From Lunularia cruciata (lineage: Eukaryota > Streptophyta > Marchantiopsida > Lunulariales > Lunulariaceae): a stretch of DNA of 64,000 nt. Position 1 is the stretch's first letter. The number at the start of each line of letters is the position of its first letter. Under the pieces are notes generated by a model that worked only from the letters and a program-made list of their open reading frames with translations, made no database searches and was not told the origin of the DNA. Positions 1-64,000 of this stretch are shown piece after piece. A program made the translations under genes and the position numbers. The stretch spans positions 62,120,911-62,184,910 of the forward strand of contig OX419760.1 of the NCBI GenBank assembly GCA_948567375.1, written 5' to 3'.

Positions 1-1430
1 AATCAATAGTTTTATCTTCCTAACATTCCATGTGGATAACAATCCTGAATAGATATGCCACAAATTGGCTTCTTCACTCCCTAGATTGGGCACATCTTGA
101 GGATGGCTTGGTTTTATGTACCAATTTTGATCCTTGGGGTTCTATAGTATTGAATTCTCCTTAGACATCTTGTGTGGATAACTTGGGTTTTCAATTAGGT
201 TTGCTTCTTCTAAAGTGTCTTTGTGGATTCTTCGTAACTTAAAGGATAACTAATCTACAATTCTCTTTTCTTTTTCTTTTGCTCTACATTCACTCTACTT
301 GTGGTTCAACGATAGCTCTCCATTTTCCAGTCCTCTTTGTGACGTGAGAACACTTTCTAACTAATTTGGTTCCATTGACTTGCCCATTCTTGCAAAGTAC
401 TCATCTTTGTCCCATATGTCATTCAGTCTTTCATGCTCAACTGATGTACTTTAGTAGCTATCTAGTGGCAAAAGGTCATCATCAAAGAACACATTCTTTT
501 CTTTAGATAATAGATTCATCTATGCATAGAAGTGAACCATAAAAGAGATGAGATACATTGGTCCTTGTCTGCAAACTTTCCATATATCATTTGAGTATAA
601 TGCTAAAACACATTGGCCAATCAATGTTTTCTCTTGCAAAGACATGTTAAAAAAATGCCTTACTAATAGTGAGGTAAGTGGTTCTCTAGGATAAAAATGA
701 ATGCATTATAGCACGCAGTATGGCTCTCTTCTTAGTATCCTAATAAGCATTTACTTAGAACTCATTGTTGCACACTTGATAAAAAGAAACAAGGCTTCTA
801 ATTTCAATAACATAATATTTGTGTCTTCATATTGAGCATAAAGTATGTGCCCATCTGTTTTTCTTGCATCTTTTGCCAAGATCGAGCATCAATTGTCTTT
901 TGTCTAGTTGGGAGGATTCCTATGAAGAGTATTGTGACCTTGATAATTCCCTACCTTTAACTCATACATGACATACGTTGAGATATAATCCCAATCCCAC
1001 ATCAAAAGCTAAGGTGCATCTTCTTTAGATACTCTTAGTGAGCAGCTATCTCAAACTTCTCTATTGTAGGTGCCCGTGCCTTGAGGTCCCATTCCTCCCA
1101 TACCATTCTTTGCTCCTCTCATCCTATCAATTATTCTTGATTGTTTTTCTATTGCACTCAACTCTTTGTGCTCTGCTCCATTGAATTACTTGACAATGAG
1201 CAACTTGTCTAAATAATTTTTTTCTTGCACTCTCCCAATGTGAGAAAACAAAGTTTGAGAATGAACTTGACTCCAAGGGAATGATGGTATCCACCATCTC
1301 CATTTTGTCAATATGCCTAGTCATTCTTCCCACATGAATTTCACTCATGTATGCAATAGTTATGCAGTTTGTGCGGTGGCCATTAAAGGAATTCAAGGTT
1401 GATGGATTTTGAAAACATCACTTTGCTCAT
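1..1430. other. AT-rich stretch without recognisable gene
   Basis: No reading frame here resembles a known family and every frame is broken at short intervals. It directly follows, on the minus strand, the decayed M-family gag at 1431-2940, so it may hold the rest of that element mutated beyond recognition. I could not align it by eye to the M zinc-knuckle or protease regions. Confidence 0.4.
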
Positions 1431-2940
1431 CACTCACTTGCAGTCCTGCATTCTTTGTTTCATACCTAACTTTTTCTCATAAAGCTTCACTACAAAGACA
1501 TATTTTTCCAAAGAATGAGCCAATATAAGAATTACTTCTTCTTTGTATACACTTAGCACCTGAAAAAGAAAGAATAACAATTTTCCAAAATTTCTCATTG
1601 CTAGCCACATATGCAAGTGTATGCCTTGCATAGTTCTTTCCAACCTTCTACTAGAACTCTTGTAAGCTCTTTAGCTTGTCAGTCCGCACTCCTTGGTAGT
1701 TTTGCCTCAAGCACTCAAGGAACTCTACCATGGGGTTAAATTGTAATACTCCACCACCTCTTGCTATGATACCACCACTCGTAGTAGCACCATGTCCAAC
1801 TGGTGCACCACCATTAGATACATTGATGTTACTAGAACTAGAACTTGTGGGTATTGCTTGTCAACCTTGAGAAACCAAGCTTGAGGTGATGGAGATGTAG
1901 TCTAAAGGTCAATACTATTTCCATAGGTCAATCTCCTCTAAGTGTGCATGCTTGAACTTGAGGTAATTGTCCATAAGTAGACCCTCCAAGTGTTAGGACA
2001 ATCTCTTCCATGCCACAAAGAGTATGAACAAAGTAGAGTTTTGCATCTACTATAGATCACACTAGTCATCAAAATCTTGGATAAAGACATCCAACATAAT
2101 GGTACTTATTGTACCAAAGTAGTACTTGGGCATTTTGGATGCCCCATAAATCTAGTCCATGTGTCACAAAAATGATATAGTCACATAGTAAAAACTATGA
2201 ATTGGGTAAGCTCCTATATCAAACTCAAAAATAGTAATTCATTCCCTCATTAGGATCTAAGATATTGTTTGATATTGTGTGCTCCCTACATGAACTATTG
2301 CATATTGCAATAAAATCTCCTCTAGAATCCCCAGCAAAATTGATTTTAATAATGCATCCCAAACATTAGAACCATAATAATCAAATGCCACCACCAAATG
2401 GGAACCTCAACAATAACACCACCTATTAATGCCACCTAAGTACCTCTAACCATGACAACTATATTAGGGAAAAGTGCAACTTGTAACCTACCATCACAAC
2501 ACACACTCTCACAATCTACAAGTCATCACTACTTGCCTTGATAGAGAAAAAAATAGGCAGTTTGATTGGTCATCACTCTAGCCTCACTATCAAGAGCACA
2601 TTAAAACACCAATGCTCCAACTATCAAGATGTCCCAAACAAACATGGCACACAAATAAGAAGTAAAAGATTGGAGTGGATCTAATTACAAGAAGTTCAAA
2701 ATGCTCAAACTCACAAAAATCTAACATGATTGACTCCATCACCATTTGGCATTTTGACATAATAGGAATTTCTATCTACTCCGACCTACTACAATAACCA
2801 AGGATGGGATCAAATATCCTCCCTTAGCTAAAGGTACACATGTATAGTATGAGTCCACCAATCTTTAAGACAACAAGTAGGAGTGGACTATTTAGTTTAA
2901 GAACCAATTTAGGAACCAAAGGTCTAAGCTTCACACCCTA
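1431..2940 (-). pseudogene. Highly decayed second copy of the M-family leader and gag
   Basis: Read on the minus strand, this stretch aligns by eye with 20.5-21.97 kb of element M. Shared blocks include the leader around the M primer-binding site (CCAAATGGTG then GAGTCA), the gag block with GATTTATGGGGC, the block ending CTTTGTGGCATGG, and the block AGGAGTGCGGACTGACAAGC. Where M has a TAG after an Asn-Tyr pair (21768), this copy has CAA, so the ancestral residue was Gln. At the position of the M TAG at 21411 this copy also reads TAG. Frames are full of stops and small indels; only gag and leader are recognisable, and no LTR or methyltransferase part is visible. It shows the M family has amplified more than once in this genome. 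Confidence 0.75.
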
Positions 2941-3639
2941 TTGGGCACATTGCTGATGGATGGCTTGATTTCACAAACTGCATACCCACTCTAGCACAAA
3001 GACTCCAAGTTGCACTTGCAAGCTTTGTTCACTATAATCAAGAGCTCAACAAATAAGAAGTTGTACTTACTAGCTCCATCCACCATAGTTAGGAGCTCAA
3101 AGGCTTAACATAAAAGAAGTTGCCCTTGTTAGCTCTATCCACCATAAGTTACATAGTTAGGAACTTGAAGGCTCAACACATAAGAAGTGTGTTCTTTAGA
3201 GCTCCACTTCAAGGTATATCCTTCCCTAGGAAGACCAAGTGGTCTAGCCTTAATAGCACATCCAAATTAGCTTAGATATTGCAAATGTTATGACAAGAGT
3301 TTTGTATATAATAATAAATGCTACAAAATTAAAATATTTGAAGCTATGGCTAAATTTAAAATTTAGAAGGGGTTGAAAAAACTCAGAATATATGGAGGTA
3401 GAATTATAAGAATGAAGAAATTTTGAAATTTTTGTCTTTCTTTGATAAGAGAGGAATTTTGCTACATTGTACCCACTAAAGATAGTCCAACTTAGAATAG
3501 AGTTGTAGAGATTGAATCTATGCATGTAGGCAAAAAATTAGCAATTATTCAACATGCAAAGTTAGAAAATAAAATTTGGGATGAAAATATAACTATTAGT
3601 AATTTCTCAAGGAATATCAATTAGACTGTTGGATTATAA
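2941..3639. other. AT-rich stretch, nothing recognised
   Basis: No supported coding region, LTR boundary or RNA gene seen. A loose local repetition of 'agctc...caacacataagaagt' phrases occurs at about 3040-3190 but with no regular period. Confidence 0.4.
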
Positions 3640-4060
3640 AGGAAAAATCCTAAAGAATTATGGAGCAGAAAGAAATCTGACATTTCTATATGGAGAGATT
3701 TTGGATCTCCTACTTATGCTCATATCTTTAAGGTCAAAAAGAGAAAATTCACCAAGAATGCCAAAATGATGATTTTTGTAGGTTAGGAAGAAGGTTTGAA
3801 AGGATAACTTCTTTTGAATCCTAAAACTTGACAGATTATTAGAAGTTTGGATATTCTATTTGATGAAGTGGGAATTTGGGGAGAAAAAAATTGGAGAATA
3901 TTTGGAGTTAGATGATCAGCCTATCTTCCCAAGCTATAGGGTCAATTCTATAGATCAATCATCAAAGAAGCAGTGCTTACCTAAACCTCAAGAACCATCT
4001 AAAGAGACCTTAACAATGTATAAGAGGTGACTCTAGAAGAAACATACATTTGCATTGAGA
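3640..4060 (+). pseudogene. Ty1/copia integrase C-terminal fragment
   Basis: The plus-strand translation from about 3646 contains the Copia integrase-end signature: PKELWSRKKSD, then FGSPTYAHIF, KNAKMMIFVG, LLNPKT and DILFDE, in family order and spacing. This is the region that links the integrase core to the reverse transcriptase in Ty1/copia elements. Stops and a frame change near 3915 break it. No other Copia part is nearby, because element C2 begins at 4068 and interrupts it. It is the only Ty1/copia sequence I recognise in the window and probably the oldest layer of the stack. Confidence 0.7.
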
Positions 4061-4356
4061 TAGATGGTATAAAAGATTGAAAGGAGAAATAAGAGAAAGG
4101 AAGGTCACATTGGAATCCTCAGATTAGAGAAACTCCAAATTCCTAGCATGAGCTTGGGCTTTGGTATTTATAAGGAAGCAATATAAATTCCCAAGAAGCT
4201 TCCAAGTAAGTTTCCTTCTAGAAGTTGCCTTCTTGGGGTGCAAGCTAAGTTAAACACTAACTTGGTGTATTAGTTACTCAATCCTTGGAAAGTTCTTAGA
4301 AGCTTTTCACCAAGAAGCTTCCTAGGTGTTTGTAGAATATTTTACCAAGAAGTTTC

Positions 4357-6802
4357 TGTAATACCAATAGTTAGACATATGATCTAGAGATGAAATTTGG
4401 TTTGGTAACATCTAGAAGGATATTAGCATGATGGACTAAGTAGATCAGACAGAGATATTACCAAAATAGTACTTTTACTAATAGGCCAATGTGACAACCC
4501 AACCAATATCACTTTTGCTATAATCAAGTAAGTAATTTGTTCTCGTAGAGATACGAGTCAGAATTAGTCAAACACAAAGTCAAATAGTAACAAGTAGTTC
4601 TTTTTGAGTTCCTCTTTAGTCTCTTGGGTAGAAACCACATGACCCAAGCAAGAGTAACAAGCATTGATTTTCAGTCTTGTCACAAATTAAGACTCTCTAA
4701 TCACAACTCATTCAATTCTGTCCAAAAAAATCTTTATTGTGATGATTCAAATTCCTCCAAAGATGGCTCCTTCACTAAAGAGCACCTTCACGTCAAAATT
4801 GTGTTCCACTCCTCCACCGATGGCACAACTTCCTCAATCAAAATTGCTTCACATCAACTTAGCATTGCACTCACAATTGTAGAATACTACCCAACACTAG
4901 AATTCCTCTCAGATCTGTCAAGGTATTGCTTCAATTGCTATCCACTCAAGATCATCAAACACACAAAATGAAGATCAAGGCTATAGAATCCAACATCCAA
5001 CAAGCACACTGATTTGCACTTCTAAATTCTCCAAACACTCGCAAATACAAAAATACAAAATTGATGCTTGGAATTAAGCTCAAGCGACAAGCACTGAACT
5101 CAACACTTTGCTTTATCTATTCTAAGGAATATGAACACTAAAAAATTTTTTACTACAAAGATCTCTTTTAAATAGCCTGAGCTTTTGACAATTATCTAAC
5201 TCCCTAAACTACTTCCTAACAATCTCTAGATCCAAAATGGCAACCCACTTCTTCATATTTGTCAATTCCTATCTCAAATCTGTTACTACTCCAATCCAAT
5301 GTCTACCTCTACTTTGGCTTCCAAACCTGATGTAACTTCACACACTTCTCTATCTTTGGGTCTACCAAATACCACTAAATCCTTCTCTATTTCTACCATT
5401 TCTTCACCATGATCTGCAATTAAACTCATAGGTAATCTATCTACTTCCTTACCTTGCAAACCACTCCTCTCTAAAGTCTCAAGAAACTAAGTTGAAGACA
5501 TTAATTGTCTGATCCTACACTTTGGGTTCATTCACTACCGCTATTTTCTCTTCTAATTCTATCATATCTTCAATTAGGACTGAAATTGAAGTCATGGGTA
5601 TCCTAACTATCTTTTCTTTCTCTGTCATAACTATTTTAGACGTTTCAGACATCTGACCCAAAGACTCTTGCATCTTAAATCTAACTACCTTGGATTTAAT
5701 CACATTTTTCTTGAGGCAAAGTCTTTAGACCTGAAGTCTCTACACCCAAAGTCACATAGACACAAAGACACCAACCCGAAGTACGTCAACTACTCTATAC
5801 ATCTACTCCAAAAACTTAAAATGCTTGTAACCTTTGCTTAGACCTCCAAACTCAATGATTTTAGTGGCAATGGAAGCCCTAAACAAGACGCTTCCAACAA
5901 AATATAGCATGAAAAATTTGCACATGTGTTCACAGAGATATGGGCCCCAAAGTAACCTTGACCTGCAACCTTCATTCCGATGCAAAGTACCATCTTTTGG
6001 CGTCTGACCTCCTTCTTCTTCTTCCTTTGACACAAAGTAAACTTCTTTGGGTCTGATGCAATCCAAGTCCTTCTTCCTCTAACACAAAGTTGAATTTCTC
6101 ATGTTTGACCTGAATACTCAATTCTTCTTCTTTTGTCTCCATTTGGGTTCAATTTTGCCTTAACTCTACATTTCTTCTTCAAAACACGTCAAAACCAAAA
6201 ATGTGGTACCATAGCCAAAAACCAAAATATTTGGAAACTTTAGAATCAATAGCTAAGCATATGATCTAGAGGAAAACTTGGGGTGGTGACATCTAGAAAG
6301 ATGTTACATATGATAGAAAAACAATATCAGATAGAAGTATCACCAAAAGAGCACTTCTACTAATAGTGTAGAAGCCAAAATAGGCCTAAAAACTTTGGAG
6401 GCAATTTTGGAGGCCTAGACAAATAAATTAGGCCTTGAAAATGTACAAATCCCCCTTCCCTCCCTTTGATGGAGGAAAGGTTGGCCTTCCCCCCTCCCTA
6501 GTTTGTCTCACCAAGAGCTTTTCAATGGTGCCTCACCCACATGAATTTGAGATTCCTACAGGAGGATTCCCTCTAGTCAAAGCTTGTTTGACCAACCAGA
6601 TGGGACCCAAGACCAACATGTAACCTATCCAAGCAAGTAATCTAAGGGTGGAGCTTGCTGACATGTCACCTATCCATGTATGTAATCCTATGGTGAAGCT
6701 TCCTTGGAGGAGATACTTTTTGGATATATAATAAAGAGAAGGTGCTCCTTTGGGGCATCGGAGTTTTTCTCTATTGTGTTTCTCTATCCTTGGAATATTA
6801 TA
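4357..6802 (+). mobile_element. Solo LTR of family A (holding E1)
   Basis: Begins TGTAATACCAATAG and ends CTTGGAATATTATA, the family A LTR termini, with no internal A sequence. The 5-bp flanks GTTTC are identical. It contains the family core 'tatataataaagagaaggtgctcctttggggcatc' near 6730 and two copies of the about 150-bp U3 unit, the first cut by E1. It is best explained as LTR-LTR recombination of a former full element inside the C2 LTR. Confidence 0.88.
4490..6213. mobile_element. E1: 1.72 kb non-coding unit with 5-bp target duplication
   Basis: Starts TGTGACAACCC and ends GTGGTACCATA, flanked by GCCAA on both sides (4485-4489, 6214-6218), inside the solo A LTR. It is collinear with E2 (61139-62984). 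It has no protein resembling a transposase or retroelement; the reading frames inside (about 115 codons at most) are not clearly conserved in E2. The ends and duplication length fit a long solo LTR of a large-LTR family, or a non-autonomous LTR element. A TATTTAAA-like motif on the minus strand suggests minus orientation, but weakly. Confidence 0.75.
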
Positions 6803-6936
6803 GTTTCATAGATGCTTCTATTACATTCTTAGAATTCCTAGATGTATGCTAGTTCTATATCCTTTTTAGTTATATAACCTTATTTTGCTAACTCATTAGC
6901 TTTTATTAACTCTCTTGCTAATTCCATATTATTATA

Positions 6937-7249
6937 TATTCTTCCACCACTAGTTGGTGATGTTCATGGAGTCTTCACATTCTTGGATGGCTGTTTGAGC
7001 ATTTTGAAGATGAGAAAGAGGTTCCCAAGTGGTATCATGAAGGTGATATCCTTTCCAAAGGACCTTATACTTAATTTATTGTTGGTTGCCATGTTGGATG
7101 TTCTTTCGTGCAAGAATATTGTCAACTTCATATTTTTCATGATCATTAATAAGGATTGCAAGAGAAATTTGGATACAAATACAAAAGAAGATGGGTTAGA
7201 AAGAAAGGTTTTTCACTTTGAAACATGGAAGGTAGGATGGATTCTCATA
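6937..7249 (-). pseudogene. C2 integrase C-terminus with chromodomain remnant
   Basis: On the minus strand about 6963-7140 reads as a chromodomain: a start with KYEVDNILA, then KYKVLWKGY, TTWEPLSHLQ and NAQTAIQEC. The aromatic WKGY and TWEP motifs are retained, one TAA interrupts. In family C this domain ends the integrase, next to the 3' LTR, as seen in C1 (17460-17637). Chromodomains of this type in chromoviruses are thought to guide integration into methylated-histone chromatin. A0 interrupts it at 7250. Confidence 0.75.
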
Positions 7250-7752
7250 TGTAATACCAATAGCTAGACATATTATCTAAAGGTGAAATCGGCTTGGTAA
7301 CATCTAGAAGGATGTGATGTATGATGGTCTAGGTAGATCAGATAGAGGTGTCACCAAAAGAGTACTTTTACTAATAGGGCAAAAGTAAAAAATAGTCTAA
7401 AAACTTCAAAACCAAATTTGGAGGCTTAAACAAATAAATTATGCCTCAAAAATGGTAGGATTCTCTCCCCCTTTGGCAAGACAATGCTTGCCTTTCCCCC
7501 CCTCATGGTTTTGTCTCATTGAGAGCTTTCCAATGGTATCTCACCCACATGATTTTGAGCTTCTTATAAGAAGATTCCCTAAAGATTCCCTCCAATCAAA
7601 TTGTTTGACTAACTAGATAGGACAAGGATTGACATGTCACCCATCCGGGCAACTAATCTAAGGGTAGAACTCATTGAAATGTCACCAATCCATGTATTTG
7701 ATCCAAGGGTGGAGCTTCCTTTGAGGGGATACCCTTTGCTATATAATAGAGA
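7250..7752 (+). repeat. A0 5' LTR, 3'-truncated
   Basis: Matches family A LTR from TGTAATACC to the TATA region 'tatataatagagag', then switches abruptly at about 7752 to family C pol. It has a single U3 unit rather than the two in A1. The R/U5 part and primer-binding site are lacking. Confidence 0.8.
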
Positions 7753-8345
7753 GAATGTGAGAAACCATGGGAGGAAGGTAGCCATAGAGCAAGCCTTGAA
7801 GGGAGATGAGTCCCAAGATGTGAATTTTGTCAGAAAAGCAACCATGGAGTGAGCTTTGAAGGGAGATGAGTCCCTAGATGGGAAGTTTGTTAATGAAGCA
7901 ACAATAGAGCAAGCTTTGGAGGAAGATTAGTCTATTTTTGCGGTGTGGATCAAGCTGATTGCACAAGGAGAATCTTAGGAAGGTCAAGAGCATCATCAAG
8001 CAATGGTTGATTAGACAATTTAGGAGTTTGAGGATGAGTTTTTGGATGATCTACTAAAGGGATTACCCACCAATTGTGGTATGCCCTTCAAGATTTAGTT
8101 ATTGCCAGGGAGTACTCCAGTGAGTAGACCAATCTATGGGCTCTCACCAAAGGAGTTAGAGGAGTTGCAAACAACACTTACGGAATTGTTAGACAAGGAT
8201 TTCATACAACATAGTATATCTCCTTGGGGAGCATCGATACCATTCGTTCCAAAGAAGGATGAAGGACTTTTTTTCTATATTGATTACCTTAGGCTCAATA
8301 AAAAAAATAAAGACTTCATATTCCTTGCCTTAAAGGAAACAAGAA
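7753..8345 (+). pseudogene. Family C pol fragment (protease-RT linker and RT start) inside A0
   Basis: Same content as C1 30560-29990 but on the plus strand: three approximate 60-bp repeats encoding units with AIEQALKGDESQD (7770-7925), then the RT entry LPGSTPVSRPIYGLSP, KELEELQTTLTELL, FIQHSISPWGASI and FVPKKD. It ends near 8312-8345, where family A gag sequence begins. Neither edge shows LTR ends or a target duplication that I can see, so it looks like template switching or illegitimate recombination rather than a clean insertion. Confidence 0.7.
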
Positions 8346-8848
8346 GTCCCACAAAGAGAAAAGGCTTGAGAAGAACAATGATGTTGTTACAATTGTGGCC
8401 AAATTGGGCACATATACATCAATTTTTGTGCTTGCTTCTTAAAGCCCTTGGCCTCCATACAAGCAACCTCTAAATCACATAGATAGACAAATCAAAGAAG
8501 AAGATGCTAAAATCACATCAAAAAATAAAGATCACTACTAAATGTACCTCACGGCCTTATTGGCTTGGTGAAGAAGAGGAAAAGTAGGAGGGAGAAGAGG
8601 ACAAGTGTGCAAAGGTGGATGAAGATAAATGCATAATTAATTGTTGTAAATGGAATGTTTGGTGAGAGTGTTGATAAACCCTAGAGCAATAGAGAATTTC
8701 TTATCTTGCTATGTTGCAATAAGGTTGGGAATGGAACTAGAGAAGGATGAGAATGAAAAATAGAGTTACCTTATTGTCAAACAAAGAGGATTGAGTCATT
8801 AGGTGAAAAAGTAGTACCCTCTATAGGAGATTATCAAGAAGAAATTGA
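8346..8848 (+). pseudogene. A0 gag end and protease remnant
   Basis: Aligns with A1 11750-12400: the former zinc-knuckle area (8390-8430) and the protease lead-in LIVVNG followed by a broken active-site region near 8670. Gag would package RNA and the aspartic protease would cut the polyprotein. The Asp-X-Gly-Ala signature is no longer readable here because of stops. Only about the last third of gag remains. Confidence 0.6.
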
Positions 8849-9552
8849 GTGGTGAGTGATACAATTATCTCATTATCATGCAATCTTAGGCATGTCGTGG
8901 ATAGAGCACTACAACCCCATAATGGAGTGGAGAAAGAAGTAGTAAGAACTAGTCAATGGAAGATCTTTGGGGTTAAAGAAAGCTCACAAAGGCAAGAGCT
9001 ACCTCTCTATGTCATAGGGACCACATCTATTGGTAAGATAGATAGATGTTTCATGGGTCTTATAAGAGAAGTCCAAAGTTTCCAACACAATGGAAAATTG
9101 CTAAGAAATTAAAAGAAGTGGTCAATGAGTTTCAAGATGTCTTTTTGGACAAATTACCCATATGTTTACCACCAAAAAGGAAAGTAGATCATAAAATTGA
9201 GATATTTCTTGCAAAGACATCTCCTTGTAAGGCCCCATATTGACTATCACCTCATGATTTGGAGGAGTGTAAGGCTCAAATCAAGAATATGTTGCAAAAG
9301 TGGTTTATCCAACCCAACATATCACCATATGGGGCCCTTGTATTGTTTGTGAAGAAGAAAGATGGAATAATGTGCATGTGCATTGACTACCAAAGATTGA
9401 ATCAACAAACAATGAAGAACAAATATCCATTACCTCACATGGATGACTTGTTTAATCAACTCAATGAGGCAAGGCACTTCAGCAAACTTGATTTGCAGAG
9501 TAATTACAACCAAATCGAGATTGTGAAGGAAGAAATATACAAATTGGTCTTT
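8849..9552 (+). pseudogene. A0 reverse transcriptase, N-terminal half
   Basis: Contains LPLYVIGTTSIGK, the RT entry [31 protein letters not shown], then [12 protein letters not shown] and [13 protein letters not shown] (motif A Asp retained). The reading is cut at 9552 after YKLVF by A1 and resumes at 16130 with [13 protein letters not shown]. One stop (TGA at 9241) and several substitutions are present. It would have copied element RNA into DNA; it is not functional now. Confidence 0.8.
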
Positions 9553-10274
9553 TGTAATACCAAGAGCTAGCCATATGATCTAGATATGAAATTTGGTTTG
9601 GTAACATCTGGAATTATGTTATATATGATGGTCAAAATAAAGAGTACTTCTACTAATAGGGCAAAAACCAAAGTAGACTTGAAAACCTTAGAAACAATAG
9701 CTAGACATATGATTTCAAGGTGAGAATTAATTTGGTAACATCTGGAAGGATGTTACACATGATGGAATAAACAGATCAGAAATAGGTATCACCAAAAGGG
9801 GACTTCTACTAATAGAATAGGAATGGAAATATGCCTAAAATCTTTGAAGGCAATTTTGGAGGCCTAAATGGATGAATTAGGCCTAAAAAATGTGCAGATC
9901 CCCCCCTCCCCCCCAATAGAAGGAAAATTGGCCTTCACTCCCCCTTGCTATGTCTCATTGAGAGCTTTCCAATGGTACCTCACCCACATGATTTTGAGAT
10001 TCCTACAAGAAGATTCCCTAAAAGATTCCCTCTGGTCAAAGCTTGTTTGACCAACCAGATAGGACCAAGACCGACATGTCACCCACCCAAGTAAGTAATC
10101 CAAGGGTGGAGCTTGCTAACATGTCACTTATTTGTGTGCCTAATCCTATGGTGGAGCTTCCTTGGAGGAGATCCTCTTTGTCTATATAATAAAGAGAAGG
10201 TGCTCCTTTGGGGCATCAGATGATTGAGTGTGAAATTTGTATTTTCTCTCTTCTCTTTTCCTTGGAGTATTACA
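9553..10274 (+). repeat. A1 5' LTR
   Basis: TGTAATACC to GGAGTATTACA, 722 bp. It is 22 bp shorter than its 3' partner because of a deletion near 9640. U3 contains two about 150-bp related units (from about 9565 and 9698). A CTATATAATAAAG TATA-like motif lies at about 10180. Confidence 0.9.
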
Positions 10275-10275
10275 A

Positions 10276-10288
10276 TGGTATCAGAGCG
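10276..10288 (+). other. Primer-binding site, initiator-Met tRNA type
   Basis: TGGTATCAGAGCG one base after the 5' LTR; this is the standard plant iMet site used to prime minus-strand DNA. Confidence 0.92.
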
Positions 10289-10875
10289 AGTGTTTTAGTC
10301 CAAGAGAGTGGATCACTCCTCTTGGAAGAACATGAACTGCTGAAACTAAGTAATTTGAGGTGGAGAACATAGAGTTATTGCTAGACTAAGGCAAGACTTT
10401 AGAGATAGGATGGGATGGATGCATCGTGAGGACAATTTCCCGCACCTAGCTTTCCATTCTTGAATCCATTCCACATCAAGGTTATGTACATCCAATATAA
10501 GCAAATGAGAGTATCGTTAGTTTATCACTTTGGAGCAGAATTCATGGACAGGGTGATGAACTCAACAAACCCGGTGATTCTACTTGTAGTGATATACGAG
10601 AGAGAGTGATTTAACAATCTACATTCTATTATGATGTTATGGATGTGAATGTTCCAAATCCTCTCCCTTTCAACTCTCAAGTAGAAATTTGTTATGTAGT
10701 GAGACCAAAAGTAATGTTTAGAGATTTTGTGGTTAGGAATTTTGGTTAGGAGTATTATCAATGAGTGATAGCTTTTGAGGTCCCAATGGTAGTTTTGATA
10801 GTTTATGCGCCTTCCAGAGTGATCATATTGACTCGGTATTGAATTAGACATTAGCAATTGAGTGTTGTAGGAACC
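10289..10875 (+). other. A1 leader between primer-binding site and gag
   Basis: About 590 bp of untranslated leader expected to hold packaging signals; no gene seen. Confidence 0.6.
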
Positions 10876-11990
10876 ATGGATCCGCAATTGCAAGAGTTGG
10901 TGCAAGGAATGCAGGGGATGTTGAATGAATTTTGAGAGATTAAGATGACCATGGAGACATTACAAAGCCAAATGCAGATCCTTAAGAATGGTCAAGCAAT
11001 GCAAGAAGAACATTGTCTTAAAACCTAATACCTACAGTGGAAGTACTTGGAGAGGCACCTGTCCATACAAACCCTATCAACGATGAAGCCACATTGCTAC
11101 TCCGGATGAAGAAGACCTGCAACATTGAGCCTTACAAGGACAACGTATTATGGGAGTAGTGGAAAATTGGATCTAAAAAATGAATTGATATTTTTGATTG
11201 TTCTCAATAGAGATCACGGAGCATGTTGCAAGCGTGTTTTCATATGGGTACTTGACCAATAAAGCCCTCACATGGTATGATGCTTGGGAACAGTCCATGT
11301 TGGCAGAGAGAAGGGAGGTCACATGGACAGCAATGCAAGAAGGATTGCTGAAGAATTTCCAATTCCTAGATTCCATGCAGATGGCCCAAATCCAACTATG
11401 TGAATTGAGACAGAAGAATATTATACAAGAGAATGTGGAGGCATTTCTAGATCTACAAGTCACAATAATCACATGAGTCCAGCAAAGGCTCTCAATAATT
11501 TCAAACAAGGTTTGAAGGAGCGGATTTGCCAAGAAATCATGGTGCAAAACCCTTGTATGGTATTTGAAGCCATTGCTTGTGTGCAGAGAATAGCAGGAGC
11601 ATTGGGTGGAGGTGAAAGAGTAGTTCCACCTCAATATTATCAGGTTGAAATGCCACACATGGGTGAACTAGTACCAATGGAATTGGGCAACCTTTGATTT
11701 CAAGATTGAGGAACACAATCGCTTCAAGGAGAGAGTGGATAGGTAAAAGAACAAAGAGTCCCACGAGGAGAAGGAACTTGAGGAGAACCATGCTGTTGTT
11801 ACAATTATGGCAGTATTGGGCACATATCTACCAACTATTGCACTTGTTTCCCTAGAGGCTCTCAGCCTTTATACAAGCAACCTTTGAACAACATGGAGAA
11901 GCGCACTAAAGAGGAAGGTGTGGAAATCACTTTGGAAAACAAAGATCACCAATAAATGTACCTTGCGGCCTTACTGGCTCAATAAGGAAG
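10876..11990 (+). pseudogene. gag: A1 gag
   Basis: Start chosen at ATG 10876 (MDPQLQELVQGMQG), which has a coiled-coil-like N-terminus. The capsid-type retrotrans_gag region is at 11200-11640, with KALTWYDAWEQ, WTAMQEGLLKNF, LCELRQKN and ALNNFKQGLKERI. A decayed CCHC knuckle lies at about 11795-11840 (CYNY...GHI). Gag forms the particle and binds the RNA. TGA near 10931, a TGA at 11474 and other stops break it. Confidence 0.8.
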
Positions 11991-12414
11991 CAAAGAAGCA
12001 AGGGAAGGAAGAAGACAAACGTGCAAAGGTCCCAAAAGGCAATTGATTGTTGTGAATGGAGTCCTAGAAGGCAATCAAGTGAGAGTATTAATAGATTTAG
12101 GAGCAAAGAATTTCTTGTCTTGCTCTGTTGCAATAAGATTGGGAATGGATCTAGAGAGAGATGAGAGTGAAGAAGTAGAGTTACCTAGCGGGCAAACAAA
12201 GAGGATTTAATCATTACCTAGACATGTAACACTCTCTATAAGAGAATATCAGAAAGCAATTGAGTGGCAAGTGATACAATTAGCTTGTTATGATGCAATC
12301 TTAGGCAAGCCATGGATGGAGCATTACAATCCTATGGTAGATTGGAGGAAGAAAGTGGTGAGAACCTACCAATGGTCAATCATTGGGGTTAAAGAAAAAT
12401 CACATAGATAAGAA
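11991..12414 (+). pseudogene. A1 aspartic protease
   Basis: QLIVVNGVL precedes VLIDLGAKNFLSC at about 12085-12120. The active-site triad reads Asp-Leu-Gly with Asp at 12094-12096 (usual Asp-Thr/Ser-Gly). The second half includes LACYDAILGKPWMEHYNP, equivalent to the family ILG-PWL motif. It would process gag-pol. In-frame stops at about 12208 and 12408. Confidence 0.75.
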
Positions 12415-13440
12415 TTGCCTCTGTATGTCATAGGGACGACAACTGTCTATAAGACCAATAGATGTTTCATGGGTCTAATAAGAGAAGTACAAAGTGCACA
12501 ACTTGATGGCAAAATTCTTGAGAAATTGAAAGATGTGGTGGATGAGTTTCAAGATATATTTCCCGATGATCTATCCTCAAGATTACCATCAAAAAAGAGA
12601 GTAGATCATAAAATTAAGACACTCCCGGGGAAGACACCTCCTTGTAAAGCCCCATATTGCTTATCACCTCATGAGTTGGAGGAGTGTAAGACTCAAATTG
12701 AGGAGATGCTGCAAAAAGGGTTCATACAACCTAACATATCACCATATGAGGCTCCTGTCTTGTTTGTGAAGAAGAAGAAGGACAGTACAATGCGCAAGTG
12801 CATTGACTATCAGGGTCTCAATTAGCAAGCAGTGAAGAACAAATACTCCTTACCTCCAATGGATGACCTGTTTGATCAACTCTATGGAGCAAGATACTTC
12901 AGCAAATTGGACTTGCAAAGGGGGTACAATAAAATCCAAATTGTAGAGGAAGATGTGTACAAAACTGCCTTTCAAACCAAGTGTGGCCATTTTGAGTATC
13001 TTGTGATGCCTTTTGGCCTCACCAATGCACCTGCCACTTTCATGAGTCTAATGAATGACATTCCTTCCATACTTGGATAAGTCTGTTATTGTCTTCTTGG
13101 ACAACATCTTAGTATACAGCAGCACGATGATGACACACAAACAACATCTATGAGAAGTCCTCCAGATTCTAAGACAAAATTGATTGTATGCCAAAATCTC
13201 AAAGTGCAAGTTTGGCAAGTCTGAAGTAGACTACTTGGGGCATAGAGTAAGTGCAAAGGGCATTCAAGTATCGATGGATAAAATTGAGGTCATTCAAAAA
13301 TGGAGTGCCCTAAAAGATCAGACTCAACTCAAGAGCTTCTTGGGGTTGACAGGATTCTATCATAGATTTTTCAAGGACTTCTCCAAGTTTGCACAACCTT
13401 TAATGAAACTACTTGGCAAGGGGAAGAAGTGGACCTAGGG
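12415..13440 (+). pseudogene. A1 reverse transcriptase
   Basis: Domains in order: [36 protein letters not shown] (motif A), [15 protein letters not shown] (motif B'), then VIVFLDNILVYS at about 13087-13122. The second catalytic Asp of the LDD motif is Asn (13102-13104), so the polymerase would be inactive even without the stops. A TAG at 12826 and a TAA near 13078 interrupt. The thumb region YLGHRVSAKGIQV and FLGLTGFYHRFFKDF follows. Confidence 0.85.
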
Positions 13441-13830
13441 AACCACACAAGAGTTGGCCTTTCAAGAATTGAAAGCTACCTTGCTACATGCACCAATCTT
13501 GAAGTGGTAGGACCCAAAACATCCAATCAAGTTGGCTACAAATGCATCAAGCGTAGCAATAGGAGCAGTCGTACAATAAGAGTGGCATGACGGATGGCAT
13601 CCAATTGCATATTTCTCTTGAAAATTGTTATCGATAGAGTGCAACTACCACACCACAAAACAAGAAGAGTTGGCCATCTTTCTTGCAACCAAGCATTGGA
13701 AGCACTATCTAGGCGAGAAGGCATTTGTAGTAGAGATAGACCATAAACCTCTAGTCTACCTCAAGATGCAGAAGGATCTATCTCATTGCCCAATTTGATG
13801 GGCAGAGTGGCAACAACGCTTCAACATGAC
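13441..13830 (+). pseudogene. A1 RNase H
   Basis: LAFQELKATLLHAPIL leads into IKLATNASSVAIGAVV, TTKQEELAIFLATKHW and VEIDHKPLVYLK, the Ty3 RNase H segments. The first catalytic Asp of the usual TDAS is Asn. TAG stops at several CAG-like sites. Confidence 0.75.
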
Positions 13831-15149
13831 AATCACCTACGTGGAAGCTAAGAAGCAACTTGCATATGCATTCACCTGTATGCCAATAGCAAACAACTTG
13901 GTGGCAGAGGTTAAGATTAACCTTGAATTTTGGCTTAAAATTCTGGCTGTTACAAAAACTGATCTATAGATTGTAGAAGTGCAATCATCCAAAGGCATCA
14001 CCTGCACCTAAGGACTCACCTTTTGTGATGGAAAATTATGGATCCCAAATGTCCCAACATTATGCACTACAATTCTAGTAGAATGTCATGATTTAGCCAT
14101 TGCAGGTCATATCGGAGTGGATAAGACCTTGGATGCAGTCCAACGCCATTACTATTGGCCCAAGATGAGCAACAACGTGATAGACTACGTGCACAATTGC
14201 CTACTTTGTCAACAAAACAAAGCTTGTAATCAAGCTCCTGTAGAGCTCCTTCAACCTCTCCTCACTCCTACCCAACGTTAGGAACAGGTGAGTATAGATC
14301 TTGTCTGTGAATTACCCAAGACCACCTCAGGTTTTGACTGCATTGTGGTCTTTGCGGATTGGCTCAACAAAATGATTCATGTACGCCCTACCACCAAGGA
14401 TGTGACCGCTCCACAACTAGCTCAATTATACTTAGATGCAGTTTTCTCTCACCGTGGCTTGTCTTGAGTACTCATCACCAATAGAAGCGCTCAATTCACT
14501 AGTTTGTTTTGGCGAACACTCTTTGGTTTCTTCAAAACCAAGTTGGCCATATCCACAGCTTACCACCCACAAACAAATGGACAAATAGAGCAGGCTAGTT
14601 GCACTATTGAAGACATGTTTTACGGCTTCACCTTAGAAGAGCAAGAGATGGACACGCTACTCCCGTTGGTGGAATTTGCTTACAACAATTCAGTGAATGT
14701 ATCCACTCAAGTCACTCCGTTCTTCCTCATGTATGGTGAGCATCCCTTCACACCTTCTAGCTTGATGAAGATCTGTCCGGTGGCTACCAAGGTCAACATA
14801 GTCAACACATTTGTTTCTAGAATCCAACAAGGTGTGGAGAGTGCCAAGCACAGATTATAGATTGCACAAAATCAACAAAAGTAGTACAATGATGCATGCC
14901 GTAGGCACATGGAGTTCAATTTTGGGGATCAAGTGTGGCTATCGACAACCAACCTCACATTAGTTGGACCTTGTAAGCTCAAATCTTGTTTTATTGGGCC
15001 TTTCTTGATTCTTTGTTGAATCGGCGTTGTGGCCTATCACCTCGAGCTACCACCACACATGAAGATCCATCTAGTGTTCCATGTTTCCCTACTACATAGA
15101 TATGCTCCCCGATCGGGCCAAGGTCATTCCACACAAGACATTTGACCTT
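13831..15149 (+). pseudogene. A1 integrase
   Basis: The HHCC zinc module is at about 14085-14230 (CHDLAIAGHIGVDKTLD, CLLCQQNKAC). The DDE core includes VSIDLVCELP at about 14290, VLITNRSAQFTSLFW near 14470 (second Asp changed to Asn) and AYHPQTNGQIEQA with the Glu at about 14590. The GPF-type C-terminal module GPFLIL is at about 14998. It would insert the cDNA copy; the Asn substitution and TAG/TGA stops disable it. Confidence 0.85.
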
Positions 15150-15365
15150 GTCCAACACTCATTGATGTCACGGAGCAATATGAAGTGAAGTGTATTCTCA
15201 AAAAACACATGCGTGGTACTCGCCATCCATAGGTGTACTATCTAGTATAGTGGAAAGGTTACCCCCTCTATGGAGCACCTTGGGAGCCTATTGCCAATTT
15301 GACACATGCACCGGTGTTGGTGCAAGCGTTTGAGCAACAATTGCACAACAAGGACGTTGTATCTT
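15150..15365 (+). pseudogene. A1 chromodomain at integrase C-terminus
   Basis: About 15168-15360 reads TEQYEVKCILKKHMRGTRHP, then VYYLV, a TAG, WKGYPLYGAPWEP and NLTHAPVLVQAFEQQ. The aromatic cage positions Tyr, Trp and Trp are present. This identifies family A as a chromovirus, whose chromodomain is believed to steer integration to particular histone marks. Two TAGs at former CAG codons. Confidence 0.85.
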
Positions 15366-15380
15366 AAGAGGAGGGAGGTC
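15366..15380 (+). other. A1 polypurine tract
   Basis: AAGAGGAGGGAGGTC immediately before the 3' LTR; primes plus-strand DNA. Confidence 0.85.
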
Positions 15381-16124
15381 TGTAATACCAAGAGCTAGCC
15401 ATATGATCTAGATGTGAAATTTGGTTTGGTAACATTTGGAATTATGTTATATATGATGGTCAAAATATATCAGATAGAAGTATCACCAAAAGAGTACTTC
15501 TACTAATAGGGCAAAAACCAAAGTAGACTTGAAAACCTTAGAAACAATAGCTAGACATATGATTTCAAGGTGAGAATTAATTTGGTAACATCTGGAAGGA
15601 TGTTACACATGATGGAATAAACAGATCAGAAAGAGGTATCACCAAAAGGGGACTTCTACTAATAGAATAGGAATGGAAATATGCCTGAAATCTTTGAAGG
15701 CAATTTTGGAGGCCTAAATGGATGAATTAGGCCTAAAAAATGTGCAGATCCCCCCCTCCCCCCCAATAGAAGAAAATTTGGCCTTCCCTCCCCCTTGCTA
15801 TGTCTCATTGAGAGCTTTCCAATGGTACCTCACCCACGTGATTTTGAGATTCCTACAAGAAGATTCCCTAAAAGATTCCCTTTGGTCAAAGCTTGTTTGA
15901 TCAACTAGATAGGACCAAGACCGACATGTCACCCACCCAAGTAAGTAATCCAAGGGTGGAGCTTGCTAACATGTCACTTATTTGTGTGCCTAATCCTATG
16001 GTGGAGCTTCCTTGGAAGAGATCCTCTTTGTTTATATAATAAAGAGAAGGTGCTCCTTTGGGGCATCGGATGATTGAGTGTGAAATTTGTATTTTCTCTC
16101 TTCTCTTGTACTTGGAGTATTACA
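15381..16124 (+). repeat. A1 3' LTR
   Basis: TGTAATACC to GGAGTATTACA, 744 bp, very similar to the 5' LTR apart from the 22-bp difference and scattered substitutions. Confidence 0.9.
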
Positions 16125-16129
16125 CCTTT

Positions 16130-17060
16130 TGAACAAGTTATGGTCACTTTGAGTACTTGGTGATGTCATTTGGCCTCACCAATGCTCCAAACACTTTCAT
16201 GAGTTTGATGAATGACTTAATTTGATCAATACTTGGATAAATGTGTTATCATTTTCCTTGATGACATCTTAGTCTATAGCATGATGATGATAGAGCACAA
16301 GCAACATTTACAAGAAGCCCTCTAGATTCTATGGAAAAATCAATTGTATGCCAAAATCTCAAAGTGCAAGTTTGGTAAATCTAAAGTAGACTACTTAGGG
16401 CATTAGAGTAAGTGCAGAAGGTAAACAAGTGCTAATAGATAAAATAGAGGTCACTCAAAAATAGATTGCTCTAGAAGTTCAAACTCAACTCAAGAGTTTC
16501 ATTGGATTGAGTTTGATTGGATTTATCATCAATTTTTCATAGACTTATCCAAGATTTTATATTGTCTAACAACACTATTGTGCAAGGAGAGGAAGTGGAT
16601 ATGGGGAACCACACAAGAATTGGCCTTTCAAGAGTTGAAAGACACATTACCACATGCACCAATCTTGAAATGGTTTGACCAAAAATGTCCAATCAAGATG
16701 GCTACAAATTCATCAAGCATAGCAATAGGAGCAGTCCTTAAACAAGAGTAGTAGGACAAATGGCACCCAACTACATATTTCTTATGTTAATTGTTATTTG
16801 TAGAATGCAGCTATCACATCACTGAATGAGAAGAGTTGGCTATTGTCCTTGCAACCAAGCATTTGAAGCACTATCTTGGTAAAAAGGCATTTGTGGTAGA
16901 GATAGACCACAAACCTCTAGTCTACCTTGAGACACAAAAAGGTCTTTCTTGTTAATAGATTTCATGGGCAGAGTGGAGACAACAATTCAACATGACAATC
17001 ACATATGTGGAAGGCAACAAGCAAGTTGCAAATGCATTCACCTAGATGCCAATGGAAAAT
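16130..17060 (+). pseudogene. A0 reverse transcriptase C-terminal half and RNase H
   Basis: Continues the RT of 8849-9552: [17 protein letters not shown], then FLDDILVYS with both catalytic Asp retained (about 16257-16283). The thumb and the RNase H segments KMATNSSSIAIGAVL, LAIVLATKHLKHYLGKKAF and VEIDHKPLVYLET follow. It ends at a linker to integrase cut by C1 at 17061 and resumes at 32587. Numerous stops and frame changes. Confidence 0.8.
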
Positions 17061-17426
17061 TGTAAAAGACCAAGACCAAGGAGAGAAATAGGAGAATGGA
17101 AACTCACATTGGGACACTTGAATGAGAGAAAACTCTGAATGCCTAGCATGAGCTTTGGCTTTGGTATTTATAGGTAGCATACAAGGCACTTGAGAAGCTT
17201 CTCAAGAAGCTTCCTTTTATAAGCCGCTACTTGGCGTGCAAGCTAAGCTAGTTGGAAGCTTCTAGAAGCTTCCTTCTAGAAGCTACTTACTTGCGGTGCA
17301 AGCTAAGCTAGCCGGAAAGCTTCCCAAGAATCTTCCTAGATACTTCTAGAATGTTCAAGGCTAATTTGTCTTATGTGCTACTTGGTAAATCCGACTAATT
17401 TCATTGCTAAACTCCATATTGTTACA
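17061..17426 (-). repeat. C1 3' LTR
   Basis: On the minus strand starts TGTAACAATATGG and ends GGTCTTTTACA, 366 bp. It is preceded (minus) by a purine-rich GGCGGGAGACTA, the polypurine tract at 17427-17438. Confidence 0.9.
17165..17330 (-). promoter_or_regulatory. C1 LTR promoter: TATAAATA with upstream GAAGCTTC array
   Basis: On the minus strand TATAAATA (17172-17165) is preceded upstream by GAAGCTTC at 17194-17201 and 17206-17213, the four-unit GAAGCTTCTAGAAGCTTC at 17255-17272 and TTCTAGAAG at 17274-17282. The units follow the heat-shock-element rule of alternating GAA and TTC with two-base spacers. Whether heat-shock factors bind is inference. Confidence 0.65.
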
Positions 17427-17459
17427 TAGTCTCCCGCCGCTAGTTGATGACATTGTCAT

Positions 17460-17637
17460 CGCCAATGAAGCTTCAAATTCTTGGATGGCCGTCTGTGCAT
17501 TCTAGAGGTGAGAAAGAGGTTCCCATGTGGCATCATGAAGGGGATACTCTTTCTAAAGGACCTTGTACTTTGTATATTGGTGACGGCCTTGTTGAATATG
17601 GCGAGGTGCAAGGATACGATCAACTTTGTACTCCTCA
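17460..17637 (-). pseudogene. C1 chromodomain
   Basis: Minus strand reads EEYKVDRILAPRHIQQGRHQ, then YTKYKVL, a TAG in place of the first cage Trp, KEYPLHDATWEPLSHL and NAQTAIQEFEASL. It is the C-terminal end of integrase and places family C among chromoviruses. A second TAG interrupts the last helix. Confidence 0.8.
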
Positions 17638-18760
17638 TGATCATTGATAGGGACAAGAAGAAGGGGAGGTTGGACTCAAGAGGAAAAGGAAGACGGGTTA
17701 GGAACAAAGGGTTTTAACTTGGAAACATGACAGACAAGATGGATACGCAAATGACAAAGCAAGGCAAGTTGATAAGCAACAAGAGAGACAATTTAGGTGA
17801 TATCAAAGGGTCCTATCCAATTAGTACTTTACAAACTTGGGTATCAAGTGAGAGAGGGAGGTTACTAGATAGGTTACTAGCATGACTTTATCACCGACTT
17901 CAAAGGTGAGATCAAGACAATGGTGTTCCGCATATTGTTTTTTGGCAATTCTGAGCAACAAGGAGGTGAGACTTGGCTTATTGGAGAGAGTGGGATATAG
18001 TGGTCAAGAATGTGGAAGTATGAGGAACTTGAGATGGAAGGGGAGAAAGAAGAGAATCAGGAACAAGCGGATCGTGGCCAAAATTGAGAAAGAAAAGAGA
18101 AAATGCGGTGCTTGCATGTTTGGAATTGTTGTAGGCAAATTCTATAGCTGCAAGACATTCATCCCAATTGGTATGGCGGACATTGACAAAGGCATGCAGC
18201 ATATCCTCCAATGTACGATTTGCATGTTTGGTTTGTCCGTCAATTTGAGGATGATGGGCCGTGGACAAAGCAAGCTTGGTGCCGAGTATCTGGAAGAGTG
18301 CTTGCCAAAACTTCCCACTAAATCAAGGATCACGGTTGGAGATGAGTACACATGGCATCCCATGATGCTTGAAGATATTGTCAAAGTAGATTTACGCTAA
18401 GGTTGGAGTATCCACGGTATCACAGGTTGGTGCCAAGTGGGTTTTCTTACTAAGCTTATCCACAAACACCACAATTGCAGTATGTCCTTGTTTTGTCTTT
18501 GGCAAAGATGTGATGAGGATTAAGCTCACATGCTCCCTGCAAGCGGATGGAATGGCGAGTGGTTGAAGGAGTCCACTCGGCTTCTGGTTGCTAGCCTTGT
18601 TATGTTGGCAGCAATCACACAATCGGACAAATTGAACATCTTGTGTCATGTTAGGCCACCACCATTGATGTTGGAGGGTACCCAAGGTCTTGTCTACACC
18701 CATGTGACCAGCAATGGGAAAATCATGGGCTTTTTGAAGGCGCACAAGTCAAAGATCACC
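17638..18760 (-). pseudogene. C1 integrase
   Basis: The HHCC module is at about 18600-18745 (HDFPIAGHMGVDKTLG, CDCCQHNKASNQ). The core begins VSLILITSLPKTKQGH, where the first catalytic Asp is lost (family form is SLDLI, kept in C4). The second-Asp region at about 18320-18350 is disrupted. The Glu-containing AHHPQIDGQTKHANRTLED is at 18210-18268 and there the Glu is Lys. AAIEFAYNNSKHASTAFS follows. Dead. Confidence 0.8.
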
Positions 18761-19299
18761 TTTAGCTAGAACATAGATCCGGTCCTCATGGAATAAAAGG
18801 CCCTCCTTGATAAAGAAGGTGTTGTACTTCTTATTTCATGCCGTAAGGTGACCATGTACTATTTGGAAGAAGGGATCTTGGTGTAGAGCCGACTGAAACT
18901 TGTTTTGGACCTTGGAATCAACTGACATCGCTGAAATTGCCCTTGTGATGAGAGGAAGAGACTTCAAATCAGGTCGTCGTGATAAAGCATCAGGGATGAC
19001 ATGAAACCAACCTGGTTTTTACTCAAGTTTGATGTCATACAATTGGAGTTGTTCTTCCCATCAATGATGTTGACTCATCATGTGTTCCAAGTGTAAGGTC
19101 TGCAACAATGGCTTGTGATCAGTTTCCATGATCACTTGTTTCCCCAAGAGGTAATGCCTCCATACCTTGGTAGTGTATACCATTGCAAGTTGTTCTTGAT
19201 CTCGAGCAAAGTAGTTTCACTCAGCCGTATTGAGTCGGCAAGACACAAAGGCAATGGGATGGAGTCCATCTGGGAATTCTTGTTGCAACACAGCTCCAA
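18761..19299 (-). pseudogene. C1 RNase H and linker to integrase
   Basis: Minus-strand translation of 19299-18761 corresponds to the RNase H and tether of C4 (47741-48290), with phrases such as FVSCRLNTAE and TDHKPLLQTLHLEHM in broken frames. M inserted just upstream of it, between the first RNase H Asp segment (at 29232-29270) and the rest. Confidence 0.65.
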
Positions 19300-19747
19300 T
19301 GTCACGCCATTTGTAGTTCCGCATCTAGCTGCTCGGACACTGGAGTTCCAGTGATAGTAGTTAGAGTTATTCTAGTAGTTTCTCAGGGACTACTTTCCGA
19401 TAGTCTGATTTGGTGTTTGGGGTACTGACTTCACGGTGGGGCCCACCATCACTTTGCACCGTTCGCACCATCGAGTGTGCCATCAGCGGGACCGTTAGGG
19501 TTCCAGTGCTAGCTCGAGTCCAGGGGAGTATAGTTTTGAAGTGAGCTCCAGAGAGCTCACTTCTCTGATGTTGAGCCTTCGAGTTCTTGGCTATGGTGGA
19601 TAGAGGCTGGCTAGCGTCACCTGGATTCTCTATGCTTGAGTGGGTGTGGCTTGACTGTAATTAGTGCCCAGTTGTTGGTAGTTTATAGAGTGATAGATCA
19701 AGTACTGATCCGAGTTGAGTTGAGTTGAAAGTGTTAAGCAATCTGAT
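19300..19747 (+). repeat. M terminal segment b1
   Basis: 448 bp, about 95 percent identical by eye to b2 (28682-29123). Starts exactly at the left insertion edge with TGTCACGCC. In the 3' region the same segment is preceded by segment a; here it is not. Confidence 0.88.
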
Positions 19748-20700
19748 TACATCAAAGAAGTGAAGTCAGGGGGAAATTGGGTGTAGGAACGTTGAGTGTT
19801 GGTGGTATCTCCAAGCTCGGTGGATCGTGATAGCTCGATTCAAGTTCTGTGTTTCCCTAGTGTGCAGAAGCTCGTTCAAGTGATTCAGATTTGGCAGTTA
19901 GGCGGACGGTGTGCGGAAGCGCTGGCCAAATTTTGAGCAAAGAAGGAGCAATTTTTGAGCAGTGTTGTGATTTTGAGCTCAGGAGGTGAAGGCAGGACCA
20001 ATTTGCTGCAAGTTGGGCTCAAAAAGTGAAATTGAAGGTGGAGTTGGGAAGCTCTTCTCATGAAATTGTGATTTGGAAAAACCCGTCTTGTCAATTTGGC
20101 TCGAGTGGAAAGTTAGCAGGGGATTTGGCGGACAGTCATCTTTAGAGTTTACGTCAGATTTTATGTCAGATTTTGGGCCAGATTTGGAGGAGTTTTCGCT
20201 GTTTGGCCAGATTTGGAGGAGTTTTCGTTGTTTGGCCAGATTTGGAGGAGTTTTGCTAGTTTGGAGGACTTTTGCAGATTTGGAGAAGTTTTGCTAATTT
20301 TGGAAGAGGTTTCGAAGTGGCAACAAGAAAGGCCTCATTTGGCTGAATTTTGGCATTTAGAGGCTTCAAGGCATAGGGCTGTGGGCTATGAGAGGCTACG
20401 AAGGGCCAGCAAGCCAGCTTGCTAGCGTGAGGCTAGCTAGTTTTAGAGTAGATCTTGGTCATTGGTTGGCAAAATCTGCCTTTCTTGCTAGATTGTGCGC
20501 AATAGGGTTTGACCCCTAGATCTCTTGTTCCTAGACTGGTGCCCTAGCCAACTGGTCCACCCTCACTTGTTGTCCTAGTGACTGCACCACTGTTATCTAT
20601 ACACATGTAGCTTTGGCTAGGAGAGGCAATTTGATCCCATTCTTGGTGATCTTGGTAGCTTAGGACTTAGATACTAACTGCTCTTATGTCAAATGCCAAA
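19748..20700 (+). other. M leader or LTR continuation with 29-bp tandem repeat
   Basis: No supported gene. Holds about three tandem copies of a 29-bp unit beginning GGCCAGATTTGGAGGAG at 20176, 20205 and 20234, followed by degenerate pieces to about 20300. If the primer-binding site at 20701 is real, this segment would belong to a long 5' LTR and is absent from the 3' end. Confidence 0.6.
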
Positions 20701-20715
20701 TGGTGGCAGAGTCAG
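20701..20715 (+). other. Candidate M primer-binding site (iMet-like)
   Basis: TGGTGGCAGAGTCAG differs at three of 15 positions from the plant iMet site TGGTATCAGAGCCAG. The decayed copy at about 2.7 kb keeps TGGTGATGGAGTCA at the matching place. Plausible, not certain. Confidence 0.45.
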
Positions 20716-21104
20716 TCCCGTGTTGTGTTATGAGATGGAGGGTTTTGTTTAGATTTCTTGTGATTGGATCCCCTCCATTCTCTGCTTCCTGTTTGTGCAC
20801 CACGTTTGTATGAGGTGCCCTGACTTTTGAGCGTTGGTGCTCTGGTGTGCTCTCGGTGGTGAGGCTGGAGTGATGACCAATCAGACTACCTTTGTTTCTC
20901 TTCGGTGAGGCAGGAAGTGATGACCTACAGACCGTGAGAGTGCGTGTTATGATGGCATGTTACAGGTTGCCTTTCCCCTAGTGTAGTTATCTCGGTTAGA
21001 GTTACATTAGTGGGTGGTGTCTAGTTGGTGTTGGCACTTGGTGGGGCACTTGCGGTTGCGACTTGCGGTTGCAGTTGGTGGTTCGGGTTTGCTGTTGCAA
21101 TTAC
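20716..21104 (+). other. M untranslated leader before gag
   Basis: No conserved reading frame; partly conserved in the decayed minus-strand copy. Confidence 0.5.
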
Positions 21105-22499
21105 ATGGTCACGATTGAGTTCTTTGGAGATTCCAGAGGAGTTAGCCCTGCAGTACACAGTGGGTTTACTCGGAGTGGTGCTTGGTATCAGCCTGTATCT
21201 CAGGTCCTAGTGAGGGAGGAGATTGACTCTGAGTTGGAGTTCGACATAGGAGCTGATTCAATTGAGAGTGCACTTGGTATGTCCGCACCGTTGTTGTGGG
21301 ACATGGACAAGATTTATGGGGCCTCCAAAGGCCCTAGGTGTTACTCTGGTACAGTGGGTACCATTGAGTTGGATGACTTCATCCAAGAGTTTGATAGTTG
21401 GTGTGATCTGTAGCAGATGCGGAACCCGACTTTGTTCACACCCTTCATGGCATGGAAGGGGTGGTTTCAGCATCTGGAGGGTCCGCCGATGGATGACTAC
21501 CATGAGTTCAGGAGAGCTCATTTGGAGGAGATTGAGTTATGGAGACAGTATTGGTCTCCACACTACGTCTCCATTACTTCAGGCTTGGTGGCCAGGAGTA
21601 GATCGGCTGTACCCACGAGTTCTAGCTCGAGTAGTGTTGGTGGAGCTAGTGGAGGTGCACTAGCTGGAGATAGTGCTGCTACAAGTGGAGGTACCGCTGC
21701 ATGAGGTGGGGTGGTACCGGGGTTTAACCCCATGGTTGAGTTCTTCCTATGTTTGAGGCAGAACTACTAGGGAGTGCGGACTGACAAGCTGAGGAGCTTG
21801 CAGGAGTTCCAGCGGAAGGCAGGAGAGAGCCTACGCGAGGCATACACTCGCATGAGGCGGCTGATCAGTTTCACTCAGGGAGTTACCGAGGCCCAGGCAG
21901 TCCAGTTTTGGTATAGGATACTGGACAAGGAGTTGCGATGTAGAGTTCGTGATGCTACATTGTTGTAGGCTACTTCACCCACTTTGGCAGTAGTCTTTGG
22001 TTTGGTTGAGCGTATTGAGCTCAACATGGTGGAGGAGAGAGTGGTGACATCTGGATTTGGTAGAGAGACCTCATCCACGATTGTGACTTCTTCTAGAGTG
22101 CAGCAGAGTGCACCACGCCTAGTTGGTTTTTGAGGACAAGATGGACAGCCCAGATCCTATGGACCGAGTGGAGGGCCTAGTGGAGTTAGACCCTTACCCT
22201 CATTTTTGGGTTAGCAGCAACTAGTGAGTGGTGGTGTTGCTTGTTGGACTTGTGGTGGACCTCACCATAGGAGAGAGTGTACTTAGGGCAGCGGACCTGA
22301 TACCTCTGGTGCATCACAGCCATCATAGAGGCAGTGTGAGCACTACCACAGATTTGGTCACACTAGTGACCGGTGTTTTGACCTACACCCGGAGTTACAG
22401 AGTGGTAGGGCTGCTATGGCAGGTAGTAGAGGAGCTCCAATTCATGGAGGACGAGGTGGTAGAGGTGGTGGTAGAGGATCTACACCTAGTAGGGGGCAA
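21105..22499 (+). pseudogene. gag: M gag with two CCHC knuckles
   Basis: First ATG of the conserved frame is 21105 (MVTIEFFGDSRG). Capsid-like region: ELDDFIQEFDSWCDL, FMAWKGWFQHLEG, EFRRAHLEEIELWRQYW, then a Ser/Gly-rich hinge and LRSLQEFQRKAGESL, REAYTRMRRLISFTQG, QFWYRILDKELRCRV, typical of plant retrotransposon gag. Knuckles: CWTCGGPHHRREC at about 22238-22276 and a second at about 22335-22376 in which one Cys is Tyr. An Arg/Gly-rich tail follows. In-frame stops: TAG at 21411, 21768, 21966, 22212, 22284, 22326; TGA at 21702 and 22131. It would coat the RNA. Confidence 0.85.
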
Positions 22500-23881
22500 T
22501 ACCTGCCCTTACTTCTGACACAGCTATGGCTACTCGAATTGAGCAGTTGGAGCAGAGATTGGCTAGTATGGCTATTGCTCAAAGGAGATCAGATTTGGGT
22601 GCTGAGGCTTCCACCTCATATGCTGGTGATAGAGATGCTTTGGATTTCATGTGTGGAGCAGCACAGGTGGATGCATCTGTAGCAGTGACTAGGAGTGTAG
22701 TACGTGCTCCAGAGCCTAGAGGAGCATCAATGGAGTTGGACCCACAGAGAGGAGAGGTTGGGAGACAGGTCAGACTTCCCCAGTCTTTCACACTATCTGA
22801 GGCATTACAGATGACATCCATGGTTCCTAGACGTCCCAATGCAGATGTGGTAGGTGGTGATGGAGTACCTAATGGAGTACCTGCTAGTCAGCCACCTGCT
22901 ACTACACAAACTTAGTCTAGCATGATGTTGGGGGCGGCTCAGCTGATTATGCGGCATCCTTTATTTTCAGCCAGTGACATGTTTACATTGGGAGTTGACC
23001 CAGCCCCAGTATTCCGGTTGGCTGCCACGTTGTGTGAGAGTAGAGATAGTGCAGTTCCTATTACTAGAGCAGAGGTGGTTGGTAGTGGAGCTGACTTGGT
23101 TGAGGAGCATGGGATCCATTCAGCGACCAGTGGTTTATGGTAGGCAGTAGCGGCTAGACTGGAGGAGTTGCCAGCTAGACCGGCCTTTGAGAGAGCGCGG
23201 TTTACACCTGGTGTTGTCCTATCGGATAACCAGAGGGGGATCTTTTGTTTGGTGGGACCTTTAGGGAAGGTCTATACACCAAAGAGAGTCTTGTTAGACT
23301 CCGGTGCGCAGCCCCTTATGTTGGAGAAGGCTACAGTTCTCAGTTTGGAGTTATGGAAGACTGATGTGGAGAGGTGTCCATTTCAGATCCAAACATCTCT
23401 TGGTGGTAGTTCAACACAGTACATCACACGTGGAGAGCTTGTTGTCTAGGTTCAGCCTAGTCATCCGACTGATAGCTCGGTGGTGAGAGCTCAGGCTATT
23501 GCGACGATAGCTGAGTCATATGATGTGCTAGTTGGAGGAGCAGTGTTATACCCTATGGGTTTCAACATTGACTATTGGGAGGAGACAGCCTCTTATAGAC
23601 CTGGTTGGCAGTCTAGTGAGGGACGGGTATGTCGCCTACCAGTACGCTTCAGAAGTGGCAGTCTTGGCTCACTACAATTCGGGACCATGGCAGCATCAGT
23701 TTTGGCTTTCAGCGGTGCAGTTACTTGGCCTGGTGACTTGTTGGAGGGGAACACCCATGTAGAGGATACTCCAGTACCTGAGGAGATCACTCGACTTTGG
23801 AGTACGAGTGGGATTGTTCCATCTACCTTGGATGTTCCATTGTGGAGTTCAGAGGAGGCATTGCAGTAGCATGCAAATCAA
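22500..23881 (+). pseudogene. M pol N-terminus with aspartic protease
   Basis: The frame changes relative to gag near 22500. A coiled-coil-like start (ATRIEQLEQRLASMAIAQRR) leads to a spacer, then KRVLLDSGAQPLMLEKA with the active-site Asp-Ser-Gly at 23297-23305, and YDVLVGGAVLYPMG near 23522 as the second protease motif. A 120-residue spacer rich in Trp and Ser follows before the methyltransferase. TAG stops at 22913, 23141, 23447 and 23867 are the only breaks in this frame, so it was one continuous reading frame with the methyltransferase. It would cleave the polyprotein. Confidence 0.82.
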
Positions 23882-24973
23882 TTGGTGCAACAGGCTTGGA
23901 GTGGAGCCTTTGTACCATCAGGGGATGAGTGTGAGGATGAGCCTCCAGAGGCATTTGCTTTGACACCTCTGGATACCACACTCATTGCTTGGCAGTATCC
24001 AGTAGAAGGGATATGTCTATTGGAGTTGTTTGGTGGGATCAGCACCGGACTAGCTGCGGTGTTACAGGCGGGTATACGAGTACAGAGGTACTTGTATGTA
24101 GAGAGAGATGAGACTGCTAGGCAAGTCTCTCTACATCATGTGGCACACTTGGCTTATCGGTATCCAGAGTTATTACCGATGTCAGCAATCAGAGGTTACC
24201 AGAAGGCCTTACCCAGAGACATTTCCTTACTGGGGACGCATGACCTAGAGAGACGTGGGCCTATTCACTTGGTGATTTCTGGATGGCCATGTCAGGGACA
24301 TACACATGCAAGCCACGGCTTGGGTCTTCAGGATCCTCATTCGGGTGTGTTTTGGGAGATGTTACGGATACTAAGACATCTCCAGGTTCATTAGTCTGTT
24401 TCTCCAGCTTACCTTTTGGAGAACATTCCATTGATGGGTGATTCTTGCACTACAGTGGTGGCAAGTACACATCAGGTCCATTCATGGATGGGACCTGCTG
24501 TATTGTTAGATGCAGCCAGAGTGGGATCACGGGCGCATCCTCTTCGTCTTTGGTGGACAAACCTCTTACCCAGAGAGGTTCTACAGCGTAGTTATGATGG
24601 GATTCAGCGACTAGACCACATTCTTGTTGATGATATCTTGGATGCTGGACGTCAGTCTCAGACAGTGGTAGTGGCTGATAGGTCACCTATGGCAGTGGTG
24701 AACCTAGTTGGACAGCCTAGAGCTGCATTTCCCACACTCATGAGTTTCCCAGGCTCTCATGCTTTTCGAGAGGGAGGACCTGGACTTGTTTGGGACTCAC
24801 AGTTACAGCAGTTGGTGGAGCCCAATGCTGATGAGAGAGAGCAGGCGATGGGTTTTTGCACCGGTATGACCGATGTTCCAGCAATGTCAAAGGCATCTAG
24901 GCGTCAGGTGTTAGGTCAGGCTATGGACCTGAACTGTTTGACCTGGATTGTGAGCCTTAGCTTGGCAGAGTAG
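23882..24973 (+). pseudogene. DNMT3-like cytosine-5 DNA methyltransferase domain within M pol
   Basis: Motifs in canonical order: I, ICLLELFGGISTGLAAVL near 24012-24065 (AdoMet pocket); IV, HLVISGWPCQGHTHA with the catalytic Pro-Cys, Cys at 24290-24292; VI, LLENIP with the Glu at 24419; VIII, HPLRLWWTNLLP at about 24536-24571; IX, ADEREQAMGF at 24827-24856; X, RRQVLGQAMDLN at about 24899-24934. The stretch MGFCTGMTDVPAMSK resembles the DNMT3 family segment before motif X, and the I-to-X order excludes the rearranged plant DRM type. It is in the same frame as the upstream protease, interrupted only by TAG at 24392, and is followed by RT. Catalytic residues survive. It would methylate cytosines in DNA using AdoMet; target unknown. 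Confidence 0.88.
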
Positions 24974-25400
24974 CAAAGGATGCGCTTGATAGGCATCACC
25001 ACTCGGACACTTGTGAGCCTTGTGCCTATCGAGACAATTCAGGCACATGCTGGGAGCAATGGACCGAGTGGACATGGTATTCTTGGGACACATCCAGTAG
25101 CTACTAGGGAGAGTGGTCTACTTGGAGTCCATCCAGGTGAGCGTGGGCTACTTGGATTACACCTTTGGTCCACATGGGATGCAGCCAGAGGACGTGTGGA
25201 GCTTGCAGCCAGAGTGGAGGGAGTTTTTCACACAGAGGTTGGGACCTCTAGTGGTCGAGAGCATGACACTATTGCTCCCAAGGGCCCAGTGTAGCAGCCA
25301 GTCAGTACGTCTTCCACTTCTACTACAGTTACAGAGGATACTTGGGAGCCAGATCTTGGACCCAAGCTTACTAGAGAGGAAAGACGGAGGGTTTGGAGGT
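24974..25400 (+). pseudogene. M linker between methyltransferase and RT
   Basis: The frame is uncertain here. In one frame DYTFGPHGMQPEDVWSL and PEWREFFTQRLGPLV look coding (about 25155-25265) and lead toward the RT. No domain recognised. At least one indel separates it from the methyltransferase frame. Confidence 0.5.
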
Positions 25401-27143
25401 TCTTGAGGAGTCACACGAGTTGTTTTGCCTTCAGTATGAAGGATTTGGGTGCTTTGAAGGGACTTGGTATACAGATTGAGCTGACTAGCGACACCAGTTT
25501 TCCGACGTCCTTATCGATATAGTGATATGGAGAGGACATTGATTCAAAGCCGGAGTAGTGACCTTTTTGAGGCTGGTTTGGTAGAGATTTCACATAGAGA
25601 GTATGCATCAGCGACAGTGATGCCAACCAAGAAGGATATGCATGGCAACTATATAGATAGGCGGATGTGTGGAGATTACCGTCCTATCAACCGATAGACC
25701 AGGGCTGATCGGTATGCCATGCCTACATTGGAGGAGATTTTTGATGCGATTGGGCATGCAAAGGTCTTCAGTACTTTGGATCTTTGAGCGGGATATCATC
25801 AATTGCCGATCAAGGAGGAGGATAAGTCCAAGATAGCATTTTGGGCTATTGATCCTCACGGCAAGGATGTGTTATATTAGTGGAGGTTCTTACCATTTGG
25901 GTTGAAGAATACTCCCGCTGAGTTCCAGAGGGTCATGGATAGGATCCTAGCTGGATTGGATTTTGCTTGGTGCTATATTGATGACATTTTGGTTTATAGC
26001 ACTACTGTGGAGGAGCATGAGAGACAATTGTTGGAGGTGTTTGAGAGGTTGAGATCTCATGGAATCAAATTACATCCTGGGAAGTGTAGGTTCTTCCATG
26101 AGCAGGTTGAGTATTTGGGTCACACTATCTACCCCGGAGGACTTGGTGTCCAGCAGACCAAGGTGGAGGCTATTGCACGTATTCCTTGGCCTACGGATGT
26201 GAGCAGAGTGCGAGCATTCCTTGGGTTGGCAAACTTCTATTGCCGCTATGTTAGAGGATTTAGTGCCATTGCCAAGGCCTTGACAAAGCTGACTAAGCTT
26301 ACACAAGAGTGGTGTTGGGGAGATGAGCAAGAGAGAGCTTTTGTAGAGCTCAAGAAGAGGTTGACATCTGCTCCTATTTTGAGGAGACCGATCAGGGGAC
26401 AACCATTTCAGGTTCACACTGATTGGAGTATGTTGGGGCTTAGAGCGGTGCTCACCCAACATGATGATGAGGAGAAGGAGTTTGTGGTGGCCTATGCTAG
26501 TTGCTCCAACAATTCAGCGGAGGTGAAGTATAGTTCATATGAGGGAGAGTGCTTGGCAGCAGTTTGGGCAGTAGTACATTTCCGATGTTACCTATTTGGT
26601 AACCCCTTCACTCTCATCACTGATCATCAGCCACTGAAGTGGTTGATGGAGTCCGACAAGCTTTCAGGGAAGCTTGCACGATGGGCTCTAATTTTACAAG
26701 AGTATGATTTCACGGTTGTTCATAGACCTGGAGTGGTGAACCGTGATGCAGATGGGTTGAGTAGAAACCCATGTCCCAGCCAGCAGGATCAGACCGGAGC
26801 ACGTTGGCATGGTGAGACAGATGAGGAGATGGTGCCAGGTTGGCATGCATCGGCCTTTCTGTGTATATTTGCAGAGACTTTGGTGGTATCTCTCTCAACG
26901 CATATAGGAGGAGTTATTGAGGTCACAGATCCAGAGAGTGAAGATATTGGTACAGTTCAGCGAGACATTCATGATGATGTCTTAGTGATGGACTATCTTT
27001 GCACTGGTGTTGTGGGTGGCACAATTGGGTCCAAGGAGAGAGACCGTGTTCTTCAGCGAGCCAGACGGTTCAGATTGGAGGGTAGACACCTTTTGCGTGT
27101 TTGGGAGGATGGTAGAGTGCGAGTAGTACCACTTCCATCATAG
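25401..27143 (+). pseudogene. M reverse transcriptase and RNase H
   Basis: RT: FSMKDLGALKGLGIQIEL, RRPYRYSDMERTLIQ, YASATVMPTKKDMHG, CGDYRPINR, VFSTLDL then AGYHQLPI (motif A), FLPFGLKNTPAEFQRVMD, and CYIDDILVYS with both catalytic Asp at 25980-25985. Thumb YLGHTIYPGGL and FLGLANFYCRYVRGF. RNase H: FQVHTDWSMLGLRAVL (Asp), YEGECLAAVWAV (Glu), LITDHQPLKWL (Asp) and NRDADGLSR (Asp), all retained. The 413-codon open stretch 25902-27143 is the longest intact part of M. Stops: TAG 25695, TGA 25785, TAG 25878, TAG 27141. Confidence 0.92.
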
Positions 27144-28258
27144 AGACCACAGTTGGTCCGTCATGCTCATGAGGAGCTAGGACATTTTGGAGTAAAGCGT
27201 ACATATAGCTTACTTCAGAGTCATTATTGGTGGCGCGGTATGCAGACCAAGGTGCAGTAGTTTGTTGCCAGATGCGTGGTTTGTGACTGAGTTAGAGCAT
27301 CATTCAATGCTCATACGCCACAGTTACACCCATTACCTATCATGGGATTGGGTTACCGTTGGAGTTGGACTTTGCCGGACCTTTACCGTTGACTGTGAGA
27401 CATCATCGGTATGTTTTGGTGATGGTGGAGCACTTCTCCAAGTGGATTGAGTTGGTGGCACTTCCTGACAAGTCTAGTGAAGGGACAACTTACTCGTTCC
27501 TAGATCGAGTTTTTAGTCATTTTGGTGCACCAGCTGAGGTTTTGACTGATCAAGGTATAGAGTTCTTGGGAGAGTTTCAAGTCTTGTGTGACAAGGCTTT
27601 GATTGATCATTGTACTACATCCCGAGATCACCTTGAGGCAGATGGCTTAGCAGAGAGAGTGGTTCAAACGGTGAAGAGAGGATTGCGAAAGTATGGTTTG
27701 CAAAGAGGCCACTTAGGAGATTGGGATCTCCAGTTACCTTGGTTGGCCATGGGCTATCGGTTCAGCCGGCAAGCCTCCTTAGCATCCTTCTCTCCATACT
27801 TTCTACTCTATGGACGAGATCCAGAGTTACCTGCAGCCATTTGTCAAGATGCTACTATAGTTTTGGACTTGGATGACCCCGATGTATGGATGAGCGCATG
27901 TTCTCAGCGGGCAGAGATCTTTCGGAGAGTGATGCCAATGGCCTTTGAGAACTTGGCGATTGCTCAGCATAGAGATACTTTACGCTATGCTACCATTCGA
28001 GGAAGAGATTATAGACCCTCGATCCGTCGATTTCATCTAGGTGACTATGTATATCTACAGCAGACAGCACCGACAACACCTGATGTTTCTACAGGCCGCA
28101 CTATCTTGAGAGTACACGAGGTTTTGCCATCTGGAGTCCTTGTGTTAGAAGGACGTGATAGTGTTGTTTGGAAGGATCATGTGCGCAATTGTGCGCCATG
28201 CCACCTCCCAAACATTGATGGTACTATGGACCCAAGCTTGGCACTTGTACGTGCAGGC
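27144..28258 (+). pseudogene. M integrase (HHCC and DDE core)
   Basis: HHCC module at 27150-27290: HAHEELGHFGVKRTYSLL, HYWWRGM, CVVC. TAG 27258 and TGA 27288 interrupt, and a frame change near 27345 separates it from the core. Core: MELDFAGPLP (first Asp 27368), VLTDQGIEFLGEF (second Asp 27548) and DGLAERVVQTVKRGL (Glu about 27653), giving D-x59-D-x34-E. ASFSPYFLLYGRDPELP, DYRPSIRRFHLGDYVYL and the C-terminal VHEVLPSGVLVLEGRD follow. It would join element DNA to the host chromosome. It runs without a stop into the PHD finger. Confidence 0.92.
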
Positions 28259-28405
28259 TTGAGGTGTATGTTATGTGGCTCTTTTGGTGGAGCTGCTACT
28301 ATGTTAGTGTGTGATAGTTGTTTGAGAGGATGGCATATGGCATGTATGACTCCTCCCCTCACGGTGGTTCCTCAAGGACAGTGGTTATGTCCTAGATGTA
28401 CTTGA
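28259..28405 (+). CDS. PHD finger at the C-terminus of the M integrase
   Basis: The last 48 codons of the 348-codon open frame 27359-28405 read as a Cys4-His-Cys3 zinc finger: CMLC, 11 residues, CDSC, LRGW-H, MAC, 14 residues, CPRC. Spacing is C-x2-C-x11-C-x2-C-x4-H-x2-C-x14-C-x2-C, with the conserved Trp two residues before the seventh Cys, exactly the PHD pattern. All eight zinc ligands are intact and the frame ends with TGA at 28403. PHD fingers of other proteins bind histone H3 tails, so by analogy with chromodomains it may guide integration; which mark is unknown. It replaces the chromodomain seen in families A and C. Confidence 0.9.
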   Translation: MRCMLCGSFGGAATMLVCDSCLRGWHMACMTPPLTVVPQGQWLCPRCT

Positions 28406-28572
28406 CCTATAGCTAGTTCATTCTTTATATGGTATAGATTGCAGACAGGCAACTAACGATGGGGCTCCATAGCACCCGGCCTCCTGATCTTTGCCCATTA
28501 GAGGGTATACCATATACTTAGAGTAGATGGCTATCTGGAGTTAGAGGGACCTAACCGCCAGCTAGGGGGGCG
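28406..28572 (+). other. M 3' untranslated region with G-rich tract
   Basis: Short non-coding stretch ending AGCTAGGGGGGCGA (28559-28572), a possible polypurine tract right before segment a1. Confidence 0.5.
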
Positions 28573-28679
28573 ATTGTGGCACTTTAGAGTCTATGTATGA
28601 CTTATGTGTGAGTTGTGCTTCTATAGTGTATGATGTTGACAGCAATGTATGTTGTGTAGCAATGTATATACACACAACA
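28573..28679 (+). repeat. M segment a1
   Basis: 107 bp from ATTGTGGCACTTTAG to CACACAACA. Repeated at 29124-29231. Joined to b2 by the dinucleotide GC, forming ACAGCTGT. Confidence 0.88.
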
Positions 28680-28681
28680 GC

Positions 28682-29123
28682 TGTCATGCCATTTGTAGTT
28701 CCGCATCTAGCTGCTCGGACACTAGAGTTCCAGTGATAGTAGTTAGAGTTATTCTAGTAGTTTCTCAGGGACTACTTTCCGATAGTCTGATTTGGTGTTC
28801 AGGGTAATGACTTCACGGTGGGGCCCACCGTCACTTTGCACCGTTTGCATCGTCAAGTGTGCCATCAGCGGAACCATTAGGGTTCCAGTGCTAGCTCAAG
28901 TCCAGGGGGTATAGTTTCAAAGTGAGCTCCAGAGAGCTCACTTCTTTGATGTTGAGCCTTCGAGTTCCTGGCTATGGTGGACAGAGGCCGGCAAGTGTCA
29001 CCTGGATTCTCTATGCTTGAGTGGGTGTGGCTTGATTGTAATTAGTGCCCAGTTGTTGGCAGTTTATAGAGTGATAGATCAAGTACTGATCTAAGTTGAG
29101 TTGAAAGTGTTAAGCAATCTGAT
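28682..29123 (+). repeat. M segment b2
   Basis: 442 bp copy of b1, starting TGTCATGCC and ending AAGCAATCTGAT; then runs straight into a2. Confidence 0.9.
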
Positions 29124-29231
29124 AATTGTGGCACTTTAGAGTCTATGTATGACTTATGTGTGAGTTGTGCTTCTATAGTGTATGATGTTGATAGCGATGT
29201 ATGTTGTGTAGCGATGTATATACGCACGACA
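29124..29231 (+). repeat. M segment a2 (right end)
   Basis: Second copy of segment a, ending GCACGACA at the right insertion edge. It keeps CpG at several positions where a1 has CpA. Confidence 0.88.
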
Positions 29232-30150
29232 CCAATTGCAAAGTTAGAAGCATCAAAATCAACCACACAAGGTAGTTGAGGATCATATGGTTGAAGAATG
29301 GGTCTTGAAGACACCATATGCTTTAAGTTCTGGAATGCTTCTTCATGCTTGGTGGTCCATTGGAAACTCAAGTTCTTTCCCAAGAGGTCAGTCAATGGTG
29401 TAGCCACATGAGCATAATAATGGATGAACCGTCAGTAAAAATTGGCCAATCCATTGATGCCCGTACTTCTATAGCATCCTTTGGGGTAGGCCAATTAGTA
29501 ATGGCCTTGATTTTCTCTTCCATCTTGATCTCCTCTGATGAGATCTTATGACCCAAGAAGGTAACCTCCTTCTGCCAAAAGGCACACTTTGACTTCTTGT
29601 AGTAAAATTTCCATTGTCGTAGTCATCTTAGGACTTCTCGCACATGATTCATGTGTTTTGCTTTTGTCTTACTATAAATTAAGATATCATCCAAGAACAC
29701 CACCACGGACCAATCCAATAGTCCATCCAACACTCAATGCATCTAATCCATGAAGACTACTAGAGCATTAGTGACTCCAAAAGGTAGAACTTTCCACTCA
29801 AAATGCCCATACCTTGTACAAAAGGTAGTCTTTTGCACATCCTCTCTATCAATAGGAATTTGCCAATAGCCGCTACAAAGATCCAACTTGGAAAAGTAGC
29901 GTGCTCCACTTAGTGGATCAAGCAAGTCATCAATCCGAGGCAAGAGATATGCATTCTTCATGGTTTGCTTATTGAGCCCACGGTAATAAATTCAAAAACA
30001 AAGTCCTCCATCCTTCTTTGGAACAAATAGTACCGATGCTCTCCAAGGAGAGGTACTATGTTGTATGAAGTCCTTCTCCAACAACTTTGTAAGTGTTATT
30101 CACAACTCCTCCAACTCCTTTGGTGAGAGCCGATAGATTGGTCAACTCAC
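29232..30150 (-). pseudogene. C1 reverse transcriptase and first RNase H segment
   Basis: Minus strand: [33 protein letters not shown] (motif A), [19 protein letters not shown] (motif B'), FLDDIL with both catalytic Asp at 29691-29686. The RNase H entry CVVDFDASNFAIGV lies at 29232-29280, cut by M. The RT start PGSTPVS and LYRLSPKELEEL lies around 30110-30170. Several stops. Confidence 0.82.
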
Positions 30151-30560
30151 TGGAGTACTCCCTGGCAATAGCTCAATCTTGAAGGGCATACCTCGATCGG
30201 AAGGTAATCCCTTTGGCAGATCATCCGGAAACACGTCTGTAAACTCCTGAACTATCTGATCAACCATTGCTTGATGAGGCTCTTGGCCCTCCTTCGATTG
30301 TTCTTGTGCAATCGGCTTGATCCACACCACAAATACAAACTTATCTTCCTCCAAAGCTTGCTCTATGGCTGCTTTACTACCCAACTTCCCTTCCAAGGAC
30401 TCATCTCTCTTCCAAGCTTGCTCCATGGTTACCTTCTTGGCAACTTCTCATCATGAGACTCCACTCCCTTCAAGGTTTGCTCTATGGCGACCTTCTCGAC
30501 AAAATTCCTATCTTGGGATTGATTATTCTTAGTTGTCTTACTCAGAGGTGCCAGACAACC
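30151..30560 (-). pseudogene. C1 protease-RT linker with 20-residue repeats
   Basis: Minus strand 30510-30345 carries about three copies of a 60-bp unit encoding a 20-residue segment around AIEQALE/MEQAWKRDESL. Then WIKPIAQEQSKEG, AMVDQIVQEF and DVFPDDLPKGLP lead into RT. Stops in the first repeat. Confidence 0.7.
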
Positions 30561-30990
30561 TAATCAGAAATTCCTACCTTGGTGTTGTACTTGAATTTGG
30601 CATCGGGTCCAATCAAGTTGAACCTTATGATGTTCAAGCCAAGGTAGACCTAGAATGATATCATAGTGTAGAGGTGCAACTACAAACCTCATACACTCCA
30701 AATACTCCTTCCCAATCTTGAAGGTAATAAGATGCAAGGTGCAGAATGCAAAACCCTTTCTACCATCCGCTATCATCAAACTACTTCCAATCACTTGCTT
30801 GATAGGAATACCCAATTCCTTTGCTACTTGCATAGACATGCAATTATTTGAACTTCTAGAATCAACCAAAATCTTACAACCCCGATTACATATTGTACCT
30901 TGCAAGTGAAGCAAACTTGCATAGGTCAAGCCTTCAATCCCATTGGAACTAATCAAGCTCCCAATAGGCAGTTCAAAATCTCCTACTAGG
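30561..30990 (-). pseudogene. C1 aspartic protease
   Basis: Minus strand: LTYASLLHLQGTI, KILVDSRSSNNCMSMQ (active-site Asp-Ser-Gly with the Gly changed to Arg), ELGIPIKQVIGSSLMIADG, FKIGKEYLECMRFVV and IILGLPWLEHHKVQLDW (second half). About 130 codons are open. The Gly-to-Arg change would block catalysis. Confidence 0.85.
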
Positions 30991-31889
30991 ATTCTTCATT
31001 TCCCTGATCATTCAATTCCACAAAACTCCATCTGGGCAACTTGTCGAGGTCGCCCATTCCTAAGTGGACATTCAGCAATACAATATCCAACTTGACGATA
31101 ATAAAAAAAACCTCCATTTTGTTGCAATCTTTCTCTATCTGCTACACTAAGTGGCCTATGTTGGATAGCATCAATCTCCAATGGTGTTGGTTCTTCCACC
31201 CGTGCATATTGTACTGGTAAGCTTGGTGTAAGTCGAGGTGAAGGCCAAGTTGTTGCAACCAAGGAACCAAAGTGCTTAGCCAATTGCATGGTTTCTTCTA
31301 CGTTTTGTGGTTGTTGCATGGTCACCTCCAATTTGGTTTTTGACTTCAATCCCTACACAAATCGATCCAAAACTTCTCCTTCTTGTATATCTAGAATTTT
31401 CATGATGATGTTTTGAAATTGTGTGATATAGCCTCTTACTAAGCAAATTTGCTTCAACTCTGCCAATTTATCTCGTGCGGCTTGGGTGGCATTTATAGTT
31501 TGAAATCGACCAAGTATTGCATCCTTAAATTTTGTCCATGTCAAGATTGGTGCAACAATCTATCATTTAGCTTGCTCCACTTGGAATCACCACCAAAGTT
31601 TTGCCACACCATCCAATTGGCTAGAAGCCAAGAGAATCTATTCCTGTTCATCTTGAAGATTGGTGGCTTCAAAGTAACGTTCGCAATCAAACACACAATT
31701 CTCCACTGTGCTCGGAAGATTCTTACCTTCAAACACCTTAGGTTTTGGAAATCAAATATGATCTTCTCCATCTCGGACTGGCGCTCTCTCTATATATTCT
31801 TGTTGTTGTTGGTCTTGTTCATCCAACAATCAAGTAATGTGCTCTATTTGTTGCTACATTGCAAGGATAACGTTTGGTATTGTTGCCAT
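30991..31889 (-). pseudogene. gag: C1 gag
   Basis: Start chosen at ATG 31889 (MATIPNVILAM), the same start position as in C4 (58746). Capsid-like region: FEGKNLPSTVENCVF, WTKFKDAILGRFQ, RDKLAELKQICLVRGYI and FVQGLKSKTKLEV. The knuckle at 31115-31075 reads FFYYRQVGYCIAEC, so two ligands (Cys to Tyr or Phe, His to Tyr) are gone. Several stops. Confidence 0.8.
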
Positions 31890-32146
31890 AGCTACTACTC
31901 TATCCTACTACTCCCAATTTATCTAATTGATTAAAACATAGATACAACACGTCCACCTTTCTCCATAAGTGACAACTAGAAGTATCAAGGGTTCCTCAGA
32001 CACAATAATCATATGTAGAAAATCTTACCCAAATTGTGAGGTGATGAATTGTGTGAAGCGGTGCTTGGGTAATATCTGGACATGAAAATCCTAATGGTTT
32101 GGCAGAAGTGGGTTTGATGGTCCATAAATTCCATCCATCCCATTCT

Positions 32147-32160
32147 TGCTCTGATACCAA
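32147..32160 (-). other. C1 primer-binding site (iMet)
   Basis: Minus strand TTGGTATCAGAGCA directly after the 5' LTR. Confidence 0.92.
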
Positions 32161-32586
32161 TGTAAAAGACCAAGACTAAGGAGAGAAATAGGAGAATGGA
32201 AACGCACATTGGGACACTTGAATGAGGAAAAACTCCAAATACCGAGCATGAGCTTTGGCTTTGGTATTTATAGGTAGCATACAAGGCCCTTGAGAAGCTT
32301 CTCAAGAAGCTCTCTCAAGCCGCTTTCTTAGAGTGCAAGCCAAGTTAACTAGGAAGCTTCTCAAGAAGCTTCCTTCTAGAAGCTGCCTACTTGGCGTGCA
32401 AGCTAAGCTAGTTGGAAGCTTCTAGAATCTTCCTTCTAGAAGCTACTTACTTGTGGTGCAAGCTAAGCTAGCCGGGAAGCTTCCCAAGAAGCTTTCTAGA
32501 TACTTCCAGAATATTCTAGGCTAATTTGTCTTACGTGCTAATTTGTAAGTCCGACTAACTTCATTGCTAAACTCCATATTGTTATA
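32161..32586 (-). repeat. C1 5' LTR with heat-shock-element-like array
   Basis: 426 bp; longer than the 3' partner owing to an extra GAAGCTTC-containing unit. TATAAATA on the minus strand lies at about 32265-32272. GAAGCTTC copies at about 32295, 32355, 32366 and 32417, with TTCTAGAAG motifs between. The outer end reads TATAAC on the minus strand, a decayed TGTAAC. Confidence 0.88.
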
Positions 32587-33850
32587 GAAACAATCTATTG
32601 ATGGAAGTCAAGATGAACCATAAATTTTGGCTGAGGATTCTTGTTGCTATGAAAATTGATCCACAAATTGTAGGTGCTCAATCATCCAAAGGTATCACTA
32701 GCACCAAAGGACTAATCTTTCATGATGGCAAGTTATGGATTCCGGATTCCATGGATCTAAGCACCACCATCCTAGCAACATGTCATGATTTTGTGATTGT
32801 AGGTCATATTGGACTGGACAAGACCCTGGATGCTATCAAATGCCATTACTATTGGCCCATGATGAGAAATAATGTGATGGAATATGTTTGGAGATGCCTA
32901 TTCTATCAAAAAAATGAAGCTTCTAATCAAGCTCCCATAGTACTCCTTCAAACCCCCCTACTTCTACACAATATTGGGAATAGGTAAGCATAGATCTGGT
33001 TTGTGAATTGCCCAAGACCACCTCAGGGTTTGACTCCATCATAGTCTTTGTTGACCAACTTAGCAAAATGATTCATGTGTGCCCTACCACTAGGGACGTG
33101 ACTGCCCTACAACTAGCTCAATTGTACTTAGATGAAATTTTCCCTCACCATGACATGTCTCAAGTGTTCATCATAGATAAAGGCACTCAATTCACTAGTT
33201 TGTTTTGGAGAACACTCTTTGGTTTCCTCAAAACCAAATTGGCCATATCCACAGCTTACCATCCACAAACCAATGGACAAAAAAGAGGGAAAATTGCACT
33301 ATTGAGGATATGCATTAGGGCTTTACCTTTAATGAGCAAGAGAGGTGGGATACTTTACTTCCATTGGTGGAATTTTCTTGCAACAATTAAATGAATGCCT
33401 CCACACAAGTCACATATTTCTTCCTCATGTATGGAGAGAATCCTTTCATACTTTGAGCTCAATGAAGGTCCATTTGGTGGCTACCAAGGTTGATGTTGTC
33501 AACACTTTTGTTTCTAGAATCCAACAAGGTGTGAAGAAAGCCAAGCACAAGTTGCAAATCACCCAAAATTGACAAAACTAGTATGTAGATGCACATTGCC
33601 AACACATGGAGTTCAATGTTGGAGATCAAGTTTGGTTGTCAACCACCAACCTCAAGTTAGTTAGCCATTGTAAGCTCAGACCTTATTTTATTGGACCTTT
33701 CTCCATTCTTCATCAAATCTGCACAATGGCCTACCATCTCAAGCTACCGCCACACATAAAGATCCATCTAGTATTTCATGTTTCCTTATTACATAGATAT
33801 GCACCTTGACTACTCCACTTCTCTTCCATCCAAGAAGTTGACCTTGCCCA
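32587..33850 (+). pseudogene. A0 integrase
   Basis: Continues A0 from 17060. HHCC: CHDFVIVGHIGLDKTLDA and CLFYQKNEAS (one Cys is Tyr). Core: LPKTTSGFDSIIVFVDQLSK, VFIIDKGTQFTSLFW (second Asp kept) and AYHPQTNGQKRGK, where the Glu region is frame-disturbed. Then FNVGDQVWLSTTNLKLV, YFIGPFSILHQIC and HLVFHVSLLHRYAP (C-terminal module). Frame changes near 33290 and 33380. Confidence 0.82.
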
Positions 33851-34053
33851 ACCCTTATTGAAAACAAAAAGGAATTTGAAGTCAAACATATTCTCCAAAA
33901 ATGCATCTTTGGTACTCATCATCCACATGTGGAATATTGGAAAGGAAACCTATGGTATAAGGAAACATGGGAGCCAATAGCCAAATTTGACTAATGCACT
34001 GGTGTAAGTTCAATCTTTTGAGCAACAGCTTTGCAATGAGGATGTTGCATCTT
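33851..34053 (+). pseudogene. A0 chromodomain
   Basis: FEVKHILQKCIFGTHHPHVE, YWKGNLWYKETWEPIAKF at about 33869-33995, matching the A1 chromodomain; cage residues largely kept, end broken by stops. Confidence 0.75.
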
Positions 34054-34067
34054 AAAAGGAGGAGGTC
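34054..34067 (+). other. A0 polypurine tract
   Basis: AAAAGGAGGAGGTC immediately before the 3' LTR. Confidence 0.8.
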
Positions 34068-34405
34068 TATAATACCAATAGCTAGATATACTATTGAGAG
34101 GTGAAAATTGGCTTGGTAACATCTAGAAGGATGTTGTGTATGATAGGCTAGGTAGATCAGATAGAGGTGCTACCAAAAGAGTACTTCTACTAATAGAGCA
34201 AAAGCCAAAAATAGCCTAAAAACTTCAAAGCCAATTTGGGAGGTCTAAACGAATGAATTAGGCCTAAAAATATTTGTTTTCCTATTCATATTTGCTATAA
34301 AATAAAGATAAGGTGCTCCTTTGGGGTATCATAGTATTGAGTGTAAAGCTTATGTTTTCTCTCTTGTATCCTTCTTGGAGAGTTCTCTTTTCCTTGGAGA
34401 TTACA
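34068..34405 (+). repeat. A0 3' LTR
   Basis: TATAATACC (from TGTAATACC) to GGAGATTACA, 338 bp. It lacks an interior block present in A1 LTRs (the poly-C and SSW-type region after 'aggcctaaaaa'). Confidence 0.85.
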
Positions 34406-34410
34406 TCATG

Positions 34411-34778
34411 TAACTTAGAAGTGCAAGTTTGTAAGTAATAAGAGAAATGATTTGAGTAATATCAAATAGGTCTATCTAATTGAGTATGTTTACAAACTTG
34501 GGTGTCAAGCAAGAGAGGAAGGTTATTGTAAGAAACATTACCTTATTTCTTATTTGAAATATGAGATCAAAACAATGCTTATCAAAGTATTGCTTTTGCT
34601 ATTTTGTAGCAATGAGAAATAAGACTTGGCCTAGTGTAAGGATACAAATAACTTGGATAAGAAAGTGGAAGTATGAGATGAGTATGAAAGTGGAAGTATG
34701 AAATGAGATGGTGGTGGAGCAAGAAATTAATCTAGAACAAGCAGATCTTGTCCATAATTAAGGAAGAAGAAAGAGAAT
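34411..34778 (-). pseudogene. C2 integrase region, continuation
   Basis: Collinear with C1 17745-18100 (blocks 'taagtaataagagaaatg', 'acaaacttgggtgtcaagc'), i.e. the stretch between integrase core and C-terminus. Too decayed to translate. It stops where the C3 5' LTR starts. Confidence 0.7.
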
Positions 34779-35227
34779 ATGTATAATAATATACAAGTAG
34801 CAAATGAGTTATTAGAAGCTAACGAGTTGGTAGTCTAAGCTAAATATTGCAAAAAGAAAGAAAAATAGCCTAAGAATGTGCTAGAAACATCTAGAAAGCT
34901 TATGGGTAGAATATTCTAGAAACACATAGGAATCTTCTTGGTGAGAAGCTTCTAGGAACTTTCTAAAGGTAGAGTAACTTTTATACCAAGTTGATTGTTA
35001 GCTTAGCTTGTATGCCAAGTAAATGGTTAGTTTAGGTTGCACTCCAAGTAAGGTGACTTTTAAAAAGAACCTTCTTTTGAAGCTTTTGGGAGACTTGTAC
35101 CCAAGTTACTTATAAAATACCCAAGCCAAGCTCAAGCTAAGCACTTTGAGTTTCCTTCACTTGAGAGTCCGAATGTGATCTTCACTTTGGTCTTCCATTC
35201 TCTTATTTATTTGTTTGGTATGTTACA
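34779..35227 (+). repeat. C3 5' LTR
   Basis: TGTATAATAATATAC to GGTATGTTACA, 449 bp; TATAAAATA at about 35111; diverged GAAGCTTC/TTCTAGAA motifs at 34895-34955. Confidence 0.85.
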
Positions 35228-35240
35228 TTGGTATCATAGT
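35228..35240 (+). other. C3 primer-binding site
   Basis: TTGGTATCATAGT, one change from the iMet site. Confidence 0.85.
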
Positions 35241-36374
35241 AAGAATTAGATATATGGAATCTATGGACCACCAAATCCATTTTTCCTAAATCATTTAGAT
35301 TTTTGTGTCCATGTACTACCAAAGCATCATTTCACCTTTTGGGTAGAATTTTTTGAGCACAATCACCTTGTCCAATGAACCATTGATACTTTTAATTGTA
35401 AATTACAAGAAGTGGTGGATGTGTGATATCTATGTATTTATTTAAAAATTGCAATTATCTAGTTTGATAGAGTAGTAATCATAACATTAATGCCCAAAAT
35501 TATCATTGCTACGCATCAACAAAATTAAGCATCTTACTTGATTGTTGGAAGAGAGAGATCATAAATGATAAGAGCATGTAGATCAAACAAGATTTCAAAA
35601 AAGAAAAATGCAAATTTGATTTTCAAAGCTAAAGGTATTTGAAGGTAAGAATCTCTTGAATATAGTGGAAATTTTGTGTTTGATTGAAAATGTTATTTTG
35701 AAGCTACAATCTCCAGATGAAAAAGATAGATTCTTTAAGCTTCAAATCAATTAGATAGAGTGTGCAAAACTATGGTGGTAATTCTAGATGAAACAAGCTC
35801 AATGGCAATTTGTTGCGCCAATCTCAACATAAGAAAAATTGAATAGTACAATAATTAAAAGATTCCAAGTGGTAAATTTTGCACAAGCCGCACAAGTTAG
35901 ATTGGTAGAATTGAAGTAGATTGATTTTATGAGGAGCTATATCAATTAGTTTCAAAACACCATAATGCAAATTCCAAATATAATAGATGGTGAAGCTTTT
36001 GATTGATTTATGAGGGGCTTGAAATCACATAACAAATTAGAAGTGACCATGTGGAAGCCCAAACACTTGGAAGAAGACATGTAATTGGTTGAGTGCTTTG
36101 ATTCCTTGATTGCTACAACTTGATCTCAACTCAGACTTCCATAAAACCTACAAACACACCAAATATGGGTGGAGGAGCCAACATGGGTAGAGGAGCCAAC
36201 ACTAGTAGAGATTGATGTCAATTAACAAAAACCACTTGGCATTGTAGATACAAAAAGATTATGATAAAATGATGGTTGGATCTATTTTTGCCAAATAGAA
36301 CATTGCATTGCCAAATGTCCAACTAGGAATGGATGACCTTGACCAATTGCCCAATCGGTGTTCTTGGATGATCA
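35241..36374 (+). pseudogene. gag: C3 leader and gag
   Basis: Gag equivalent begins at ATG 35490 (MPKIIIATHQQN), matching the C1 start context. Collinear with C1 gag: AQWQFVAPIST, LNSTIIKRFQVVNFAQ, LVELK, FMRGLKSHNKLEVTMW. The knuckle region is at about 36285-36330. Many stops; no function expected. Confidence 0.7.
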
Positions 36375-36840
36375 ATGGAACAAAGAATCCCAATACAAGA
36401 TATCAAGCTACTTATTGAAAACTTGATTTGTGCCAATATGATTGAAGGTTCAACCTATGCAAGTTTGATAAACTTGCAAAGTATGATATATTATTGTTGC
36501 TATAATATTATTTTTGATAGTGAGAGTTTTGTGAATTGCATGTCCATGCAATTAGCAAAGGAATTATATATTCCTATAAAACCAATATTTGATAATAGAT
36601 TGATGATGGTGGATGGAAGAAAGGGTTCTATATTCCATACCTCATATTTTATTACATTCAAAATTAGGAAAGAGTATTCAGAGTGTACAAAATTTGTATT
36701 AACTCCTCTACACTACCATGGCATTCTATGTCTACCTTGGCTTGAATGTCACAAGGCTCAATTTGATTGGATCCAATGATAAATTCAAGTACAACACCAA
36801 GATAAGAATTATAGATTATATTGTTTGGTAACTTTGAGTG
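36375..36840 (+). pseudogene. C3 aspartic protease
   Basis: An open stretch of 134 codons: GSTYASLINLQSMIYY, NIIFDSESFVNCMSMQ (family Asp-Ser-Gly with Gly changed to Glu), LAKELYIPIKPIF, RLMMVDGRKGS, FKIRKEYSECTKFVL and GILCLPWLECHKAQFDW. The active-site change and the downstream stop inactivate it. Confidence 0.8.
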
Positions 36841-38132
36841 ACATCTAAGAATAGTAAATCCCAAGATGAGAAGTTTTTTTGTATAGTAGCTATAGAACAA
36901 GCTTGAGAGAAAGATAGCATTGTTATTGTTGTATGGTACAAGCCAACTGCACAAGGAGAATCTAATAAGGGTAAGAAACCTCAATAAGAAATGGCTGATC
37001 AAATAGTGCAAGAGTTTTCAGATGAATTTTTGGATTATCTTCCAAAAGGGTTACCTTTTGATCAAGATATGCCCTTCAAGATTAATCTATTCCCCATTAT
37101 TACTCTTGTGAGTAGACCAATCTATAGGCTCTCTCAAAAGGAGTTAGAAGAGCTTCAAACAATATTGATCAAGTTTTTAGAAAAGAATTTCATATGATAT
37201 AGTACATCTCCTTAGGGAGCACTAGTACTCTTTATACCGAAATAAGATAGAGGACTTTGATTTTGTATTGACTACCATGACCTTAATAAAAAAACCGTGA
37301 AGAATCTATATCCATTGCTTTGTATTGAGGACTTGTTGGATCAATTGAATGGAGCACAATACTATTCCAAGTTGGATCTTCAAAGCAACTATTGGTAAAT
37401 TCTCATTGATTGGAAGGATGTGCAAAAGGCTACCTTTTGCACACGGTATATGTATATTGAGTTGAGAGTTTTACCTTTTGGGCTCACTAATGCTCCAATA
37501 GTTTTCATGGATCAAATATATCAGGTTAGATAGGCTATTGGATGTACATGTGGTGATGTTCTTGGATAATATTTTAATCTATAGTAAGATAAAGCATAGC
37601 ACAAGAATCATATACAAGAAGTCCTAAGGTAACTTTGCCAATGGAAGTTTTACTAAAAGAAGTCAAAGTATGGCTTTTGGTGCATTGTTAACCATCTTTT
37701 GGAGAAGACATCAAGCTTTTAATGAATCACCAAGCACAAAGAAGCATTAAAAAAACAAAGCATATGGTGCCTTCAAGACCTATCCTTCAACCATATGATC
37801 CTCAACTACCTTGTGTGGTTGATTTTGATGGTTTTAACTTTAACATTGGAGCTAGGTTCTAGTAGGAGTTTCTAGATGGATTCCATCCCGTTCTTTTTGT
37901 GTCTCAATGATTAAACACCACAAAAAGAAATTACTTTGCTTAGGATCAAGAACAATAGCAATGGTATATGCCATAAAGGTATGGAGACATTATCTCTTGG
38001 GAAAACAATTAATCAAGTAAACTAATCACAAGCCTTTGTTGTAAACCTTACATTTTAAGCACATGAAGAGTCAACATCATTGATAGGAGAAATAACTATA
38101 ATTGTTTAAATCAAGCTTGAGAACAAACTTGG
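36841..38132 (+). pseudogene. C3 linker, reverse transcriptase and RNase H start
   Basis: VQEFSDEFLDYLPKGLPF, ISRPIYRLSQKELEELQ-like entry, [12 protein letters not shown] (motif A), [18 protein letters not shown] (motif B'), MFLDNILIYSK with the second catalytic Asp replaced by Asn (about 37563). RNase H entry CVVDFDGFNFNIGA and HYLLGKQLIK follow. Interrupted by stops; C4 interrupts it after 38132. Confidence 0.78.
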
Positions 38133-38534
38133 TGTAAAAGACCAAGACCAAGGAGAGAAATAGGAGAATGGAAACTCACATTGGGACACTTGAATGAGGG
38201 AAAACTTTGAATGCCTAGCATGAGCTTTGGCTTTGGTATTTATAGGTAGCATACAAGGCCCTTGAGAAGCTTCTCAAGAAGCTTCCTTGAGCCGCTTTCT
38301 TAGAGTGCAAGCCAAGTTAACCAAGAAGCTTCTCAAGAAGCTTTCTTTTAGAAGCCACCTACTTGGCGTGCAAGCTAAGCTAGTTAGAAGCTTCCTTTTA
38401 GAAGCTACCTACTTGGGGCACAAGTTAACTAGTTGGGAAGCTTCATAGATGCTTCTAAATATTCTAGGCTAATTTGGCTTATTCTCTACTTTGTTAGCCT
38501 CACTAACTACATTGCTAAACTCCATATTGTTACA
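38133..38534 (-). repeat. C4 3' LTR
   Basis: 402 bp, TGTAAC to TCTTTTACA on the minus strand; TATAAATA near 38239-38246 and GAAGCTTC arrays upstream of it (about 38267-38400). Polypurine-like GGGAGAATA on its inner side. Confidence 0.92.
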
Positions 38535-38760
38535 TATTCTCCCACTGCTAGTTGGTGACATCCTTGTTGCCATTGAAGTTTCAAACTCCTGAATGGCCGT
38601 CTGTGCATTCTAGAGGTGAGAAAGAGGTTACCATGTGGCATCATGAAGGGGATACTCTTTCCAAAGGACCTTGTACTTTGTATGTTATCGGCGTCTGTGT
38701 GGGATGTAGCAACGTGCAAGGATACGATCAACTCTATATTCCTCATGATCATTGATAGGG
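38535..38760 (-). pseudogene. C4 chromodomain
   Basis: Minus strand EEYRVDRILA, KYKVLWKEYPLHDATW, a TAA, PLSHL, a stop, NAQTAIQEFETSM. Same position and sequence type as in C1 but with the first cage Trp retained. Confidence 0.8.
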
Positions 38761-39945
38761 ATAGGGGGAGGAGGAGGTTGGAATCAAGAGGAAAAAGAAG
38801 AAGGGTTAGGAACAAAGGGTTTCAACTTAGAAATATGAAAGACATGATGGGTGCGCATATGACAAGGCGAGACAAGTTGATAAGGAACAAGAGAGACAAT
38901 TTGGGTGACATCAAAAGTTCCTATCTAATTAGGGGCAAGTTTACAAACTTGGGTATCAAGTGGGAGGGGTAGATTACTAGAAGTTAACATAACTTTATCA
39001 CCAACTTCAAAGGTGAGATCACAAAGATGGTGGTCCGCATATTGTTTTTGATGATTCTGAGCAACAAGGAGGTGAGATTTGGCTTGTTGGAGAGATTTAG
39101 TTATGGTGGTCAAGAAGGTTGAAGTATGAGGGACCTGAGACGGAGGAGGAGCAAGAAGAGAATCTAGGACAAGTGGATCTTGGCCAAAATTGACAAAGAA
39201 AAGAGAAAATCCGGTGCTTGCTTGTTTAGAATTGTTACAAGACATTCATCTCAATTGGTATAGTGAATGTTGATAAAGGCACAAAGCATATCTTCCAAGG
39301 TGTGATTTGCATGTTCAGTTTTTCCATCAATTTGAGGATGATAGGCTATGGACAAAGCAAGCTTGGTGCCAAGTATCTGGAAGAGAGCTTGCCAAAACTT
39401 TCTGGTGAAGCAAGGATCATGGTCAAAGATGAGTACACGTGGCATACCATGATGTTTGAATACATTATTGAAGTAGAGTTGCACCAAGGTTGGAGCATCC
39501 ACAATATCAACCATTGGTGCCAAATGGATTTGCTTACTAAGCTTATCCACAAACACCATAATTGCTATGTGACATTGTTGTGTCTTGGGCAAGGAGGTGA
39601 TGAGATCTAAGCTCACATGTTCCCAACAAGTAGTTGGAATGGGAAGTGACTAAAGGAGTCCACTTGGCTTCTGGTTACTGGCCTTGTTGCGTTGACAACT
39701 CTCACACAATCGGACATACTCCCAAACATCTCACGTCATGTTAGGCCACCACCATTGGCATTGGAGGGTACCCAAGGTCTTGTCTACCCCCATGTGACCA
39801 GCTATTGGCAAATCATAGGCTTTTTGAAGGTGCACAAGTCAGAGATCACCTTTGGCTGAAACATAGATCCGGTCTGCATGGAATAGAAGGCCTTCCTTGA
39901 AGGAGAAGGTGTTGTACTCCTTGTCACTTGTTGTTAGACAACCAT
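38761..39945 (-). pseudogene. C4 integrase
   Basis: HHCC at about 39700-39850 (HDLPIAGHMGVDKTLG-type with CQRNKASNQKP). Core in an open 121-codon stretch 39616-39251: MSLDLITSLPKTQQCH (first Asp), MPRVLIFDHDPCFTRKFW (second Asp) and AYHPQIDGKTEHANHTLED (Glu), all three catalytic residues kept. SCNNSKQASTGFSLFF and FEVGDKVMLTSSNLPL follow. Broken by stops between these pieces. Confidence 0.85.
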
Positions 39946-39949
39946 GTAC

Positions 39950-40641
39950 TGTGAGCCAGCCTGTCTCTCACTCAGGATGAACCTCTGATGGCTATTATGG
40001 TAGCGCACCATGGACTAAGAAGGCAAGGAACCCAAACTCCATCATACTCCTCCAAGGCTAACACTCCAAGACTCAAGACATTGCTCACTAGAGAACTCAA
40101 TGAGAGAGAGATAGTTGCAAATGAAAGGATGATGAGTACCTCCTCATCCCTTGTTTATATACTTGTGAAATAGTTACGTACCAAAGTTACTAATTACCGT
40201 AGGAACTCAAGTTGCTAGACTAAAAGTCAAATAAATTCAAAAAGTAGAAAGGAATATCCATTCACATGGGCATATTCCCCTAAGCATGTGGTCTTATCTT
40301 GACCCAACCACTAAGTCAAGGATTCCTTCACATGGGCTATCCTTGGACTAAAGAAGAATCCAAAACAAAAAGGCTTGCGGGCCCAAGAGTTCTCAACTCT
40401 TTCCTCAACGCTAAACACCTAGGAATAATACCAAGTCAACACACTAAAATCCAAAATAGTGGTGCTCATCTTTTCTCCTTCCTCTAAAGTAAGGTCCCCT
40501 CTATCTTAGCTATGACTAACTTTAGCTAACCATGACTAATATAGAACCATCCTTTATCTTTATATAAATAATATCTCTTAAGTACTTGTAATACCACGTT
40601 AAATATCACAATACCACACACATGCACATATGGGTGTTACA
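39950..40641 (-). repeat. F1 3' LTR
   Basis: 692 bp, plus-strand ends TGTGAGCC and GGTGTTACA. The polypurine tract (minus GTCCGGGGGTAAA) is at 40642-40654. Confidence 0.95.
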
Positions 40642-40689
40642 TTTACCCCCGGACTAAGTTTTCACTTTGTCCTCAAAGTGAAGGTCTCT

Positions 40690-43600
40690 CTACCTTCTAT
40701 GGTACATCTTCAACTTATCATGGTTAATCCTATCAAAGTGTCTTCCTCCCAACTCCTTGAGATCATAGGTGTAATTGCCCCACACCTTCTCCACTATGAA
40801 AGGTCCAAAGTACTTAGGCAAAAACTTCTTTTGCACTCTCTTGAATCGAATGGAATCAAACAACATTACCCAATCACCTTCTTTGAAAGTCTCCACCTTC
40901 TTGCCTTGCCTCTTGTCATAGCTCTCCTTTTGTTTCCTTTGGGCTTGCTCCACTCAAACCATAGCAACTGCTCTTGCCTCTTCCAACTCCATGAGTTGAT
41001 CCTTCCTTGACTTCTATGCATCACCTCCTTGTGCTTTCTTCAATCTCCTATGAATGCTTTGGAAGGTAGGAAGATCAAAGTGAATAGGTAAGGTAGACTC
41101 AATACCATACACCAATTAAAATGGAGAATATCCGGTGGAAGTCTTCATGGTTGTCCTATACTCCCACAAAACTGCATGAATCCTCTTGTCCCAATGATGT
41201 TTAGCCCCCTCCATTTCTGCATCTTTGGCCAACATCATGCACAAGGTCTGATTGGTTCTCTCTGCCAAGCCATTGGAATTTGGCTTATAGGATGTAGTTA
41301 CTCTATGTGTCATAGAGAAATGTCGTAGCATGGCTGTAGTAATGCTTCATGTAAACTCTCCTCCTCTATCAGAAACCAACTCCAAAGGGCATCCAAACCT
41401 AGTGATAATGCGTTCATAAAGAAATCTACCCACTTCATCTTCATTCTTGTCCCTCAATAGTCTAGCCTCAACCCACTTGGTAAGGTCATCAGTAACTACC
41501 TCAATGTATTGATTGTTCCTTGGGGTTCTATTGAGAGGACCTACAAAATCAATTCCCCACTTCTCAAAAGATCCTAGCAATGGAATTGATCTAAGTGGTG
41601 GAGTGGATGTAGACTTTCTAGCAAAAGCTTGACAAACATGACAAGTTTTGCAATAATCAAGACAATCCTTGATAATCCCTCTCCAATGGTAACCTGCATC
41701 TAGAATCTTGAAAGCAGTCACCTTTCCTGCAAAGTGTCCTCCACATACTAAACCTTCATGAAACTCCTTTATGAGTAGGATAGACTCTTCCTTACCCACT
41801 GCTCTTTGAAGTAGACCATCTGCTCCTTGGTGAAAAGAAATATCCTCCACTATTGTGTAAGGTCTAGATCTTGCTGCAAGGGCCTTCCTCTCCCTAGCAT
41901 GCATCCCTTCTGGATAGTTACCTCTTGTCACAAAATCCACAATCTCCTTGTACTCCATTGGAACCTCTTGAGTGACTGAGATTGTCATGAGCTCCTCATC
42001 TGGGAAGGAATCATCCACTGGCTCATCTCCATCATGATCATAGGCTCTAGATAACAAATCAGCATTTGCATGTTTCTTTCCTGGCCTATCCTCAATGGTC
42101 TAGTCATACTCAAACAAGAGTATCATCCACCTTGCTAGTCTCCCTTCAACATTAGGCTTGTTGAAGATGTACTTCAAAGCACTTGTGATTGGTGACAATG
42201 GTGGCTTTCCCTCCAATCAAGTAGTGTCTAAACTTCTTGAGACCAAAGATCACTGCCAACCCTTCTCTCTCCGTGATAGAGTAGTTCTTCTCTGCTGAAA
42301 CCATCTGCCTACTAGCATAAGCTACTGGATGATCATGCCCATCTTGGTCTAATTGACTAAGAGTGCATCCTATAGCTACATTAGAAGCATCAGTGTAGAG
42401 GATGAAAGGCTTACTCCAAATCAGGTTTAGCAAGAATTGGAGCTACAACAAGGGATTGCTTGAGCTCCTTAAAAGCTTTAAGAGCCTCCTTGTCTTCTAA
42501 AATCACCATGTAATCTACACCCTTCTTCATGTAGATGGTCAATGCATAAGCCTTGTTAGAAAATGAGAAGATGAACCTCCTATAGTATCCAACCATCCCC
42601 AAGAATTGGTGTAACTTTGTCAAGCTTGAAGGGAATGGAAGGTCTGAGATTTTCCTCACCTTCTTAGGATCAACTGCTATTCCATCCTTGGAGATGATGT
42701 GCCCCAAAAGTAGACCTTCTTCACATCCAAAAATGCATTTCTTTGGGTTGAGTGATGCATTTGCCTCATCCAAGCGGTGCAAGACTTTGATTAGGTGCTC
42801 AAAGTGCTCCTCCTTGCTCCCATAGACACAAAAGTCATCAATGAAGTCTCTCACAAATTTCCCAATGAAAGGTTCAAATACCTTGTTCATGAACCGTTGG
42901 AATGTGGTTGGAGCATTACAAAGCCCAAAAGGCATGACCTTGAAAGCGTAAGTTCTCCAAGGTGTGGTGAATGTGGTGAGTTGTTGATGCTCTGGTGCAA
43001 TCTTGATTTGGTTATATCCACTATAACCATCTCCAAAACTGTACCTCTCATGACCTGCAACCTCCTCCAAGATCTCATCAATGAATGGCAATGGGTAGTA
43101 GTCCTTCTTGTAATCCACACATATGCGAAGCTTGCCATTCTTTTTCTTCACAATGACAATTGGAGATACCCATTCTGAATTCTCCACCTCAAAGATAAAT
43201 CCAGCCTCCTTGAGCTTATCAATCTCCTCCTTCACAGCCAAAGATATTGGTGGGCTAATGCGACGTTGCTTTTGGCGGATTGGTCTTGCATGTGACTCCA
43301 CCTCTATCTTGTGCTCCTCCAAGGTGACTTCTTTCAAATCCTTGTAACTAAAAGCAAACACATGGATGAACTTACCGAAAATCTCCTCAAATCTCACCTT
43401 CTCCTCCTTGGTAACATTCGGGCCATACTTGAGGGTAGCTAACCTTCTCTCTACCTCCTCAAGTGTCAATGGTGATTTATCTGGGTCCTTCAAAACCTCT
43501 GGCTTAGGTGCAAAATCCATAGCACACAAGGGATACACATCTGAATTAGATTCAGATTCATCTTCCTCCGTGGAAGTCTCCTCTTCCATGCTTGTGTCCA

Positions 43601-43729
43601 CACCTAAAGCTCCTTCTTCAGAATCTGATTCCCAATAATCAGAAGATGGTGTATCTGAATGTGAAGTGTTGGTGGTGCTGTGACTATGACTCTATGGTTT
43701 GATGGCCCAATCCTCAAGTACCCTTTTTA
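40690..43729 (-). pseudogene. F1 pol (RT, RNase H, integrase), broken
   Basis: Compared with F2: a TGA-TAA pair replaces Trp-His after the protease (43729-43724); 24 bp missing in RT after VDYKK; a +1 insertion near 42420 at the RT/RNase H border and another near 42185; TAC to TAG at about 42085; GGA to TGA near 41348; CAA to TAA near 41117; CGA to TGA near 40957. RT FIDDFCVYG, RNase H TDASNVAIGC and the DDE residues of integrase are still readable. No chromodomain. Confidence 0.9.
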
Positions 43730-45487
43730 TCATCGATCAGTTGTGCATGCTGCTCTCAACCATGGCCTCCCAAGAAGTAAGTCATAGCTTGAATCCTTCA
43801 AGACTTGGAAAGTCATGAGATTTTGAACTCCCCTAACTAAAACTACCACCTTATCCATCACCCCTACTGGTCGAACATGTTTCTTGTTTGCCATGCTCAC
43901 CACAAATGTTGAAGGTCTTGAGGGTATCATACCCAACTTCTTCATCAACCTTTCTGACATGGCATTCACTGCTGATCCTCCATCAACCAATGCATCCTTG
44001 ATGTTGTGACCATTCACTCTCATATCAATCTTGGAGGCATATTCACAAGCCTTCCATGGTGCTGGCTTGGCATCCACCACCCCCATTGATATTGGAACTT
44101 TTGCCTTCTTCTTCTTCTTGCTCCTTGTAGAACTCAAACCACCTCTAAGCTCCTTTCTCAAGGTAGGGTTCAAAGCAATCAATTGGCCCACTGTGATGTT
44201 AGCTTTGTGACTACCAACATCCTCCAACACATTGTAGTTCCATTGTTGCTTTGAAATCAAGAAATCCTCCATCCCCAACTTCTTCCTTGGAGTCTTTGTT
44301 GTTGATGGTGTTGAGGTGCGAGTTCTCCTAGTAGACATAGGAGTATCCTTGCTTGAAGTAAATCCTTGAGAAGAGTGAACATCCTCTGCAAAACAAGCTC
44401 TCTTCTTCTCTTGTGCCAAAAGCTCCAAATTAAGACCCTTGGGGTTTGAGCACTCTCCCTTCTCATACTTGCTCTCAACCACATCTATGGATGCTATCCC
44501 CTTACCTTTGTTGGGATAACAAGCCACTTGGGTTTCACTACCTCCCTCTTTCCCTCTATTGGCTCCCTCATAACCCCTCCCTCCATGGTAAGTGGAATTT
44601 GGGCAATTCCTTTGGATATGGCCTCTTCCTCCACAACCAAAACAATTTCTATCATTGAAATTGTTGGCTGGTTGGCCTCCTCTATATGGATAGTTTCCAT
44701 AACTCCTAGGCACTCTCCCTACATTCTGATCCACCTCTCTCTTCTCCCATAGTTGCACCACATTGATCTTGAGATCCGCAAGTTGTTCTGTGATGGTTTG
44801 GAGTGGATCTTTTGGTAGAGTTGCAAGAACTAGAGCAACTACTACTTGTGGTGCAACCCTTGTCACCAAAGTATCAGAAGTTCCACCATACTTGTAGCCT
44901 TGAGGAGGATGCACAACCTCCTTCACCACCAAATCACTCTCATCCCCTTCCAAACTCTCCTCCATACGAATTGCGATCTTGATAGATTCAACCTTGGAAG
45001 AAGGTTTCTCATATCTCACCTTGCTTCTAATTTGTGGTCTCAACCCTCCCACAAAATTCTTGGTGAGCATGGCCCCTATGCCAATCATTGTAGTCTCCAC
45101 ATCATCCCCACCCTTCCTCAACACTATGCAAAATCTGGACTCTAACTTTTCCACTCTTTCCACATAGACTCTCACTTTCTCTCCTTCTCCTTGCTTGAGA
45201 AATGTAACCTCACTCATCAATCTCTCATAACTCTCAACAGGAAGAAAGTTCTCAATGAGTGCTGAAGTCAAAGTCTCCCAAGACTCCTCTTCTCCATCTC
45301 TCTTCTCTCTCTTTTGGTATTCTAACTCATACCATGTAAGTGTTGCATCCTCAAAGAAATCTGGTAATAATGATGCCCACTCATTCTTCCTCCTCTCATT
45401 GTTTCCTATGCAAGCTCTCTTGAAGTCTCTCACAAAGGCCTCCACATCTTCTCCATCCTTGCCAAAGAAAACCGGAAGTTTTCCCAT
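43730..45487 (-). pseudogene. gag: F1 gag-protease, open but truncated from pol
   Basis: 585 open codons equal to F2 residues 1-585: gag capsid region, CCHC knuckle CFGCGGRGHIQRNC, and protease with ALVDGGSAVNAMS and LLLGRPWL. It ends at TGA just after protease, so it could still make gag and protease but no RT. A few replacements relative to F2 (for example Cys for Arg near the end). Confidence 0.85.
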
Positions 45488-45715
45488 CTTAACCCCTCAC
45501 TATCTTTCTTTTCTCTCAAATTTTTTTTTCTTTTCTCTCACTCTATTACTAATAGAGTATATACATGACTAACACCCTCTGAGAATAATCCACTCTAGGG
45601 AACACAAAAGGTTTAGGTTTCTCCAAGATTTCTATAGCAACATCAAATCCTAGAGTGCATATTAATCTAACTCTCATGGATAGTTTATCCATAAGTTGAA
45701 AGATTATCTCCATCA

Positions 45716-46189
45716 CTAATCTTGAGAACTAGCTGTTGAAGGTGGTAGTATTTCTGTAGCTATACCAACACTCTCTCCAAGATCCTTCACCAAATTTTCC
45801 AAAAGTGCTTTTACTCCACTACACTCATGGCCTTTTGGAAGTCCTTCCACTCCACAAACCTCACACAACTCCTTGGTCTTAGATCTTCTCCCTCCCAATC
45901 TTGGTGAAGAAGGTCCAACATGCAAACCCAAGTCAAGTAAGCCTCTCCTTTCCCTCAATCTCTTGCTCTCAAAGGTCAATGGACATGAACTTGCCTTATG
46001 TCCCTTCTCTCCACACAGAAAGCACTAAGACTCACTCTTTCCTCCAAGTGGTGTAGGTTTCTGGATCCTCTCAACACTCTCTTCAAATTCTATTGTAAAC
46101 TCTCTTTTCCTCAAATCCACCCCTACAATCACCTCAAACCCTTGGGGAACCTTGCATAATCTCAATTTCCACTTTTGATGACCCTCCAT
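45716..46189 (-). pseudogene. F1 leader reading frame with zinc knuckles and internal UAG
   Basis: Starts at ATG 46189 (MEGHQKWKLRLCKVPQGF) and is collinear with the F2 frame at 55664-56137. The same TAG (46027-46025) sits just before CFLCGEKGHKASSC. Differences from F2 are few and the frame after the TAG stays open to 45716. Function unknown; see the F2 entry. Confidence 0.6.
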
Positions 46190-47025
46190 GTTCCTAAGAT
46201 GAATCTAAACACTCAAACATACTTTTTGTTGATCTCAAACTCCTCATGCATGAGATCTCCACTCTACAGAATTGACCCTTCCTCACAATGTCACTCAAAT
46301 CTCCCAACCACTATGTCATAGTCCTTTGAAATTTGGCACACTTGATCACAACTCTAGGGCATCCCTCCTTGCAAAATTTCAGATCTTTTAATCAAGCCAT
46401 TTGGCCTAGACACCTTTCTATTCAGCACCCATATTTCAGATTTGGTCTAAAAAACCACCCCCTTCACTTCAAAAACTCATTTCTCCTTGCGCAAGAACAA
46501 TCTCTCTCTAATTTTGTGCCAGTAGGTAGGATACAATACAATAAATTTTCTTGGAAATTTTCAGGACAATTCACTTAAAATTGAAGAAATGGCAGACTCT
46601 GTACAATTTTCCAGAGAGCATGCAGTTGCGGAAGCACTTTACCCTATCAACTTTCAAAAATTCTAGCCTAGTGCGCATAGAAGCTCTCACAATAATTTCA
46701 AATGTGCTAACTGAAAGATAACCCAAGCTATCATGTGTAGAAATCTCAAGTCCAGATCTCAAACTTGAGATTTTGCCCAAAATCACCTTAATCCCCAAAA
46801 TCTGCAATCCACCTCACACAATCTCTCCAATTCCTCTCATGTGTACAAGATGTACAAAATCACCTCAAAGACATCATAATGAACTATAGGGTATACAAAT
46901 GGATCTTGGTTCTCTAACATAAGTTTAGCACTCTCCTCTCTTAATGTTCTCTCCAAGTGAGCTCTCATAGCCTCCTTTTGCCTAATGTAGAATTGAACGC
47001 GGAACATTATCTTGCCTTCTAGAGA

Positions 47026-47044
47026 GGTCACCGCAACGGAACCA
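47026..47044 (-). other. F1 primer-binding site, tRNA-Asp-like
   Basis: Minus strand TGGTTCCGTTGCGGTGACC; the F2 equivalent is TGGTTCCGTTGCCGGGACC. Resembles the plant tRNA-Asp site with changes after the first four bases. Confidence 0.6.
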
Positions 47045-47048
47045 AAAA

Positions 47049-47740
47049 TGTGAGCCAGCCTGTCTCTCACTCAGGATGAACCTCTGATGGCTATTATGGT
47101 AGCACACCATGGACTAAGAAGGCAAGGAACCCAAACTCCATCATACTCCTCCAAGGCTAACACTCCAAGACTCAAGACATTGCTCACTAGAGAACTCAAT
47201 GAGAGAGAGATAGTTGCAAATGAAAGGATGATGAGTACCTCCTCATCCCTTGTTTATATACTTGTGAAATAGTTACATACCAAAGTTACTAATTACCGTA
47301 GGAACTCAAGTTACTAGACTAAAAGTCAAATAAAGTCAAAAAGTAGAAAGCAATATCTATTCACATGGGCATATTCCCCTAAGCATGTGGTCTTATCTTG
47401 ACCCAACCACTAAGTCAAGGATTCCTTCACATGGGCTATCCTTGGACTAAAGAAGAATCCAAAACAAAAAGGCTTGCGGGCCCAAGAGTTCTCAACTCTT
47501 TCCTCAAAGCCAAACACCTAGGAATAATACCAAGTCAACACACTAAAATCCAAAATAGTGGTGCTCATCTTTTCTCCTTCCTCTAAAGTAAGGTCCCCTC
47601 TATCTTAGCTATGACTAACTTTAGCTAACCATGACTAATATAGAACCATCCTTTATCTCTATATAAATAATATCTCTTAAGTACTTGTAATACGAAGTTA
47701 AATATCACAATACCACACACATGGACATATGGGTGTTACA
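47049..47740 (-). repeat. F1 5' LTR
   Basis: 692 bp, same ends as 39950-40641. Confidence 0.95.
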
Positions 47741-48290
47741 GTACCATTTGGAAGAAGGGATCTTGTTGTAGAGATGACCGAAACTTGTTATGGGCCTTGG
47801 AGTCAATTGACACCATTGTAATTGCCGCCATGATAAGAGGAAGAGCCTTCAAATCAAGTTGTTATGATAGAGCATCAGGGATGACATGGAACCAACATGG
47901 TTTGTACTCAAGTTTGATGTCAAATAATTGGATTTGCTCTTGCCATCGATGATGTTGACTCTTCATGTGTAAAAGTGTAAGGTCTACAACAATGGCTTGT
48001 GATTAGTTTGCATGACCACTTGTTTCCCCAAGAGGTAATGCCTCTTTACCTTGGTGGCATATACCATTGCAAATTGTTCCTAATCTTGAGTAGAGTAATT
48101 TCTTTTAGTTGTATTTAGTTGGCAAGACACAAAGGCAATGAGATATAGTCCATCTGGGAATTCTTGTTGCAATACAACTCCAATTGCAAAGTTAGAAGCA
48201 TCAAAATCAACCACACAAGGTAGTTGAGGATCATATGGTTGAAAAATGGGTCTTGAAGACACCATATGCTTTAACGTCTGGAATGCTTCT
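47741..48290 (-). pseudogene. C4 RNase H and tether
   Basis: Minus strand: LPCVVDFDASNFAIGVVLQQ (first Asp), FPDGLYLIAFVSCQLN, NTTKRNYSTQD, a TAG at the usual Gln, then HYLLGKQVVMQTNHKPLL-like segments. Open for 61 codons at 48265-48080. It removes RNA from RNA-DNA hybrids when intact. Confidence 0.78.
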
Positions 48291-49240
48291 TCATGCTTGG
48301 TGGTCCACTAGAAACTCAAGTTCTTTCCCAAGAGATCAGTCAATGGTGCAGCCACATGAGCATAATAATGGATGAACCGTCAGTTCTAGTTGGGTTTAGA
48401 CTTGCCAATCCATTGAATGCCCATAATTTTGTAGCATCCTTTGGGGTAGGCCAATCAGTAATGGCCTCGATCTTCTCTTCTTCCATCTTGATCCCCTCTA
48501 ATGAGATCTTATGACCAAAGAAGGTAACCTCTTTCTGCCAAAAGGCACACTTTGACTTCTTGCAGTAAAATTTCCATTGTCGTAGTCATCTTATGACTTC
48601 TTGTACATGATTCATGTGTTCTACCTCTGTTTTGCTATAGATTAAGATATCATCCAAGAACAACACCACGGACCGATCCAATAGTCCCTCCAACACCCAA
48701 TGCATCTGATCTATGAAGACTACTGGAGCACAAGTGAGTCCAAAAGGTAGAACTCTCCACTCAAAATGCCCATACCTTGTGCAAAAGGTAGTCTTTTGCA
48801 CGTCCTCTCCTTCAATAGGAATTTGCCAATAGCCACTGCAAAGATCTAGCTTGGAAAAGTAGCGTGTTAATAAGCAAATTGTGAAGAATGCATATCCCTT
48901 GCCTTGGATCAATGACCTGCTTGATCAACTAAGTGGAGCACACTACTTTTGCTAAGTTGATCAAGCAGGTCATTGATCCAAGGAAAGGGATATGCATTCT
49001 TCATTGTTTGCTTATTGAGCCCACGGTAATCAATATAGAAATGAAGTTCTCCATCCTTCTTTGGAACAAATAGTATCAATGCTTCCCAAGCAGAGGTACT
49101 ATGTTGTATGAAGTCCTTCTCCAACAAATCTGTCAGTGTTGTTTGCAACTCTTCTAACTCCTTTGGTGAGAGCCAATAGATTGGTCTACTCACTAGAGTA
49201 CTCCTTGGTAATAACTTGATCTTGAAGGGCATACCTCAAT
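48291..49240 (-). pseudogene. C4 reverse transcriptase, disrupted by a foldback
   Basis: RT entry LPRSTLVSRPIYWLSPKELE and FIQHSTSAWEALILFVPKKD (49232-49060), [20 protein letters not shown]; then the foldback at 48869-49016; then [20 protein letters not shown] (motif A), [33 protein letters not shown] (both catalytic Asp). Only the foldback and few stops separate it from an open RT. Confidence 0.85.
48869..49016. repeat. Inverted repeat (foldback) inside C4 RT
   Basis: Left arm 48869-48932 is the near-perfect reverse complement of right arm 48952-49016, about 64 bp with a 19-bp spacer. The right arm is the normal RT sequence (minus strand); the left arm encodes the same RT segment on the plus strand, so it is an inverted duplication. 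Confidence 0.88.
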
Positions 49241-49605
49241 TGGAGAGTAATCCCTTTGGCAAATCATCAAGAAACATGTCCTCAAACTCTTTAACTATCC
49301 GATCAACCATTGCTTGATGAGGCTCTTGGCCCTCCACAGATTTTTCTTATGCAATGGGCTTGATCCACATCGCAAATATAGACTTATCTTCCTCCAAAGC
49401 TTGCTCTATGGCTATTGTACTAACAAACTTTCCTTATAGGGACTCATCTCTCTTCCAAGCTTGCTCCATGGTTGCTTTCCTCACAAACTTCCCATCTTGG
49501 GACTCATCTCTCTTCTAGATTTGCTCTATGGCTACCTTCTTGACAAACTTCCCATCTTGGGACTGACTATTCTTAGGTATCTTACTCAGAGGTGCCAAAC
49601 AACTT
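49241..49605 (-). pseudogene. C4 protease-RT linker with three 20-residue repeats
   Basis: Minus strand, about 49567-49388: three 60-bp units reading SQDGKFVKKVAIEQI, SQDGKFVRKATMEQAWKRDE and SL-GKFVSTIAIEQALEEDK. WIKPIA and the EPHQAMVDRIVKEFEDMF-type segment follow to RT. Two stops inside the repeats. Same repeats in C1 and in the C piece of A0. Confidence 0.75.
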
Positions 49606-49607
49606 AA

Positions 49608-49852
49608 TCAGAAATTCCTACCTTGGTGTTGTACTTGAATTTGTTGTCGGGTCCAATCAAATTGAACCTTATGACGTTCAAGCCAAGGTAGACCTAGAAT
49701 GATATCATAGTGTAGAGGTACTACTACAAACCTCATACACTCCAAATACTCCTTCCCAATCTTGAAGGTAACAAGATGTGAGGTGTCGAATGCAGAACCC
49801 TTTCTACCATCCGCCATCATCAAACTACTTCCAAACACTAGCTTGATAGGAA
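49608..49852 (-). pseudogene. C4 protease, C-terminal part
   Basis: Minus strand LMMADGRKGSAFDTSHL, FKIGKEYLECMRFVVVPL and IILGLPWLERHKVQFDW, open for 76 codons. Its N-terminal part with the active site lies beyond F2 at 57695-57830. Confidence 0.82.
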
Positions 49853-49856
49853 TACC

Positions 49857-50548
49857 TGTGAGCCGGCCTGTCTCTCACTCAGGATGAACCTCTGATGGCT
49901 ATTATGGTAGCGCACCATGGACTAAGAAGGCAAGGAACCCCAACTCCATCATACTCCTCCAAGGCTAACACTCCAAGACTCAAGACATTGCTCACTAGAG
50001 AACTCAATGAGAGAGAGATAGTTGCAAATGAAAGGATGATGAGTACCTCCTCACTCCTTGTTTATATACTTGTGAAATAGTTACGTACTAAAGTTACTAA
50101 TTACCGTAGTAACTCAAGTTACTAGACTAAAAGTCAAGTAAAGTCAAAAAGTAGAAAGGAATATCCATTCACATGGGCATATTCCCCTAAGCATGTGGTC
50201 TTATCTTGACCCAACCACTAAAGCAAGGATTCCTTCACATGGGCTATCCTTGGACTAAAGAAGAATCCAAAACAAAAAGGCTTGCGGGCCCAAGAGTTCT
50301 CAACTCTTTCCCCAAAGCCAAACACCTAGGAATAATACCAAGTCAACACACTAAAATCCAAAATAGTGGTGCTCATCTTTTCTACTTCCTCTAAAGTAAG
50401 GTCCCATCTATCTTAGCTATGACTAACTTTAGCTAACCATGACTAATATAGAACCATCCTTTATCTCTATATAAATAATATCTCTTAAGTACTTGTAATA
50501 CCAAGCTAAATATCACAATACCACACACATGCACATATGGGTGTTACA
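49857..50548 (-). repeat. F2 3' LTR
   Basis: 692 bp; on the minus strand TGTAACACCC to GGCTCACA. A TATATAGAG-type TATA motif on the minus strand near 50472-50480. Confidence 0.96.
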
Positions 50549-50561
50549 TTTACCCCCGGAC
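50549..50561 (-). other. F2 polypurine tract
   Basis: Minus strand GTCCGGGGGTAAA adjoining the 3' LTR. Confidence 0.85.
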
Positions 50562-50596
50562 TAAGTTTTCACTTTGTCCTCAAAGTGAAGGTCTCT

Positions 50597-53500
50597 CTAC
50601 CTTCTATGGTACATCTTCAACTTATCATGGTTAATCCTATCAAAGTGTCTTCCTCCCAACTCCTTGAGATCATAAGTGTAATTTCCCCACACCTTCTCTA
50701 CTATGAAAGGTCCAAAGTACTTAGGCAAAAACTTCTTTTGTACTCTCTTGAATCGAATGGAATCAAACAACATTACCCAATCACCTTCTTTGAAAGGCTC
50801 CACCTTCTTCTTGCCTTGCCTCTTGTCATAGCTCTCCTTTTGTTTCCTTTGGGCTTGCTCCACTCGAACCATAGCAACTGCTCTTGCCTCTTCCAACTCC
50901 ATGAGTTGATCCTTCCTTGACTTCTCTGCATCACTTCCTTGTGCTTTCTTCAATCTCCTATGAATGCTTTGGAAGGTAGGAAGATCAAAGTGAATAGGTA
51001 AGGTAGACTCAATACCATACACCAATTGGAATGGAGAATATCCAGTGGAAGTCTTCATGGTTGTCCTATACTCCCACAAAACTGCATGAATCCTCTTGTC
51101 CCAATGATGTTTAGCCCCCTCCATTTCTGCATCTTTGGCCAACATCATGCACAAGGTCTGATTGGTTCTCTCTGCCAAGCCATTGGAATTTGGCTTATAG
51201 GATGTAGTTACTCTATGTGTGATAGAGAAATGTCGTAGCATGGTTGTAGTAATGCTTCCTGTAAACTCTCCTCCTCTATCAGAAACCAACTCCAAAGGGC
51301 ATCCAAACCTAGTGATAATGCGTTCATAAAGAAATCTACCCACTTCATCTTCATTCTTGTCCCTCAATGGTCTAGCCTCAACCCACTTGGTAAGGTAATC
51401 AGTAACTACCACAATGTACCGATTGTTCCTTGGGGTTCTATTGAGAGGTCCTACAAAATCAATTCCCCACTTCTCAAAGGGTCCTAGCAATGGAATTGAT
51501 CTAAGTGGTGGAGTGGATGTAGACTTTCTAGCAAAAGCTTGACAAACATGACAAGTTTTGCAATAATCAAGACAATCCTTGAAAATCCCTCTCCAATGGT
51601 AACCTGCATCTAGAATCTTGAAAGCAGTCACCTTTCCTGCAAAGTGTCCTCCACATACTAAACCTTCATGAAACTCCTTTATGAGTAGGATAGACTCTTC
51701 CTTACCCACTGCTCTTCGAAGTAGACCATCTGCTCCTTGGTGAAAAAGAATATCATCCACCATTGTGTAAGGTCTAGATCTTGCTGCAAGGGCCTTCCTC
51801 TCCCTAGCATGCATCCCTTCTGGATAGTTACCTCTTGTCACAAAATCCACAATCTCCTTGTACTCCATTGGAACCTCTTGAGTGACTGAGATTGTCATGA
51901 GCTCCTCATCCGGGAAGGAATCATCTACTGGCTCATCTCCATCATGATCATAGGCTCTAGATAACAAATCAGCATTTGCATGTTTCTTTCCTGGCCTATC
52001 CTCAATTGTGTAGTCATACTCAGACAAGAGAATCATCCACCTTGCTAGTCTCCCTTCAACATTAGGCTTGTTGAAGATGTACTTCAAAGCCTTGTGATCC
52101 GTGACAATTGTGGCCTTCCCTCCAATCAAGTAGTGTCTAAACTTCTTGAGACCAAAGATCACTGCCAACCCTTCTCTCTCTGTGACAGAGTAGTTCTTCT
52201 CTGCTGAAACCATCTGCCTACTAGCATAAGCTATTGGATGATCATGCCCATCTTGGTCTAATTGACTAAGAGTGCATCCTATAGCTACATTAGAAGCATC
52301 AGTGTAGAGGATGAAAGGCTTACTCCAATCAGGTTTAGCAAGAATTGGAGCTACAACAAGGGATTGCTTGAGCTCCTCAAAAGCTTTGAGAGCCTCCTTG
52401 TCTTCCAAAATCACCATGTAATCTACACCCTTCTTCATGTAGATGGTCAATGCATAAGCCTTGTTGGAAAATGAGAAGATGAACCTCCTATAGTACCCAA
52501 CCATTCCCAAGAATTGGCGTAACTTTGTCAAGCTTGAAGGGAATGGAAGGTCTGAGATTTTCCTCACCTTCTCAGGATCAACTGCTATTCCATCCTTGGA
52601 GATGATATGCCCCAAAAGTAGACCTTCTTCACATCCAAAAATGCACTTCTCTGGGTTGAGTGATGCATTTGCCTCATCCAAGCGTTGCAAGACTTTGATT
52701 AGGTGCTCAAAGTGCTCCTCCTTGCTCCCATAGACACAAAAGTCATCAATGAAATCTCTCACAAATTTCCCAATGAAAGGTTCAAATACCTTGTTCATGA
52801 ACCGTTGGAATGTGGCTGGAGCATTGCAAAGCCCAAAAGGCATGACCTTGAAAGCGTAAGTTCCCCAAGGTGTGGTGAATGTGGTGAGTTGTTGATGCTC
52901 TGGTGCAATCTTGATTTGGTTATATCCACTATAACCATCTCCAAAACTGTACCTCTCATGACCTGCAACCTCCTCCAAGATCTCATCAATGAATGGCAAT
53001 GGGTAGTAGTCCTTCTTGGTAACAGCATTGAGCTTCTTGTAATCCACACATACCCGAAGCTTGCCATTCTTTTTCTTCACAATGACAATTGGAGACACCC
53101 ATTCTGAATTCTCCACCTCAAAGATAAATCCAGCCTCCTTGAGCTTATCAATCTCCTCCTTCACAACCAAAGATATTGGTGGGCTAATGCGACGTTGCTT
53201 TTGGCGGATTGGTCTTGCATGTGACTCCACCTCTATCTTGTGCTCCTCCAAGGTGACTTCCTTCAAATCCTTGTAACTAAAAGCAAACACATGGATGAAC
53301 TTGCGGAAAATCTCCTCAAATCTCACCTTCTCCTCCTTGGTAACATTTGGGCCATACTTGAGGGTAGATAACCTTCTCTCTACCTCCTCAAGTGTCAATG
53401 GTGATTTATCTGGGTCCTTCAAAACCTCTGGCTTAGGTGCAAAATCCATAGCACACAAAGGATACACATCTGAATCAGATTCAGATTCATCCTCCTCCGT

Positions 53501-55423
53501 GGAAGTCTCCTCTTCCATGCTTGTGTCCACACCTGAAGCTCCTTCTTCAGAATCAGATTCCCAATAATCAGAAGATGGGGTATCTGAATGTGAGGTGTTG
53601 GTGGTGTTAGTCACAGGAACAGTGACTCTATGGTTTGATGGCCCAATCCTTAAGTACCCTTTGTGCCATCGATCAGTTGTGCGTGCTGCTCTCAACCATG
53701 GCCTCCCAAGAAGTAAGTCATAGCTTGAATCCTTCAAGACTTGGAAAGTCATGAGATTTTGAACTCCCATAACTGAAACTACCACCTTATCCATCACTCC
53801 TACTGGTCGAACTTGTTGCTTGTTTGCCATGCTCACCACAAATGTTGAAGCTCTTGAGGGTATCATACCCAACTTCTTCATCAACCTTTCTGACATGGCA
53901 TTCACTGCTGATCCTCCATCAACCAATGCATCCTTGATGTTGTGACCATTCACTCTCACATCAATCTTGGAGGCATATTCACAAGCTTCCCATGGTGCTG
54001 GCTTGGCATCCACCACCCCCATTGATATTGGAACTTTTGCCTTCTTCTTCTTCTTGCTCCTTGTAGAACTCAAACCACCTCTAAGCTCCTTTCTCAAGGT
54101 AGGGTTCAAAGCAATTAATTGGCCCACTGTGATGTTAGCCTTGTGACTACCAACATCCTCCAACACATTGTAGTTCCATTGTTGCTTGGAGATCAAGAAG
54201 TCCTCCATCCCCAACTTCTTCCTTGGAGTCTTTGTTGTTGATGGTGTTGAGGTGCGAGTGCTCCTAGTAGACATAGGAGTATCCTTGCTTGAAGTAAATC
54301 CTTGAGAAGAGTGAACATCCTCTGCAAAACGAGCTCTCTTCTTCTCTTGTGCCAAAAGCTCCAAATTAGGACCCTTGGAGTTTGAGCACTCTCCCTTCTC
54401 ATACTTGCTCTCAACCACATCTATGGATGCTATCCCCTTACCTTTGTTGGGATTAGGAGCCACTTGGGTTTCACTACCTCCCTCTTTCCCTCTATTGGCT
54501 CCCTCATAACCCCTTCCTCCATGGTAAGTGGAATTTGGGCAATTCCTTTGGATATGGCCTCTTCCCCCACAACCAAAACAATTTCTATCATTGAAATTGT
54601 TGGCTGGTTGGCCTCCTCTATATGGATGGTTTCCATAACTCCTAGGCCCTCTCCCTACATTCTGATCCACCTCTCTCTTCTCCCATAATTGCACCACATT
54701 GATCTTGAGATCCGCAAGTTGTTCTGTGATGGTTTGGAGTGGATCTTTTGGTGGAGGTGCAAGAACTGGAGCAACTACTACTTGTGGTGCAACCCTTGTC
54801 ACCAAAGTATCAGAAGTTCCACCATACTTGTAGCCTTGAGGAGGATGCACAACCTCCTTCACCACCAAATCACTTTCATCCCCTTCCAAACTCTCCTCCA
54901 TACGAATTGCGATCTTGATAGCTTCAACCTTGGAAGAAGGTTTCTCATATCTCACCTTGCTTCTAATTTGTGGTCTCAATCCTCCCACAAAATTCTTGGT
55001 GAGCATGGCCCCTATGCCAATCATTGTAGTCTCCACATCATCCCCACCCTTCCTCAACACTATGCGAAATCTGGACTCCAATTTTTCCACTCTTTCCACA
55101 TAGACTCTCACTTTCTCTCCATCTCCTTGCTTGAGAAATGTAACCTCACTCATCAATCTCTCATAACTCTCATCAGGAAGAAAGTTCTCAATGAGTGCTG
55201 AAGTCAAAGTCTCCCAAGACTCCTCTTCCCCCTCTCTCCTCTCTCTCTTTTGGTATTCTGACTCATACCATGTAAGTGCTGCATCCTCAAAGAAATCTGG
55301 TAATAATGAGGCCCACTCATTCTTCCTCCTCTCATTGTTTCCTATGCAAGCTCTCTTGAAGTCTCTCACAAAGGCCTCCACATCTTCTCCATCCTTGCCA
55401 AAGAAAACCGGAAGTTTCCCCAT
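50597..55423 (-). CDS. gag-pol: F2 gag-pol polyprotein, 1608 residues
   Basis: Start ATG 55423 (MGKLPVFFGKDGEDVEAF). Gag capsid region about residues 1-200; CCHC knuckle 282-295; Lys-rich patch about 457-463; protease with Asp502-Gly-Gly and LLLGRPWL at 571-578; an acidic hinge 619-653; RT about 730-990 with motif A Asp829 and Asp893-Asp894 in FIDDF (family norm is Tyr or Phe-X-Asp-Asp); RNase H about 1035-1155 (Asp1042, Glu1084, Asp1109, Asp1152); integrase HHCC His1252, His1260, Cys1291, Cys1294 and core Asp1322, Asp1382, Glu1418 (D-x59-D-x35-E); GPF module near 1570. No chromodomain. Single frame, so gag and pol are made as one product unless other controls act. Every catalytic residue I checked is present. 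Confidence 0.95.
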   Translation of the reverse strand: MGKLPVFFGKDGEDVEAFVRDFKRACIGNNERRKNEWASLLPDFFEDAALTWYESEYQKRERREGEEESWETLTSALIENFLPDESYERLMSEVTFLKQGDGEKVRVYVERVEKLESRFRIVLRKGGDDVETTMIGIGAMLTKNFVGGLRPQIRSKVRYEKPSSKVEAIKIAIRMEESLEGDESDLVVKEVVHPPQGYKYGGTSDTLVTRVAPQVVVAPVLAPPPKDPLQTITEQLADLKINVVQLWEKREVDQNVGRGPRSYGNHPYRGGQPANNFNDRNCFGCGGRGHIQRNCPNSTYHGGRGYEGANRGKEGGSETQVAPNPNKGKGIASIDVVESKYEKGECSNSKGPNLELLAQEKKRARFAEDVHSSQGFTSSKDTPMSTRSTRTSTPSTTKTPRKKLGMEDFLISKQQWNYNVLEDVGSHKANITVGQLIALNPTLRKELRGGLSSTRSKKKKKAKVPISMGVVDAKPAPWEACEYASKIDVRVNGHNIKDALVDGGSAVNAMSERLMKKLGMIPSRASTFVVSMANKQQVRPVGVMDKVVVSVMGVQNLMTFQVLKDSSYDLLLGRPWLRAARTTDRWHKGYLRIGPSNHRVTVPVTNTTNTSHSDTPSSDYWESDSEEGASGVDTSMEEETSTEEDESESDSDVYPLCAMDFAPKPEVLKDPDKSPLTLEEVERRLSTLKYGPNVTKEEKVRFEEIFRKFIHVFAFSYKDLKEVTLEEHKIEVESHARPIRQKQRRISPPISLVVKEEIDKLKEAGFIFEVENSEWVSPIVIVKKKNGKLRVCVDYKKLNAVTKKDYYPLPFIDEILEEVAGHERYSFGDGYSGYNQIKIAPEHQQLTTFTTPWGTYAFKVMPFGLCNAPATFQRFMNKVFEPFIGKFVRDFIDDFCVYGSKEEHFEHLIKVLQRLDEANASLNPEKCIFGCEEGLLLGHIISKDGIAVDPEKVRKISDLPFPSSLTKLRQFLGMVGYYRRFIFSFSNKAYALTIYMKKGVDYMVILEDKEALKAFEELKQSLVVAPILAKPDWSKPFILYTDASNVAIGCTLSQLDQDGHDHPIAYASRQMVSAEKNYSVTEREGLAVIFGLKKFRHYLIGGKATIVTDHKALKYIFNKPNVEGRLARWMILLSEYDYTIEDRPGKKHANADLLSRAYDHDGDEPVDDSFPDEELMTISVTQEVPMEYKEIVDFVTRGNYPEGMHARERKALAARSRPYTMVDDILFHQGADGLLRRAVGKEESILLIKEFHEGLVCGGHFAGKVTAFKILDAGYHWRGIFKDCLDYCKTCHVCQAFARKSTSTPPLRSIPLLGPFEKWGIDFVGPLNRTPRNNRYIVVVTDYLTKWVEARPLRDKNEDEVGRFLYERIITRFGCPLELVSDRGGEFTGSITTTMLRHFSITHRVTTSYKPNSNGLAERTNQTLCMMLAKDAEMEGAKHHWDKRIHAVLWEYRTTMKTSTGYSPFQLVYGIESTLPIHFDLPTFQSIHRRLKKAQGSDAEKSRKDQLMELEEARAVAMVRVEQAQRKQKESYDKRQGKKKVEPFKEGDWVMLFDSIRFKRVQKKFLPKYFGPFIVEKVWGNYTYDLKELGGRHFDRINHDKLKMYHRR

Positions 55424-55663
55424 CTTAACCCCTCACTATCTTTCTTTTCTCTCAAATTTTTTTTTTTTTTTTCTTTTCTTTTCTCTCACTCTATTACTAA
55501 TAGAGTATATACATGACTAACACCATCTGAGAATAATCCACTCTAGGGAACACAAAAGGTTCAGGTTGCTCCAAGATTTCTATAGCAACATCAAATCCTA
55601 AAGTGCATATTAATCTAACTCTCATGGATAGTTTATCCATAAGTTGAAAGATTATCTCCATCA
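55424..55663 (-). other. F2 spacer between leader frame and gag-pol
   Basis: 240 bp containing an A-rich run on the minus strand (55458-55475); the run is shorter in F1. No gene. Confidence 0.6.
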
Positions 55664-56137
55664 CTAATCTTGAGAACTAGCTGATGAAGGTGGTAGTATT
55701 TCTGTAGCTGTACTAAGACTCTCTCCAAGATCCTTCACCAAAGTTTCCAAAAGTGCTTTTACTCCACTACACTCATGTCCTTTTGGAAGTCCTTCAACTC
55801 CACAAACCTCACACAACTCCTTGGTCTTAGATCTTCTCCCTCCCAATCTTGGTGAAGAAGGTCCAACATGCAAACCCAAGTCAAGTAAGCCTCTCCTTTC
55901 CCTCAATCTCTTGCTCTCAAAGGTCAATGGACATGAACTTGCCTTATGTCCCTTCTCTCCACATAGAAAGCACTAAGACTCACTCTTTCCTCCAAGTGGT
56001 GTAGGTTTTTGGATCCTCTCAATACTCTCTTCAAATTCTATTGTAAACTCTCTTTTCCTCAAATCCACCCCTACAATCACCTCAAACCCTTGGGGAACCT
56101 TGCATAATCTCAATTTCCACTCTTGATGACTCTCCAT
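55664..56137 (-). CDS. F2 leader reading frame with Cys/His knuckles and one in-frame UAG
   Basis: From ATG 56137 (MESHQEWKLRLCKVPQGF) the frame runs about 54 codons (with FEVIVGVDLRKREFTIEF) to TAG at 55975-55973, then reopens for about 103 codons: CFLCGEKGHKASSC (a perfect CX2CX4HX4C knuckle), RRSKTKELCEVCGVEGLPKG and a leucine-containing tail. Both F1 and F2 have the TAG at the same place and both stay open after it. It lies between the 5' LTR and gag. It may be an accessory RNA-binding protein read through or spliced past the stop, or a captured gag-like fragment fossilised in the master copy. Function not known. Confidence 0.5.
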
Positions 56138-56975
56138 GTTCCCCAAGATGAATCTAAACACTCAAACATGCTTTTTGTTGATCTCAAACTTCTCATGCAT
56201 GAGATCTCCACTCTGTAGAATTGACCCTTCCTCACAATGTCACTCAAATCTCCCAACTAATATGTCACAGTCCTCTGAAATTTTCCACACTTGATCACAA
56301 CTCTAGGGCGTCCCTCCCTGCAAAATTTTAGATCTTTTCATCGAGCCATTTGGCCTAGACACCTTTCTATTCAGCACCCATATTTCAGATTTGGTCTGAA
56401 AACCACCCCCCCTCACTTCAAAAACTCATAACGCACTGCGCAAAAATGATCTCTCTCTAATTTTTGTGGCACCAGGTAGGATACAATGCACTGAATTTTC
56501 TTGGAAATTTTCAGGACAATTCACTAAACATTGAAGAAATGGCAGACTCTGTACAATTTTCCAGAGAGCATGCAGTTGCGGGAGCACTTTACCCTATCAA
56601 CTTTCAAAAATTCTAGCCCAGTGCGCATAGAAGCTCTCTCAATAATTTCAAGTGTGCTAACTGAAAGATAACCCAAGCTATCATGTGTAGAAATCTCAAG
56701 TCCAGATCTCAAACTTGAGATTTTGCCCAAAATCACCTTAATCCCCAAAATCTGCAATCCACCTCACACAATCTCTCCAATTCCTCTCATGTGTACAAGA
56801 TGTACAAAATCACCTCAAAGACATCATAATGAACTACAGGGTATACAAATGGATCTTGGTTCTCTAACATAAGTTCAGCCCTCTCCTCTCCTAATGTTCT
56901 CTCCAAGTGAGCTCTCATAGCCTCCTTCTGCCTAATGTAGAATTGGACGCGGAACATTATCTTGCCTTCTAGAGA
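56138..56975 (-). other. F2 5' leader
   Basis: Untranslated leader conserved with F1 (46190-47025). Short frames inside are not convincingly coding. Confidence 0.6.
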
Positions 56976-56994
56976 GGTCCCGGCAACGGAACCA
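56976..56994 (-). other. F2 primer-binding site, tRNA-Asp-like
   Basis: Minus strand TGGTTCCGTTGCCGGGACC, four bases inside the 5' LTR. Plant tRNA-Asp sites read TGGCGCCGTTGCCGGGGA, so bases 4-5 and the last few differ. Confidence 0.7.
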
Positions 56995-56998
56995 AAAA

Positions 56999-57690
56999 TG
57001 TGAGCCGGCCTGTCTCTCACTCAGGATGAACCTCTGATGGCTATTATGGTAGCGCACCATGGACTAAGAAGGCAAGGAACCCCAACTCCATCATACTCCT
57101 CCAAGGCTAACACTCCAAGACTCAAGACATTGCTCACTAGAGAACTCAATGAGAGAGAGATAGTTGCAAATGAAAGGATGATGAGTACCTCCTCACTCCT
57201 TGTTTATATACTTGTGAAATAGTTACGTACTAAAGTTACTAATTACCGTAGTAACTCAAGTTACTAGACTAAAAGTCAAGTAAAGTCAAAAAGTAGAAAG
57301 GAATATCCATTCACATGGGCATATTCCCCTAAGCATGTGGTCTTATCTTGACCCAACCACTAAAGCAAGGATTCCTTCACATGGGCTATCCTTGGACTAA
57401 AGAAGAATCCAAAACAAAAAGGCTTGCGGGCCCAAGAGTTCTCAACTCTTTCCCCAAAGCCAAACACCTAGGAATAATACCAAGTCAACACACTAAAATC
57501 CAAAATAGTGGTGCTCATCTTTTCTACTTCCTCTAAAGTAAGGTCCCATCTATCTTAGCTATGACTAACTTTAGCTAACCATGACTAATATAGAACCATC
57601 CTTTATCTCTATATAAATAATATCTCTTAAGTACTTGTAATACCAAGCTAAATATCACAATACCACACACATGCACAAATGGGTGTTACA
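56999..57690 (-). repeat. F2 5' LTR
   Basis: 692 bp; differs from the 3' LTR at one site that I can see (CACAAATGG here, CACATATGG there). Confidence 0.96.
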
Positions 57691-57694
57691 TACC

Positions 57695-58746
57695 AAATTC
57701 CTTTGCTACTTGTATAGACATGCAATTCTTTGAACTTCCAAAATCAACCAAAATCCTACAACCCCAATTAGATATTGTACCTTGCAAGTGAAGCAAACTT
57801 GCATAAGTTGAGCCTTCAATCCTATCGGAACTAATCAAGCTCCCAGTAGGCGGCTCAAAATCTCCTACTGGGATTCCTTGTTTCCTTGATCATTTTGTTT
57901 CACAATCTCCATCTAGGCAACTTGTCAAGGTCACCCATTCCTGAGTGGGCATTCAGCAATGCAATGTCCAACTTGGCAACAATAAAAACAACCTCCATTT
58001 TGTCTCAATCTTTCTCTTTCTGCTGTACCAAGTGTTCTTTGTTGGATAGCATCAATCTCCATTGGTGCCGGTTCTTCCACCCGTGCATAGTGTATTGGTA
58101 GGCCTTGTCTAGGTCAAAGTTGAGACCAAGTTGTTGCAACCAAGGAATCAAAGCGCTTAGCCAATTTCATGGCTTCTTCTATGTTTTGTGGTTCCCGCAT
58201 GGTCACCTCCATACAAATTGATCCCAAACTTCACCTTCTTGTATATCTGGAATCTGCATGATGATGTTCTAAAATTGTGTGATGTAGCTCCTTATTGAGC
58301 CAACTTGCTTCAACTCCACCAATTTATCTTGTGTGGTGCTTGTGGCATTTATAGTTTGAAACCCACCCAATATTACATCCTTGAACTCTACCCATGTCAA
58401 AATTGGTGCAACAATCTGTTGTTCAGCTCACTCCACTCAAAATATACAATCAAAGTTTTTCCACACCATCTAATTGGCTAGAGGCCAAGAGAATTTGTTT
58501 CCGTTCATCTTGAAGGTTGGTGGCTTCAAAGTAACGTTTATAGTCAAACACAAAATTCTCCATTGTGCCCGGAAGATTCTTGCCTTCAAACACCTTGGGT
58601 TTTGGAAATCAATTGTCATCTTCTCCATCTCAAATTGGTGCTCTCTCTATATGTTCTTGTCAGTACGGATCTTGTTCATCCAACAATCAAGTAAGGTGCT
58701 CAATTTGTTGTTGCATTGCAAGGATAACATCCGGTATTGCCGCCAT
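57695..58746 (-). pseudogene. gag: C4 gag and protease N-terminus
   Basis: Gag starts at ATG 58746 (minus; MAAIPDVILAM). Capsid-type blocks and a knuckle at about 57990-57950 (CFYCCQVGHCIAEC-like, better preserved than in C1). The protease start with VDFGSSKNCMSIQVAKEFG lies at about 57760-57700 and is cut by F2 right after the active-site strand (Asp-Phe-Gly in place of Asp-Ser-Gly). Interrupted by several stops. Confidence 0.78.
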
Positions 58747-59003
58747 AGCTACTTCTCTATCCCACTACTCCCTTTTTTATCTAATTGATTAACACATAGA
58801 TGCAACATGTCCACCATTCTCCATAAGTTACAACCGAAAGTATCAAAGGTTCCTTAAACATGATGAACATATGTAGAAAATCCTGCCCAAAGTGCAAGGT
58901 GATGAATTGTATGAAATGATGCTTGGGTAATATCTGGACATGGAAATCCCAATGGTTTGCGGAACTGGATATGGTGGTCCATAAATTCCATCCATCCTAT
59001 TCC

Positions 59004-59017
59004 TACTCTGATACCAA
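59004..59017 (-). other. C4 primer-binding site (iMet)
   Basis: Minus strand TTGGTATCAGAGTA directly after the 5' LTR. Confidence 0.92.
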
Positions 59018-59396
59018 TGTAAAAGACCAAGATTGAAGAGAGAAATAGGAGAATGGAAACTCACATTGGGACACTTGAATGAGGGAAATTCCGAATGTCT
59101 AGCATGAGCTTTGGCTTTGGTATTTATAGGTAGCATACAAGGCCCTTGAGAAGCTTCTCAAAAATCTTCCTTCTAGAAGCCACCTACTTGGCGTGCAAGC
59201 TAAGCTAGTTAGAAGCTTCTAGAAGCTTCCTTTTAGAAGCTTCCTTTTAGAAGCTACCTGCTTGGGGTGCAAGTTAACTAGTTGGGAAGCTTCCCAAGAA
59301 GCTTCCTAGATGCTTCTAGAATATGCTAGGCTAATTTGGCTTATTCTCTACTTTGTTAGCCTCACTAACTATGTTGCTAAACTCCATATTGTTACA
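59018..59396 (-). repeat. C4 5' LTR
   Basis: 379 bp, ends CCATATTGTTACA on the plus strand and is followed by the duplicated CTTGG. Confidence 0.93.
59121..59321 (-). promoter_or_regulatory. C4 5' LTR promoter with heat-shock-element-like array
   Basis: Minus-strand TATAAATA at 59128-59121. Upstream of it (higher coordinates): GAAGCTTC 59150-59157, TTCTAGAAG 59171-59179, the four-unit GAAGCTTCTAGAAGCTTC 59212-59229, GAAGCTTC at about 59237, 59286-59293 and 59298-59305, TTCTAGAA 59314-59321. GAA and TTC alternate with two-base gaps as required for heat-shock factor trimers. The arrangement recalls the heat-responsive LTR of Arabidopsis ONSEN; activity here is inferred. Confidence 0.7.
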
Positions 59397-59401
59397 CTTG
59401 G

Positions 59402-59577
59402 CAAGTTCTATGTCATCTCCATGGGATGCAAAGGGCTCTCATCTTTGATTGAGAGCTTTGCTTGACTAGTGAATTTTGCCAAGCACTTTTTAAACTCCTT
59501 GGTACCAAGCTTATATTGTCTATAGCTTATCATTGTCAACTAATGGAAAAATAGAACAAGCAAATTGCACTTTGGAG
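59402..59577 (+). pseudogene. C3 integrase remnant
   Basis: Plus strand phrases such as 'accaagcttatattgtctatagcttatcattgtcaacta' match family C integrase around the second Asp and the Glu (compare minus C1 18290-18215). It ends at about 59577 where family A protease sequence begins. Confidence 0.65.
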
Positions 59578-60730
59578 GAGATACAAAGTAGAGTTATCTA
59601 ATGGTCAAATAGAGAGGATTCAATTATTACCTAGAAAAGTAGCACTCTTTTAAGAGAGTATCAAGAAGAAATTGAGTGGTGAGTGATATAATTAGCTTGT
59701 TACAATGTGATCTTAAGCATGCCATGGATGGAGCACTATAACCCCATAATCAATTAGAGAAAGAAAATAATAAGAAGTAGCCAATAGTATTTGTTGAAGA
59801 TAGAGAAAGGTTGCAAAGGCAACATCTGCCTCTCTATATCATATGGACAACAAATATTGGTAAGAAAAATAGATGTTTCATAAATCTAATAAGAAAAGTG
59901 TGGAGTGCAAAACTGAATGGACAAATGCTTGAGAATTTGAAAGATGTGATCAATGAGTTTCAAGATGTCTTTCATAATGATTTAGATCATAAAATGAAGA
60001 TACTTCTTGGGAATACACCTCCTTATAAGGGGTCATATTTACCATCACCTTATGAGTTAGAGGAATGCAAAGCTCAAATCAAGGATATGCTTCAAAAAGG
60101 GTTTATCCAACCCAACATGTAACAATATGAGGCTCTTTCCTATTTTTGAAGAAGGATGGTACAATGTACATGTGCATTGACTATCAAGGCTTAAATCAAC
60201 AAATGATGAAGAACAAATACCCATTACCTTACATGGATGACTTGTTTGATCAACTCAATCAATGGAGCAAAAAATTCACCAAACTTGATCTATGGAGTAG
60301 TTATAATGAAATCAAGAAGGAAATATACACAAAATTACTTTGCAAACAAGGTATGGTCACTTTAAGTTCCTAATGATACCATTTGGCCTCACCAACACAC
60401 CAACCACTTTCATGAGTTTGATGAATGATATTTGTTTTCCATACTTCAATAAATTTGTTATCATTTTCCTTGATGACATCTTATTCTATAGCAAGATGAT
60501 GAAGGAGCACAAGTAACATCTACAAGAAGTCCTCTAGATTCTACAACAAAACCAAATGTATGCCAAAGTCTCAAAGTGCAAGTTTGGCAGGTCTGAAGTG
60601 GATTACTTAAGGCATACACTAAGTGCAAATGGTATCCAAGTGTTAATAGATAAAATAGAGATCATTCAGAAATGGGCTGCTCAAAAGATAAAACTCAACT
60701 CAAGAGTTTTTTAGGATTGATGAGGTTCTA
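59578..60730 (+). pseudogene. A2 protease end and reverse transcriptase
   Basis: [99 protein letters not shown] (motif A), [29 protein letters not shown] with both catalytic Asp at about 60463-60480, and YLRHTLSANGIQV. Several indels and stops. Confidence 0.8.
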
Positions 60731-61138
60731 TTGTCAAATTTTCAAGGACATCTCCAAGTTTTACAACCTCTAATGGCTCTACTTGGCAAGAGGAAGAAGT
60801 GGATGCAAAGAACTACACAGGAATTGGCCTTTCAAGGATTGAAAGATGCATTGCTACATGCACCAATCCTAAAATGGTATGACCTAAAATTTGTAGTCAA
60901 GTTGGCTATAAATGCATCAAGTGTTGCGATAGGAGTAGTCTTACAACAAAAATGGAATGATGGATGTCGCCCAATTGCATATTTTTGACAAAAATTGTTA
61001 TCAATTGAATGTAACTATCACACTTCCAAACAAGAAGAGTTGGCTATTGTCCTTGCAACCAAGAATTGGAAGCACTATCTTGGCAAGAAGGCATTTGTAG
61101 TGGAGATAGACCACAAACCTCTAGTCCACCTTGAGACA
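60731..61138 (+). pseudogene. A2 RNase H
   Basis: LAFQGLKDALLHAPIL, VKLAINASSVAIGVVLQQ (first Asp is Asn), HTSKQEELAIVLATKNW, VEIDHKPLVHLE. A single TGA at 60986 interrupts. Split by E2 after 61138 and resumes at 62990. Confidence 0.8.
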
Positions 61139-62984
61139 TATAACAACCCAACAAATATCACTTTTGCGGTAATTGGGTAAGTAAAGTTCGTTCCCACAGA
61201 GATACTATTCAAAAATGTCCAAATACAAAGTCAAAAGTCACAAATGCAGTTCTTCTTGGTTTCTTCTTTAATCTCTCAGGTAGAAACAACACCCAGAAGA
61301 GAGTAACAAGCTCACAATCTTGACAACTTGTCACGAATACACCCACATAATCACATCATAGCAAATTCTGTCCAAACAACTCTTGATTGTGATGATTGAG
61401 ATTCTCCCAAAGACGGCACTTCACTGCGAAGAATGATTTTGCCTCAGAATTGTGTTCCACCCCTCCACTGAAGGCACAACTTCCTTGATTGAAATTGCTT
61501 CACATCAACTTCGTGTTGCATTTACAAATGCAGAATACTACCAACACTACAATTCCTCTCAGATCTGTCAAGGCATTGCTCCGATGCACTTCACTCAAGA
61601 TCAAACACACAAAATGAAGATCAAGGCTGCAGATTCCAACATCCACAGACACACTGACTTGCTCTTTGGAATTCTCCACACACTCACAACTACAAACACA
61701 AAATTGACAATCGGAATTAAGCTTAAGCAACGAGCACTTAGAACAGCACTTTGCTTTATCTATCTTCAAAAATATGAATACTGAACAACATAAGACTGCA
61801 AATGCTCCCCTTAAATACTGAAGCAAATGACAGACTTGCCTACCTATGCACCGCTTCCTAACATCTCTTCCTACTTGCAGATCCCAAGTAACAATCTATC
61901 TCTTCATATCTGCCTCTTCCTATCTCAAAATCGACACTTATCCCGATCCGATGTCTACCTCATTATCGGCTTCCAAACCCGATGATCTTCCTACTACTTC
62001 TCCTTCTTTGGGTATAGCTAATTCTACCAATTCCTTCACTATTTCTACTACTTCTACACTACAATCTACAATTGAGCTCATTGGTAATCCATCTACATCC
62101 TTATCTCCTGATTCACTCTTCTCTAATGTGTCAATCATCAAGTCCGATGACACCTGTACTCCTACTTATACAACATCGGGTCTAATTACAATCAATTATT
62201 TTGCTAATTCTACTATATACTCATCACAAATTGTAATTGAAAGCATGGGTACACTATCTACGCCTTCAATTTGTAACCCACTTTCACCTAATCACTCATG
62301 TTATTGACCTAAAGACACTTACAATCTGATCTTGCACTTCGGGTTTATTCACTATTGCTAATTCCTGTTCCATCTTCAATCCGAACTGAAATTGAAGTCA
62401 CGGGTATTCTGACTATCTATTCTTTCTCTATCTTTACTCTCTTTAATACCTTTGGCAAGATTCCCAAATTCATCTTCATTGCACTTTGAGGTCCGACTAT
62501 CTCAGATACAGTCATCTTTGTCTTGAGTCAAAGAAGCTTCTAAACCCAAAGTTGTGTAAACCTGAAGACCAAAGTCCAAAGACCAAAGATGCCAACCCGA
62601 AGACACTAAACTACTTTATACAGTTACTCCCAAAACTTTAAATACTTGTAACTTCTTCTACAAACCTCCAAACTTTGCGATTTTGGTGGCAATGGAAAGC
62701 CCTGAATGAGACAATTCCAACGAAATATAGCACGCTTGATTTGGACTTGTGAACATTGAGATATAGCCCCCGCAAGAATCTTGACCTGTAACTTCCATTC
62801 CTCTTTTGGGTCTGCACTCTTTCAATCATGGATGAGTCTGTCTTCATTTGACACAAAGTTGACTTCTTTGGGCTTGATCAAAATACAAATTTCCTCTCAT
62901 TTCTTCTCCATTTGGTTTCAATTTGGTTTCAGCAAGGCACTTCTTCTTCAAAACTCGTCCAAAATGAAAAATGTGGGTACCACA
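61139..62984. mobile_element. E2: 1.85 kb non-coding unit with 5-bp target duplication
   Basis: Starts TATAACAACCC, ends GTGGGTACCACA, flanked by AGACA (61134-61138 and 62985-62989) inside A2. Collinear with E1 at perhaps three quarters identity. The longest frame (61846-62307, 153 codons, Ser/Thr-rich) overlaps a region where E1 has stops, so coding is doubtful. TATTTAAG on the minus strand near 61806-61813. Solo long LTR or non-autonomous element. Confidence 0.78.
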
Positions 62985-62989
62985 AGACA

Positions 62990-64000
62990 CAAAAAGATCT
63001 ATCTTATGAATAGATTGTTGGGTAGAGTGGATACAATGGTTTAGTATAACAATGATATATATGGAAGGTAAGAAACAACTTGCAAATGCATTCACCTAGA
63101 TGCCTATGGCAAACAATCTTGTGGTAGAGGTCAAGATGAACCTAGAATTTTGGCCAAGGATTCTTACAAAGATTGACACACAGCTTGTAGGAGCTCAATC
63201 ACCCAAAGGCGTAACCAATACCCAAAGACTCACATTTTCTAATGGCAAGTTATGGATCTTGAATGCCCTAGACCTAAGAACCACCATCCTAAAAAAAATT
63301 CATGATTTTGCCGTTGCAAGCGATGTTGGAGGAGACAAGGCCTTAGATGCATTCAAATTCCATTACTATTGGCCCACAATGAGCAATAATGTGATGGAGT
63401 ATGTTCAAACCTGCTTACTTTGTTAACAAATAAAACCTTTAATCAGGTTCCTATAGGACTCCTTCAAGCCTCCCTACTCCTACACAAATTTGGGAGCAGG
63501 TCAACATGGATCTGCTTGTGTATTGCCCAAGACCACCTAAGGGTTTGATTCCATTGTAATCTTTGTAGACTAACTCAGCAAAATGATTCATGTGTGTTCT
63601 ATGACCAAGGATCTGACTACTCTACAATTAGCTTAATTGTACTTAGTTGTAGTCTTTTCTCATCATGGCCTATCTTGAGTGCTTATCACCGACCGGGGTA
63701 TTCAATTCATTAGTTTGTTTTGGAGAATACCCTTTGGCTTCTTCAAAACTAAACTTGCCATGTCCACAACATATAATCTAAAAACTAATGGACAAATAAA
63801 GCGGGCTAATTGCACTATTGAGGACATGCTCCGGGGCTTCACTTTAGAGGAGAAAAAAGGGTGGGACACTCTACTTCCATTGGTGGAATTTCCCCATAAC
63901 AAATGAACATCTACACATGTCATACCATTCTTCCTCATGTATAGAGAATACCTTTAAGCTTAGTAAAGATCCACCTAATGGTTACAAAAGTTGACATTGT
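62990..64000 (+). pseudogene. A2 integrase, incomplete at window end
   Basis: LVVEVKMNLEFWPRIL, LVGAQSPKGVTNTQRLTF, HHCC region with VASDVGGDKALDAFKF and CLLC (first His lost), core DSIVIFVD, VLITDRGIQFISLFW (second Asp kept at about 63688), TTYNLKTNGQIKRANCTIED (Glu changed to Lys) and DTLLPLVEFPHNK. TAG/TGA stops. Chromodomain and 3' LTR would lie beyond 64000. Confidence 0.82.

What the first reader, a model, noticed from the sequence alone, without database searches (positions are those of the whole stretch)
23882..24973. DNMT3-like cytosine methyltransferase built into a retrotransposon polyprotein
Seen: motifs I, IV (Pro-Cys), VI (Glu-Asn), VIII, IX and X in canonical order, in the same reading frame as the upstream aspartic protease and followed by RT, RNase H and integrase. 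Known: such domain order belongs to the DNMT1/DNMT3 class, not to plant DRM, whose motifs are rearranged; from memory, cytosine methyltransferases captured by retrotransposons have been described in some algae and dinoflagellates. Inference: a plant-type Ty3/gypsy-like element captured a DNMT3-type enzyme and placed it between protease and RT, perhaps to methylate its own or host DNA. A mobile element spreading the host's silencing enzyme is counter-intuitive.
Basis: partly seen in the sequence, partly recalled or inferred. Interest (0 to 1): 0.95.

Follow-up and report, generated by a model that had tools for sequence, protein, structure and literature searches.

The report
Retrotransposon carrying a DNA-methylating enzyme
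This is the decayed remains of a plant jumping element that carries its own copy of the kind of enzyme hosts use to silence such elements; the kind was described in an alga in 2018, and here it turns up in what looks like a moss or liverwort relative, together with a histone-reading finger and a probable 'leaky stop' signal.

Summary
Observation confirmed. Window 24008-24949 encodes a DNMT3-type cytosine methyltransferase core (family profile: DNMT3A first, E 6e-23), in frame with the aspartic protease and ahead of RT, RNase H and integrase, inside a complete nested insertion (19300-29231, CCAA target duplication). It is no one-off: 138 relatives were found, and the 16 of 120 listed that bear an organism name are all bryophytes; an intact relative, L001, has the same order. 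The kind is known: KnitGypsy-Dnmt3 of Klebsormidium (PMC5890265) has DNMT3 in a Gypsy Pol and the same odd repeats, A-coding-B-A-B, also present here. Not found in ten open-access library searches: bryophyte members, the PHD finger behind the integrase, the TAG-CAR-YYA readthrough-type signal found once in each element, at the boundary of ORF1 (Gag-PR-DNMT) and ORF2 (RT-RH-IN-PHD), the kept B-GC-A junction that suggests integration from a circle, and a second architecture with the domain between RNase H and integrase. This copy is dead. What the enzyme does for the element is inferred: most likely methylation of its own cDNA.

The parts
19300..29231 (+). Whole inserted element (A-coding-B-A-B), nested in an older element on the minus strand (its RNase H region, by eye from the ORF at 29042-29407)
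   Evidence: repeats, target duplication; the joined flanks align without a gap to uninterrupted copies of the host element (181 of 200 identical within 47900-48300; 147 of 184 within 37700-38000)
19296..19299 (.). Target-site duplication CCAA, left copy
29232..29235 (.). Target-site duplication CCAA, right copy (a following T could make it 5 bp)
19300..19747 (+). Repeat A, left copy (starts TGTCACGCC)
   Evidence: aligned stretch 94.7% identical to the right copy (410 of 433 ungapped columns), 21 transitions, 2 transversions
28560..28572 (+). Polypurine-tract-like run before repeat B (AGCTAGGGGGGCG); L001 has GCTAGGGGG aligned at the same place
   Evidence: function inferred
28573..28679 (+). 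Repeat B, first copy
   Evidence: 102 of 107 identical to the second copy, 5 transitions, 0 transversions
28670..28690 (+). B-GC-A junction (cacaacaGCtgtcatg), also in L001 (cacgacaGCtgtcacg)
28682..29123 (+). Repeat A, right copy
29125..29231 (+). Repeat B, second copy (ends CGACA)
21342..22415 (+). Gag-like region with CCHC knuckles (22236-22415), frame 3, with stops
   Evidence: 27.7% to the L001 gag piece, 52% to Marchantia P0128 residues 1-165
23276..23644 (+). Aspartic protease (LLDSGAQPL), frame 2, one stop inside
   Evidence: 45% over 124 aa to L001, E 2.8e-28; Pfam Asp_protease_2 above its cut-off in relative P0132, below it in P0125, P0164 and L001 ORF1
24008..24949 (+). DNMT3-type cytosine methyltransferase core, one in-frame stop
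25292..25300 (+). ORF1 stop TAG CAG CCA: readthrough-type context, the only TAG-CAR-YYA on the element's + strand (1 of 217 TAGs)
   Evidence: L001 has its only one at 3489 (1 of 101)
25337..26138 (+). Reverse transcriptase (start in frame 2, rest in frame 3)
   Evidence: 61% to L001 over 215 aa
26319..26708 (+). RNase H
   Evidence: 72% over 130 aa
27108..27700 (+). DDE integrase (first part in frame 3, core in frame 2)
   Evidence: rve E 1.5e-11; 64% and 69% to L001
28256..28399 (+). [quoted passage not shown]
   Evidence: PF00628 E 3.5e-10; best PDB match CHD4, E 1.8e-15 (sum over its two fingers); 65% to L001
1611..2949 (-). 5' part of a second, older copy of the family (70.6% identical), rest outside the window; A-like pieces within 3074-3212
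   Evidence: its methyltransferase region, if any, is not in the window

Best explanation
A dead copy of a Ty3/Gypsy-like retrotransposon of the KnitGypsy-Dnmt3 kind, most likely in a bryophyte. Shown by sequence (here and in the intact relative L001): ORF1 = Gag-CCHC-protease-DNMT3; ORF2 = RT-RNase H-integrase-PHD; in the window, split direct repeats A-coding-B-A-B and an insertion with a short target duplication. Inferred: (1) ORF2 is made by occasional readthrough of the TAG-CAR-YYA stop, so the methyltransferase is made in Gag-like, not RT-like, amounts; (2) the enzyme, carried in the particle, puts 5-methylcytosine on the element's own new cDNA, so that the copy passes as host DNA and/or is quietly silenced after insertion; (3) reverse transcription makes an ordinary [B-GC-A]-coding-[B-GC-A] cDNA, which closes to a two-LTR circle and is cut by the integrase at one internal B-GC-A site, giving exactly A-coding-B-A-B; (4) the PHD finger steers integration by reading the histone H3 tail, as chromodomains are thought to do in chromoviruses.
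For: DNMT3 identity. Same layout, both ORFs open, in L001. In the DNMT tree (quick method, SH-aLRT only) the window sits in a set of 10 rows with support 100, with Marchantia P0128 and Calypogeia P0004. Catalytic residues in 76 aligned domains of 270 aa or more, window and L001 included: motif IV Cys in 73, motif VI Glu in 74 and Asn in 74. Domain identity window/L001: PR 45, DNMT 50 (over 314 aa), RT 61, RH 72, IN 64 and 69, PHD 65%: the methyltransferase is kept about as well as the protease and less well than RT, RH, IN and PHD. C4HC3 pattern in 113 of 117 proteins with a PHD match (most were found by a query that contains PHD). Readthrough context: once on the + strand of each element, at the ORF boundary and in frame; 1 of 911 TAGs in the rest of the window. 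Repeats and insertion. Same repeat order reported for KnitGypsy-Dnmt3. CG/CHG bias of changes between repeat copies: 21 of 27 transitions in CG or CHG against 145 of 506 cytosines, p 7e-8 (direction C to T assumed), so this copy was methylated, by whichever enzyme.
Against: No activity shown for any member of this family; the K. nitens domain gave none in yeast (called inconclusive by its authors). PMC5890265 notes that retrotransposons without a DNMT also move in those genomes. No tRNA primer-binding site was seen next to the left repeat A (by eye), which the ordinary reverse-transcription step needs. L001 holds B and A once only (collapsed or circular contig), so it cannot confirm A-coding-B-A-B; the window holds one complete copy. 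4 of 120 listed IN-PHD proteins run DNMT-RT in one frame with no stop, so readthrough is not universal. The CG/CHG bias is as well explained by host enzymes. Selection on the domain could not be measured.
Confidence: 0.65

Rival explanations
1. The methyltransferase acts on the host side: it raises methylation of genomic copies or neighbouring chromatin and so holds the element in check (self-restraint), rather than protecting the cDNA.
For: This copy shows CG/CHG-biased decay; a slowing of retrotransposition that benefits the host is discussed in PMC5890265.
Against: The decay is expected from host methylation alone; placement of the domain in the Gag ORF favours action in the particle.
Confidence: 0.2
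2. The domain now serves mainly as an RNA- or DNA-binding or RNA-methylating module, not as a DNA methyltransferase.
For: 15 of 33 domains of the mid-position architecture have Glu-Cys in place of Pro-Cys; the K. nitens domain gave no methylation in yeast.
Against: 41 of 43 domains not classed as mid-position keep Pro-Cys; Glu and Asn of motif VI are each kept in 74 of 76.
Confidence: 0.15
3. The odd repeats reflect DIRS/PAT-type replication (circle formed by pairing of split repeats) rather than a two-LTR circle cut at an internal site.
For: Same order A-coding-B-A-B as in DIRS-like elements; the authors of PMC5890265 compare the two.
Against: DDE integrase and a target duplication here, where DIRS1-like elements have a tyrosine recombinase and make no duplication; a purine-rich run precedes B in both elements.
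Confidence: 0.3
4. A one-off chimera: a piece of a host DNMT3 gene trapped in, or interrupted by, a retrotransposon.
For: The copy is broken and the window holds no second complete copy.
Against: Protease-methyltransferase order in bryophyte proteins and in L001 with both ORFs open; 52 of 120 listed IN-PHD proteins carry the domain.
Confidence: 0.01

Closest known systems
KnitGypsy-Dnmt3 of Klebsormidium nitens (de Mendoza et al. 2018, PMC5890265)
   Same: Ty3/Gypsy-type Pol with an unrearranged DNMT3 domain in the coding region; repeats A-coding-B-A-B with Gypsy domains.
   Different: Named relatives here are bryophytes. PHD finger and readthrough signal: the term 'PHD' occurs 0 times in its main text, but its figures and supplements were not seen, so it may have them.
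SymbioDIRS-Dnmt3 of Symbiodinium (same paper)
   Same: DNMT3 in Pol; A-coding-B-A-B repeats; two domain orders coexist.
   Different: Tyrosine recombinase, no DDE integrase; dinoflagellate; a separate acquisition according to the authors.
Chromoviruses (Gypsy elements with an integrase chromodomain)
   Same: A histone-reader-type domain at the C-terminus of integrase.
   Different: PHD finger instead of chromodomain; extra DNMT3; split repeats.
Plant DNMT3 (PMC6453930, passages only)
   Same: DNMT3-class catalytic domain, motif order unrearranged.
   Different: A host gene with a C-terminal DUF3444; none seen here. No plant DNMT3 sequence could be put in the tree.

Membership tests
KnitGypsy-Dnmt3-type elements | Gypsy-type RT-RNase H-DDE integrase | tested here: met
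KnitGypsy-Dnmt3-type elements | DNMT3 domain with unrearranged motifs inside the element's coding region | tested here: met
KnitGypsy-Dnmt3-type elements | Repeat order A-coding-B-A-B | tested here: met
   reported for K. nitens
KnitGypsy-Dnmt3-type elements | Purifying selection on the domain (Ka/Ks < 0.2 among copies) | not testable with these tools
   no DNA of close copies in hand; the source-genome search did not complete (12 calls)
KnitGypsy-Dnmt3-type elements | Groups with the K. nitens sequences in a tree | not tested
   no K. nitens sequence was identified by name among the hits listed
DNMT3 | Best similarity to DNMT3 among C5 methyltransferases, by profile and fold | tested here: met
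   the fold was made for relative P0003, not for the broken window copy
DNMT3 | Cytosine-C5 DNA methyltransferase activity | not testable with these tools
   bench assay needed; this copy has a stop inside the domain
DRM (plant) | Rearranged motif order (VI-X before I-V; recalled) | tested here: not met
   I, IV, VI, VIII, X in ascending order
DIRS elements | Tyrosine recombinase, no target duplication | tested here: not met
   rve (DDE) integrase; CCAA duplication; definition
Chromoviruses | Chromodomain at the integrase C-terminus | tested here: not met
   Searches (E up to 0.1; E up to 0.01): PHD there, no chromodomain

The most novel reading that the evidence does not exclude
An old clade of Gypsy-like elements, spread over bryophytes and green algae, that carries a chromatin writer (DNMT3) and a chromatin reader (integrase-PHD) on one replicon, makes the writer in Gag-like amounts by stop-codon readthrough, and integrates from a two-LTR circle cut at an internal site by a DDE integrase: a retrotransposon that marks its own DNA and chooses its chromatin by a life cycle of its own.
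Probability: 0.3. Interest if true: 0.82.

Novelty: new member of a known kind. Interest (0 to 1): 0.6.

Why it matters
A mobile element that spreads the host's silencing enzyme is a direct test case for what methylation does to a transposon. [quoted passage not shown] the bryophyte relatives here contradict that for land plants as a whole, and bring the question into Marchantia, a genetic model. The readthrough signal, the PHD finger and the B-GC-A junction turn an unclear role into experiments: stoichiometry, target choice and circular intermediates.

Tried and rejected
Relatives in viral contigs: three scans, no confirmed match. The window's own genome: the genome search with the same request did not answer in 12 tries, so copy number, dN/dS within the genome and host identity are open. 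Host name: not established; bryophyte is inferred from the nearest named relatives only.

One capture or two: the DNMT tree puts the 33 mid-position domains on one side of a branch, but with support 52 (weak), and the two outgroup rows, DNMT3A and P0181, do not root it (DNMT3A falls beside the window's set). In the quick integrase tree 46 of 48 mid rows fall in one 47-row fork (the window is not in that tree). In the careful pol tree 20 mid rows sit in a 22-row branch with two rows lacking the domain, a strict single clade is rejected (p-AU 0.018), and the four rows with the domain ahead of RT are scattered. So 'one relocation' is a guess.

Stops: 21 distinct in-frame stops, 17 TAG, 4 TGA, 0 TAA, the ORF1 stop among them; the commonest aligned residue was Gln in 6 of 17 TAGs and Arg in 2 of 4 TGAs, so a pure C-to-T origin is not shown by this. 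Selections: the profile A1 used 19 of the 120 relatives listed plus the window domain; the fold alignment A3 used 34 relatives; DNMT rows under 270 aa were left out of the tree and of the residue counts; integrase rows of 150 aa or less were left out, which dropped the window (it is).

Papers: PMC5890265 abstract, outline, parts 1-2 of 7, sections 9-11 and one term search; PMC6338049, PMC12344493, PMC6453930, PMC3266345, PMC9516144, PMC10952607, PMC12542154 passages only; others search listings only. PMC12344493 calls the LTR elements Copia, where PMC5890265 says Gypsy. Statements that something was not found in print rest on searches in an open-access library; most subscription papers and the supplements of PMC5890265 were not seen.

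Full report
What is there. The window is repeat-rich. Positions 19300-29231 are one insertion: repeat A (19300-19747), coding region, repeat B (28573-28679), GC, repeat A (28682-29123), one base, repeat B (29125-29231), flanked by CCAA. It lies in an older element on the minus strand, in its RNase H region as judged by eye from the ORF at 29042-29407; the joined flanks align without a gap to uninterrupted copies elsewhere in the window (181 of 200 and 147 of 184 identical). The A copies are 94.7% identical over the aligned stretch (21 transitions, 2 transversions), the B copies 95.3% (5 and 0).

Not a one-off. A protein search gave 138 relatives, 120 listed; the 16 listed rows with an organism name are Calypogeia (4), Sphagnum (4), Marchantia (7) and Riccia (1). 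Several run from zinc knuckle or protease into the methyltransferase: P0132 by Pfam, P0122, P0125 and P0128 by comparison with L001's protease. Marchantia P0075 joins parts of the methyltransferase with the integrase end and PHD. A scan of prokaryote genomes confirmed one locus, L001, a 9285-base contig with 127 identical bases at both ends, filed under a cyanobacterium but taken to be an element of a eukaryote: ORF1 gag-CCHC-protease-DNMT (ending 3491) and, in the same frame, ORF2 RT-RNase H-integrase-PHD (3504-6635), both without internal stops.

Two ORFs and a leaky stop. In L001 the ORF1 stop reads TAG CAA TCA; in the window the stop at the matching place reads TAG CAG CCA, with RT following in frame. 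Both fit TAG-CAR-YYA, the readthrough context known from tobacco mosaic virus (recalled). The motif occurs once on the + strand of each element, 1 of 217 and 1 of 101 TAGs, and 1 of 911 in the rest of the window. Readthrough is therefore likely, not shown, and four proteins of the clade run DNMT-RT without a stop.

PHD finger. The integrase polypeptide ends in a C4HC3 PHD finger (PF00628, E 3.5e-10), nearest in the PDB to PHDs of CHD4, KMT2, PHF12, KAT6A and KDM5 proteins. A search with integrase plus PHD gave 428 proteins, 120 listed; the organisms named in the listed rows are Haematococcus lacustris, Volvox reticuliferus and a Spirochaetia MAG, and one row is a EukProt transcript without an organism name. 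Of these 120, 117 have PHD (expected from the query) and 52 the methyltransferase: 48 with it ahead of integrase and no RT after it (20 RT-RH-DNMT-IN-PHD, 26 DNMT-IN-PHD, 2 RH-DNMT-IN-PHD) and 4 ahead of RT. The two positions fall mostly in different parts of the integrase and pol trees, with the exceptions told under Tried and rejected. In the mid-position set 15 of 33 have Glu-Cys in place of Pro-Cys, against 0 of 43 of the rest. Methylase-encoding retrotransposons in green algae as such were already known (PMC6338049), so the algal part may not be new.

How it may work. A purine-rich run precedes B, and A precedes the coding region, so ordinary reverse transcription would make B-GC-A repeats on both ends. 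A two-LTR circle of that product, cut at one internal B-GC-A site, is A-coding-B-A-B, the order seen here and reported for KnitGypsy-Dnmt3. The junction cacRacaGCtgtcaYg is kept between the window and L001, and the region around it aligns better than any of 200 shuffles (score 106 against at most 88). This is an inference; no primer-binding site was found by eye. The enzyme is most likely used on the element's own cDNA, as its discoverers suggested for DIRS-type relatives. The transitions between repeat copies fall in CG or CHG in 21 of 27 cases, against 145 of 506 cytosines (p 7e-8): the copy was methylated after insertion, by the host, itself or both.

State of this copy. 21 in-frame stops, the ORF1 stop among them, and frame changes near 22.4, 25.5 and 27.3 kb: it is dead. 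Constraint is visible only across species: 50% identity to L001 over 314 residues with the catalytic residues kept.

Known and new. De Mendoza et al. 2018 described the kind. Not found in the ten library searches are the bryophyte elements, the PHD finger, the readthrough signal, the junction and the second position of the domain; the figures and supplements of that paper, which could show some of these for K. nitens, were not seen.

Noticed in passing
window 50597-55432 (-): An open 1611-residue frame of another Gypsy-type element (gag-, protease-, RT-, RNase H- and integrase-like by eye; RT, RNase H and integrase matched); 300-base repeats at 39950, 47049, 49857 and 56999 (97-100% identical) suggest two young sister insertions.
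   Followed up: partly
window 1611-3212 (-): 5' part of a second, older copy of the methyltransferase element family (70.6%), cut by the window's edge.
   Followed up: partly
relatives P0254, P0277, P0224 and others: In 15 of 33 methyltransferases classed as mid-position, motif IV reads Glu-Cys (mostly GWECQ) in place of Pro-Cys while Glu-Asn of motif VI is kept.
   Followed up: no
L001 1-127 and 9159-9285: A complete retrotransposon with both ORFs open sits as a circular-looking contig in a cyanobacterial MAG (AVDCRST_MAG81); similar proteins are filed under an Obscuribacterales MAG (P0127) and a Spirochaetia MAG (P0283): probably eukaryotic contamination of prokaryote genomes.
   Followed up: partly
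P0186 (EukProt, Trinity transcript): A complete RT-RNase H-integrase-PHD frame in a transcriptome, in a starred three-row set with the window in the pol tree, so members of the clade are probably transcribed.
   Followed up: no
window 19748-28572: CpG observed/expected is 0.40 in the element's interior against 0.18 in the rest of the window and 0.82 in L001.
   Followed up: no
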